Shown here: one piece after another, positions 1 to 45,137 of the stretch
How positions within the stretch are numbered: the first letter of the stretch is position 1
Layout: every line of letters starts with the position of its first letter
NCBI RefSeq assembly: GCF_030012215.1
Contig: NZ_JASCXX010000033.1
Span: 1 to 45,137, forward strand
From: Anaerobaca lacustris
Lineage (GTDB): Bacteria; Planctomycetota; Phycisphaerae; Sedimentisphaerales; Anaerobacaceae
DNA length: 45,137 nucleotides
Reading direction: 5' to 3'
Notes under the pieces: generated by a model
The model's input: only the letters and a program-made list of their open reading frames with translations
Told to the model about the DNA's origin: nothing
Databases searched by the model: none
Translations under genes and position numbers: made by a program

Positions 1-2
1 GC

Positions 3-299
3 GCTCGCGACATGTTCGACTGGAGCCGGATAGACGTGACCCGCCGGATCATCATGCTGACGGACGGAGAAGGCGGCAATCCTCTGCTGACCGCTGCAGA
101 TCTCAAGAGTCGAGGCGTCATCATCGAAGTCCTCGGCGTGGGCGACTGCCCCACCAACGTCAACGAGAAGCTGCTCCGAAAGGTCGCCTCCACAATCAAC
201 GGCGAAAACAGGTACCGCTTCATCAAGGACGCCCAGACGCTCGTCGAAAGACTGACCCAGTTGGGCGGCAGTTTCCAGTCCATCGCTGCGGGGAGTTAG
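3..299 (+). CDS. VWA-domain protein, C-terminal part (5' end outside window)
   Basis: The reading frame is open from the window edge and ends at the TAG at 297-299, so only about the last 98 residues are present. The visible part begins ARDMFDWSRIDVTRRIIMLTDGEGG. The hydrophobic strand followed by TDG matches the core beta-strand and the third MIDAS segment of von Willebrand factor A domains. The next segment, GVIIEVLGVGD, fits the following VWA strand. VWA domains bind proteins through a metal ion, but the partner here is unknown. The gene is followed after six bases by a small membrane-protein gene and then by a 96-aa gene, all on the same strand, which suggests one transcript. The MIDAS DxSxS motif would lie upstream and cannot be checked. 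Confidence 0.6.
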   Translation, partial: ARDMFDWSRIDVTRRIIMLTDGEGGNPLLTAADLKSRGVIIEVLGVGDCPTNVNEKLLRKVASTINGENRYRFIKDAQTLVERLTQLGGSFQSIAAGS

Positions 300-305
300 G
301 TCACC

Positions 306-602
306 ATGATCCATATCTTCAATCTCTCAGCCGGACCGCTGGTCCTGATCGTGCGGCTGATCGACGTGTATCTGTTTGTCGCCTCGGTGCGACTACTGCT
401 GGAGCAATTCGAGGGGGCCAGCGTGCTGGCTGCCTGCCGGACGCTCCAGCGGTTCACGGACCCGCTGCCTCGGGCCCTTCATACGTGGCTGACCCGCCGC
501 AGGAGGAGGCCACCCCCCACTTGGGCGGCCTGGCTGATCGTCTTTCTCAGCGGGCTGGCCCTGCGATATCTGGTGCTGGCCATTATCCTGACCGGATTTT
601 GA
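306..602 (+). CDS. small two-helix membrane protein of unknown function
   Basis: This 98-residue protein has two hydrophobic segments, at about residues 10-32 (LVLIVRLIDVYLFVASVRLL) and 73-96 (WAAWLIVFLSGLALRYLVLA). They are separated by a strongly basic stretch of five consecutive arginines at about 64-68 and a proline run. The positive-inside rule would place that loop in the cytoplasm. A GGAG lies upstream of the ATG at 306, inside the end of the preceding VWA gene. I do not recognise the family; the first helix only loosely recalls YggT-type proteins. It sits between the VWA fragment and a 96-aa soluble protein in what looks like one operon of a mobile-element module. Confidence 0.55.
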   Translation: MIHIFNLSAGPLVLIVRLIDVYLFVASVRLLLEQFEGASVLAACRTLQRFTDPLPRALHTWLTRRRRRPPPTWAAWLIVFLSGLALRYLVLAIILTGF

Positions 603-628
603 CAACCTTTGCACTAAGGAGATATGCC

Positions 629-919
629 ATGTCTATCACAGCCCCACTTCCCAGACTCCCTGTCAAGGAGTTCACCGCCGCACGCGGCGTCAAGGCCGCC
701 GTCTGGCGACATGACTTCGAGCAGGACGGCCGGACCTTTGCCCGGTACTCGGTCCGCCTCCAGAAAAGCTACCGCGACAAGAGCGGCGCCTGGCAGACCA
801 CTCAGTACTACGACCGAGAAGACCTGCCCCACATCGTCCTGGTCACAAACAAGGCCTTCGAGTTCATCAGCCTCAAAGAGTCGCAGGACGCGCCCGATGA
901 CGAGAATCTCCCTCTATAG
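629..919 (+). CDS. 96-aa protein of the kind found in mobile-element modules, function unknown
   Basis: The start at 629 is chosen because AAGGAG at 616-621 lies seven bases upstream of the ATG; a longer frame from 485 would run through the preceding gene. The product begins MSITAPLPRLPVKEF and carries GVKAAVWRHDF, followed by a short aromatic-rich beta-strand region (ARYSVRLQKSYRDKSGAW) and an acidic C-terminus. Small proteins with a G-x-K-A-A-V-W-R start to the domain and a following RSYKDKxGxW pattern recur next to conjugation or phage genes in Planctomycetota; that is recollection, not a search. It is probably a small beta-rich domain. No catalytic residues are evident. The ArdC-like gene at 1014-1829 is convergent with it. 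Confidence 0.65.
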   Translation: MSITAPLPRLPVKEFTAARGVKAAVWRHDFEQDGRTFARYSVRLQKSYRDKSGAWQTTQYYDREDLPHIVLVTNKAFEFISLKESQDAPDDENLPL

Positions 920-1013
920 AAAGAAGGTCATCACGCCATCCGAATGCCTCGTATCGGTCGGGTCGAGGTTCACGGTCTTCTTGCCGTGGACCTCCCCGGC
1001 CGGTGCGTTCATC

Positions 1014-1829
1014 TCAGGCCGCCCGGACCTCACTTGTGGCGGACGGATTGATCCCGTTGATGATCGTCACCGCTGTCCTGCGGATCCGCTCCAAAGATCG
1101 AAGCAGGGTCTGTTTGTCGCCATCATAGAGATGGATGTAATCGCGCGACGAATCCATCGCATCCAGCCCGATTGCGTGGCTGACCACGAAGGCTACAGCC
1201 TCAGCCTCGAGTTCCCGAACGACCTTGCTCGCCGGACGATCGCCATCGCCCTGGTGCAGCATCTCGTGAGCCAGTTCATGGACCAGTGCGGAAAATTGTT
1301 CGGGCAACGCCAGATCCGCTTTCAGCAGGATCGTTCCGCCTTGGGATACGCCAATGGCCCCACCCAGCCTGTGCTCGTACTTCAGCTCAATCCCCAGAGA
1401 CGCCGTGTAGGCCCGCAATCGGGTGATCCATTCGCCAGGGTCGCCCTCGACGGCCGCCCACGAATCCAGCGGCTCCCCGTCGGTCTGGCTGATGTCGAAC
1501 ACACACGCCCCGCGGAAGGCAACAACCGTTTCTTCCTCGTCCTCCTCGTCTTTGCACCGACGAACGATCGGCGCCAGGATCCGGATCCCCCGTTCACCGC
1601 GTCGGACCCGACGCCCCAACCGTTGCCAGGCCCGGTAGCCGGCCACGCGCGTCGCCTCCGGCTTCTGTCGGGCAATGAGGATCTGGTTGCCCAGACTGTA
1701 ATGCGTGAACTTCGCCATCACCGCCAGGTACCGCTTCAGTGTTTCACTCTTGCCCTGCTCCAGGGCGGCGGCAAGCTGCTCCAACGCCTCCTCCGAGACC
1801 TTTCGAATCTCTGCGCCATCCATCTTCAT
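1014..1829 (-). CDS. ArdC-like protein: ssDNA-binding N-domain plus HELAHE zinc-metallopeptidase domain
   Basis: The protein has about 271 residues. Its first half resembles the N-terminal domain of ArdC antirestriction proteins (YLAVMAKFTHYSLGNQILIARQ, then GYRAWQRLGRRVRRGERGIRI). Its second half carries ALVHELAHEMLHQ, an HExxH zinc site of the ImmA/IrrE type, followed by a glutamate-rich helix (RELEAEAVAFVVS) that supplies the third ligand in such enzymes. ArdC proteins of plasmids and integrative elements bind single-stranded DNA and protect incoming DNA. The ATG at 1829 overlaps the TGA of the upstream 41-aa gene (TGATG), so translation is probably coupled. A second ATG two codons on is nine bases from a GAGAGG and could also be used. 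Frame continues upstream to 1862 but that stretch belongs to the zinc-ribbon gene. Confidence 0.8.
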   Translation of the reverse strand: MKMDGAEIRKVSEEALEQLAAALEQGKSETLKRYLAVMAKFTHYSLGNQILIARQKPEATRVAGYRAWQRLGRRVRRGERGIRILAPIVRRCKDEEDEEETVVAFRGACVFDISQTDGEPLDSWAAVEGDPGEWITRLRAYTASLGIELKYEHRLGGAIGVSQGGTILLKADLALPEQFSALVHELAHEMLHQGDGDRPASKVVRELEAEAVAFVVSHAIGLDAMDSSRDYIHLYDGDKQTLLRSLERIRRTAVTIINGINPSATSEVRAA

Positions 1830-1954
1830 CACCCTCTCAGTTCGGCGACAAGCTCCGCACAAGCCTCGCCGGCCATCTTGTCACACCGTCCGCAGTACCT
1901 GCCGATGAACTCCTGGTCACCTGCAAGTCTGCCACAGTGTTCGCATCGTCTCAT
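1829..1954 (-). CDS. 41-aa zinc-ribbon protein translationally coupled to the ArdC-like gene
   Basis: This short gene starts at an ATG at 1954 preceded by GGAGG with a seven-base spacer, a strong ribosome binding site, and stops at the TGA at 1831-1829. The protein begins MRRCEHCGRLAGDQEFIGRY and continues CGRCDKMAGEACAELVAELRG. It has two CxxC pairs (C4/C7 and C21/C24) about 14 residues apart, the spacing of a small zinc ribbon, followed by a short amphipathic helix. Its stop overlaps the next start by one base. Role is unknown. A zinc-ribbon peptide made together with an antirestriction-type protein could act as a DNA-binding or accessory factor, but that is inference. Confidence 0.6.
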   Translation of the reverse strand: MRRCEHCGRLAGDQEFIGRYCGRCDKMAGEACAELVAELRG

Positions 1955-1982
1955 GGTTGTCACCTCCGGCCCGCCTCTTTGG

Positions 1983-2014
1983 GCAAGCTCAGCTCATCGA
2001 AAGGCTGAGCTTGC
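1983..2014. promoter_or_regulatory. perfect 11-bp inverted repeat between divergent genes
   Basis: GCAAGCTCAGC at 1983-1993 and its exact complement GCTGAGCTTGC at 2004-2014 flank a ten-base loop. The element lies in the 278-base gap between the zinc-ribbon gene (start 1954, - strand) and the ribonucleotide reductase gene (start 2233, + strand), 29 bases from the former. There is no T-run on either side, so an intrinsic terminator is unlikely. An operator for a dimeric repressor serving one or both promoters, or a 5' leader hairpin, are the alternatives. I see no B12 riboswitch consensus or NrdR box in the rest of the gap. Confidence 0.5.
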
Positions 2015-2232
2015 ACACATCTCACCAAGACGTCGGACGTCGCCGCGAGAGCCCAGTAGTCCGAAGATCAGCCACGAGACAGCCACATGTAGGCACAATT
2101 CGCCTGCAACGCACGATAATGGATCGGCGCAGAGCGCCTGGCACGCGCTTCTGCAAGCGTAACGACACTCGTCCCGGATTGTCCAGAAGATGTCTGATTC
2201 GTGTGCACATTCCGTCCAACGGAGGAACCACA

Positions 2233-4539
2233 ATGCCTGCAACTGACCAACCGGTCGGCCGCCCGAGCCGTCAAGACCTTCGAGCCAGGATGCTGGCCCA
2301 ACGCTACCTCCGGAAAGACCCAAGCGGCCAACCCATCGAGACCACCGAGCAGATGTTCCGCCGCGTCGCGAAAGCCATTGCGGCTGTCGAAGAACGGTCC
2401 GGTGGGCCCCGCTCCGTAGTCTCTGCCCTGCAGAACGCTTTCTACCGTCTCATGGCCTCGGGTGACTTCCTGCCCAATAGCCCCACGCTGATGAACGCAG
2501 GCCGCGAGGGAGGAATGCTCAGCGCGTGCTTCGTGCTGCCGGTGCCCGACAGTATCGACGGGATCTTCGAAGCCCTCAAGCAGACAGCCCAAGTCCAGAA
2601 GGCCGGAGGTGGGACAGGTTTTGCCTTCGATGCGCTCCGCCCGACCGGCGACCTCGTCGCCTCCAGCGGCGGCACCACCTCAGGGCCCCTGAGCTTCATG
2701 GGCGTATTCGCTTCAGCTACCGGGGCCATCCAACAAGGCGCGTTTCGCCGCGGGGCCAACATGGGCATGATGTCCGTGCACCATCCGGATATCCTGAACT
2801 TCATCACCGCCAAAGACGACTCGACCGCTTTTGAGAATTTCAACCTCTCCGTCAAGGTCACAGACCGGTTCATGGCCGATCTCCATGAGAACCCGGGTCG
2901 GCCCCACATCGTGCAGAATCCCCGGACGGGCGAGCGGTACGTCATCCCCAAGACCGTGCCACCACACGCCTGTACACTCGCCGACCTGTTGCCGGCCGAC
3001 CATGCGAACGGCGCCTGCTGGACCGTCATGGACCTCTGGAACCTGATCGTCTCACACAGTCATCGCACGGGCGAGCCGGGGATCTGTTTTATCGACGCCG
3101 TTAATCGCAACAACCCCCTGCCCGATTGCGGACGCATCGAGGCCACCAATCCCTGCGGCGAGCAACCGCTGCTGTCCAACGAGTCCTGCAACCTCGGATC
3201 GATCAACCTGTCGCGATTCGTCACATCCGACGGTCAGGACCTGGACTGGCGACGCCTCGGCAGGGTCATTCGTCGCGCTGTACGGTTCCTGGACAACGTC
3301 ATCGATGCCAACACCTACCCAACGGGCGAGATTCACCAAACGACCCTTGCCCATCGCAAGATCGGCCTGGGCGTCATGGGCTTCGCCGACACGCTCATTC
3401 TGCGGGGCATCCGTTACGACAGTCCCGAGGCCGAGACACTGGCCCGGACGATTGCAGGATTCCTGACCGAGACCGCCCACGCCGCCAGCGCGGATCTGGC
3501 CACACTCAGAGGCCACTTCCCCAGTTGGCCGATGAGCCGCTGGGCCAAGCCGCCCGCACGGCCCATGCGAAACGCCGCCTGTACCACCGTCGCCCCGACC
3601 GGCAGCATCAGCATCATCGCCGGCTGCAGCTCGGGCATCGAACCGATCTACAGCCTGGCCACGACGCGTCTGGCCCTGGACGGTCAGGAATTCTTCGAAC
3701 TGCACCCGCTGCTCGAACGCCTGGGCCAGAAACAAGGCTGGCTGACAAACGCTGTCCGGCAAGCGCTCGCACGCGGTGAACCCATCGATGGGATCTCTGC
3801 CGTACCTCGCCGCACGGCCGAGCTGTTCGTCACGGCCCACGAGGTCAGCCCCGAATGGCATGTCCGCATCCAGGCCGCCTGGCAAAGCTGGATCGACAGT
3901 GCCGTTTCCAAGACCGTCAATTTGCCCGCCGGTTCTGCGATCGAAGATGTCGACAAGGTCTTCCGGCTCGCTCATAAGCTCGGCTGCAAGGGGATCACAG
4001 TCTACCGGGACGGCTCGAGGGCGGGCCAGACCCTGTCGGGACCAAGCGAAACGCGAGCCCAGAGCTCCTCCGCCCCAATCCGCCCCCGAGACCGGGTCCC
4101 TGTCGCCGTGGGCCGGACGTTCAAAACCCGCGTCGGATGCGGAACGATCTTCACCACCGTCAACAGCGATGCCACGGGCTTGTGTGAGGTCTTTGCGGCG
4201 CTGGGCAAGGCCGGCGGCTGTCCCGCCCAGAGCGAAGCGACAGCCAGGGCGGTTTCCATCGCCCTACGCTGCGGAGTCGGTCCAGCGGTCCTGATCGACC
4301 AGCTCAAAGGCATTCGATGCCTGTCAACCTGCGTCGCGCGCAGGGACAACACCGATATCGTCGCCCTGTCCTGTCCCGATGCCATCGCCCGAGCCATCGA
4401 CCAGGCACTGGCAGCTGAGCGGCTCCAGCCGGACAGGAGCCCCCCCACCGGTCGGCCCTGTCCGTACTGCGGACAGCCCATGAGGCGGGAAACCGGCTGC
4501 TTCGTATGCGACCGGTGCCTGTTCAATTCCTGTGGCTGA
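2233..4539 (+). CDS. nrdJ: adenosylcobalamin-dependent (class II) ribonucleotide reductase
   Basis: The 768-aa product reduces ribonucleotides to deoxyribonucleotides using a B12-generated thiyl radical. Landmarks are FLPNSPTLMNAG (substrate loop), C99 in LSACFVLPV, C308 in NPCGEQPL and C319 in SNESCNLGSIN. By family analogy C99/C319 form the redox pair and C308 carries the radical. APTGSISIIAGCSSGIEP follows. After about residue 620 comes a TSCPD-type domain (VGCGTIFTTVNSD to ALSCPDAIARAI), then a C-terminal zinc-ribbon-like tail with CPYC and CDRC plus a late Cys, likely used for re-reduction. The start is set by GGAGG at 2221-2225, seven bases before the ATG; the open frame to 1957 is non-coding leader. 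The gene is complete. Its neighbours are mobile-element-type genes to the left and a polysaccharide cluster to the right. Confidence 0.93.
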   Translation: MPATDQPVGRPSRQDLRARMLAQRYLRKDPSGQPIETTEQMFRRVAKAIAAVEERSGGPRSVVSALQNAFYRLMASGDFLPNSPTLMNAGREGGMLSACFVLPVPDSIDGIFEALKQTAQVQKAGGGTGFAFDALRPTGDLVASSGGTTSGPLSFMGVFASATGAIQQGAFRRGANMGMMSVHHPDILNFITAKDDSTAFENFNLSVKVTDRFMADLHENPGRPHIVQNPRTGERYVIPKTVPPHACTLADLLPADHANGACWTVMDLWNLIVSHSHRTGEPGICFIDAVNRNNPLPDCGRIEATNPCGEQPLLSNESCNLGSINLSRFVTSDGQDLDWRRLGRVIRRAVRFLDNVIDANTYPTGEIHQTTLAHRKIGLGVMGFADTLILRGIRYDSPEAETLARTIAGFLTETAHAASADLATLRGHFPSWPMSRWAKPPARPMRNAACTTVAPTGSISIIAGCSSGIEPIYSLATTRLALDGQEFFELHPLLERLGQKQGWLTNAVRQALARGEPIDGISAVPRRTAELFVTAHEVSPEWHVRIQAAWQSWIDSAVSKTVNLPAGSAIEDVDKVFRLAHKLGCKGITVYRDGSRAGQTLSGPSETRAQSSSAPIRPRDRVPVAVGRTFKTRVGCGTIFTTVNSDATGLCEVFAALGKAGGCPAQSEATARAVSIALRCGVGPAVLIDQLKGIRCLSTCVARRDNTDIVALSCPDAIARAIDQALAAERLQPDRSPPTGRPCPYCGQPMRRETGCFVCDRCLFNSCG

Positions 4540-4610
4540 GGCTTCGTCAGGCGACAATCCTGCACGTCATCATCGCTCTCGCTCCCTCAAGGGGGTCAAC
4601 GTTCCACCAG

Positions 4611-4769
4611 TCCGAAACCCGGTTCTGTAAGTGCTTGTCACAAAACGGTTAATAGCTGACATTACAGGACTTATGATGCGGGTCGAAGCGGAGCCGAAGC
4701 CGCACCGAAGGCGAAACGAATCCGCTTGTGGCGCGCCTGTTGCGCGCTCCGTGGCTTGGGTTGGTCCAT
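4611..4769. repeat. dispersed intergenic repeat, copy A
   Basis: This 159-base segment is matched at 36929-37078 in the same orientation. By eye about four fifths of positions agree. Identical blocks include GGTTCTGTAAGT, GGTTAATAGCT, GCGAAACGAAT, GCGCCTGTTGCGCGCTCC and TGGCTTGGGTTGGTCCAT. Copy A has about nine extra bases in its middle. Two pairings are kept in both copies: GTAAGT (4627-4632) with ACTTAT (4669-4674, one G-T pair), and GCGCGC-CTGTT-GCGCGC at 4731-4747. It codes for nothing I can recognise. It could be a small non-autonomous mobile element, a remnant of a larger one, or a structured intergenic family. Confidence 0.8.
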
Positions 4770-4886
4770 TAGCAGGCGGAAAATCTGGTTAGGAACAAGC
4801 CAACACTTTCGTGGAGTACTGCCCCCTATCGGCATATAACACACTGGCTCCGTCTGCTTCGGCGGCGCTGTCGCCGATCAGCAGGC

Positions 4887-4929
4887 GAAAAACAGCAAAG
4901 GGCTGCGAGAGACACCCACAGCCCTTTGC
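4887..4929 (-). terminator. rho-independent terminator of the LamG gene
   Basis: GCAAAGGGCTG at 4895-4905 pairs perfectly with CAGCCCTTTGC at 4919-4929 around a 13-base loop. Read on the - strand the 11-bp stem is followed by TGTTTTT (4894-4888). It lies 54 bases past the stop codon of the - strand LamG gene, the right place for its transcript end. Confidence 0.85.
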
Positions 4930-4983
4930 ATGCGCGGTTTCATGCGCCCGAACCTATCAGATCTGCACTACCCTATAACGGTC

Positions 4984-7935
4984 TCAAAACGGCTTGTACA
5001 AGGGCGTCGTACGGCTGGCCAGACTCATCACCTCCGCATAGGAGAGGACGCGATTGTAGATATGCACGTCGTCGATCTGACCGGTCAGCGCACGTTCCAG
5101 GTTGGCACCGTTCAGCCACGCGCCGAGATGGCCTTCGCCAAGGGTGAAGCTCTCCGGAATCGCTGTCGGGACGCGCGAACTCTCGCGGACACCGTTCACA
5201 TACAGATTCGCCTCGGAGGCCGACACCGTAACCGTGACGTTGTACCACTGGTCCACCGCCATCAGCGTTGTGCCCAGCAGATCGCCGCCGGCCAGACCGT
5301 TCACCCCGGCGGAGAAATAGCCGCCGTTGCTGACGTGCATGTGGATATCGCCGGCATCCCAGCCATTGTTGTGGTATAGGGCGAAGAAGCCGCCCGTCCA
5401 GGCCACTTCGGTTCTCGCCCACATGGAGATCGTCATCTCCGCAGCGGTGCCATCCCCGATTGCCGGCACGACAATGGCGTCTCCGAGACCGTCCAGCGTC
5501 GCGACGTTGCCCCGAACCGGATCGCTCGCGATCGCAGCATCCCCCACTGCCTGGGCGTGGTTGCCGTTGCCCGAACTGTCCCGGAAGTCGTTGTCGAGTT
5601 CATAGCGCGCCACCAGGCCGGTCGGATCCGGTTCCACCGGTTCGATCAATTCGGCTTCTTGAGGATACAACCGAATATCATCGATGTACAGCACGCCCGA
5701 GGCACCGGCGCCCTCGACACCGATCACCAGCGAAGTGACATTGTTCACGTTACCGAGAGCGGACACATCGATCGTCCAGGCCAGCCAGCCGGAGACTTGA
5801 AGATCCGCAGCGGCTCCATCGTAGAGGACCTTTGTCCCGTTGACCTTCAGATAAAACTGTCCTGGAACACTGTCCGCCGCACCGGCAAAGGTCAGTGACA
5901 GCGACTTGATCCCGTGAGCCGTCCAGTCCATCGGTACATCAAACGTCCGCTCGGTCTCCGATATGGTAATCCCCCCGGCGTTGTCGTAGAACAGCGGCAT
6001 CGACTGTGACCCGTTGTGTACGATCGTCTGCTCGGCAAACGGCGCCTGCAAGTACCCGACCGTCGAACCAGTCTCGTTCACCCAGCCATCCAGCCAACTA
6101 TCGAAGATCGTTGTGCCGGCGTCGATGTCATCGGTATAGCTTTCGAAGTCATCGACTACGATGAATTCCTGCGTCGAGAAGCTCCAGACATCACCTTTCC
6201 ACGCAGGGATGGCCTCTGCTTCGTTGACCTCATCCACCCGCCAGTAGTAGGTCGCGGCCAGATCCAGGGCGCCGGGATCAACGGTCGCCCCACTGACCGC
6301 ATCAATCCGTTGCAGGGCGTTGGGATCGGTGCTGAGATAGACCTCGCTTGAGACGGCCTCGCGACCGCCTCGCCAGCTCAGATCCGCACCCACGGCAACA
6401 TCGACCGCTCCATCTTCCGGCTGGGGTTCTCGCGCCTGAACGGGGATGTACGTGAAGCGCACTTCGCTAAGACCGAACTGGCCCATTGGTCCATAGCCAC
6501 TATTGACATGGATCCGAACGTACTGAGCCCCCACGCCGCGGAAATCGACGGTCGTGTTGGCGATATAGGTCGAACTCGCGGTCGCCTGGCTAAACGTCAC
6601 ATCGCCCAGCATCGTCCAATTGGCGCCGTCGTCGGAATACTCGATCGCAACATCTTTGATCCCGAAGCCAAGCATCAACTCGAACTGGACGTTGTAATTC
6701 CAGACCAGCATTTCGTGCAGCTTGTAGACGCGATCGAATGCGAACTGAATGTAAAGGGGCTCACCGCCGGCAGGACTGGTCAGCCACATATCGTTCGCCC
6801 CGGTGGAATGCTGATCCACCGCATTGAGGCCAGAGCCATTGACCGTATTCTCCGGTCCGACCCCTTCCTCAGAGACGCAGTTGCTCGTGGCGATAACCGC
6901 CTCTACCGGATAAGCCAGCGGCTCGACCGTGAAGTTCCACGTCTCCCCCTTGAATATCGTCGAGTCCGGCGCCGCGTTGACCTCGTCCACGCGCCAGTAA
7001 TAGGTTCGACCGAAATCGAGGCGAATCGGCGGCGCATAGCTCGTGCCCGTCTGGCTCTGGCTCACCAGGACATCTCTGGGCTCCATTCGACTGGCGTCAT
7101 TGACATCCTCGAAGACCGCTCCAAGGTATACATCGTGCGTCGCCGCGAACTCGCCCGCCGTCCAGTTCAACACTACGTCGCGAGGAACATCAATCTGCCC
7201 GTCCTCCGGCATCGGATCGACGGCCTGTTCGGCGCTGATGCCCTGCATGGCGGCCCTGATTTGGTCTTGTGTCAACTCGACATCGTACAGTTGGAAATCG
7301 TCAATCAAACCGGTGTATGGCAAGGCACCGTTGTCACCGGCACCGATACGGAATACGTCCACCCCTTCAACCGGGGTGGTGAATCCACTGCCACTGTGCC
7401 ACAACTCACCGTCGAGATAGATCTTCTTGTCTCCGGTATCAGCGTTTTTGACGAACGTCCAGTGACGCCACTGGCCTTGATACTCGTCCGGCTGAGCCGC
7501 TTTGTTGATTCGTTCCCATCCTGGAGTGGTGTCAAAGTAGACAGTCCCCTCCCAGGGAAGATGAGAGCCAACCAGCCTCTGCTCACCTGCATCACCGGCG
7601 AAGAAGAACCAGTTGTTGGGCAGTCCTTCACTGCCGAAAGCCCAGACCGCGATGGTCAGTTGCGTGCTGACCGGCGTCCACACCTCGGCCGGCACACTGA
7701 CATAGCCCGTGCCGTCAAGAGTCAGGGCACCCCGGAGCACGCCGGCCACCCAGTCCATCCCGCCGGCGTTCTCGAGTGTTCCGTCATAGCCGCCTGGCGA
7801 CGAGTCCGCGGCCGTCAGACCAGCGCCATCATCGAATTTCCAGTGGCCAATCGGGTCGGGATTGGTGCTGAAGCCACGTTGAACCATCAGCAACATCAGT
7901 ACGACAGAGATCCAGTAGACATGTCTCTTACTCAT
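4984..7935 (-). CDS. secreted multi-domain LamG/discoidin carbohydrate-binding protein
   Basis: The 983-aa protein starts with a signal peptide (MSKRHVYWISVVLMLLMVQR). Approximate modules are LamG jelly-roll 28-215, FN3-like module ending in YYWRVDEVN 235-345, F5/8 type C (discoidin-like) 348-498, second FN3-like WRVDEVN module 502-588, a beta-sandwich starting VVDDFESYTDD and ending YIDDIRLYP 590-758, and a second LamG 770-978. Such proteins bind glycans outside the cytoplasm; no catalytic residues are evident, so attachment or sugar capture is the likely role. The start at 7935 is set by GGAGG eight bases upstream; the open frame continues 61 codons further but crosses the putative operator at 8066-8096. 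It is downstream of the AraC-type regulator and ends at a good terminator, probably a single-gene unit. Confidence 0.85.
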   Translation of the reverse strand: MSKRHVYWISVVLMLLMVQRGFSTNPDPIGHWKFDDGAGLTAADSSPGGYDGTLENAGGMDWVAGVLRGALTLDGTGYVSVPAEVWTPVSTQLTIAVWAFGSEGLPNNWFFFAGDAGEQRLVGSHLPWEGTVYFDTTPGWERINKAAQPDEYQGQWRHWTFVKNADTGDKKIYLDGELWHSGSGFTTPVEGVDVFRIGAGDNGALPYTGLIDDFQLYDVELTQDQIRAAMQGISAEQAVDPMPEDGQIDVPRDVVLNWTAGEFAATHDVYLGAVFEDVNDASRMEPRDVLVSQSQTGTSYAPPIRLDFGRTYYWRVDEVNAAPDSTIFKGETWNFTVEPLAYPVEAVIATSNCVSEEGVGPENTVNGSGLNAVDQHSTGANDMWLTSPAGGEPLYIQFAFDRVYKLHEMLVWNYNVQFELMLGFGIKDVAIEYSDDGANWTMLGDVTFSQATASSTYIANTTVDFRGVGAQYVRIHVNSGYGPMGQFGLSEVRFTYIPVQAREPQPEDGAVDVAVGADLSWRGGREAVSSEVYLSTDPNALQRIDAVSGATVDPGALDLAATYYWRVDEVNEAEAIPAWKGDVWSFSTQEFIVVDDFESYTDDIDAGTTIFDSWLDGWVNETGSTVGYLQAPFAEQTIVHNGSQSMPLFYDNAGGITISETERTFDVPMDWTAHGIKSLSLTFAGAADSVPGQFYLKVNGTKVLYDGAAADLQVSGWLAWTIDVSALGNVNNVTSLVIGVEGAGASGVLYIDDIRLYPQEAELIEPVEPDPTGLVARYELDNDFRDSSGNGNHAQAVGDAAIASDPVRGNVATLDGLGDAIVVPAIGDGTAAEMTISMWARTEVAWTGGFFALYHNNGWDAGDIHMHVSNGGYFSAGVNGLAGGDLLGTTLMAVDQWYNVTVTVSASEANLYVNGVRESSRVPTAIPESFTLGEGHLGAWLNGANLERALTGQIDDVHIYNRVLSYAEVMSLASRTTPLYKPF

Positions 7936-8065
7936 GATCGTTCCTCCGTCACCAAAACGAAAGCAAACTGCCGTTGGACCACGAAGCCCAATTCTGTCGC
8001 GAAGCCATACACGCTCCCCACCATACAGATATAATGTACCAACTCCAGCTGAACGAGAGATCGCA

Positions 8066-8096
8066 CAATCGCGCAAAAATACCGCAGAATCGGGCA
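8066..8096 (-). promoter_or_regulatory. putative AraC/XylR-type operator, copy A (upstream of LamG gene)
   Basis: Read in the direction of transcription (- strand), the 31-bp element consists of three tandem half-sites, TGCCCGATT, TGCGGTATT and TGCGCGATT, spaced 10 and 11 bases apart, about one helical turn each. A near-identical element (27 of 31 positions) lies at 17867-17897 upstream of the DUF5107 gene. About 28 bases downstream is a -10-like TACATTATAT (8038-8029), so the element would sit upstream of or over the -35 region, where AraC-family activators bind. Tandem direct half-sites fit the two HTH motifs of an AraC-type domain. The regulator gene at 8173-9339 is adjacent. The link to that regulator is inference. 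Confidence 0.65.
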
Positions 8097-8172
8097 TTCC
8101 TTCTCCTTCCCGTATCACGATATGGCCGACCTCCGAAGCAGCACAAAGACTGCTCTCCAGAGCCCTGGTCTC

Positions 8173-9339
8173 TTATGGCGCGAGATGTTGTCGCCGCAAG
8201 GCAAATGGATTCACGCCGCGTACCGACCGGAAGTAAGAGGCAATGTGGTCCGGCGAGGTGAAGCCAAGCGTACGAGCGATTTCCGCCATCGTGTAATCTG
8301 TGTTGACGAGCAACCTCTCTATCTCACCGACCCGAACCCGTTTGATGTACTGATGCACGGTACAACCCATGATTCGTCGAAATCGGTCGTGCAGCGCGCG
8401 GCGTGAAATAGTCACGTGACGCAGCACATCGGCGATCTGGAGCGGCTTGTTACCATTGCCCCGTATGAAGGCAACTGCCTCCGCAACGATAGGATCTTCG
8501 ATCGCCATGGCTTCGGTCGACCGCCTCGCCACAACGGCCGTGGGCACTACCATAATGCTGCCGGCCTCGACATGAAGACCGTTCATCAGTCGATCCAGTC
8601 GTTCGGCAGCGCCGTAGCCCGCTTCCTCCACATTCAGCGCAACACTGGAAAGCGCGGGATTCGACAGATTGCAGACAAATTCATCGTTATCGACGCCCAC
8701 CACCGCTACTTCCTCAGGTACATTCAATCCCACGATTTGGCAAGCGTCGACCACGTTGCGAGCCCGATCATCATTACAGGCCATTACGCCCAGCGGCTTC
8801 GGTTGTCGGGCCAGCCAGGCAGCCAACGATTTCCGCTCGCCCGGCCATTGGTGTGCTTGCGGCGCACGATTCTGCACCCAGAAATGGCACTGATGTCCAG
8901 CGGCATGCAGCTTGGCGGCGAAACTCTCTCTTCGCCGCTGCGACCAAAACATCTCGTCATATCCAACATAGCCAAAATGGCGGAAGCCCCGCTCCAAGAG
9001 ATGGCTGGCCGCCAGGTCGCCGATCGCCCGATCATCCGTTACGATGGTGTGGGCATTCTGCGCCTCCGCGTGCAAATAGCTCGCGTAGACGACGGGAATG
9101 CGTCTTTTGCCCCGAGCCATGACACCAGGATAGTCTCTGGTGATGATGCCATTCACCCCTCGATGGATTCTGCGCCCCATCTTGACTCCCGCCGAGCTGT
9201 CGGCGACGTAGAACGGGGGCTGCTGCTCGATTCGCCATCTCCTCTGCAGGGAGCTGTAACGATAGATTCCCCGGAGCAAGCCGCGGCCGTACTCGCGGGA
9301 CGTTTCAATTCGTAGAAGGACTCGCACGCTTTCTTCCAT
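8173..9339 (-). CDS. XylR-type AraC-family transcriptional regulator with sugar-binding sensor domain
   Basis: The 388-aa protein has the layout and length of E. coli XylR. A LacI/periplasmic-binding-like sensor domain occupies about residues 5-275 (RVLLRIETSREYGRGLLRGI, GDLAASHLLERGFRHFGYVG, PLGVMACNDDRARNVVDAC, EEVAVVGVDNDEFVCNLSNP). An AraC-type double-HTH domain follows at about 285-385 (LQIADVLRHVTISRRALHDRF and MAEIARTLGFTSPDHIASYFR). It would bind a sugar and activate catabolic promoters. The likely target is the triple half-site element at 8066-8096, directly downstream, and its twin at 17867-17897. It lies 167 bases after the broken symporter gene, so it may be the last gene of that operon or have its own promoter. 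The cognate sugar is unknown. Confidence 0.9.
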   Translation of the reverse strand: MEESVRVLLRIETSREYGRGLLRGIYRYSSLQRRWRIEQQPPFYVADSSAGVKMGRRIHRGVNGIITRDYPGVMARGKRRIPVVYASYLHAEAQNAHTIVTDDRAIGDLAASHLLERGFRHFGYVGYDEMFWSQRRRESFAAKLHAAGHQCHFWVQNRAPQAHQWPGERKSLAAWLARQPKPLGVMACNDDRARNVVDACQIVGLNVPEEVAVVGVDNDEFVCNLSNPALSSVALNVEEAGYGAAERLDRLMNGLHVEAGSIMVVPTAVVARRSTEAMAIEDPIVAEAVAFIRGNGNKPLQIADVLRHVTISRRALHDRFRRIMGCTVHQYIKRVRVGEIERLLVNTDYTMAEIARTLGFTSPDHIASYFRSVRGVNPFALRRQHLAP

Positions 9340-9506
9340 GGCTCTACGTCAACCCTCCTACCGACCCTTTGGGCCGGATTGGCACAGTTGATCTCCACAA
9401 GGAACACGAGCACCATCCGTTCCTTGATGATGTCCATACGTGATGGGCTCTCGTTCGGTCTGAGAATGTGCCAGTGTCTGTGAACATTGCACTACCCGGT
9501 ACATGC

Positions 9507-10550
9507 TCACCAGAACACGAGATAGAATCCTACAACTGCCAGGATAACAAAACCTCCGAAGGCCTTGACTTCCGGCCGCGTCTTGACATCGACATCGTCG
9601 CGAATAGGCAAGACACGCGGCGTGTCCAGCGGCTTGAAAAAGGTGATCAGGCCCATCACCATCAGCACTAACTGAAAGGACAACGCCACTTGAATGAGAA
9701 AGTGCATCTCGGGCGCAAACCACTGAAACAGCGCATAGAAGACGGGACCGCAGAGAAGCGCGGCGACTCCGGCACTGCCTGGGGCAGTGGGCACCAACAT
9801 GCCAAAGGCAAAGGCAGCGACTACACCCGGCCAGATGTACCCCTGAAACTGCTGGATATACTGGAACACGCCACCGTATTTCGGATTGTCCAGCACAGGG
9901 GCCAGCAGACAGCCGATGACCATTAACGTCAGGGTCGTGAGACGTCCCAATACCAGCAACCGCCGCTGGGAAGCTCCTCGGTCCAGCATCCGATTGTAGA
10001 CATCCATGGTAAAGATCGTGGATGCGGAATTCAGCATGGACGCCAGCGAACTGATCACGGCGCCAGCAATGGCGGCAAACATGAATCCGCGCAATCCATG
10101 GGGGACCAGGTTTCTGATCAGGATGGGAAAGGCCTCATCCGGCTTAGTCATCTGTTCATGGTAAAGCTGATGCGACATGATACCGGGCATCACGATGGCA
10201 AACGGCACCAGAAGCCACAGGGCGCCGGCGAAGATGACACCCAGTTGTCCGTCCCGCAGGGTCTTGGCCGCCAGGTTGCGCTGAACGATGAACTGGTTCA
10301 ATCCGCAGTAATACAGGATGACGATCCCCATGCCGGAGACGACGCCGGTCCAGGGCAACCCGGCATGATCGGCCGGCAGCACCATACGGAGTTTGTCAGC
10401 GTTGACTGCCTGAAACTGGTCCCAGCCGCCGCAGGCTTTCAGTCCCAGGAAGAAGGTGACGATTCCACCCAGGAGCAGTCCGCCACCCTGGAACAGATCC
10501 GCCCAGGCCACGGCCTTGAGTCCGCCCCACACGGTATAGGCAGCGGCCAT
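9507..10550 (-). pseudogene. sodium:solute symporter, C-terminal part after frameshift
   Basis: This is the downstream part of one SSS-family transporter gene whose first part is 10396-11040. The residues MAAAYTVWGGLKAVAWADLFQGG are the canonical continuation of the SSS sequence (AAAYxxxGGLKAVxWxD), but they lie one base out of frame with the N-terminal part. Hydrophobic segments continue to the end (for example GFVILAVVGFYLVFW). Removing one G in the GGGGTGG run near 10554-10562 would join the two parts into a transporter of about 510 residues. Whether the shift is real or a sequencing or assembly error cannot be decided here. Translation of this part alone from its internal ATG would not give a functional transporter. 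Confidence 0.8.
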
Positions 10551-11040
10551 CCACCCCGATCAACCATACGCCCTGGGTGAGTGAGAGTCCAAAGATCGTG
10601 CGAAGTGTCAGTCCGCCGGAATAGAGCACGGCGCACAAAAGGACTATGACATAGATCACCACGGTAATCAAGGCCATAATAGCCCGCGCCAGGGAATTGT
10701 ACCGATACTCCAGGTATTCCGGCATGGTATAGATGCCGGCCTTGAGAAAACGCGGCAGCAGAGTGAAGGCGATGATGACAATACCGACACTGCCGACCAG
10801 TTGCCAGCTACTGACCGCCAGCCCCACGTCGCCTGCCCCCTGACCGGCCATGCCTACAAACTGTTCAGTCGAGATATTGGCGGCCACGATGGAGATGCCG
10901 ATCAGCCACCAGGTCAGCCCCCGGCCCGCGAGAAAGTAGTCTTCGCTGCTGGTTTCCCTCTTGCTCTTGAAGAGACTGGTACCGATAACCATGGCAAAGA
11001 AGGCAAGAAAGACCACCACGTCGAAGAGAGCCAATTCCAT
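10396..11040 (-). CDS. sodium:solute symporter (SSS family), N-terminal part, frameshifted
   Basis: The first 160 or so residues are a clear SSS-family start: a helix (LFDVVVFLAFFAMVIGTSLF), then SSEDYFLAGRGLTWWLIGISIVAANISTEQFVGMAG, the conserved Na+-site helix, and IYTMPEYLEYRYN. After LTQGVWLIGV the frame shifts and the last 50 or so residues are out-of-frame noise. The rest of the transporter is at 9507-10550. The ATG at 11040 shares its first base with the TGA of the GH2 gene (TGATG), so the two are translationally coupled. The position in the operon suggests uptake of the sugar released by the GH2 enzyme, if the gene is functional. Confidence 0.8.
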   Translation of the reverse strand: MELALFDVVVFLAFFAMVIGTSLFKSKRETSSEDYFLAGRGLTWWLIGISIVAANISTEQFVGMAGQGAGDVGLAVSSWQLVGSVGIVIIAFTLLPRFLKAGIYTMPEYLEYRYNSLARAIMALITVVIYVIVLLCAVLYSGGLTLRTIFGLSLTQGVWLIGVDGRCLYRVGRTQGRGLGGSVPGWRTAPGWNRHLLPGTESLRRLGPVSGSQR

Positions 11041-14000
11041 CAGTGACTCTCCTCAAGTAAATCCAGTTCGGCCAGCGAGGCAAAGCCATCGTTACCAAAA
11101 CCTTTCTTCGCGACCAAGCGAAGGTAACGCCCTTGTACCGGCTTTCCGAATCTGACTTGCTTGAGCGATACATCCGGCGTGAATCTGCCTTCCGCCACAG
11201 GAGCGCCCCAGTCTTGAGAACTGTCACTCACGTAAATCGCATAGGCGGCAATCCGACCATTCCCATTGCCGTCCTGACGCGGCAGACAAGTGATTCCTTC
11301 AAGTTCGATACGATCTCTCAGATCGATCTGAATCTCGTGCGGATGGCCCGGTTTGCCCTGCGTCCAGCCCGTGTGCCAGAACGTCTTCGGATTGCCGTCG
11401 ATGGCCAGAGAACCCTCGTAGTTGGTTTCGAAGCTGTCGACATGGATGACTTGAGCGCCTAACCGTTCCATAGGACTCGGCTCGCGAAAGAGACGGTGCA
11501 CCCCTTCGATATCGATCTCGTATGCTGGTTTGAACTTCTCCGATCGCATATACCTGAGAAGTGAGTGTCGCAGTTGACGGACCACGGGCCGCTTGTCCAA
11601 ATCGTCCAGGATATTGATACTGCAGACTACCAACGATCCCCGGCCAACCCGTGCCTCGAAGATCAGACCCAGTCGTTTGGGCGCAAACCAATCCGGTACG
11701 ATCTGGACAATGGGACGTAGTTTGCGAGGCAGGTGATCCATTTCCAGGGCGGCCGCCTCCTGGAGAGGTTCCCACCATTGCCAGTTGCTGTGATATTCGG
11801 TGGGGAACGCGTTCAGGGCCGGATGAGCCGGATCACACAGGATCCCCAGAGTGTGAGGGGCTTGTCCGCCGGTCCAAGCCGTGTTCCAGAATATCGAAGA
11901 GAATCCCAAAGTCACATCCGTGCGAACCCGGCGGGCATCGGGCACGAGAAGAACCTTGGCCCCGTCATGAAGAGCAGAAACAACCTCCTCCCGGAGTTCC
12001 GTGGCCAACAGGATATCATCCGGCAGGCGAGTCTCTACCGATTCGGGATACACCCAGATGTCCCAGCTGTTGCGCGCTTCTGTTTCGCCAACCGAAATCT
12101 CCAGGGTATACTGGGCCGGTGCAGTCAGATCCGCCAGCGGGATACGAATCAAGCCGATCTCGCGCAGTCCCCCGGCCATGATGTTGCCACGCTTCCACGT
12201 GCTGTGACGCACGGTTCTGCCTTCGAGATCAAGCAAACGCCACAAGATTTCCGCACTTTCGAGATCCGTCGGGCCGAAATGACTGATCTCAACCTCCGCA
12301 GAGAGTATCTGATTCGACGTGAAGATGCGCTGCTTCATCCGCGCCAGGGGCACGATCGGCCCGGAAAAGGCCCGATACTGCTCTGGGGTGACATAGGGCT
12401 TGGAGTCCCAGAAGGGATCGAGTACACCCACCAGGGCTGTTCCCTGACCGGGGAAGTCGTGCAGGTCGAGGAGTTGAAATCCGCCGAAACCGGGGGTGCG
12501 CAGAGCCGATTCAATATCCTCTTTGTAACATAGCGTCTGTAACTTACCTGAGGCCATCAGAAAGTCTCGAGCCTGGTCCGCCATGTGTTTCTGTGTAAGA
12601 AGATCATGAAAGACTTCGAAGTTCCTGGCCTTGAGTATGCCCGTGTATTTCTCCATTTCCTCGAAGTTGGGATACACACACCACTGACCGATCTCGTGGG
12701 ATACCACCGGCTGGTTGGGATAGCGCTGGACGAAGTCCCGATAGTCCGTACACGTCTCAGGAGGCTTGCTGTTGATCCGACTCTGCAACTGCTCGCCCCA
12801 CGCCTGGATTCGGGGTGTGGGCGTTACATGGTAATCACTCTCCTCGATCAGCGGCCAACCCGATCCACTGGTGACCAGACGACGTGAGTCCTTTGCCTGG
12901 TAATGACGGACCCACTTACGCAGATAGACCGCCCCCTGCTGCGGCCCGTCCGGTTCGTTGCCGTGGGCCAGAAGCAGAAAGGAGGGGTGGTTGCCATACG
13001 CCTTGAGAATGCGATCCGCCTCGTCGTACAGCCACTGGTCCACGGGTTTTCCATTGCCGATACCCTGACCGCCACCATAGTTCGCCCAAGCAGCGCACTC
13101 GACCTGGAAGTAGAAACCCAGTCGATCCGCAGCGACAAAGGCCGCGTGCGGCGGGCACCAGGAATGGAAGCGGATGTGGTTGAGTCCATGGGCCTTGCAT
13201 ATTCGGATGATCCGCTCCCATGAAGCCACGTCCGTGGGCGGATAGCCGGTCTTGGGGAAGATACAGCACTCGAGTGTCCCACGAAGAAAGATCGGGCAAC
13301 CGTTCAACACGATGCGTGTGCCCTCGGTCCCTACCTCGCGCAGGGCAAAGGAGGTATCCTGGGTATGGGCACCCGTCTCCGTGATCAGCTGAGTATTCAA
13401 GCTGTAAAGATGCGGATGGAATTCGTCCCACGTCTTCACAGACGACCCCAAAGGAATTCGCATTTCTGTCTTACGGCCGTATTCGCCTACGGTCACGTCT
13501 TGCTCTACCGAGGTCACGCCATGCCCGCCTTGAGTAATCGCCAAACGCAACTGGCCCGTCTGGGATTTGCCCGTCCGGTTGCCCAGATCGAGGCAGACGC
13601 GGGCCGAGTTTGTCTCCAGGTCCGGGTAGACTTGTACGTCTTCGATCCAGACGGGAGGAGCGGCCTGCAATGCGATGCGTCCGACAATCCCATTCCAGTT
13701 GGACTGTGTGTGGTCGGAAACGCTGTGCGAATTGACCCCTACGTCGAGCATCATGCGGTTATCCACACACACGGTAATCACATGCCGGCCCGGTGAGAGT
13801 ACATCACTGAGGTCATGGACATGAGGCACGGACAGTGCATCAGCCACGCCGACCTGTCGGCCATCTACCCAGACCGTGGTCTGCCAATGAGGTCGTTCCA
13901 GGTGCAAGCTGATATGACGGCCCTGCCAGGTGTCCGGGATCGCTACTGCCTTTTGATACCAAGCCGCACCCTTGTAGTACCGTTCCGGCTGGAGCCAGAA

Positions 14001-14315
14001 CGGCATCTTGAAATTCTCGGCTTTGCGATAGGGCGCATACTGCGGCTTGCCCCATTCGTCGTGCCGGATGGTGCCCACCCATGGTGTATCCGGTCCCGGC
14101 GCATCACCATAGCCTCGTTCTTGAAGGGAACCGGGCAACTCAATGGTCGCCTCTCCCGGCAAGTCGTTTCGGAACCAGCCTTGAGTCAGCCCCTGATCCT
14201 CCCGATCCAGGGCGAAACGCCACGTCCCTGAAAGGTCCATGGAATCCGAGGCTCCCGCCGCCGAACTCATCATCAAGAGCCCAATACACCACGAGATGAC
14301 CGATCGGTGTGTCAT
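11040..14315 (-). CDS. exported GH2-family glycoside hydrolase with C-terminal discoidin domain
   Basis: The 1091-aa protein has a signal peptide (MTHRSVISWCIGLLMMSSAAG), a GH2 sugar-binding jelly roll (LSGTWRFALDRED at its start, about 28-190), an Ig-like middle, and a TIM barrel at about 345-600. LLLAHGNEPDG carries the likely acid/base E454 and PVVSHEIGQW the likely nucleophile E541, both in typical GH2 contexts. A C-terminal F5/8 type C domain starts near 958 (SLAIDGNPKTFWHTGW). GH2 members are mostly exo-acting beta-galactosidases, glucuronidases or mannosidases; the exact substrate cannot be told. An upstream ATG at 14321 overlaps the previous stop (ATGA), but GGAG is two bases from it and eight from 14315, so 14315 is preferred. 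It is coupled to both neighbours. Confidence 0.85.
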   Translation of the reverse strand: MTHRSVISWCIGLLMMSSAAGASDSMDLSGTWRFALDREDQGLTQGWFRNDLPGEATIELPGSLQERGYGDAPGPDTPWVGTIRHDEWGKPQYAPYRKAENFKMPFWLQPERYYKGAAWYQKAVAIPDTWQGRHISLHLERPHWQTTVWVDGRQVGVADALSVPHVHDLSDVLSPGRHVITVCVDNRMMLDVGVNSHSVSDHTQSNWNGIVGRIALQAAPPVWIEDVQVYPDLETNSARVCLDLGNRTGKSQTGQLRLAITQGGHGVTSVEQDVTVGEYGRKTEMRIPLGSSVKTWDEFHPHLYSLNTQLITETGAHTQDTSFALREVGTEGTRIVLNGCPIFLRGTLECCIFPKTGYPPTDVASWERIIRICKAHGLNHIRFHSWCPPHAAFVAADRLGFYFQVECAAWANYGGGQGIGNGKPVDQWLYDEADRILKAYGNHPSFLLLAHGNEPDGPQQGAVYLRKWVRHYQAKDSRRLVTSGSGWPLIEESDYHVTPTPRIQAWGEQLQSRINSKPPETCTDYRDFVQRYPNQPVVSHEIGQWCVYPNFEEMEKYTGILKARNFEVFHDLLTQKHMADQARDFLMASGKLQTLCYKEDIESALRTPGFGGFQLLDLHDFPGQGTALVGVLDPFWDSKPYVTPEQYRAFSGPIVPLARMKQRIFTSNQILSAEVEISHFGPTDLESAEILWRLLDLEGRTVRHSTWKRGNIMAGGLREIGLIRIPLADLTAPAQYTLEISVGETEARNSWDIWVYPESVETRLPDDILLATELREEVVSALHDGAKVLLVPDARRVRTDVTLGFSSIFWNTAWTGGQAPHTLGILCDPAHPALNAFPTEYHSNWQWWEPLQEAAALEMDHLPRKLRPIVQIVPDWFAPKRLGLIFEARVGRGSLVVCSINILDDLDKRPVVRQLRHSLLRYMRSEKFKPAYEIDIEGVHRLFREPSPMERLGAQVIHVDSFETNYEGSLAIDGNPKTFWHTGWTQGKPGHPHEIQIDLRDRIELEGITCLPRQDGNGNGRIAAYAIYVSDSSQDWGAPVAEGRFTPDVSLKQVRFGKPVQGRYLRLVAKKGFGNDGFASLAELDLLEESH

Positions 14316-14317
14316 AA

Positions 14318-17300
14318 TCATTGCTCCACAGTTTCCGTTGTCGGTGTGCGACCCGGATGCACAGACCACGCGCCCAGATGCATCCGATCGCACTCAAGTA
14401 CTTCATCCAGGCAGGACATAGCCTCACGGGTCTGCCCCAAGCCAAGACGACCAAGGCCCATCATATACAGACAATGGATCCGATTGCGCGAGACCAGGTC
14501 CTCATCGAACACCAGGAAATCGGGCAATGATACGGCAAAGTAATCCATCGTGGGCTCATCTTCGAGATGGGCTCGTCCATATTCCACCAGTGCCTCAAAA
14601 CGAATTTGCGCCTCTCGGTCATGTCCCAGTTTCTGCAATGCCAGTCCCTGGTAATACATGCTATCCGGCGGCTGATCGTTGTAGTAGATGGCCGATGCAG
14701 GCTCCCTGAGCCCGACGCTCGCCTTTTCCAACCAACCCGTCGCTTCCTGCGTCAGCCCCAGAGCTTCACAGGCAACTCCCAGATAATAGTGGATGTGATT
14801 CTCTGCTGCCCCAGGCAATTTGCCCTCACCCAGGTTCGCAGGATAAACCAGAGCCCGTTTGAGAAGATCCCGGGCGTCCTGATAGTCGCGGCGCTCCAGG
14901 GCCGCTCGGGCCGCCTGTACCAGGGCGAACACATACTGCCCTGTAGCCTTGCCTTCGCCGCCCTCCCAGGGGTGGAACTGGCGCTGCGTCAAGATATCAA
15001 GGGCCTCCTCGTGACGGCCCAAACGGTTGAGCAAAGCGACGCGCTCGATGCTCAGATCGTCACGTTCAACGACCAGATCCGAATGGGCCTCCAGCAGAGC
15101 CAGACGTCGGTTCGGAGATCGGTTCAGTTTGCGATAGAGCTGGTCCAGCTCGAACAATACGCGCGCGTCCGTGGCGTCCAGAGCGAAAGCCTGCTCGAAG
15201 GCCGCACGTGCGGCGCTCACATCGCGCTGTTTGTTGTAGTACGCCAGCCCCAGATTCCGATGTACGGTTGGGAAGTCAGGATGCAGGTCACGAGCCCGTT
15301 CCCAAGCGTCGATGGCGCGATCATGAGCCCGCCGGGCAAAGAGATAGTTCCCCAGATGGTAGGATGCGTAACCATCCAGGGGACAGAACCGCAGCGCTGT
15401 CTCAAAGACATCGATGCACTCCAGTTGATTGGGGAACACCGTGCCGGGTCGAATGACCGCCGCTTGATCGAAGGCAGACTGGGCACCATCGGTATCCCCG
15501 GCCCGCCCTTTGCACCAACCCAGATAGTACCATCGCAAGGCGTCATCATCCGGACAGCGCTGCAACAGAGCGATTGCCTCGGACCATAGCCCGGCATGCG
15601 CATAATCCAAGGCCAGTTCGATCGTGTTGTGCAGGTTCCCGCGCATCACCTGGTCCAGGAGAGCGATTTTCGAGTCCGCCTCCGCCCGCTGTCCTTGCGC
15701 CGCAGCGGTCAAGGCCGATTCGTATAGACTGCCGAAGTCCAGGGGGTCCAGAGACTGGGCCCGCTCGGTCTCATCCAGAGCCTGCTTGAGCTGTCCCAGG
15801 TGACGAAGTACCGCCGCCTTGAGATGGCGGGCCTTATGATTCACCCCGTTGCATAGCAGGGAACGCTCCACAAGTTCCAGGGCCACGGGCAGATCGCCAC
15901 GGTGACACGCGATACGCGCCAATTCAAAATACCCGGCATCCTGCCACACCGCGTTCCAGACGGCTTTGTAGAAGGCATCGAATGCCTCATCGAATCGGCC
16001 CTGCATCCTGAGAGCCAGTCCCAGGTTGTAGTATGGCTCTCCATCATACGGATTCGGATTGCGTTGAGTCAGTGTATTGACGGCCCGACGGAAGTGCTTT
16101 TCGGCTTCCAGGAAACACCCGCGGCGATAGTACAACAGGCCCAGAGCGTTGTTGTTGCGCACGTCCGTCGGGTCCCGGCGCAGGGCTTCCTCGTAGTAAG
16201 GCCGCGGATCGTACGTGGCGTGCCTGTACTGTTCGAGATGCTGACCGGCCAAGAAGAGTTGCTCTGTGGTCGCAATCTCGGCTGGAGGCAATGCCGGTTG
16301 GGCTGGTTCGGGAATGTCGTCCGGATGCACTTTGATCGGTGAGAAACTCAGCATCTCGCGACCGCAGGCATCATAGAGCCGCACTGTCAATTCGTGTGCG
16401 GGGACAGGCGCCTCCAGTTCAATCTCTTCTATCACGGCCTCTTCCGGCGTAGCGGCTATGCCCATCATCTCAAAAAACACTTGGTCCCCTCGGTGAAGAC
16501 GGATGGTCAGGTCATGCCGGGGTGAGGTCACGTATACCCCGATGCGAACGGTGCGCTCGCGCACCTCCAGATTCAACGCAGCCTCTATGGAGGCGTTCTT
16601 GGCGGCTCCGATCTCCTTGTAGGGCATGAAGTACTGCTTGAACGACTTCTGCTCGTAGGGCATCAGCCAAGTGAAATCCGGTTGGTTGTCCGTGTAACAG
16701 CCGCACATCAACTCGATGTACGGACCGTCTTCGTCCGTGAGTTGCCGATCCCATGCCTGGCCGAAATCGCCGTGCCCCCAAGTCCACTGTTTCTTGCCCG
16801 GTGCGATGTGGTGATTGGCAACGTGCAGCATGCCGGCCTGTCTGCCGTGGTCGTAGCAGCCTAGGAAATCGTAGTCGCTATGATAGGCCATATAAGACGT
16901 GGGGACCGGGAGGTTCTTGTAGCGGCTGATATCCGTACCCGGGCTGTAATCCACCTTGTAGTAGACGCCGGTGGCAATGGGAAAGCTGCTCACGTCCCGC
17001 TTGCCATGATCCATGACCGCATGCACATCCTGGGGAAAGACGGACTGGTAATCATCGTTGACCGATACTGCCGGATTGGCCCACCACAGAAACGTCTGGG
17101 GTTCGGCCGTTCGATTATAGAGTTGCACATCGATTTCGAGATACGCCTTGTTCGGGTGGAGCGTCAGGCCGTGCATGCCTTTGGTTCGGAACATCCGGTC
17201 GATCTCCGAGCACCAGAGGGTCTTCGAGCCGTCGCCGTTCTCCACAATGCGCCAGTCCACAGGCCCGAAGGTGTTGGGCCGGTGATGCTGAGGCCAGTTG

Positions 17301-17686
17301 AACTCGATGCCGCCACTGATCCAGGGGCCGGCCAGCCCAACCAAGGCGGGCTTGATCACCCGGTTGTAGTACACGAAATGGTAACCATTCGTCTTGTCCA
17401 GGGCCATCTGGACCCGACCACCCAGTTCCGGCAGAACCATGATCTGGATCCAGCGGTTCTCCAGGAACACCGCGTCGTAGGCTTGATCGACCTTGATGTC
17501 ATAGATCTTGTCGATCACCGGGTAGGGGTAGACCACACCACTGGATCCCTGATAGACCCGCTTTTCCAGGAACATGGGATTCTTGTTTGGTTCACCAATG
17601 CGGTAGGTCGCAAGGGTGATCCGCTGGACCCAAATGCGAACCGTATCGGTAGTTCCCGTTGTCTTCATCGATTGTCTGCGGGTCAC
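14318..17686 (-). CDS. DUF5107-type protein with long TPR region
   Basis: The 1122-aa protein has an N-terminal mutarotase-like beta-sandwich region (about 40-330: VIDKIYDIKVDQAYDAVFLE, VLPELGGRVQMALDKTNGYH, AGPWISGGIEFNWPQHHRP), the pattern of DUF5107 proteins. About 630 residues of tetratricopeptide repeats follow from about 477 (NNALGLLYYRRGCFLEAEKHF, YYNLGLALRMQGRFDEAFDAF and more). No signal peptide is seen. DUF5107/TPR proteins occur in sugar-utilisation loci and are thought to act on or bind sugars; the reaction is not established to my knowledge. The start is a GTG at 17686 with AAGGGG six bases upstream; an ATG at 17668 lacks a ribosome binding site. It is the first gene of the operon that continues into GH2 and the symporter, and a candidate operator lies about 180 bases upstream. 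Confidence 0.8.
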   Translation of the reverse strand: MTRRQSMKTTGTTDTVRIWVQRITLATYRIGEPNKNPMFLEKRVYQGSSGVVYPYPVIDKIYDIKVDQAYDAVFLENRWIQIMVLPELGGRVQMALDKTNGYHFVYYNRVIKPALVGLAGPWISGGIEFNWPQHHRPNTFGPVDWRIVENGDGSKTLWCSEIDRMFRTKGMHGLTLHPNKAYLEIDVQLYNRTAEPQTFLWWANPAVSVNDDYQSVFPQDVHAVMDHGKRDVSSFPIATGVYYKVDYSPGTDISRYKNLPVPTSYMAYHSDYDFLGCYDHGRQAGMLHVANHHIAPGKKQWTWGHGDFGQAWDRQLTDEDGPYIELMCGCYTDNQPDFTWLMPYEQKSFKQYFMPYKEIGAAKNASIEAALNLEVRERTVRIGVYVTSPRHDLTIRLHRGDQVFFEMMGIAATPEEAVIEEIELEAPVPAHELTVRLYDACGREMLSFSPIKVHPDDIPEPAQPALPPAEIATTEQLFLAGQHLEQYRHATYDPRPYYEEALRRDPTDVRNNNALGLLYYRRGCFLEAEKHFRRAVNTLTQRNPNPYDGEPYYNLGLALRMQGRFDEAFDAFYKAVWNAVWQDAGYFELARIACHRGDLPVALELVERSLLCNGVNHKARHLKAAVLRHLGQLKQALDETERAQSLDPLDFGSLYESALTAAAQGQRAEADSKIALLDQVMRGNLHNTIELALDYAHAGLWSEAIALLQRCPDDDALRWYYLGWCKGRAGDTDGAQSAFDQAAVIRPGTVFPNQLECIDVFETALRFCPLDGYASYHLGNYLFARRAHDRAIDAWERARDLHPDFPTVHRNLGLAYYNKQRDVSAARAAFEQAFALDATDARVLFELDQLYRKLNRSPNRRLALLEAHSDLVVERDDLSIERVALLNRLGRHEEALDILTQRQFHPWEGGEGKATGQYVFALVQAARAALERRDYQDARDLLKRALVYPANLGEGKLPGAAENHIHYYLGVACEALGLTQEATGWLEKASVGLREPASAIYYNDQPPDSMYYQGLALQKLGHDREAQIRFEALVEYGRAHLEDEPTMDYFAVSLPDFLVFDEDLVSRNRIHCLYMMGLGRLGLGQTREAMSCLDEVLECDRMHLGAWSVHPGRTPTTETVEQ

Positions 17687-18270
17687 ATGCTACCCCTTAT
17701 CGAATCCACGCACACCATGCAAAGCCCGCGCAGAAGCCAGTAGACTGTCTGCGAGGATACTCCTTACGCGAACCTTCCGAAATCGCGTGTCGATATACTT
17801 CTTTCAAGAGCAATGACGAATGCCCTCACGGGAGCATAGCGGTGTCGGCACACGAGAGGCAACGCCCAATCGCGCAAAAAAACCGCATAATTAGGCACGC
17901 CCGATTCTCCAAGTGGTACCACATGCCCAAGTGGCAAGCCCCGAAACAGGACCCCACGCCTACCCAGTACCAAGAAGTCCCGGCTTGGCTTCACCCCGCC
18001 CCAGCGCGGCCGACCATCGAGCTTGGCGCATTGAGGATCACCCGCATCATGGTCGAGAACCCGCTCGTGTCTTCTCACGTGAACGCGCGACCAAAGGAGG
18101 TCGTGAACCACCCGCCCACCCTTTCAAGAAGTCAAAGAAGAACTGCTTGCTCCGATGAAGACGCGTCTATGTGAAGCGGAAATGGCCTTCTGGAGGATCA
18201 CTCAGGTGATCAGGAGCGAGCATCTGGATGCGACTTGATCCGCGCTCGACCCGCTCCAGTAGCCTTCGGT
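17687..18270. other. 584-base gap: promoter region of the DUF5107 operon
   Basis: No gene is supported here. The 31-bp operator-like element (17867-17897) and a -10-like TATGCT (17838-17833, - strand) mark the probable promoter of the DUF5107 operon. The GH95 gene ends at 18271 on the same strand, so its transcript stops inside this gap or reads through. A weak hairpin, GATCAC-TCAG-GTGATC at 18196-18211, lacks a T-run. A 115-codon - strand frame (17764-18111) has an atypical composition and is rejected. Confidence 0.55.
17867..17897 (-). promoter_or_regulatory. putative AraC/XylR-type operator, copy B (upstream of DUF5107 operon)
   Basis: On the - strand this 31-bp element reads as three tandem half-sites, TGCCTAATT, TGCGGTTTT and TGCGCGATT, with the same 10 and 11 base spacing as copy A at 8066-8096; 27 of 31 positions are identical. 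A TATGCT hexamer 28 bases downstream corresponds in position to the -10-like site near copy A. The start codon is about 180 bases further. Conservation of the element in two otherwise unrelated non-coding regions of one cluster argues for a shared regulator, most simply the AraC-type protein encoded at 8173-9339. Confidence 0.65.
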
Positions 18271-20700
18271 TCATGGCATAGGCTTGATGAGGTATGTCTT
18301 CCCGACCTGCGTAGAAAACTGCACCAGGGTTTGTGACAATCTCTCGACCCTGACGGGCTCTGTACCGCAGGTTACCTGGATCGGCATGGTGGTTCGCAGG
18401 CGACAAGCCCCGCCGTGTTTGGACCAGAGCCTAGCCGTGCGGAGTTCGCCGGTCTCCCACTCCATGTCGATACGGAAGCCTCCGCGGGCGCACAGCCCCT
18501 TGACGTAGCCGTTTGGCCAGGCCTTGGGCAAGGCGGGCAATAGGTGGATCTGGTCGCTATGGCTCTGGAGGAGTATCTCGGCAATACCGGCGGCGCCTCC
18601 GAAGTTGCCGTCGATCTGGAAGATGCTACCAGGATAGCAGGCATTGAAGAGATTGGGAAACGCATTCACACTGATCAGACGGTGCAGGTAGTCATAGGCC
18701 TGGGCCGAGTTCTGGAGCCGGGCCCACAGCGCCGTCTTCCAGGCGTTACTCCATCCCACATCCCCCTTGGAACCGCGCCGTTTCAGGGACTTCTCCGCTG
18801 CGGCCGCAAGCTCGGGGTCCGACTGAGGGGTCAGCTCATGATAGGGATAGAGACCGTACATGTGCGAAACGTGACGGTGGTGGGGCTCCGGCTCGTCGTA
18901 CGGTTCGAGCCATTCCTGCAAGCGACCGTCCGGGCCGATCTGATTGGGTGCCAGACGGGCCCGCTTCTTCGCCAACATCGTACGGAACGTGCGATCCGTG
19001 TCGAGGATCTCGCCGGCCATGATGCAATGGCCGAACAGTTCGCGCAGCAGTTGCATATCCACCGTCGGGCCCATACACACATGGGCGATCTTCCCATCAG
19101 GGGTGCGAAAAGCATTCTCTGGCGAGTTTGACGGCGCGGTGACGAGCCAACCGTGTCTGGGCTCTTCGACGAGCATATCCAGGTAGAATTGTGCTGAACC
19201 CTTCATGATTGGGTAGGCCCATCGCAGATAGTCCTGGTTCGGATCGAAAGCATAGTGTTCCCAGAGATGCCCGCAGAGCCAGGCCGATCCGCTGGTTGTC
19301 GCCCCCCAGGAGGCTTGTTCACCCGGGGCGGTGAAACCCCAGACGTTCGTGATCACGTGGGCGACCCAGCCGTTGGCGTTGTAGTAATCGCGTGCGGTCC
19401 GGCTTCCCGGTTCCTGGAGCGAGGCGATCAACTCCAGAAGCGGACGATGACAGTCGCCTAGCGCGGCGACCTCGGCGATCCAGTAGTTCATCTGAACGTT
19501 GATATCCAGATGATAGTCCCCGTTCCAGGGGGTTTGAATCTCCTCGGCCCAGAGACCCTGGAGATTGGCCGGCAGCGTCCCCGGACGGGATGAGCTGATG
19601 AGCAGATAGCGGGCGTAGTTGAAGTAGAGCGCCGCCAAGGCAGGATCGGTACCCCCTTGTCCGAAGGCTGCCAGCCGCTTGTCCGTGGGCAGTTTCGCCG
19701 CTGTTCGACTCCGATCGCTGCCGTCATCCAGCATCAATGAGACGCGGTCGAAATAGCCGGCGTACTCAGCGATGTGGTCGGACAGCAGCTTTGCATAGGG
19801 TTTGACCAGAGCGCTGGCAATGACTTGCTCTGTCTTTGCCTCAGGCGCCTCAACCTGGCGTCGACGCGGCACGTTTCCTCGATAGTTCGTCTCAGCAGCG
19901 ATCAGAAGCAAGACTTCACTGGCCCCGCTGACCTGGAGTTTGTCGCCTTGGGCGGTGACTCGTCCGCCTTTCGAGAGAATGCGCAGCCGCGCCGCATAAT
20001 GAACTCCATCACCGCCCTGACCGTCAGAGAGTCGGCCCGTCATGAGCAACGTATGCTCATCAACCGCACGCGCGGTCGCTCGCTCGGAGCGGTCCAACGT
20101 TGCACGGAGATGGATTGCATTCTCTTGATCGGCACTTAAACGCACAACGGCCACCTGGTCTGGGACGCTGACAAAGTACTCACGGAGGAAGACAACGCCG
20201 TTGGCCTTATAGCTCAGTCGCGCCACAGCAGAGCGCAGATCAAGCTCCCGGCGGTATTCTGTCACCGCATTGGGATCGGTACGGAAATCCAGCCGGAGGT
20301 TCCCGAGAACCTGGTAGCAACCAAAGGGGACGTTGGCGCCGCTGCCGTGCCCTGAGCCCTTGCCCTGGCAGGTAAACGTTTCGTTGACAAGCTGCTCGGC
20401 CTCGACGTACCGACCCTGCTGCAGGAGACGCCGTATTTCCGGCAGACGCTCGTAGGCGTTGGGCCGATTGTCCTGTGCCGGCGATCCGGACCACAGTGAT
20501 TCTTCGTTCAATACGATGCGATCCCGATCGACAGCGCCAAAGACCATCAGACCGATCCGACCGTTTCCCAAGGGCAGCGATTCCGTGAAATGCCGGGCCG
20601 GCTGGTCATACCACATCGCGGTTGAGGGATCTGCCGGAATGCCGGCGGCAAGGATCGAGATGAGGCAGAAAGCAGCAATCGAATACCGTGTCGCGCTCAC
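18271..20700 (-). CDS. exported GH95-family alpha-L-fucosidase (or related GH95 enzyme)
   Basis: The 809-aa protein starts at a GTG (20700) with GAGAGG eight bases upstream and has a signal peptide (MSATRYSIAAFCLISILAAG). GH95 landmarks are WYDQPARHFTESLPLGNGRIG and VLNEESLWSG in the N-terminal beta-domain, LDINVQMNYW (region of the catalytic Asn pair), SNSPENAF with E528 as the likely general acid, HRHVSHMYGLYP, and QIDGNFGGAAGIAEILLQSH near the end. The family comprises inverting alpha-1,2-L-fucosidases and alpha-L-galactosidases with an (alpha/alpha)6 barrel. Length and domains are complete. It is separated from both neighbours by long gaps and so looks monocistronic; a palindrome lies about 90 bases upstream. 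Action on fucose- or galactose-containing side chains of an algal or host glycan is the inference. Confidence 0.9.
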   Translation of the reverse strand: MSATRYSIAAFCLISILAAGIPADPSTAMWYDQPARHFTESLPLGNGRIGLMVFGAVDRDRIVLNEESLWSGSPAQDNRPNAYERLPEIRRLLQQGRYVEAEQLVNETFTCQGKGSGHGSGANVPFGCYQVLGNLRLDFRTDPNAVTEYRRELDLRSAVARLSYKANGVVFLREYFVSVPDQVAVVRLSADQENAIHLRATLDRSERATARAVDEHTLLMTGRLSDGQGGDGVHYAARLRILSKGGRVTAQGDKLQVSGASEVLLLIAAETNYRGNVPRRRQVEAPEAKTEQVIASALVKPYAKLLSDHIAEYAGYFDRVSLMLDDGSDRSRTAAKLPTDKRLAAFGQGGTDPALAALYFNYARYLLISSSRPGTLPANLQGLWAEEIQTPWNGDYHLDINVQMNYWIAEVAALGDCHRPLLELIASLQEPGSRTARDYYNANGWVAHVITNVWGFTAPGEQASWGATTSGSAWLCGHLWEHYAFDPNQDYLRWAYPIMKGSAQFYLDMLVEEPRHGWLVTAPSNSPENAFRTPDGKIAHVCMGPTVDMQLLRELFGHCIMAGEILDTDRTFRTMLAKKRARLAPNQIGPDGRLQEWLEPYDEPEPHHRHVSHMYGLYPYHELTPQSDPELAAAAEKSLKRRGSKGDVGWSNAWKTALWARLQNSAQAYDYLHRLISVNAFPNLFNACYPGSIFQIDGNFGGAAGIAEILLQSHSDQIHLLPALPKAWPNGYVKGLCARGGFRIDMEWETGELRTARLWSKHGGACRLRTTMPIQVTCGTEPVRVERLSQTLVQFSTQVGKTYLIKPMP

Positions 20701-21080
20701 AGCGATGTCCTCTCAAAGTGGCTGATCGATCCTGTTGGGCATAGACTCTCTACCCGAGACTTTCCCTTTGACGCCATGGTCGGCACTACTGCACGCCATG
20801 CAGTCAGTAATACCAGAACGGGGACGTTGATTCCAGGATGTTTCAAATGGATGGCTTCCGGTGGTGTCGCAACCAATGGTCTGCCAACTCTCATGGCACT
20901 CCTGGGCGCAATCCGTGCCGACACTCAACAGTGAAGAAATCCCATTAACCGATGAGATTTCGTCACTGCGGCATTACACGTCAAGTTCGGCCCTGTCCGA
21001 CCATGCCTCGCAGACATTCGGAACCGATCGCGCCCACCACGAGAGAATGGTACACTCGGGCTACCCCCGAAAACAATGCA
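20701..21080. other. 380-base gap upstream of the GH95 gene
   Basis: No gene is supported. It contains the palindrome at 20788-20804 and, further out, a GAAATC...GATTTC inverted pair (around 20937-20962) without a T-run. The gap must hold the GH95 promoter and the end of the large operon that finishes at 21081, but no clear intrinsic terminator was seen. Confidence 0.5.
20788..20804. promoter_or_regulatory. palindrome, candidate operator of the GH95 gene
   Basis: ACTGCA-CGCCA-TGCAGT is a perfect 6-bp inverted repeat with a five-base spacer, 88 bases upstream of the GH95 start codon. Its symmetry suits a dimeric LacI- or GntR-type repressor, but chance cannot be excluded and no second copy was seen. 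Confidence 0.3.
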
Positions 21081-23594
21081 CTACTGGGGATTGATACGGT
21101 ACTTGTGATTCGCCACGGCTGCGAAGACCAGGCATTCGCCATTGCTCCTATCGATCCGGACTGCCACAGGCTCAGCCTTGCCGGCTTCACGGACGACGAC
21201 GGGCCGGCCCGGCCAGGGGTTCATGATCTGGCAGATGTTGTCGCGACGCGGCTGAACTTCGAGGAAATAGACTTCTTCGGCATTCCGCGCCGCCGAGACC
21301 AGGAAGCCTCCGCGGGCCTGAAAGCTGTGGAAGGCGATCTCCGTTTTCGGGGCAATCGCAGGAAACAGATGCATCCGCCCGCTGCGGCTATTCAACAGAG
21401 TCTCGGCATCGAAGTCCACCCAAGACGGCTCAGCAGCGACGCCCAGGAGGATCAACGTTTGCGGCGTGGTGCCTGCCGTCTCCAGCTTCCGAGCCGTGCG
21501 GAGCATCATGTCCCTCTGCTCCTTCGGAGAATCCAGATTGATCTCATCGGCCAGGATGGTCGGATACTCAGCCGCCTCGCCGAAGTGGTCACCGGGAACG
21601 TTCTTCGGCTCCACACCCTGGACCGCACAGAATACGGGGCCCTCAGGGGTATCCCACGTCGGATAGGGTGCGAGGTTGTCGGCGACTTCCCGCCACTTGA
21701 GACGCAGGTCGGCATCCGCGCCGAGAATCTCCGACGCCTCGGCCGTACGGTTCAACGCCCAGCGGAACATGCACAGCGAACTGATCACGTCCTTGTTGCG
21801 TTCAAACTCCGCATAGTAGCCCCATTTCTCAGGCTCCATTGACGGGATGATGTGGTAGTAGCCGTCATCGCCCTTCTTCGCGTAGGCCGCGTAGAAAAGG
21901 GCCATCTCCCGCATCAGCCGGTAGCATTCCTTGCGCAAGAATTCGATATCACCGCCATAATCCCACTCATCCCAGATAGGCTTGACGGTCTGGGCCATCG
22001 TGTCCAAACACAATTCCAGTGTCAGCGTTGTGTGGACGTACTTGTCCGGCTTGATCGGCGGCTGATAGCCATGGACAAAGCACATTCCCGGCATACCGAA
22101 CATGCTCCTGGCATTGTCCTTGGCGCCGGGCAGCCAATGCCACAGAAGCTGTTTCCACATGTCCTGGTTGTCGGCCCAGTTGCGGACAAAGCAATTGCTG
22201 GTGAAGATCTCGTTGTAGCAGGGAGCGCTGCTCCAGAGTTGAGCATCCCGTTCCGGCGGCACATAGGAGGCACTGCACTCATACTTGCGCATGTCGGTCT
22301 TCGTGCCACCGCCGTGACCATCGGCGTAACTGCGGTAGATGCTCAGGATGTTCTCGGTGCATTGGGTACCGGTCAGACCTCGGAATACCCGGCCGTCTTC
22401 CCGCTTGTCGTAGAATGCGTTCCACCATTGGGTGTTCTCCCGGACCACGCCGTCGAAACCGGCTGCCTCAGCGGCCGCCAGACGCTTCTTGGCCAGGGCC
22501 AGCACGTCCGAACCGTCCATGGTGGTCACAATCGTGACCAAGGCCTCCAGCTTTCCGCCGGCCTCCGGTATAAACGTGACCGTGGCGGCAGCGCCAGGTG
22601 CCTTGGCAATCCTCTCATCCGGCGGCGGGGTGCCGAGTCCTGTCCGGCCTTCCACCGTCTCCAGATTCACCTCGCCCGGCGTGATGATCAGGCCCATTAG
22701 CACGTACTCGAATCCCTGCGGGAACGTCTTTTCCGCGGGCATCTGCTGACGAATCCAGAAGTATCGCCCGTCCTTGCCGCTGGTCGGCGGGTCCATGGGG
22801 AAATTGAACGCCTTATCCGCCTCCGTGCCCTTGCGGGTGTAGGTCTTTCCATCCTCGCTCATGTACCTCAGATGAGCCGTGTCGCGGTGACGGTAGAGCC
22901 GCAGCCAGATCGGCGAATCGATCCCGGAGAACTCGCCACGGACAGCGTAGAGGTTGCTCGTCATGCCAAGCACGTATTGCAGGTTTGCTTTGGCGCCCCC
23001 CTTGATCACTTCCAACTTCACGACACCGTTGGCGCAGCTTTGGATCGCTTCGGGTGCGGCGGCATCGGCCAGCGGGTCCATCCCCATGACGATCTGCCCG
23101 ACGGGCTTCAGACAAGGCATCGAATACTCGATAGGCTCACGATAGGGATCGTAGAACCCGCCCTCCTTGAGCAGGTAACCATACCCTCTGGGACGCTGGG
23201 TCTCCGGGTGTTTCCCCACGTAGCCCTTGTTGGCCGGGGAGTAGGCGCCGTCGATGATCTCCTGCAACGTCGGGGCCGTCAGGCCGCGCGTGTTGACCCG
23301 CCGGTCCCAGACGTTATTCTTGGTCAGGCTGATGGTGACCCGTTCCGGCGGGCCCCAGATGGTGGTCCGCATCTTCAGGTTGTTGATCGTCATCGCGCTG
23401 CCACGCGGATAGCAGCCCCAATTCGGCTGGGGGTCCCTGGGGGCCAGCGTGTTCTTGAAGGTGACAGACTGGGCCGCCTCCTGCAGCGGGATCTCCCGCT
23501 CCCAGGGAAGCACCTGCGCTTCCACCGCCAAAGCCGGAAACACGACCCCCAAAATCATGATCACCGGCAACCGTGGTTTGCCTACAGATCCCAT
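21081..23594 (-). CDS. exported (alpha/alpha)6-type glycoside hydrolase, GH95-like
   Basis: The 837-aa protein has a signal peptide (MGSVGKPRLPVIMILGVVFPA), an N-terminal beta-rich domain (MTINNLKMRTTIWGPPERVT, KNNVWDRRVNTRG) and a helical catalytic-type region (LWSSAPCYNEIFTSNCFVRNW, MREMALFYAAYAKKGDDGYY, SRSGRMHLFPAIAP, FHSFQARGGFLVSAARN). The general layout, with NNVWDRR near the start and a beta-domain after LFPA...ARGGF, recalls GH95 and related clan members, but the GH95 signatures seen in the neighbour at 18271 (MNYW, SPEN) are not evident, so this is a divergent branch. AGGAGG lies four bases before the ATG. It is the last gene of the run starting at 34014, 16 bases after the isomerase gene. 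Substrate unknown. Confidence 0.65.
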   Translation of the reverse strand: MGSVGKPRLPVIMILGVVFPALAVEAQVLPWEREIPLQEAAQSVTFKNTLAPRDPQPNWGCYPRGSAMTINNLKMRTTIWGPPERVTISLTKNNVWDRRVNTRGLTAPTLQEIIDGAYSPANKGYVGKHPETQRPRGYGYLLKEGGFYDPYREPIEYSMPCLKPVGQIVMGMDPLADAAAPEAIQSCANGVVKLEVIKGGAKANLQYVLGMTSNLYAVRGEFSGIDSPIWLRLYRHRDTAHLRYMSEDGKTYTRKGTEADKAFNFPMDPPTSGKDGRYFWIRQQMPAEKTFPQGFEYVLMGLIITPGEVNLETVEGRTGLGTPPPDERIAKAPGAAATVTFIPEAGGKLEALVTIVTTMDGSDVLALAKKRLAAAEAAGFDGVVRENTQWWNAFYDKREDGRVFRGLTGTQCTENILSIYRSYADGHGGGTKTDMRKYECSASYVPPERDAQLWSSAPCYNEIFTSNCFVRNWADNQDMWKQLLWHWLPGAKDNARSMFGMPGMCFVHGYQPPIKPDKYVHTTLTLELCLDTMAQTVKPIWDEWDYGGDIEFLRKECYRLMREMALFYAAYAKKGDDGYYHIIPSMEPEKWGYYAEFERNKDVISSLCMFRWALNRTAEASEILGADADLRLKWREVADNLAPYPTWDTPEGPVFCAVQGVEPKNVPGDHFGEAAEYPTILADEINLDSPKEQRDMMLRTARKLETAGTTPQTLILLGVAAEPSWVDFDAETLLNSRSGRMHLFPAIAPKTEIAFHSFQARGGFLVSAARNAEEVYFLEVQPRRDNICQIMNPWPGRPVVVREAGKAEPVAVRIDRSNGECLVFAAVANHKYRINPQ

Positions 23595-23610
23595 AATGCC
23601 TCCTGTGTTC

Positions 23611-24576
23611 CTATTGAACCTTGGAATCCTCGGTTCGCCAGCGATCGAAGACCGCCCGCATCTTGGCCAACTGGATCGCCACGTGGGCGTATTCGTTTCT
23701 GCCGGCGTGGAACTCGGCGCTGTAGGAGCCCTGATAGCCAGCGTCGTGCAGATTCTTCATCTTCTCCTCCAGCGGCCCCTCCGCAATGTTCCACGCGAAG
23801 TGCGTATGACAGACCCACGGCGCGACAAGCCGGTCCGCCTCGTCCTTCTCCGCCTGTGTGCCGTGCCAACCTCCGATGTGACAGGAAATCCCGAACGCCG
23901 GGTGATCCACCGCCTTATAGAGTCTCTTCAGATTGGACCAGACGGCCTCCGGCCCCCAGTGGTTCTCCGCACCGATCATGAAGCCATGATCGTAAGCCCA
24001 CTGCGCGTATTCCTTGTACCGCCCGACAATGTGATCGAACTGCTCGTTGGTCCAGCTTGAACCGCTTCCGCCTGCATCCAACCGCATGAACTGCGCCCCG
24101 AGGATCTTGGCCGCCTTCAGATTCGCCAGGGCATATGCATGATTCTTCTGGCGTTTGGCGGGATCGTCTTCCCAAATATGCACTTGGTCCGCGCACAGAT
24201 CGGCCAGCACCAGCTCGCGCTCGTCAAGGGCCTCGCGTACCTTCTTCAGATAATCCTCCTCCATGCTGGTCAGAAAGCCGTTCCAGATATCGGCGATACT
24301 GAGGTTGTACCGGTACTTGCAGGTTTCCAGATACCCAAACACATCTATCTTGCCTTGCTCCAACAGCCCTCGAAACGAGTAAGACAGAACGGACAACCTC
24401 ATCGGTGGCTCTCCGGCACGCTTGGTGTCCTTGGTCTTGAGGCGGGAGGATACGGGAACGGCTTTGTTGTCGGCAGCAACGGCTGAACCGGTTGTGCCGC
24501 TGACGCCGGAGGCAGCCGCCGCTGCTGTGGCCATCAACGCCCCTTTCATGAAATCGCGACGATTGCTTGTGCTCAT
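23611..24576 (-). CDS. Tat-exported TIM-barrel sugar isomerase/epimerase-like protein
   Basis: The 321-aa protein begins MSTSNRRDFMKGALMATAAA, a twin-arginine signal (NRRDFMKG) followed by an alanine-rich helix. The mature part is a xylose-isomerase/AP-endonuclease-2-type TIM barrel (LSVLSYSFRGLLEQGKIDVF, ILGAQFMRLDAGG, FMIGAENHWGPE, GISCHIGG, CHTHFAW, YSAEFHAGRNEY). The acidic and histidine residues in AENHWG, CHIGG, THFAW and AEFH are the usual divalent-metal ligands. Such proteins epimerise or isomerise sugars, and some members act as lyases on 3-keto-glycosides. Tat export means the protein folds before export and works outside the cytoplasm. It lies between a Gfo/Idh/MocA gene and a hydrolase gene with gaps of 47 and 16 bases, in one operon. 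Confidence 0.85.
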   Translation of the reverse strand: MSTSNRRDFMKGALMATAAAAASGVSGTTGSAVAADNKAVPVSSRLKTKDTKRAGEPPMRLSVLSYSFRGLLEQGKIDVFGYLETCKYRYNLSIADIWNGFLTSMEEDYLKKVREALDERELVLADLCADQVHIWEDDPAKRQKNHAYALANLKAAKILGAQFMRLDAGGSGSSWTNEQFDHIVGRYKEYAQWAYDHGFMIGAENHWGPEAVWSNLKRLYKAVDHPAFGISCHIGGWHGTQAEKDEADRLVAPWVCHTHFAWNIAEGPLEEKMKNLHDAGYQGSYSAEFHAGRNEYAHVAIQLAKMRAVFDRWRTEDSKVQ

Positions 24577-24623
24577 AGAACCTCCACAGAGTTCGTTGGT
24601 TTTGGTTACGGTATTGGATGTAC

Positions 24624-26132
24624 TCAGGCGGTCAATTCCCAGCCTTTTCGATACTCGCGTGCCAGGTACTTGTTGGCCGACTGGGGGTTGGCAATCCTGC
24701 CGCCGGCCGCGTCCCAGATCAGCCGCTGGCCGCCCAGCCGCAGCGAAATCGCCGCCAGGTTGAAGGCGTCGGAGATCGGCCCGGCCAGCGTGAAATCGCC
24801 GCAGTTCGGCTTACCGCTTCTGAACGTCTCGATCCACGAACTGCCATGCTCCCACGCGCGCGGCGCCCGCGCAGTGTCTTCGCTGAGCTCGCCGGCTGCC
24901 CCTGGTGACAACAGACGCGGATTGTCGCAGCGGAAGCCGCCGAGGATCTTGCCCTTGTCACCGACGAACATCATCCCTTCGGCCGGCAGTCCCTTATCGT
25001 CGCGCACGATCTCTTCCGGTGTCGGCGGTCTCATGCCCCCATCGTGCCAGAACAGGTCCACCGCCGGGCGGTCGGCCTTGGCGGCAAACCTGAACCGAAC
25101 CGTGCAGGCGACGGGGAAGGAGTAGTCGTTGTGGACCTTGCTGCTGACGCCGTCCACGACCTCGCAGACGTGGCTGGGCGTCGATTCCACCATGGATAGA
25201 TTGTCCAGACCGAACTCGTGGAACACGGGCCACAGGCTGTAGTGGCCCATGTCGGCAATCGGCCCGCCGCCGAACTCATACCAGCCGCGAAAGACCGCGT
25301 GTGTGTAGTGCGGATGATAGGGCCGCGGCTGCGACGGTCCCAGCCACAGGTCCCAGTCGAAGTCCTTCGGCACGGGCGGCGTATCCGTCGGAATCGTCGC
25401 GTGCTGCGGCCATACCGGTCGGTTGGACCAGTTGTGAATCTCGCGCAGGGCGCCGATGGCGCCTTGCCGGATCCAGCCGGCCACTTGGCGAATCCGTGGG
25501 TCGATACTGGCCGGCATGAAATAGGTGCCGACCTTGGTCTTGCGGGCGGTCTCAATGACCAGCCGGGCTTCCTGCAGCTTGTTCGCCAAGGGCTTGTGCA
25601 TTCCAACGTGTTTACCCTTTTTCATCGCCGCAATGGCGATGGTCGCGTGGAGATGGTCCGGCGTCATCACTTCGACTGCGTCAAGGTCCTTCTCCTTCTC
25701 CAACAGCTCTCGAAAATCGGCATAGGAGGCACAGCCCTTGAACTGGCCCGAAGCCTGCCGCTGGGCATAGCCGGCCTCAACGATGGCCTGGCCAATGTCT
25801 CGTCCTCCGGGAATGCTGCCGGCTTTCCACGAATCAGGCTTGCCCAACACCCGGGCGATAGACCGCCGCAGGCCGTCGCGCGACCAGTCCACGTAGTTGA
25901 CGCCGTCCTTCTCCGGATCGCACACGGCAACCACTTGCAGCTCCGGCGTCCTAACCCTCGCCATGAGGTGTCCCAATCCCATTGTCCCGCAGCCAATGAG
26001 GCAGATGTTGATCTTCTCGCTGGGGGCGACATTCCCAACCCCACCCAGCACGTGCCGCGGCACAATCGTGAACGCTGCCGCCGAAGCGGCCGTGCCGCTG
26101 AGGAACTTCCGCCGGTTCATCTGTGTGTTCAT
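24624..26132 (-). CDS. Tat-exported Gfo/Idh/MocA-family oxidoreductase with HKP motif
   Basis: The start at 26132 is set by GGAGA six bases upstream; the frame extends further but overlaps non-coding leader. The 502-aa protein opens with a Tat signal (MNRRKFLSGTAASAAAFTIV). A Rossmann fold follows (INICLIGCGTMGLGHLMARV, GxGxxG), then VMTPDHLHATIAIAAMKKGKHVG. The segment usually reading EKP is GMHKPLAN here, so the family lysine is kept but the glutamate is a histidine. The C-terminal alpha/beta domain includes WDLWLGPSQPRPYHPHYTHAVFRG, common in planctomycetal members. These enzymes oxidise or reduce sugar hydroxyls with bound NAD(P). It is flanked by two isomerase genes with short gaps, which suggests oxidation followed by isomerisation or elimination outside the cytoplasm. 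Confidence 0.9.
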   Translation of the reverse strand: MNTQMNRRKFLSGTAASAAAFTIVPRHVLGGVGNVAPSEKINICLIGCGTMGLGHLMARVRTPELQVVAVCDPEKDGVNYVDWSRDGLRRSIARVLGKPDSWKAGSIPGGRDIGQAIVEAGYAQRQASGQFKGCASYADFRELLEKEKDLDAVEVMTPDHLHATIAIAAMKKGKHVGMHKPLANKLQEARLVIETARKTKVGTYFMPASIDPRIRQVAGWIRQGAIGALREIHNWSNRPVWPQHATIPTDTPPVPKDFDWDLWLGPSQPRPYHPHYTHAVFRGWYEFGGGPIADMGHYSLWPVFHEFGLDNLSMVESTPSHVCEVVDGVSSKVHNDYSFPVACTVRFRFAAKADRPAVDLFWHDGGMRPPTPEEIVRDDKGLPAEGMMFVGDKGKILGGFRCDNPRLLSPGAAGELSEDTARAPRAWEHGSSWIETFRSGKPNCGDFTLAGPISDAFNLAAISLRLGGQRLIWDAAGGRIANPQSANKYLAREYRKGWELTA

Positions 26133-26211
26133 GTTCTTTCTCCAATTCTGATATTGCGGCTGCATGGCTCCAGGTACAAAGTGTGGGCCGGTGCAACCTT
26201 CTCCGGCCAGG

Positions 26212-27159
26212 TTACTGGGCCAGAAGCTGCCTGGCCTGCTCGTCGACGAAGGCGACATTCCTGGCCATATCCTCCTGCAACGCCGGGGTATCGTGCTCGA
26301 AATCAATGGTGATCAGCCCCTGGTAACCCAATCGCTTCAATTCCTTCAAGGTATTCGCGCAATCGGCCTGGCCTTCGCCAATAACGGTGTTGCGGGAGTT
26401 GAGATCCCCTTTCTTGAGTACATCCTTCAGGTGGAATGTGATGATGCGGCCCTGCAACTTGCGCAGACACTCGACCGGATCCAGGCCAGAGCGTGCCCAT
26501 TGCCCGCCGTCGGCGCACGCGCCAATTCGTTCGCTCCGGTTCGCGCAGACTTCCAGCACGATGTCGGGGCTCCAATACTTCGACTGCCCCTTCTGATGGT
26601 TGTGAAGGGCCAACCGCATCGTGTATTCCTCGCACAGCTTCTCCAGCATGTCGAAGGAGCCTTCGGGCGGCTCAGCCACGATGACCTCGGTGCCGAATCC
26701 CTTCCAGAACTCGAAGAGGCGCTTGGCCTGACCCAGTCCGCCATGGAAATCAGCGAACACACTGGGGATGGCCAGTCCCAGGTCGGCAATCCTCGCTTTG
26801 AATTCTTTGCGGGCATCTTCCGGCATGGCCTCGTTTGCGTCTTTGCCAGGCCACGTGGGCCCCATCTTCAGGTTGCTGCGAACCTCGAAGTACCGCAGGC
26901 CCACCGCCGCCGCCTTTTCCAGCGCCTCGAAGAGGGTGAAGCGCCGGTAGGTGTACTGCTGGACGCTCATCTTCCAGCCGAGTTTGGTGGCGTTGGGCTG
27001 GCCGGGTTTGGCCGCCTCGGCCAGGGCCGTGAGTCGCGAGCCAAGTCCCGCCCCCAGAGCCAGCGCGCCGGTTTTCCACAGGAACTGCCGGCGCTTGAGC
27101 GGGACGGTTCGGTAGTCATGATCGGTGCGGACTGCTTTCTGTGCAGGTTTCATTGCCAT
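26212..27159 (-). CDS. Tat-exported TIM-barrel sugar isomerase/epimerase-like protein
   Basis: The 315-aa protein has a twin-arginine signal after a basic start (VPLKRRQFLWKTGALALGAG). The TIM barrel begins LGWKMSVQQYTYRRFTLFEAL and includes RLALHNHQKGQSKYW, IGACADGGQWARSG, IITFHLKDV and ITIDFEHDTP, with metal-ligand-type residues in each strand end. It is a close relative of the isomerase module inside the fusion at 29863-34014, which has LGWRLGIEAYTFHKYTFFET and NVAIHNHGQNISPLYW in the same places. It is likely to act on an oxidised or free sugar outside the cytoplasm. Gaps to neighbours are 79 and 86 bases within the same run of genes. An ATG two codons downstream is an alternative start. 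Confidence 0.85.
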   Translation of the reverse strand: MAMKPAQKAVRTDHDYRTVPLKRRQFLWKTGALALGAGLGSRLTALAEAAKPGQPNATKLGWKMSVQQYTYRRFTLFEALEKAAAVGLRYFEVRSNLKMGPTWPGKDANEAMPEDARKEFKARIADLGLAIPSVFADFHGGLGQAKRLFEFWKGFGTEVIVAEPPEGSFDMLEKLCEEYTMRLALHNHQKGQSKYWSPDIVLEVCANRSERIGACADGGQWARSGLDPVECLRKLQGRIITFHLKDVLKKGDLNSRNTVIGEGQADCANTLKELKRLGYQGLITIDFEHDTPALQEDMARNVAFVDEQARQLLAQ

Positions 27160-27245
27160 AGTGTGTTCCAGTGTGCGAGTCTACTATCATCGGCGTCCTT
27201 CGTACAGCTCCGGCACCGCCCTGAGTTCTCCCTTCCCTGTTTTGC

Positions 27246-28349
27246 TCAGGGCCGGTACTCGGGCAGACGCTCCAGCATCGTCGGAAAGAAACGGTCGAAT
27301 GGCTGATCGCTCTGCTCATATTGTGTCAAGAGTCGATAGAAGGGCTGTGACAGCGTCAGGCCCGGTTCGTGCAGTTGAGCCATGCGTGCTTCAGCTCGCT
27401 CGTGTGACTCCGGGGTGGCGGACAGCAGAGCTCTCAGCCGGTGATCCAGGGCCCGGACCAGGCATTCATAGGTGAAGCCGACCGGTGCTCGGTAGTGCTC
27501 GACCATCGGCTTGTCCTTGCCGGCTTCGTAGTACTCTCTCACCGCTACCTTCACCCTGCCGGAGTGGGCCTCCACAATGGGGTTGATGATCGAGTGAAGA
27601 TACTCGTGAATGTTCAGACCATATGAGTGAGAGCCGGGACTCTCGACGGTGTAGTAGTAGCCCTCATAGCGGGCCCCTATCGCGCGGTAGTGCATATCGA
27701 GCAGGTTTGGCACGTTCACAAGCGTCAACGTGTCGTGGCGTGGCATTCTCAAGTACTCCCAGAGAAAGGCCATTTGCTGCGTCATCCGGGCGACATCGTA
27801 CTTGCGCAGCTCGGCCGCATAGTCAGGCTGAATGCGCTGCCAGACCTCGACGACCCTGGCTGCCCGCCAGAAATCGTTCAGGATCACCGGGAAATCGCGG
27901 AGTTGCTCGGCCGTGACCGCATATCCCAGTTCCGCATCGGGACGAATTCGACGGAACGGGTAATCCGCGCTGAGGCTCAGCGCGAAATCCTGGTAGCAGT
28001 AGAAGGGGAGCTTGTGCGTCTCATAGTGCCGTCGCCACGATTCGACCTTATCGGGACAGGATGCCAGATTGGCCGCGACGAGTTCACGCACACGGACCCG
28101 AACAGGATGCATCTGTTTGCCGGGGGACTCCTCATCCAGGCCGACGGCATTGAGAAACGCCATGACCGCGAATACCCGCCGGTCCGCCAGGACCATGAAG
28201 CCCTGGCCTCTGACGATTTCGTCGGGATGATTGAAACTCACCGACTCCGGCCGCACTCTCGATGTGGATGATGAGTGACTTGAGCACCCGGCCATTGAGG
28301 CCACAACCAATACCGTCCACACCGAACATACTGTCTTGCATCGAGCCAT
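27246..28349 (-). CDS. lipoprotein with HEYLH (HExxH) motif, DUF4932-like
   Basis: The 367-aa protein begins MARCKTVCSVWTVLVVASMA and has the lipobox SMAGC, so it is probably a lipid-anchored exported protein. LNIHEYLHSIINPIVEAH contains a zinc-metallopeptidase-type motif H248-E249-Y-L-H252 followed by INP, which recalls DUF4932 proteins (HEFSH...NP). Elsewhere the sequence is rich in tyrosine and histidine (VEHYRAPVGFTYECLVRALDH). GAGG lies eight bases upstream of the ATG, and the gene starts 22 bases after the upstream oxidoreductase stop codon, so it is cotranscribed with the sugar-oxidation genes. A protease in such a locus could process surface proteins or glycoproteins; function is not established. 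Confidence 0.75.
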   Translation of the reverse strand: MARCKTVCSVWTVLVVASMAGCSSHSSSTSRVRPESVSFNHPDEIVRGQGFMVLADRRVFAVMAFLNAVGLDEESPGKQMHPVRVRVRELVAANLASCPDKVESWRRHYETHKLPFYCYQDFALSLSADYPFRRIRPDAELGYAVTAEQLRDFPVILNDFWRAARVVEVWQRIQPDYAAELRKYDVARMTQQMAFLWEYLRMPRHDTLTLVNVPNLLDMHYRAIGARYEGYYYTVESPGSHSYGLNIHEYLHSIINPIVEAHSGRVKVAVREYYEAGKDKPMVEHYRAPVGFTYECLVRALDHRLRALLSATPESHERAEARMAQLHEPGLTLSQPFYRLLTQYEQSDQPFDRFFPTMLERLPEYRP

Positions 28350-28371
28350 TATATGCGCCTCACCAAACGAC

Positions 28372-29823
28372 CTACACGTCTTTCACATCAGGCACCTGGA
28401 ATCCGGGGCGATTGGCGTCCTTCAGCAGTTCATTGGCCTGGGCGGCAAACTCGCCCGTATGACGTTCCGTTCGAGGATCGAAGGTAAGCCAGGGTCCCAC
28501 GGTGTACTGATTCCCGTCTTCCGGAATGCCGACGCCCTCGCTCATGACCTCGTGGAGCTTCATGAAATGCTCGTAGGCGTCTTCGTTGTCGCCGAAACGG
28601 CCCGCCTTGGCATTGAAGGGAACGCCTTTGCCCAGGCGATACGAGTTGTTCATGAGGTGCCCCAGGACACAGCTATGGTGTGCGTCGACGGCATTGCCGT
28701 TAGCCATTTGGGGATCACCGGCTCGACAGGCCGCGATGAAACTGCCGAACTGTCCGCCCGGGGTGACCTGTCCGTCCGGGACATCGATCTTCTCCCCCTG
28801 GTCGCTGCCCTTGGGATAGTACTGTCCGCCGATGATCCTGCCGCCATCCTCGAAGTAGTACTGGTTCTCGACCTGGCGCTGGTACCCGTCATAGTTGACG
28901 TTGCGAACGTTGAAGAACACGTACTGTCCGTTGGGATACTCCGCTATGCCCAACATCGTGTTCGGGGTCTCCCCTTGATCGTTCCAGAGAAAGCGTCCAC
29001 CGATCGCCATGGCGCGAATCGGGTTGGTCAGCCCCTTGTCCAGGGCCCAGTAGGCCATGTCGAGTTGGTGGGTACCCTGGTTGTTCAGGTCACCGTTGCC
29101 GGTCTCCCAGAACCAGTGCCAGTTGTAGTGGACGTAGTTGCCGTGGTAGGCGTCGACCCTCGCGGGGCCGCGCCACAGATTCCAGTCCAGATTCGCCGGC
29201 GGAGCGGAAGGACTCTTGAAGCCGATACTGCCGCGCGGTTTGCAGCAGTACCCATACGAAATCTTCAGCTTGCCGAACTTGCCGGAACGTATGAGATCGT
29301 GCAGTCCAGCATTCTTGGTGCTGCTGCGGCTTTGCGTGCCGTGCTGAATGACCACGCCGTATTTCTTCTGCGCCTCCACCACGACGCGCCCCTCCTGGAC
29401 ATCGTGGCTCATGGGCTTTTCCACGTACACGTGCTTGCCGGCTTGGGCCGCCCAGATCGTCATCAGTGAATGCCAGTGGTTCGGCGCGGCAATGGAAATC
29501 GCGTCCACGGTCTTATCGTCCAGAGCTGTCCGTATATCGGCCACACCCTTGCAGCCAAACCGGTCCCCGGTCTTCTCTTTGACTTCGGCCAGTCGCCGAT
29601 CCAGGACCTGCTGGTCCGGATCGATCAGGTAGGCGAGTTCCACGTTCTTCTGACCCAGCCAGGCATTGACGTGACCGGCGCCTTGGCCGTTCACGCCCGC
29701 TACCGCGATGCGCAGACGATCATTGGCACCCAGGACCTTCGTGGATCGGGCGCCGCAGACGATGAATGCCGTTCCGGCGGCCAGTGAATTCCTCAGGAAT
29801 GTGCGTCTTGTGGTCTGTGGCAT
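28372..29823 (-). CDS. Tat-exported Gfo/Idh/MocA-family oxidoreductase
   Basis: The 483-aa protein starts with a Tat signal (MPQTTRRTFLRNSLAAGTAF). The Rossmann fold is intact (RIAVAGVNGQGAGHVNAWL), IAAPNHWHSLMTIWAAQAGKHV leads into the canonical VYVEKPMSHD (EKP motif), and the C-terminal domain includes NLDWNLWRGPARVDAYHGNY and GDLNNQGTHQLDMAYWALD with the conserved histidine. It would oxidise or reduce a sugar with bound nucleotide cofactor loaded before export. It lies 39 bases after the five-module fusion and 22 bases before the lipoprotein gene. It differs from the oxidoreductase at 24624, which has HKP; two distinct oxidoreductases may catalyse the oxidising and the regenerating step of one pathway. 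Confidence 0.92.
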   Translation of the reverse strand: MPQTTRRTFLRNSLAAGTAFIVCGARSTKVLGANDRLRIAVAGVNGQGAGHVNAWLGQKNVELAYLIDPDQQVLDRRLAEVKEKTGDRFGCKGVADIRTALDDKTVDAISIAAPNHWHSLMTIWAAQAGKHVYVEKPMSHDVQEGRVVVEAQKKYGVVIQHGTQSRSSTKNAGLHDLIRSGKFGKLKISYGYCCKPRGSIGFKSPSAPPANLDWNLWRGPARVDAYHGNYVHYNWHWFWETGNGDLNNQGTHQLDMAYWALDKGLTNPIRAMAIGGRFLWNDQGETPNTMLGIAEYPNGQYVFFNVRNVNYDGYQRQVENQYYFEDGGRIIGGQYYPKGSDQGEKIDVPDGQVTPGGQFGSFIAACRAGDPQMANGNAVDAHHSCVLGHLMNNSYRLGKGVPFNAKAGRFGDNEDAYEHFMKLHEVMSEGVGIPEDGNQYTVGPWLTFDPRTERHTGEFAAQANELLKDANRPGFQVPDVKDV

Positions 29824-29862
29824 GTCAATAATCTCCCTTGAATGAGCGACGAAACGGTTGGC

Positions 29863-32800
29863 CTAGCGTGCGTATTCGCGAAATTCGTTGTCGAGCTGTT
29901 GTTTCGTTCTGGAACCGTCGTAGAGGATCACACGGAACTTGAAGGGGGCGGTTTCGCCCTTCTTGAGGGTCAGGTTAAAGGGTTGCGGGTTCTCAACCTT
30001 GCGCGACTTCTCGAAGGCGGATTGGCCCAAGGGATTGGCGGCAAAAGCGCCGTAGCCCCGAGCATGCCAGTAGGTCGGATAGTTGGTGCTCGTGGGATGA
30101 TTGAGAATAGCGAGGCCCACGGTCGCGCCGTTGTGCTTCCCCTGGATGCGAACCCATTCGGCGCGCTTGCCCCAGACGCCCTGTTCCTTCTCATCTCCGT
30201 TGCTGCTCAGGTAGGCGCCGGTTCCGCCGCTCTCCGTGAGCCATTGGGGCAGACGGATGGCGAACATGCCCTCCTTGGTGACCCCGAATTCGACGGTGTC
30301 TGCGACCGCCTGCAATTCGATGTCGAAGTCGATGATATGCTGATCGCAGCCCGCGATGAAGCGGGTCAGCCGCTTCTCGACCAGCAGGGTGTCATTGTTC
30401 TTGTCGATCCAGTGCATAACGGAGTGTATGGCTGGATTGCCCTGGGGGTCGTTGGCTGTTTGAGCCTTGATTTGCCTGATGATGGGAAGGGGCTGGGTGC
30501 TGTTATTCCAGAACTTGTTTCCGGGGATGTCATAGGTGAAATAGAGCCCCATGTGGTGGGGGTGATCCGGTGCCTCGCCTTCGATCTTCTCGAAGGGCCA
30601 GCCGCGTGTGACTTTGATGCCCGATGGTGTGCGGAGGGGATGGAGCACGGGTTTGGTGAGCAAGACGTTTTCGGCGGCGAGGGGTTTTGCAGGATCGAGT
30701 TGGTAGATATAGCTGGTGAAAGGTTTGCCATCAACCAGGACATCGATGCTGCCGGAAGTCTGGCGCAGTTCGGCCTTGGGTTTGTCCGCAGCGTTCGGGG
30801 TTCCTGCGGCCCAGCGGATGCCGCGGACGAGCAGATCGCGATACTCCGGACAGGCGTAAGCCTGCTTGTCGTGACCAAACTGGATGTTGAAGACCCGCGA
30901 GCGGCCGTACTGGCGCGTCCAAGCGACCGGTTCGTCGTTGTCCGGGTGATCCGTCGTCAGCAGGACGTGGTTGCCCTTGGCCCACCAGCGGCCCCGGTAG
31001 GTTTCATCGTGGATCGTGAAGTCCTTCATGCCCCGGGTGATCGGGTGCTTGTCGTCACGGACGGATACGGCTATATCCTGGCCGCCCTTGCACTTGCAGT
31101 GCGGCCACAGCTTGCCGTCGATCTCCACATCGAAGTAGATGTACGCGGTGCCGATGATCTGGTGGTACTCCAGCCAGCTCTGGAACGCCGCTTCTGCGTG
31201 GTGTACCACGACGACGCCGACACCCTTGTCCTTCAGGAGCCGTACGAAGTTGTCCTGGCGCTTGGGGGAGATGTTCTGCGTCATGTTGTAGAGCAGCACC
31301 ACATCATGATTCCACTCGCTGATATCCTCGAATACCTCGCTCTCGTCTTTCAGGGGGTGTTCGAAGTACTTGATGTCATCGCAGCCTTCGAACATAGCAA
31401 AGAACGGTTCAGGGTCGAAATGATGCCCGCCCGTGACAACGAGGACGTCGATCTTATCTGGGTCCCCGAAGGATTTGGCCTGGGTTTCGGAGGCAGGTTG
31501 CAGCGTCGTTGCATTGCCCCCTTTGTTGTCTTCGTCCCGGATCAACCGGATGGAAAACCCGGATCTCTTTTGATGATTGTTGTCGCCGTACTTGGCAAAC
31601 CGGCTGTGAATGCTGGACATATACGCATGAGTCGATTTTTCGTGCGGCGTGGTGCTCCACCAGTATTGGCTGATTCCAATTGCGTGGAAACTTCCATCGT
31701 TCCAACGACTGCCGGCGGGAACGGCCGAGAAACCGGATTTGTTGTTTGATTTCAGGTCGTTGCCAGCCGTTCCTTCGGCGGCGTCAAAGCCCCAGTCGCT
31801 GGTCGAGGTCATTGATTTGCCAACCTTGTTTCCTTCCGTGGTTCCGTCGTAGTTGTAGCCGTTGGCAATCAAGTAGTCCCGGAGCGCCAACTGGTCTTCA
31901 CGCGTCGGGACCCTCCAGCCCTTGGGCGCAATCTTCTCGTGGCTTGCGGCCCACCAGTTGTACAGCAATCCGTATTTCTTTCCATGCTCGGGGTTGTTCT
32001 CGTAATAGCAGAAGCCCGGAGTGGCAAGGCCCTGCCATTCGGCAGCATCGGTTACGTTGGGAATCGGCGTGCCGTCATTGAATTTCGTCGTTCTGAGGTT
32101 CTCGACCATCCACACCTGATTACCAATCTTCACCGTGTGATAGATATTCCCATCCACGTCCTGCACGGTTTCGGCAGAGGCCGCCGGGATCGACGGATTC
32201 GGGGTCTCCGCAGCGAGCTTGAGCGTAGTTGCGTTGAAGAACTCGATGCACTTGGCGATTTTGGGCATGGAGTCAAACCAGTCGTGCGAGTATTCCAGGC
32301 CGATCATCGTCGGCTTGATGCCCTGTCGGTGCAACTCTTTGAAGAACTCCTCGGACTTACCGATGCCCGTTCCCCATGGTACGTCGTGGCCCTTGCCGCC
32401 CGGTTCGTGCAGATCGTGCATCTGCACGGTGATGATGCGATCCTTCAAAAGGCGCACAGCTTCGATTGGATCAATGCCCGAACGCAGCCAGTAGCCGAGG
32501 TCGGGCGCAGCGCCGATCCGCTTGCTCCGGCCTTCGCAAGCCTTGAGCACGCCTTCGGGACGCCAGTACAGCGGAGAGATGTTCTGGCCGTGATTGTGAA
32601 TGGCGACGTTGATGCCGTATTCGTTTGCGAATTTGTCGAGCAGATCGAGTTGCTCCGGCTTGGGCTCGCACATGAAGGTTTCAATGCCCATCTTGCGGCC
32701 GAACTCGAACAGCTTTCGACATCCGGCCTCGTCGCCGGGAATATCCTGGGCGTAGTAGGTCAGCAGCCGCACCCCGCCGGAGTCCATCTTGAGCCGAATA

Positions 32801-34014
32801 TGCCGCAGCTCGTCGTCCGTAAGATGCTGATCGAAGTTCTTGGGGATGTCCTCGCTGACGCGCTGCATGAAGCTCAGGCCGCCGATGTAAGGCAGGCCGA
32901 GCTCGGCGGTCTTCTCGATGGTCTCAAAGAAGGTGTACTTGTGGAACGTGTAGGCCTCGATACCCAGCCGCCAGCCGAGCTTCTCCTGCGCGAGGACGGC
33001 GGGCGCGAGCTTCGCACTGGACGTGGTGGGCACATGCAAGTCCCCGAGAACGAATTGCGCCGCGTCCAGATAGAACTGCAGCATCTTGGGATCCCGAAAG
33101 ACGCTGTCACTATGGGCGAGGGAGCAGTAGAAGACCCGACCGCGTCCGTAGTTGCGTATCCAGGCGACCGCGTAATCGTTGTCTTGGCGCAAGAGGTGCT
33201 CGTCCGGCTTGAAGCTCGAAAGATCCGTCTTGGCGACGTCCATACTCAACAGCACGCGATTGAGCTGGCGGGAGTAAGGGGTGTGAAATCGAAAGAACTC
33301 GTCACGTCTTTCGAAGCCTTGCCCGCCAAACGCTCGACTCAGGGGATGATCCGGCTCGTCGATTTTGACCCACACCCGCTCCTTGTCGTCTCGATGGTAG
33401 GCGCCGCGAGCGCCAATCATGTTGCCAAACTCCGGCCAATCCTCGATGGGCGGCCATTGCCAGTCCATGAAGGCGATCGATGTTCCGTGGACGCCCATGA
33501 GTCCGCCCCCGCCGGTGACAAACTCCAGAAGGTTCTGCCGCAACTGGGGATCGGGAAACGTATTGCCGATGGTGTTATTCAGAAAAACGGCATCGAACTG
33601 CTGGAGCGATTCGCGCTCGAAGACGGCGGGATCTTCGCTGACGATTGTCTCAAAGGCACCGGTCTTTCGGCCCATGAGCGCAAATGCCTCGCAGGCGTGC
33701 GCTCTGGAGGGGCGATGTCCGCCGTAGCCGACGTTGCGCGAGAAGATAAGCAGCCGACGGGGCTTGGCGGGCTGGACACGTGCTTTCACAGGCAGAGCCT
33801 CTTCGATAAGCCGGCGGTGTTCGAGATTCGGAGTTAGATCGTCAGCCGCAATGGCCCAAGAGCTGAGGAGCAGGAGGATGGTCAGGATGATCCTGCCCCC
33901 GGCGGTTTTGCGCAGGCGACCCGTGGGAATGTCGTGTTCTCTGTCGATTCTCGCGTAACAAGCAGTACTTCGTCGAACTGTTGTGACACAGCCAAATATG
34001 GTTCGAGTTTGCAT
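29863..34014 (-). CDS. five-module exported fusion: ThuA - TIM isomerase - FISUMP - ThuA - DUF6807
   Basis: The single open frame encodes 1383 residues. After a basic start and a hydrophobic export segment (GRIILTILLLLSSWAIA, about 41-57) come a ThuA-like module at 85-325 (RRLLIFSRNVGYGGH, FVTGGGGLMGVHGTS), a xylose-isomerase-like TIM barrel at 346-595 (NVAIHNHGQNIS, IITVQMHDLHE), a Fibrobacter-type major paralogous (FISUMP) domain at 616-828 (DGNIYHTVKIGNQVWMVENL, GLLYNWWAA, GWRVPTREDQ), a second ThuA module at 854-1072 (IDVLVVTGGHHFDPEPFFAM, GVGVVVVHHAEAAFQSW), and a DUF6807/PmoA-like module at 1083-1383 (SIDVLVDGKPFTSYIY, APDHPHHMGLYFTYD). No frameshift or internal stop is seen. It is the first gene of the seven-gene run, divergent from the ECF sigma gene. 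ThuA of rhizobia acts with a Gfo/Idh enzyme in keto-sugar metabolism; the combined reaction here is unknown. Confidence 0.88.
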   Translation of the reverse strand: MQTRTIFGCVTTVRRSTACYARIDREHDIPTGRLRKTAGGRIILTILLLLSSWAIAADDLTPNLEHRRLIEEALPVKARVQPAKPRRLLIFSRNVGYGGHRPSRAHACEAFALMGRKTGAFETIVSEDPAVFERESLQQFDAVFLNNTIGNTFPDPQLRQNLLEFVTGGGGLMGVHGTSIAFMDWQWPPIEDWPEFGNMIGARGAYHRDDKERVWVKIDEPDHPLSRAFGGQGFERRDEFFRFHTPYSRQLNRVLLSMDVAKTDLSSFKPDEHLLRQDNDYAVAWIRNYGRGRVFYCSLAHSDSVFRDPKMLQFYLDAAQFVLGDLHVPTTSSAKLAPAVLAQEKLGWRLGIEAYTFHKYTFFETIEKTAELGLPYIGGLSFMQRVSEDIPKNFDQHLTDDELRHIRLKMDSGGVRLLTYYAQDIPGDEAGCRKLFEFGRKMGIETFMCEPKPEQLDLLDKFANEYGINVAIHNHGQNISPLYWRPEGVLKACEGRSKRIGAAPDLGYWLRSGIDPIEAVRLLKDRIITVQMHDLHEPGGKGHDVPWGTGIGKSEEFFKELHRQGIKPTMIGLEYSHDWFDSMPKIAKCIEFFNATTLKLAAETPNPSIPAASAETVQDVDGNIYHTVKIGNQVWMVENLRTTKFNDGTPIPNVTDAAEWQGLATPGFCYYENNPEHGKKYGLLYNWWAASHEKIAPKGWRVPTREDQLALRDYLIANGYNYDGTTEGNKVGKSMTSTSDWGFDAAEGTAGNDLKSNNKSGFSAVPAGSRWNDGSFHAIGISQYWWSTTPHEKSTHAYMSSIHSRFAKYGDNNHQKRSGFSIRLIRDEDNKGGNATTLQPASETQAKSFGDPDKIDVLVVTGGHHFDPEPFFAMFEGCDDIKYFEHPLKDESEVFEDISEWNHDVVLLYNMTQNISPKRQDNFVRLLKDKGVGVVVVHHAEAAFQSWLEYHQIIGTAYIYFDVEIDGKLWPHCKCKGGQDIAVSVRDDKHPITRGMKDFTIHDETYRGRWWAKGNHVLLTTDHPDNDEPVAWTRQYGRSRVFNIQFGHDKQAYACPEYRDLLVRGIRWAAGTPNAADKPKAELRQTSGSIDVLVDGKPFTSYIYQLDPAKPLAAENVLLTKPVLHPLRTPSGIKVTRGWPFEKIEGEAPDHPHHMGLYFTYDIPGNKFWNNSTQPLPIIRQIKAQTANDPQGNPAIHSVMHWIDKNNDTLLVEKRLTRFIAGCDQHIIDFDIELQAVADTVEFGVTKEGMFAIRLPQWLTESGGTGAYLSSNGDEKEQGVWGKRAEWVRIQGKHNGATVGLAILNHPTSTNYPTYWHARGYGAFAANPLGQSAFEKSRKVENPQPFNLTLKKGETAPFKFRVILYDGSRTKQQLDNEFREYAR

Positions 34015-34389
34015 TTGGTTCCTTTCTTTGGGCCTGCACGATGCAGTAACCGGTCTTCTTCATTCCTTCTGCCGGTCCTTCGATCACGCCAATGGGGAAC
34101 AGGATCAGGTTCGGACTGCCACCTCTTTTCTGCATCTGGCGTCGTAATCTGCCTCCAACGGCCGAGATTCTTTTGCGATCACAGGCCATTTGGGCGAGGC
34201 ACCTCTGGAAAGGTCTTGTGACCAACCGAGCAAAATGTGACCACGGCGTGGATTTCCGATATGCTAAATGGCAGATTTTCGGGTCCTATGCAGATATGAT
34301 ATGAAAGCCCGAACCCAGAAACGGCCGGGCGCTGGTGCCAAGCCGACGGGCTGCGTCACAGCCGATAGTAACTCAACCATGAATCCGAG
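34015..34389. other. 375-base divergent promoter region between the fusion gene and the sigma gene
   Basis: The two genes face away from each other, so both promoters must lie here. The + strand candidate is listed separately (34236-34265). For the - strand gene I see only the ribosome binding site, AGGAA four bases before the ATG at 34014. A - strand frame overlapping the start of the fusion gene (33842-34225) has no supporting features. Confidence 0.5.
34236..34265 (+). promoter_or_regulatory. candidate sigma-70-like promoter of the ECF sigma/FecR pair
   Basis: TGTGAC at 34236-34241 and TATGCT at 34260-34265 are separated by 18 bases. The -35-like hexamer is part of TGTGACCA, which also occurs at 34217-34224, so the two octamers form a direct repeat of 19-base period. 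The repeat could be an autoregulatory site. Assigned on pattern only. Confidence 0.3.
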
Positions 34390-34920
34390 GTGCAATCTTT
34401 GGCAAAACAGGATTCCGGACAATTCGTCAGACTCTGGATTCAACACCAGAACGATCTGCTGCGCGCGATCGCACCGCTGGTGGGGTCTGTGAATGATGCG
34501 CAGGACGTGCTGCAGGAAACAGCGCTGGCGCTTTGGAGGAAATTTGACAAGTACGACCAGCGGCAACCGTTTCTGCCTTGGGCCAAGCAGTTCGCCAAGT
34601 ACGAAGTGCTGATGTACCACCGTCGGCGGCAGCGTTACACGTTTCTCTCCGAGCAGCTCATCGACGCTCTGGCCGAGCGACAGAAAGAGGCGGAAACGAT
34701 CGGCGAGAATCATCGGCGCGTACTGGCAGACTGCATGAACCACCTGCGCGACTCGGACCAGCGTCTACTCCGCCTGCGGTACGCCGAGCCGGGCACGACG
34801 ATCCAGCAGATTGCCGAAGCCACCGGGCAGACAGCCAATGCCCTGTACAAAACCCTTCAGCGCATCCGCCGACAACTCCTGCTCTGCATCGAGCGGAAGC
34901 TGGCCTATCCGGAAGGTTGA
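34390..34920 (+). CDS. ECF-type RNA polymerase sigma factor, Rhodopirellula/Verrucomicrobium family
   Basis: The 176-aa protein contains sigma region 2 at about 10-75 (VRLWIQHQNDLLRAIAPLVG, NDAQDVLQETALALWRKFDKY, FLPWAKQFAKYEVLMYHRRR) and region 4 at about 115-170 (DQRLLRLRYAEPGTTIQQIA, TANALYKTLQRIRRQLL). The LWRKFDKYDQRQPFLPWA stretch is typical of the planctomycetal ECF family. The first codon is GTG at 34390; a TTG at 34399 has GAGGTG six bases upstream and may be the true start. The FecR gene follows after 17 bases, the usual sigma/anti-sigma arrangement, so activity is probably held in check by that membrane protein. The divergent catabolic run starting at 34014 is the obvious candidate regulon. 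Confidence 0.9.
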   Translation: MQSLAKQDSGQFVRLWIQHQNDLLRAIAPLVGSVNDAQDVLQETALALWRKFDKYDQRQPFLPWAKQFAKYEVLMYHRRRQRYTFLSEQLIDALAERQKEAETIGENHRRVLADCMNHLRDSDQRLLRLRYAEPGTTIQQIAEATGQTANALYKTLQRIRRQLLLCIERKLAYPEG

Positions 34921-34937
34921 ACCAAGAGAACGAAGCG

Positions 34938-36905
34938 ATGGACGACAAAATGCAACATGAGCTTGATTCCTTGCTTTCAGCTCTGGTCGATGGGGGCTTG
35001 CGAGATGACCAGCAGCGGCGCCTCGGGCAACTGCTCGAGCAATATCCCGAAGCGCAAGATATCTACCTTGCCTACTTCCGTCTCCATACAGAGCTGTCTC
35101 TGACCGGCGGTCTCAGCGACGTCCTCCAGGACCGGCCGCCAAAATCAGTCTGGCGGCCGTCGACCGCAACGCCGCTCGCCCGTACCCCGTCGGTCTGGTG
35201 GCTGTGGTCAGGAATCGCCGCCGTCATCGCTCTTGTGGTGGCCTTTTGGCTTGTGTCCTCGTCGCGACACGCTCCTTCGGCACCGATTATCGCCAGGCTC
35301 ATGACCGCGGAAAACGCGAGATGGGAGTCTGCACGCCCCGTTAAGGGTGGAGAATTCACTCCGGGAAGACTACGGCTCGAAGAGGGAGCCGCTCGCATCC
35401 GGATGGTCAGCGGCGCCGATATTGTCCTCGAGGCACCTATGGTCGTCGAGCTGGTCGATACGATGACCGTCCGCCTCGAGCAAGGCCACCTGACGGTCTC
35501 TGTCTCGGACAAGTCCGTGGGCTTTCGCGTGCTCACGCCAATGGCACATTTGGTGGATATGGGGACAGAATTCGGTGTCGAGGTCGAGGAGAGCGGGGCG
35601 ACGGAAATCCACGTGTTTCAGGGTACCGTGGTGGCCAAATCGACCGCTTCGGGGAGTGTGATACCGATTGCCGCCCAGGAGGCCGGACGCATCGATGCCC
35701 CCCGCGACCAGCGCGACCTGACGTACGGCGAGTTTGTCTCGGTCAAACTGGACCGCACCCGCTTTCGCGGTCTCTCGGCATCAGCCGTTCCGACGACGGT
35801 CGGTACGAACACCCACAGCGCCGCTCGGACGATACGACGTCTTCAGGCCGGGGCGCGCATCGTCTTTCTGGGCGACCACGCCACGTCGCGCGAGACACAC
35901 CTCTTGCTCATCAATCAAGCCTTCGCCGACCTCCCGCCCGAAGTGGCTCCACGCCTGTTCAATGCGGCCTGGGCTTTTCCCCTTTCATTCAGCGAGCAGA
36001 ACTACCGGCAATACGTCGAGTCTTTTGCACCAACCCACGCAGTGCTCGAGTTCGGTCCGGAGATTGCCGGCTTCTCGCAACCTCGCTCTCCCGACGACTT
36101 CCGGCAGGCGGTTGCGCGGCTGGTCGACCGCCTGGAGCAGTCAGGTATCGAACCGATCATCGCGACGGGTTTTGCCATCCCACAGAGCCATCCACGGGCC
36201 CAGGAACTCCTGGATAGCTACAACAACTCCCTCCGCCAGCTTGCTATCCAGCGGGGATACCGGCTGGCTGATGTGGATGTGAAGTCGCGGAAGCACCCGG
36301 ACTCCGAGCCGGAGCTGGTCAACACCTACTTCGCGCCCACCTTCGAGGGCTTTCGCGTTATGGCTGCCGCGTTGCTCGAGTCGTTCGGCTATGCCGAACT
36401 CTCGGCGCCACGGTCCCTGGACGTTTCGCTGTTGCCGGGAGTCATCACCAGTTGGAGAATGCGAGTCAGGCCCAATGAAGATCGTTTGGATGCCGATGCT
36501 ATGGCAATCTTGGCAGTCGACGAGACCTGGACTCGGCTTATCCTGCCTCAGCACGATAAGCTCTCACAGCGCCTGGCCCAACCCGGCAGGTCGTTCGTTC
36601 ATCACGACCGAGCCAGGGGATTCGCGACCCATCTGACCGATGCGGACGATCAGATCGTACAGGCGGTTTCCTTTGTCGAGTCTGAAACGGACCGCAACGT
36701 GTTCTTCAACACGGGCGCGAGGCTGCTGACCATCTGGCTCAACGGAGAGAAGATCTTCGATAGCGACAACCCGTGGGGCGGTTGGCACCCAGGCAAAGAA
36801 AGGATCCCCGCCAGACTTAAAGTCGGACGCAACCAAATCGTCATCGAGGCGCAGGATGCGTTCTTTCTGAGCATCACAGACCAGCGCGAGTGGGCACTTC
36901 CGTGA
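34938..36905 (+). CDS. FecR-type anti-sigma protein with degenerate SGNH-hydrolase-like domain
   Basis: The 655-aa protein has a short cytoplasmic region (MDDKMQHELDSLLSALVDGG), one membrane helix at about 87-109 (WWLWSGIAAVIALVVAFWLV), a FecR domain at about 140-245 (ADIVLEAPMVVELVDTMTV, LVDMGTEFGVEVEESGATEI) and then an SGNH/GDSL-like region at about 305-480. In that region the nucleophile motif GDS is GDH (H314), and the later Gly-x-Asn-Asp and Asp-x-x-His blocks are not evident, so the fold seems kept without catalysis. A C-terminal beta-sandwich follows (LTIWLNGEKIFDSDNPWGGW). The protein probably senses an extracytoplasmic ligand and passes the signal to the sigma factor encoded just upstream. 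ATG at 34938 with a modest AGAG-type binding site. An 8-bp inverted repeat (GAACCGCC 36904-36911, GGCGGTTC 36936-36943) straddles its end. Confidence 0.85.
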   Translation: MDDKMQHELDSLLSALVDGGLRDDQQRRLGQLLEQYPEAQDIYLAYFRLHTELSLTGGLSDVLQDRPPKSVWRPSTATPLARTPSVWWLWSGIAAVIALVVAFWLVSSSRHAPSAPIIARLMTAENARWESARPVKGGEFTPGRLRLEEGAARIRMVSGADIVLEAPMVVELVDTMTVRLEQGHLTVSVSDKSVGFRVLTPMAHLVDMGTEFGVEVEESGATEIHVFQGTVVAKSTASGSVIPIAAQEAGRIDAPRDQRDLTYGEFVSVKLDRTRFRGLSASAVPTTVGTNTHSAARTIRRLQAGARIVFLGDHATSRETHLLLINQAFADLPPEVAPRLFNAAWAFPLSFSEQNYRQYVESFAPTHAVLEFGPEIAGFSQPRSPDDFRQAVARLVDRLEQSGIEPIIATGFAIPQSHPRAQELLDSYNNSLRQLAIQRGYRLADVDVKSRKHPDSEPELVNTYFAPTFEGFRVMAAALLESFGYAELSAPRSLDVSLLPGVITSWRMRVRPNEDRLDADAMAILAVDETWTRLILPQHDKLSQRLAQPGRSFVHHDRARGFATHLTDADDQIVQAVSFVESETDRNVFFNTGARLLTIWLNGEKIFDSDNPWGGWHPGKERIPARLKVGRNQIVIEAQDAFFLSITDQREWALP

Positions 36906-36928
36906 ACCGCCGACACACGTATCTTCCG

Positions 36929-37078
36929 TCCGAAAGGCGGTTCTGTAAGTGGTGGTCAAGAAAGAAGGTTAATAGCTGGCATTACTGGACTTACGATGCA
37001 AGCCGAAGCCGCGCCGGACGCGAAACGAATCTCCTTGCGGTGCGCCTGTTGCGCGCTCCATGGCTTGGGTTGGTCCAT
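36929..37078. repeat. dispersed intergenic repeat, copy B
   Basis: This 150-base segment matches copy A at 4611-4769 in the same orientation, 32.3 kb away. The possible pairings are preserved: GTAAGT (36945-36950) with ACTTAC (36989-36994), and GTGCGC-CTGTT-GCGCGC (37040-37056), where the single change from copy A keeps a G-T pair. It begins 23 bases after the FecR gene and ends 56 bases before a truncated glycosidase remnant, on the border between intact and decayed genes. Confidence 0.8.
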
Positions 37079-37134
37079 CCCAATAGTCATGTGACGCATT
37101 CAGTCATTACCTTCTTCAACGATGACAGAGTGAC

Positions 37135-37600
37135 TTACAGCTTTCCAGGTGCCTTCGTCGCGCATTGTGGGTCATCCATGGCATCGGTCAGCATCCGCGC
37201 ACTGCGGATTGCGGCTCGGGCCCGTGGGCTCAGACTCAGCCCATACTCGCTTGTCTTCTCGTGGGCGTCGGTGCCCTCGAGGGGATGGGGGCGATGAAAG
37301 CGGGCGCTGGCCCCGCCGGCAAAGAGGATGCGGAAGAAGCGGGCCACGGACTCCTCGTCGCCCTCTCGGATGTAGATCTTTGTCGTGTTGATCGGGCGGG
37401 GGTTTGCTGCGATGTGCCGCCGCACATGGAGAATGCGATCGTAGCGCGTCTGGCCCGACTGCCGACTATTCTGGGAGACGTCGAGGAAGTTGAAGCGATC
37501 GGGATGGTAATAGATGTGGTGGTGTTCGCGGTGGCTGATGTCCCAGTTGTTCCGCATATCGGTGACGAGGACGCTCCGGGCGGCCCCCGGGGATCAACGC
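37135..37600 (-). pseudogene. truncated remnant of a TIM-barrel glycosidase C-terminal region
   Basis: About 150 residues are readable. They match the last module of the intact 1314-aa protein at 39017-42961: DVSQNSRQSGQTRYDRILHV here against DISQNNHQVGQTHWDNMQAA there, PRPINTTKIY against PRPMNNVKIY, and a shared GG(C/A)ASARFHRP. The match starts upstream of any start codon near 37590 (SVLVTDMRNNWDIS) just after a TGA, and ends abruptly near 37190, followed by an unrelated 15-residue tail and TAA. Both ends are therefore missing and the piece cannot be a working gene. It lies between repeat copy B and the broken DUF4185-like gene, which suggests deletion by recombination between two related genes. 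Confidence 0.7.
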
Positions 37601-38283
37601 CCTGCTTGCCGGCCTCCTTCACCTCCTGACCGCCGGCTTTCCCGGCGGGTCTCGCCCGAGTCGGGAGATCCGTGTGGCCGGACATCGAGGGTGATCTTCA
37701 CTTGATTCCACTTGTACCAGTAGTCGCTGTGGCCAAAATGCGGGGAATCCCATCGCCCGCCCGCATCGGACCAGATCAAATACATGGTGCGTCCGTTGTC
37801 GTAGATCCATTTGGGATTGAGCTTGAACTGGTAGGTGCGGCTGGCCGCACCGGAGAATCCCCACTCGGCAGGCGGGTCGCCGGGCGTCTTCCACTCGGTC
37901 TCGTAGTAAAACCGCGTCCACGGGCCCCAGGGATTCCTGGCATGCCACATGCCAACCGTGGCCGAATGCCCGCAGTGGCTGCACCAAGGCGAGAAGAAGT
38001 CTTTGGAACCGTCGCTGATCCCGTAGGACACCATGATGTAGCGGTCCAGGCCGGCGTTATAGACGACACTGGGATGCCAACTGCACCACAACCACTCGTC
38101 CCCGTTGTAGTTCCTGGCCGGGTACGTGATGGTGGCGCCGCGCCGGGTCATATCCGAGGTCCAGACGGCCTGCTCTCCGACCACGTCCTGCAGGTACTTG
38201 TAGGCCGAATGATCCGTGACCTTGTCCTGATGCACGCGGATCATGCTCAATCTGGTGACATCGTGTTGTTCGACGCAGTACAT
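37594..38283 (-). pseudogene. DUF4185-like protein, C-terminal part downstream of an amber codon
   Basis: This is the in-frame continuation of the gene beginning at 38985. The region immediately after the TAG reads AFNWIAFCQNGKDNSAAKDE, then VYMYCVEQHDVTRLSMIRV and further propeller-like blades (WLWCSWHPSVVYNAGLDRYI, GMWHARNPWGPWTRFYYETE, WIYDNGRTMYLIWSDAGGRW). The last 30 or so residues (RRESRRSGGEGGRQAGR) are compositionally odd and lie at the junction with the glycosidase remnant, so the natural C-terminus is probably lost. Translation from an internal ATG would yield an unexported half-domain. Confidence 0.7.
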
Positions 38284-38352
38284 ATAGACGTATTCATCCT
38301 TGGCGGCGGAGTTGTCTTTTCCGTTCTGGCAGAAGGCGATCCAGTTGAACGC

Positions 38353-38985
38353 CTAGGCCTCGCGGCCGGCTTTGGGTCGGGGGTCTTCCCTGTAGAAGAA
38401 GAATGACTCCTTGCCGGTGTCGCTGAAATTGGCGGCGGTCACTTCCGTGCCGTCCCAGCGGAAGAACGTCTTGCCGAAATCATCGGTGTACAGCAGGCGA
38501 TTGGCGACGGGGCGCCTGTAACCCTTGTCCGTCTCGCTTTTCCACAGCCAGGTGTAGATGCGGCCCTGGACGGAATAGGTGCCGTAGCCGTAGAAAGGGC
38601 TGCTCATGTCGGTGAAGGGCCAGCCGGGGACGGGGACGGCCTGCTCCGCAGCGAAATCCTCGTTTCCGCAAATGCGCCACAGCCGTGTACCCCACGCCGG
38701 CTTGTAAGCATGGAATCCGCCACCGTCGTCCATCATGGTATAGATGTTGTCGTCGGCGGCCCACGTCATGCACCAGTTGTCGCCGCGGCACCCCTTGCGT
38801 TGAAGGGTGTCCCAATGGATCTCGATCCCTGTGGGGACTCCACCCGAGTCGGGGGGAGTCGTGTGGCCGTCCTCAGCCATGGAGTGGGTCATACCCCCTG
38901 CCATTGTGGCGATCCCCCAGGACATCGCCATCCCCACTACAACGACCATTCCAATCTGGCGGATTCGGCGGTTTCCTGTATACAT
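38353..38985 (-). CDS. DUF4185-like exported protein, N-terminal part, cut by in-frame TAG
   Basis: The 210-codon open part has a signal-type start (MYTGNRRIRQIGMVVVVGMA) and then IEIHWDTLQRKGCRGDNWCM, MTWAADDNIYTMMDDGGGFH, VPGWPFTDMSSPFYGYGTYS and RLLYTDDFGKTFFRWDG, blade-like repeats resembling DUF4185. Some DUF4185 proteins are endo-D-arabinanases (family GH183), so a glycan-cleaving role is possible. The frame stops at TAG (38355-38353) but the same frame continues with family-like sequence to 37594, giving 463 residues if one codon is restored, perhaps TGG. The gene starts 31 bases after the 1314-aa fusion gene and is probably cotranscribed. The family call is from motif resemblance only. 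Confidence 0.65.
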   Translation of the reverse strand: MYTGNRRIRQIGMVVVVGMAMSWGIATMAGGMTHSMAEDGHTTPPDSGGVPTGIEIHWDTLQRKGCRGDNWCMTWAADDNIYTMMDDGGGFHAYKPAWGTRLWRICGNEDFAAEQAVPVPGWPFTDMSSPFYGYGTYSVQGRIYTWLWKSETDKGYRRPVANRLLYTDDFGKTFFRWDGTEVTAANFSDTGKESFFFYREDPRPKAGREA

Positions 38986-39016
38986 CTTGTGATCTTCTTT
39001 CGATGGGCAGCGACTG

Positions 39017-42000
39017 CTAACGGGCCAGAATCAGCACCGCCCACTGGCCTTTGCCGGGCGTTTCCAGTTTCAGTGCTCGGCTGGGGGCGACGGTCTCTGC
39101 CTCCTGCCAGGCACTGCGGTTGATATCCAGCCAGCGGACCTCAAGCGGCCCCTGTGCGGCCGAGACATCGACTGTCACCGCCCCACCGTCGGGGAAGTAG
39201 ACCGCATACTGCCGCCCGCGATCGGCGGCACAGTAGGCTTCGTTCTCCGCCCGGCTGGAGAGCAGACCGTTGTCCGGCTCGGCGACAAAGACGTTGAATT
39301 CATCGGTGAATATCCGCACGCTCTTGAGGTGCGTCTGAGCCAGCTCGCTCAGCCCGACACCATATAATCCGGGCCTGGGCCCCGGACGGTGGAAGCGCGC
39401 GGAAGCGCACCCGCCGAGGATGTTGTGCCAGAGCTTGCGCGTCGCTTCGACGACGCTGCCGCCGTGGCGCTCGCCGCCGTATATCTTCACGTTGTTCATC
39501 GGGCGCGGCGGCTCGGCGATCAGCTTCCGGGCCGCCTGCATGTTGTCCCAGTGCGTCTGGCCCACCTGGTGGTTGTTCTGAGAGATGTCGACATAGGAGT
39601 AGAGATCGGGGTGGTCGAAGGTGCGGCGGTGCATCGGGCTGTTCAGGTTCCAGGCGTCCCACATCTCCGTGACCTCAACGCCCGCGCCGGCCTCCGCCGC
39701 CTTGGCGCGGATGAACTTCGCCCAGTGGCGGCTCCACTCCTCGGAGTCGTTCGTTTCGTTGGAGATGCAGTAGAGGACGTTGCCGTAGCCAAGCGAGATG
39801 GAGAGCATCTTTTCGACCAGGGTCTCCTGGCGCGCCAAGAGGCTTGGGTTGTCCTCCAGTTCCGGGAGGCTGCGGAAGAAGGGGTTCTCGCGCTGGCCCG
39901 GATGACTCGATATCGCTTCCTGCAGGCCGCTCTCGTCGGCGGTGTAGTTGGTGTTGTTCTTGGGGTTGAAAGGGTTCACATCCCATGAGCCGCGGGCGTA
40001 GTCGAAACGGTCGAACACCTCGATCTGGACGATGATGTCTCGGTCGCGCGTCATGCGCAGGAAGTCGTCGAAACGCTGCCAGTACTGCGCGTTGAAGCGG
40101 TCAAGATCGTAGCGGCCGGTCTTTGCGTCTCGGTGGTACGGCCAAAGGTCGCCATCGCTGTAAGTGGCCATCGTGTTCCGGATATAGTTTCCTCCTACCG
40201 AAACCAGCAGGTCAAGATGGGACTCCAGCCCGCTCGGCGGAAGCGCATCGGGGCGATTGAAGGGGTTTACCGTGTCGCTACCGCCCAGCAGCAGGACCGG
40301 CTGGCCCTTGTACTGCCAGTAGCGGGGATTGGCCTCATAAGGCCGAATGCGGTTGCTGCTCGCCTCGACGGACGCGGCGGGCGATCCACTGCTCGATGAA
40401 CCCGCGAGCAGCACCCACGGTTCGGCTGACGGCGCGGCCAGGGACGGGGACTGGGCGTCAACACGCCCCTCGCCCGCGAAGGCACCGGTGCGCGGATTGA
40501 ACCAGCGATAGGGCAACGCACGCTGGAGGCCGGTGAGCGTCGCTGAGCCGCCTTCGGGCAGATAGACGATGTAAAGCTCGCCCGGTTTGCCGACAGCCTG
40601 CGGACCGAGGTCCGGCAGCTTGGTCATATCGGTGATGTCATAGTCCGCCAGCGCACGGCCGACGTACCCGACGTACCGGCTGCCCTCCTGCTGCATCGCC
40701 TCGCGCCAGGAGCGGCCGGGCGCATTGGCCCAGGCAGGCCAGCCGGGCTCATCCGCGAAGAGTTTCCATTGCCACAAGCCGCCGGCGCCATAAACGACGC
40801 CCATCGTGCCGGCGGCGGTGAGGTTCAGCCAGGCCTCGTGGCCCTGCCACCAACCAGCGCCGTTGTTGGCATCGCGGATCCCCTCATACGTGGGTTCGCC
40901 GTTAGCGACGGCCTTGATCGGCAGGTTGTCATGCATCCGGCGGACCTTGTCCGGCAGGTGCTTGCCGCCGTGACCGGTCTGGCACCACTGGAAGTCCAGC
41001 CACGGCGCATCCTGCATTGAGCGGTTGTAGTGGAAGCATTTGTCCTTCGCCTGATTGGAGGGCTGGTAATCGTCGAAGGGGTTGTAGTGGAATCCCGTCG
41101 GCTGCCGGTAGGCGTCCCAGCGCTCGACTTCCTCGCCACCGGCGATGGTGCAGGGATAGGCGCCGACGCCGTCACCGCTGACGAGCCACATCGCCGGACG
41201 CGCGCCGTAGCGCGCGACGAGGTAGCGGCAATAGCGGGCATATTCGGCCGGGACCGCATGAGTGCCGAGCACGCGCTGGCCCTTCCAGCCGTAACCCTGG
41301 AAGACCGGCTGCAGCACCGGCACGATCCCGTGCGCGTGCAGGATGTCGAGCAGACGGTCCATCATCTGGAAATACTCAGGGCGCAGCCGGTTGAGGTGAC
41401 CGTCGGGCAGATCCTCGAAACCCACATCGAAGCCGCCGACCTCATGGCGGTTGCGCGGCCCGCGGGCGTCGCGGTCGGGCTGTACGGTCATCAGCAGGGC
41501 CGCGTTGAAGCCCTTGGCCTGCCGGTCGCAGGCGTACTCGGTGACCGCCTCGACGGTGCCCCGCCACGGCAGCGCCCACGGGGTGTCCGCGACCATCACG
41601 AAGGGCGTGCCGTCCTGGTGGATGACGTTGCGCTTGCCGGGCGACATCTTGAGCAATCCGTGCCGGGTCAACGGGTGATCGCCCCCGTAGGCGGATACTT
41701 GGAGCTCGCCGTGGCGGTGGTGCAGTCCGCCGTCGTTGGGTTGTGAGCATTCGCTGCGCCAGGTCCAGCGGCCGGTGGCCGGGGCCGCGAGGCGGACGAT
41801 CCAGGTGCGACCGCCGTCCCAGAAGGCGGGACGGCGCAACGTGCGCTGGTCCGGGCCGCGGAACTCGACGTGCAGATCGATGTCGGTATACGGGTTGGCG
41901 TAATCGCGGTCGGCGATGAACATCAACTCCACGGGCTCCCATTGCGCCGCCCGGCCGGGCTGCGCGAGTTGGTAGTTCGTCATCCGGTCGTAGAAGTCGG

Positions 42001-42961
42001 CCATGATCGCGTCGCGGTCGAAGTTCTCCCATAGGATGATCTTGCGGGGGTTGTCCGGGCGGTCCACCCAGCGGCCGTCCTTCAAGATCGGGGCCGGTAT
42101 CTCGACGGCCCTGGCCCAAGCGGGATTCTTCACGATCGCGACCGCCGCCATGTCGAACAGCGCCCGCGAGGGCGGATCGCCATGGAGCGTGATGTTCTTG
42201 AACAGGCTGATCGCATAATCGCCGAAACAGGAGAATTCGCCCCCGTGGCGTCCCGTCACGGGTGGAGAGACCTTCGGTCCTTTGCCGGGCATGATCTTGC
42301 GGATCTCATCCAGGGTGGCCCGGACGGCATCGGTGCCCGAGGGCTTACCGTAGCGGACGATGGCAATCTCGAAGTCCACGCCGGTGTCGAGGATGTAGTT
42401 CAGTGACGGTTCATCGTTGACCTGGTTGTACTCGCCGGGATCGGGGTAGTTGGAACCCAGCCATACGACGCGGACCTTGGGAATGATGGATGGCTCCTTT
42501 GCCAGCGCCAGGGCGATGTTGGTCAGCTTGCCCACAGGCAGCAGGACCAGTCTACGACTGTCGGCGGCTTTGGCCCGCTCGATGATGAAGTTCACCGCCT
42601 CGGCCCCGTCGAAGTCGGGCCGGTCGAGTTGGCCCTTGATCTCCTCGAATGACTTGTCTGCGCCGCGCAGGACCGGAATCTGCCCGTCCAGGCCACAGAG
42701 CTCGACCACGCGCCGGGCCTCCGCCAAGTGCTGGTCCACGCCGCCGCCGGCGCGGGTGCGGTTCACCGTGATTGCCTCCACGTCGAACACGTCGCCGTTG
42801 AACAGCAGATAGGCGATGGCGTGCTGGTCGTCCAGTTCGTTGTTGGCGTCGGTGTCCAGGATCACCCGAATCTTCTCGGGATTTGACTGCCCCAACGATA
42901 TTCCGCTGACCGCGAGCAGACAGAGCGCCGCCAGGAACAGCAGTTGCAACGTGATTCTCAT
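39017..42961 (-). CDS. three-part exported fusion: nucleoside hydrolase - DUF5060/DUF4038 glycosidase - TIM-barrel glycosidase
   Basis: The 1314-aa protein begins with a signal peptide (MRITLQLLFLAALCLLAVSG). Residues 30-325 form an inosine-uridine nucleoside hydrolase-like domain with the calcium motif DTDANNELDD (D36, D38, D44, D45) and RRLVLLPVGKLTNIALAL. From about 337 a DUF5060-like beta-domain (ADRDYANPYTDIDLHVEF) leads into a DUF4038/GH140-like TIM barrel from about 449 (GTPFVMVADTPWALPWRGTV, YLVARYGARPAMWLVSGDG, GEPTYEGIRD), ending in a beta-domain (RWFNPRTGAFAGEGRVDAQS). From about 869 a second glycosidase-like TIM barrel follows (YWQYKGQPVLLLGGSDTVNP, VLYCISNETNDSEEWSRHW, DISQNNHQVGQTHWDN). 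GH140 members release apiose from pectin rhamnogalacturonan II. Activities here are not known. Its frame is intact, but a truncated paralogue of the last module lies at 37135-37600. Confidence 0.82.
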   Translation of the reverse strand: MRITLQLLFLAALCLLAVSGISLGQSNPEKIRVILDTDANNELDDQHAIAYLLFNGDVFDVEAITVNRTRAGGGVDQHLAEARRVVELCGLDGQIPVLRGADKSFEEIKGQLDRPDFDGAEAVNFIIERAKAADSRRLVLLPVGKLTNIALALAKEPSIIPKVRVVWLGSNYPDPGEYNQVNDEPSLNYILDTGVDFEIAIVRYGKPSGTDAVRATLDEIRKIMPGKGPKVSPPVTGRHGGEFSCFGDYAISLFKNITLHGDPPSRALFDMAAVAIVKNPAWARAVEIPAPILKDGRWVDRPDNPRKIILWENFDRDAIMADFYDRMTNYQLAQPGRAAQWEPVELMFIADRDYANPYTDIDLHVEFRGPDQRTLRRPAFWDGGRTWIVRLAAPATGRWTWRSECSQPNDGGLHHRHGELQVSAYGGDHPLTRHGLLKMSPGKRNVIHQDGTPFVMVADTPWALPWRGTVEAVTEYACDRQAKGFNAALLMTVQPDRDARGPRNRHEVGGFDVGFEDLPDGHLNRLRPEYFQMMDRLLDILHAHGIVPVLQPVFQGYGWKGQRVLGTHAVPAEYARYCRYLVARYGARPAMWLVSGDGVGAYPCTIAGGEEVERWDAYRQPTGFHYNPFDDYQPSNQAKDKCFHYNRSMQDAPWLDFQWCQTGHGGKHLPDKVRRMHDNLPIKAVANGEPTYEGIRDANNGAGWWQGHEAWLNLTAAGTMGVVYGAGGLWQWKLFADEPGWPAWANAPGRSWREAMQQEGSRYVGYVGRALADYDITDMTKLPDLGPQAVGKPGELYIVYLPEGGSATLTGLQRALPYRWFNPRTGAFAGEGRVDAQSPSLAAPSAEPWVLLAGSSSSGSPAASVEASSNRIRPYEANPRYWQYKGQPVLLLGGSDTVNPFNRPDALPPSGLESHLDLLVSVGGNYIRNTMATYSDGDLWPYHRDAKTGRYDLDRFNAQYWQRFDDFLRMTRDRDIIVQIEVFDRFDYARGSWDVNPFNPKNNTNYTADESGLQEAISSHPGQRENPFFRSLPELEDNPSLLARQETLVEKMLSISLGYGNVLYCISNETNDSEEWSRHWAKFIRAKAAEAGAGVEVTEMWDAWNLNSPMHRRTFDHPDLYSYVDISQNNHQVGQTHWDNMQAARKLIAEPPRPMNNVKIYGGERHGGSVVEATRKLWHNILGGCASARFHRPGPRPGLYGVGLSELAQTHLKSVRIFTDEFNVFVAEPDNGLLSSRAENEAYCAADRGRQYAVYFPDGGAVTVDVSAAQGPLEVRWLDINRSAWQEAETVAPSRALKLETPGKGQWAVLILAR

Positions 42962-43138
42962 TGTGGATTGCTCCTTTTCAAATGGCTCTTCATTCTACCA
43001 GGGGATCATTTTCCCGCAGGCTCACGGCCATGCCCAGTCGGTGAAGGGACTGGTTCAACACGCCGTGATGGTCCTCGGGTGCCCCGCACGGGGAAATCCG
43101 GCGACCGCTTGCTCACCACGCCTGATCCATGCCCAGGG

Positions 43139-44647
43139 TTACTCCGGGATGGGATCGCTGCGCCGGACGCGCGTGCCTTCCCAGACGGCTTCATCGGTGG
43201 CCCTGTCATAGGTAAGGACCCGGTGGGCGCTGCCGGGCGCAGGCGGCACGTCGATCTCCGGCAACCATCGGCGATGCTCTTCGAGCACGCTCGCGAACTT
43301 GGGATCGCCGCCGAGGTTGGTCCACTCATTGGGGTCGGTTTCGTGGTCGTAGAGCTCCTCGCTGCCGTCGGCGTAGCGGATATACCGCCATCGCTCGCTG
43401 CGGATACCATGGTTGCCTTGGTTATGGCTGGTGATCGCGGGGCGCTCGCGTTTGGCCTCGGCGTCGCGCAGTTGCGGGACGAGGCTGATGCCCTCGAGAT
43501 CGTCGCGTTCGGTCAAGCCGCATAGCTCGATGAGCGTGGGATACATGTCCAGCAACTCGGCCGGACGGGTGCAGCGCTGACCGGCCTTGACGCCCGGGCC
43601 TGCGAAGATCAGCGGTACCCGGGTACTCCGCTCCCATAGTGTGTTCTTGCCGGTGATGCCCTTCTCGCCCAGATGATAGCCGTGGTCGCCCCAGAGCACG
43701 ACGATCGTGTCGTCCGCCTGGCCGGACTCTTCGAGCGCGTCCAGGAGCCGACCCACCTGCGCATCGATGAAACTGGTGCAGGCGAGATAGGAGCGGACGA
43801 GATTGCGCCACTGGTTGTTCTGCCGCACCCATCGCAGCCGCGGCTCGGGCAACTGCCAGTGAACATACCACGAAAAGCGAGGCGTATCGTCGCGGTCGTC
43901 GTTCCTGATGGGCGGCAGCAGGCGGTCGTCGTCCGGATACAGGTCGAACCACTTCTGGGTCGCATAGCACGGGACGTGGGGCAAGAAGAAACCCGCCGCC
44001 AGGAAGAACGGCTGCTCCTTCGGCATATCGCGGAGATGCTCGACCGCCCAGGAGGCCACCTTGTAGTCCTGCTTGTCCTCGTCGCGATGCGGGAACACGC
44101 CCCAGTCCATGAGGGGATGGTTGCCCATCGGCGTCGGCGGGATGAGCTTCTTCTCGGGCTTGACGCCGACACCGCCGGGCGGTCCCCAGACGTCGAACTC
44201 GGCGGCCCGCTGTTGGAGACCGCCGACGCCACCGTGATAGATCTTGCCCGTCGTCAAGGTGCGATAGCCGTGTGCCTTGAAATGCTGTGGCAGGGTGACA
44301 CGGTCCTGCCACTGGGGCAGCGTGCGAAACCACGGCGCCAGTCCATAGACGCCGGTCGTCGTGGGGCGCAGGCCGAGCATCAGGCTGGTGCGGGACGGAT
44401 TGCACAGTGGGCTCTGCACGTGGGCATTGAGAAACGTTGTGCCCCGGGCCGACAGACGATCCAGGTTCGGCGTCCTGGCCAATGGATGACCGCCGAGCGG
44501 ACCGACCCAGTCGTTCTGATCGTCAATCGCGATGAACAGAACGTTGGGGCGTTGCCCCGCCTGATATTCCTGCGTCTGCGCGAATTGCCCGAGAACACCA
44601 CCGGCAAACGTCGCGCCGACACCGTGAAGAAAGGTCCTTCTGTCCAT
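43139..44647 (-). CDS. Tat-type exported sulfatase, iduronate-2-sulfatase-like
   Basis: The 502-aa protein starts MDRRTFLHGVGATFAGGVLG, a Tat-like signal, with AAGGAG upstream of the ATG at 44647; the frame extends 145 codons further without family sequence. PNVLFIAIDDQNDWVGPLGG supplies the calcium-binding aspartates, SPLCNPSRTSLM contains the formylglycine motif C-x-P-S-R with C82 as the catalytic residue, and VVLWGDHGYHLGEKG and KNTLWERSTRVPLIFAGPG complete the family pattern. PTTTGVYGL after the active site resembles iduronate-2-sulfatase relatives. It removes sulfate from a sulfated glycan outside the cytoplasm and needs a formylglycine-generating enzyme encoded elsewhere. It lies 177 bases upstream of the nucleoside hydrolase fusion on the same strand, so the target glycan is probably sulfated. 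Confidence 0.93.
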   Translation of the reverse strand: MDRRTFLHGVGATFAGGVLGQFAQTQEYQAGQRPNVLFIAIDDQNDWVGPLGGHPLARTPNLDRLSARGTTFLNAHVQSPLCNPSRTSLMLGLRPTTTGVYGLAPWFRTLPQWQDRVTLPQHFKAHGYRTLTTGKIYHGGVGGLQQRAAEFDVWGPPGGVGVKPEKKLIPPTPMGNHPLMDWGVFPHRDEDKQDYKVASWAVEHLRDMPKEQPFFLAAGFFLPHVPCYATQKWFDLYPDDDRLLPPIRNDDRDDTPRFSWYVHWQLPEPRLRWVRQNNQWRNLVRSYLACTSFIDAQVGRLLDALEESGQADDTIVVLWGDHGYHLGEKGITGKNTLWERSTRVPLIFAGPGVKAGQRCTRPAELLDMYPTLIELCGLTERDDLEGISLVPQLRDAEAKRERPAITSHNQGNHGIRSERWRYIRYADGSEELYDHETDPNEWTNLGGDPKFASVLEEHRRWLPEIDVPPAPGSAHRVLTYDRATDEAVWEGTRVRRSDPIPE

Positions 44648-44945
44648 CGTCGTTCTCACTCCTTCCTGTCCGATTGGACACCCCGGCCACTGCTGCGACA
44701 GGATCAGCACTGCCCAATGGCCCTGCTCTACTATACCGTCGATTCTGAACCGGCACAAGGACGCGGCGGACCCCCGCATACACTGGCGCAGCGTGCGAAT
44801 GTGATCCCGTCGGCCGAAGCGCCATCGGTCAGACCGATCACGAACGCCACACTGAAATGCAGGTCCGGATGTGGAATCCGGTATTCTTCTCCTGCAACCT
44901 TGTTCCATTTTGACCGATACGGGCAAGAAACGCAGGAGAACGCCC
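44648..44945. other. 298-base divergent intergenic region
   Basis: No gene is supported. The region separates the sulfatase gene (- strand) from the small HTH gene (+ strand) and must hold both promoters. I see no strong inverted repeat or attachment-site-like duplication, but an att site may lie outside the window. Confidence 0.45.
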
Positions 44946-45137
44946 ATGAACAGCACGCTCCAGAACTCCGAACTCCCTGCTGTCCTCCCAAGCACCGACA
45001 GTAACTTCTTCCCCTGCCCCACCGTCATGACCGAAGACGAACTCATCCGCTTCCTGCGCATCCCCGAGATCAGCGGTGCCAAGAACTACCGGCACGTCAT
45101 CGAGAATCTCAAGCGTGCACACGGGCTGCCCCGGATC
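44946..45137 (+). CDS. small excisionase/MerR-like HTH protein, N-terminal part (runs off window)
   Basis: An ATG at 44946 preceded by AGGAG with a seven-base spacer opens a frame that is still open at the window end (64 codons). The first 27 residues (MNSTLQNSELPAVLPSTDSN onward) look disordered. Then comes MTEDELIRFLRIPEISGAK, which resembles the first helices of an excisionase-type winged helix (T-x-x-E-L-x-x-x-L-x-I-P), followed by NYRHVIENLKRAHGLPRI, the expected recognition helix and turn before the wing. Proteins of this kind sit next to integrase genes and bind DNA at recombination or promoter sites. The next gene is outside the window, so this link is inference. Confidence 0.6.
   Translation, partial: MNSTLQNSELPAVLPSTDSNFFPCPTVMTEDELIRFLRIPEISGAKNYRHVIENLKRAHGLPRI

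Follow-up and report, generated by a model that had tools for sequence, protein, structure and literature searches.

A 1383-residue protein encoded in the window, by which we mean the whole 45,137-nucleotide stretch of Anaerobaca lacustris DNA analysed here, carries five separately recognised domains in one reading frame, an arrangement that is not due to chance. It combines about four older units in a mosaic. On balance we favour, with modest confidence, a real mosaic fusion whose probably exported chain would act together with its neighbours in the oxidative (3-keto) breakdown of glycosides. The fusion looks like a rare product of a familiar toolkit for oxidised sugars and not a new kind of system.

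The fused frame and its domains

The frame runs through 1383 codons with zero internal stops, its ATG at 34014 being immediately preceded by an AAGGA-type ribosome site, and no in-frame start codons were found in linkers 2 and 3. Pfam places the modules in the order ThuA, TIM barrel, FISUMP, ThuA and DUF6807, all above the curated cut-offs. The open frame and Pfam agree on the single uninterrupted chain that a sequence-only reading had described, with FISUMP in mid-chain between the TIM barrel and the second ThuA module. The features are as follows.

29863..34014, minus strand: fusion protein P0001, stop-free 1383-residue frame, ATG with ribosome site
33841..34014, minus strand: N-terminal extension, residues 1-58, with a signal-like hydrophobic segment (read from the sequence by eye)
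33052..33756, minus strand: ThuA module 1 (ThuA1), residues 87-321 (Pfam PF06283)
32215..32988, minus strand: xylose-isomerase-like TIM barrel, residues ~343-600 (Pfam PF01261, best stretch 455-592)
31537..32133, minus strand: FISUMP domain, residues 628-826 (Pfam PF09603, NCBIfam TIGR02145, AF2 model)
30790..31467, minus strand: ThuA module 2 (ThuA2), residues ~850-1075 (second Pfam ThuA stretch)
29881..30747, minus strand: DUF6807 domain, residues 1090-1378 (Pfam PF14100)

Residues ~41-57 form, by eye, a hydrophobic signal-like segment, and the chain is probably exported, as had been proposed. PF06283 matched the whole protein in two stretches (220.5 bits against a cut-off of 33.4, E 3.8e-65). 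The earlier claim of a duplicated ThuA holds in that two copies are present, but these are divergent, and their identity of 24% rules out a recent duplication. Conserved residues are kept in both copies: H176 and H301 of ThuA1 were kept in 16/16 rows of alignment A3, and H938, H939 and H1048 of ThuA2 in 9/9 rows of alignment A6. It is possible that the histidine pairs H176/H301 and H938/H1048 are catalytic.

The fused TIM barrel matched AP_endonuc_2 (PF01261) with 47.5 bits (cut-off 31.1, E 2.4e-12) and the structure 3p6l over residues 343-597 (E 2e-48). Its motif residues are E450, H473, H475, D505, Q531/H533 and E574, with putative ligand roles assigned from the eliminase AtOGE (8bvk) by motif order only; against 8bvk itself there was no match at E 0.01, nor by profile at 0.1. 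The position of a metal-ligand-type histidine in 3p6l is occupied by Q531, with H533 two residues later, and glutamine stands there in 14 of the 15 covering rows of alignment A3. The conserved residues of this module are mostly, not all, kept.

The middle domain is FISUMP both by Pfam (PF09603, Fib_succ_major; 134.4 bits against 33.9, E 7.2e-39) and by NCBIfam (TIGR02145; 98.3 bits against 41.65). Its AF2 model (mean pLDDT 83.9) aligned by VIA-align best with 8q4e (Z 7.3, rmsd 5.1, 111 aligned), followed by 8oks (Z 7.2, rmsd 2.9, 100 aligned) and 5vf4 (Z 6.9, rmsd 4.0, 159 aligned), the rows being mainly of C-type-lectin, DGR-variable-protein and EgtB types. Foldseek alone gave zero matches to the model at E 0.001, and no convincing relative was found when the sequence profile was compared with the PDB. 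The predicted structure resembles a C-type-lectin fold, and the domain is likelier to be a binder than a catalyst. Some FISUMP/Fib_succ_major proteins are putative targets of diversity-generating retroelements (PMC4159848). The fused FISUMP differs from them in sitting mid-chain between enzyme-type domains, and the reading of it as such a target is without support because its 3' half has no second DNA copy in the genome.

DUF6807 (213.6 bits against 27, E 5.3e-63) keeps the conserved residues R1137, H1151, H1153, E1248, H1306, H1317 and R1319. A weak model, built from two sequences only (pLDDT 58), aligned with mutarotase/supersandwich folds (3ty1: Z 14.3, rmsd 4.4, 255 aligned); it also reached Z of at least 8 with 432 of 999 chains, and its Foldseek TM-scores were at most 0.44 among the matches listed. 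In this weak model the domain looks mutarotase-like. No convincing relative was found in the PDB by sequence profile, and a DUF6807 gene could not be confirmed on any viral contig. Among the open-licence PMC papers, DUF6807 occurs in one, PMC10971088, and there only as a number.

Homologues and partial fusions

ThuA1 and the TIM barrel formed one reading frame in 29/29 of the best-scoring loci of the host's order, as an ordinary protein of ~580 residues. Such proteins, present in the host's order and in Verrucomicrobiota, share the same two domains in the same order and most conserved residues with the fusion, to which they are 55-72% identical (the L040 gene described below excepted). They differ in stopping near residue 605, without FISUMP, ThuA2 or DUF6807. 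Because ThuA1-TIM is common as one two-domain protein, the five modules are not all normally separate, contrary to the sequence-only reading; ThuA2 and DUF6807 are indeed known as free-standing proteins, or in other fusions.

A third module is joined to this pair in one other assembly. On a separate contig (L040, RPQV01000574.1) of a MAG labelled Calditrichaeota, one open reading frame contains the same ThuA1-TIM-FISUMP junction, with 95% identity in ThuA1, 94% in the TIM barrel and 87% over the first 54 FISUMP residues. The upstream DNA is unlike that of the fusion and AT-rich (41% GC versus 58% for the gene), and the contig ends inside FISUMP. Since L040 covers only ThuA1-TIM and those 54 residues, the two later junctions rest on one assembly.

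The full five-module order was found in no other genome among the matches listed for the host's order (161 genomes), nor, with residues 560-1383 as the query, among those for its class (397 genomes) and phylum (392). These sets and those of the MAG relatives overlap in part, and the best few candidates per genome were scored. The order was also absent from 32 loci located by peptide patterns in genome contigs and from the matches listed for 60 relatives of the L040 MAG, and ThuA1-TIM-FISUMP was absent from those listed for genomes related to two Verrucomicrobiota MAGs (146 for one, 142 for the other). Among plasmids (58 matching records) and phages (3), no place covered 80% of the query; the best plasmid match was a TIM gene beside a DUF6807 gene in Gemmatirosa. 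No same-order homologue stood among the matches listed, L040 alone backing the first three modules. In the open-licence PMC literature, the fusion was not the subject of any title or abstract opening found.

Trees of at most 28 rows per module, which excluded the window's own locus copies and low-coverage rows, placed the nearest kin differently from part to part. ThuA1-TIM grouped with the L040 gene (L072; support 100/99) and then with Verrucomicrobiota rows, ThuA2 with G039 and G161 (100/100), and DUF6807, in a tree with a long-branch warning, with G082, G005, G004 and G086 (100/100); the bootstrap had not settled in one of two runs.

The same families are joined in other ways in the host's own genome and its relatives, where a scan of eight of ten proteins (all except L075 and L101) identified a fusion of three 3-keto-disaccharide hydrolase domains with ThuA, and others of one hydrolase with ThuA, TIM with two hydrolases, TIM with DUF6807, and ThuA with HEAT. 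Those in the host's own genome (C26, C6 and C12; open frames of 955, 732 and 615 residues) resemble the present fusion in joining ThuA or TIM to 3-keto-disaccharide hydrolase, or TIM to DUF6807; they differ in having two main domain families each, with FISUMP not matched. The parts come from sugar-related families and form a toolkit fused several ways, and the proposal that the protein represents an undescribed system is not borne out.

Neighbouring genes

The genes downstream of the fusion are listed below.

28372..29823, minus strand: GFO1, GFO/IDH/MocA dehydrogenase, 39 bases downstream of the fusion
27246..28349, minus strand: 367-residue protein with a weak resemblance to DUF4932, below cut-off at E 0.0064
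26212..27159, minus strand: TIM2, free-standing TIM barrel, 32% identical to the fused TIM; matches 8bvk
24624..26306, minus strand: GFO2, GFO/IDH/MocA dehydrogenase, with a 71% homologue after ThuA2 in locus L167
23611..24576, minus strand: TIM3, free-standing TIM barrel, near-threshold TAT signal, with a 72% homologue in L167

The best NCBIfam match of GFO1 and GFO2 was the BT_2158 glycoside 3-dehydrogenase, at 138 and 289 bits, far below the equivalog cut-off of 750; by sequence, they are relatives and not members of that family. TIM2 is the free-standing relative of the fused isomerase that had been placed two genes downstream; it exists, but as the third gene, with two genes between. It matched 8bvk (E 2.8e-6), the solved structure of AtOGE, which is a beta-eliminase of 3-keto-O-glycosides (PMC10628242). 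That paper also describes an operon in which oxidoreductases are paired with two isomerase-type proteins, as in the window; ThuA does not occur in its text, and it is not among the papers listed for DUF6807 or FISUMP. AtOGE itself differs in being a single TIM-barrel protein.

Ten ThuA1-TIM neighbourhoods were examined elsewhere. A GFO gene directly followed ThuA1-TIM in all five from the host's order (L163, L164, L165, L166 and L171). Among the five from named records, it directly preceded ThuA1-TIM in three (L041, L043 and L045), lay ~1.3 kb after it in L044, and was absent from L042, in which the gene after ThuA1-TIM encodes a 60% TIM2 homologue and has a second ThuA-TIM gene on its other side. 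In L167, separate genes for ThuA2, GFO2, TIM3 and a TIM2-like protein, homologous to those of the window, stand in a row. Homologues of GFO1 were 78-81% identical; DUF6807 directly preceded one in 1 of 16 other neighbourhoods (G004) and was ~6.4 kb apart from one in G005.

Proposed role and alternatives

We suggest that the fusion arose when a probably acquired ThuA1-TIM-FISUMP protein became linked, in frame, with ThuA and DUF6807 proteins, the order of these events being conjectural. GFO1 and GFO2 would oxidise the sugar at C3, the 3-keto sugar could then undergo beta-elimination, hydration or epimerisation in the TIM barrel, keto-sugar intermediates may be processed by ThuA and the possibly mutarotase-like DUF6807, and the lectin-like FISUMP might bind a glycan or a surface. 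The individual steps are guesses; the 3-keto pathway is what we infer. In its favour are the hydrolase fusions of ThuA and TIM, the GFO genes beside ThuA1-TIM elsewhere, the gene row in L167, the best NCBIfam match of GFO1 and GFO2, the relation of TIM2 to AtOGE and the fold matches of DUF6807. Against it are the scores of GFO1 and GFO2 far below the BT_2158 cut-off, the lack of any 3-keto-disaccharide hydrolase among the 18 window proteins scanned, Q531 in place of the 3p6l histidine, the missing match of the fused TIM to 8bvk, the single other neighbourhood with DUF6807 directly before a GFO1 homologue, a full order seen in this genome only, and the weakness of the DUF6807 model.

It is unlikely, although it deserves consideration, that the fusion is real but functionally neutral, arising from the loss of intergenic stops and signal peptides in one lineage, each domain working as it would alone, and providing neither channelling nor a scaffold. 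Such an origin would suit a domain order seen in no other genome's listed matches, parts that also occur free-standing or in other fusions, and a FISUMP domain that is rare in the host's order (6 of 159 genomes, its own included) and whose GC content of 54.8% is below that of the other four modules (58.4-59.6%). It fits poorly with an intact frame of 1383 codons, with the retention of most conserved residues in ThuA1, TIM, ThuA2 and DUF6807, and with the recurrence of ThuA1-TIM-FISUMP in a second assembly (ThuA1 and TIM 93-95% identical).

Within the preferred 3-keto reading, a more specific version is quite doubtful: that the secreted chain performs consecutive post-oxidation steps on 3-keto-glycosides with lectin-like targeting, fed by co-exported dehydrogenases, DUF6807 being a new mutarotase-fold family of keto-sugar enzymes. 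Less probable again is service in another sugar pathway, such as inositol, uronate or rhamnogalacturonan breakdown. AP_endonuc_2 and GFO/IDH/MocA are broad families. TIM2 also matches myo-inosose dehydratase, far below cut-off, and the window encodes two GH95-type proteins, one GH2-type and one apiosidase-like. However, the own-genome fusions link ThuA and TIM to 3-keto-disaccharide hydrolase, and TIM2 is related to AtOGE. Misassembly at the FISUMP-ThuA2 or ThuA2-DUF6807 junction is highly improbable: the genome is in 117 contigs and this assembly alone covers both, but both are in frame (~1/3 for a random join) and within linkers, and the fused DUF6807 lacks the signal-peptide-like N-terminal extensions seen by eye in free-standing homologues.

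The fusion alone does not establish a new system. As a mosaic that would act in 3-keto-glycoside breakdown, it is a natural label joining ThuA, TIM, DUF6807 and a lectin-like domain next to glycoside-dehydrogenase relatives, and the roles of ThuA and DUF6807 thereby become testable in the context of 3-keto glycosides. The fusion is also an illustration of how enzyme chains may be built in such bacteria from acquired and resident modules.

An open frame of five domains

The fusion is a genuine open frame assembled from a known toolkit, and in its complete form it is so far known from one genome. The sequence-only reading had proposed five modules in a single exported 1383-aa chain, and its frame was borne out: positions 29863..34014 of the window, minus strand, hold 1383 stop-free codons, beginning with an ATG preceded by an AAGGA-type ribosome site. 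Two ThuA domains, AP_endonuc_2 (a TIM barrel), FISUMP, and DUF6807 score above the Pfam cut-offs, in the order ThuA1-TIM-FISUMP-ThuA2-DUF6807, and hydrophobic residues ~41-57 read by eye as a putative signal peptide. ThuA2 and DUF6807 lack starts of their own in the linkers, because residues 825-873 and 1060-1109 contain no in-frame ATG, GTG, or TTG; the first linker does contain GTG in frame, at codons 617, 620, and 628.

The ThuA1-TIM-FISUMP junction is independently confirmed by a second assembly, L040 (RPQV01000574.1, 3268 bases, from a MAG labelled Calditrichaeota), where one ORF encodes ThuA1 (95%), TIM (94%), and the first 54 FISUMP residues (87%) and then runs past the contig end:

L040:1170-1315 and 1329-3268, ThuA-TIM-FISUMP gene directly after AT-rich DNA that holds a short TAT-signal-like ORF

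This gene looks foreign, through transfer or a chimeric contig, since GC is 41% in the upstream DNA versus 58% in the gene. ThuA2-type (70%) and DUF6807 (56%) genes occur separately elsewhere in the same MAG; both seem too divergent to supply the end that L040 lacks.

Older units and module trees

Some part of the fusion protein was matched in 128 of 161 genomes of the order Sedimentisphaerales, while the only full-length match among those listed was in the window's own genome. ThuA1 and TIM share a single ORF in all 29 other best-match loci (L011-L039, picked by score and not a random sample); measured between stops, these ORFs are mostly 567-714 aa long, with two truncated by a contig end, and none (0/29) contains FISUMP. 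Loci L041-L045 show the same pairing in a single ORF and likewise lack FISUMP, one of these ORFs reaching 934 aa. The pair ThuA1-TIM is therefore established as a protein of two domains, so that about four older units are joined in the fusion. Within the order, FISUMP is rare, occurring in 6 of 159 genomes with that of the window counted; it was matched in at least 19 of 60 genomes comprising the L040 MAG and its relatives. It is also frequent in viral contigs, being encoded by 479 of 532 viral-contig pattern matches; L203-L282 are the best 80 of these 479 relatives.

The module trees, which point to a mosaic ancestry, have midpoint roots and several weak forks. In the ThuA1-TIM tree, whose bootstrap had not settled, the window row pairs with the L040 gene (support 100/99) and rows from four Verrucomicrobiota MAGs come next; rows of the own family and the second copy in the window's genome stand apart, and one more Verrucomicrobiota row, G165, lies on the other side. 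ThuA2, 24% identical to ThuA1, clusters with G039, from the same family, and with G161 (100/100), and DUF6807 groups with G082, G005, G004, and G086 (100/100), two of which belong to the same genus. In G039, the ThuA2 frame stays open on its upstream side as far as the edge of the contig and has a tail similar to the C-terminal end of the GH95 protein in the window; on about 15 residues, this may be another ThuA2 fusion.

Gene neighbourhood

Two GFO/IDH/MocA dehydrogenase genes (GFO1, GFO2) and two free-standing TIM-barrel genes (TIM2, TIM3) lie downstream on the strand of the fusion:

28372..29823, minus strand, GFO1
27246-28349, minus strand, 367-aa protein, weakly DUF4932-like, between GFO1 and TIM2
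26212..27159, minus strand, TIM2
24624..26306, minus strand, GFO2
23611..24576, minus strand, TIM3

The 367-aa protein contains an HEYLH motif, a possible metallopeptidase site. Homologues of GFO1 in the family are 78-81% identical. In G004, of the same genus, a free-standing DUF6807 gene sits immediately ahead of GFO1, matching the place of the C-terminal DUF6807 in the window; this adjacency is not general, since G004 is the one such case among the 16 other GFO1-homologue neighbourhoods read. At L167, in the L040 MAG, separate genes run in the order ThuA2, GFO2 (71%), TIM3 (72%), and TIM2-like (35%). Ten ThuA1-TIM neighbourhoods were read overall: a GFO gene directly follows in 5/5 from the order. 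Of the five taken from named records, three have it immediately ahead and one has it ~1.3 kb downstream. In the fifth, at L042:5992-10484 (Akkermansiaceae MAG), two ThuA-TIM genes flank a 60% TIM2 homologue, with no GFO match in that neighbourhood.

Farther along, the window also encodes two GH95-type proteins, one protein of GH2 type, a sodium:solute symporter, and a regulator. A sigma-70-family factor and a FecR-like protein, possibly a regulator pair, adjoin the fusion gene divergently (34390-36905, plus strand). Separately, a second very long ORF (39017-42961, 1314 aa) strings together a nucleoside-hydrolase-like, a DUF5060, an apiosidase-like, and a collagen-binding-type domain, and a 1122-aa protein (14318-17686) carries DUF5107 and TPR repeats.

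Domain folds and the likely pathway

The FISUMP model (23 sequences, pLDDT 83.9, pTM 0.85) had no Foldseek match at E 0.001. In a second structural comparison, the matches listed were mainly C-type-lectin types, with a best Z of 7.3, under the level where a single match is safe. According to PMC4159848, Fib_succ_major (FISUMP) is found in putative retroelement-diversified proteins and likened to DUF1566, whose variable region is compared with that of two proteins of C-type-lectin fold, TvpA and Mtd. Because of these model matches and this likeness, binding is likelier than catalysis for FISUMP.

No structure for DUF6807 was found by sequence search, and its model was weak (2 sequences, pLDDT 58.0, pTM 0.68). 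With this weak model, Foldseek TM-scores were at most 0.44 among the matches listed, and a second comparison gave a mutarotase/supersandwich fold across most of the length (3ty1: Z 14.3, rmsd 4.4, 255 aligned; 7ufs: Z 14.7, rmsd 3.4, 215 aligned). The domain retains R1137, H1151, H1153, E1248, H1306, H1317, and R1319, and since each is at least 95% conserved across 43 rows, their retention suggests an enzyme.

Related fusions join ThuA to three 3-keto-disaccharide hydrolase domains (own genome and G003) or to one (G084); the own genome also fuses TIM with two such domains, TIM with DUF6807 (C12), and ThuA with HEAT. On a Gemmatirosa plasmid (L305:1342-3408), a TIM-barrel gene adjoins a DUF6807 gene, the same two families that are fused in C12. 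The best NCBIfam match of GFO1 and GFO2 is glycoside 3-dehydrogenase BT_2158, and TIM2 is a sequence relative of the AtOGE structure 8bvk (E 2.8e-6). According to PMC10628242, AtOGE is a Mn2+ beta-eliminase acting on 3-keto-O-glycosides, and its operon also encodes oxidoreductases and two sugar-phosphate-isomerase-type genes; a DUF1080 protein is cited in PMC9007349 as a 3-ketotrehalose hydrolase. Against an oxidative pathway, the 3-keto-disaccharide hydrolase family is absent from the 18 window proteins scanned, GFO1 and GFO2 fall below the BT_2158 equivalog cut-off (138 and 289 bits versus 750), and the fused TIM itself has no match to 8bvk and carries Gln at one ligand-type position, as do 14 of 15 family-alignment rows. 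Nevertheless, because the paralogue fusions, the BT_2158 likeness, the kinship of TIM2 with 8bvk, and the DUF1080 precedent point the same way together, oxidative glycoside breakdown is the most likely pathway.
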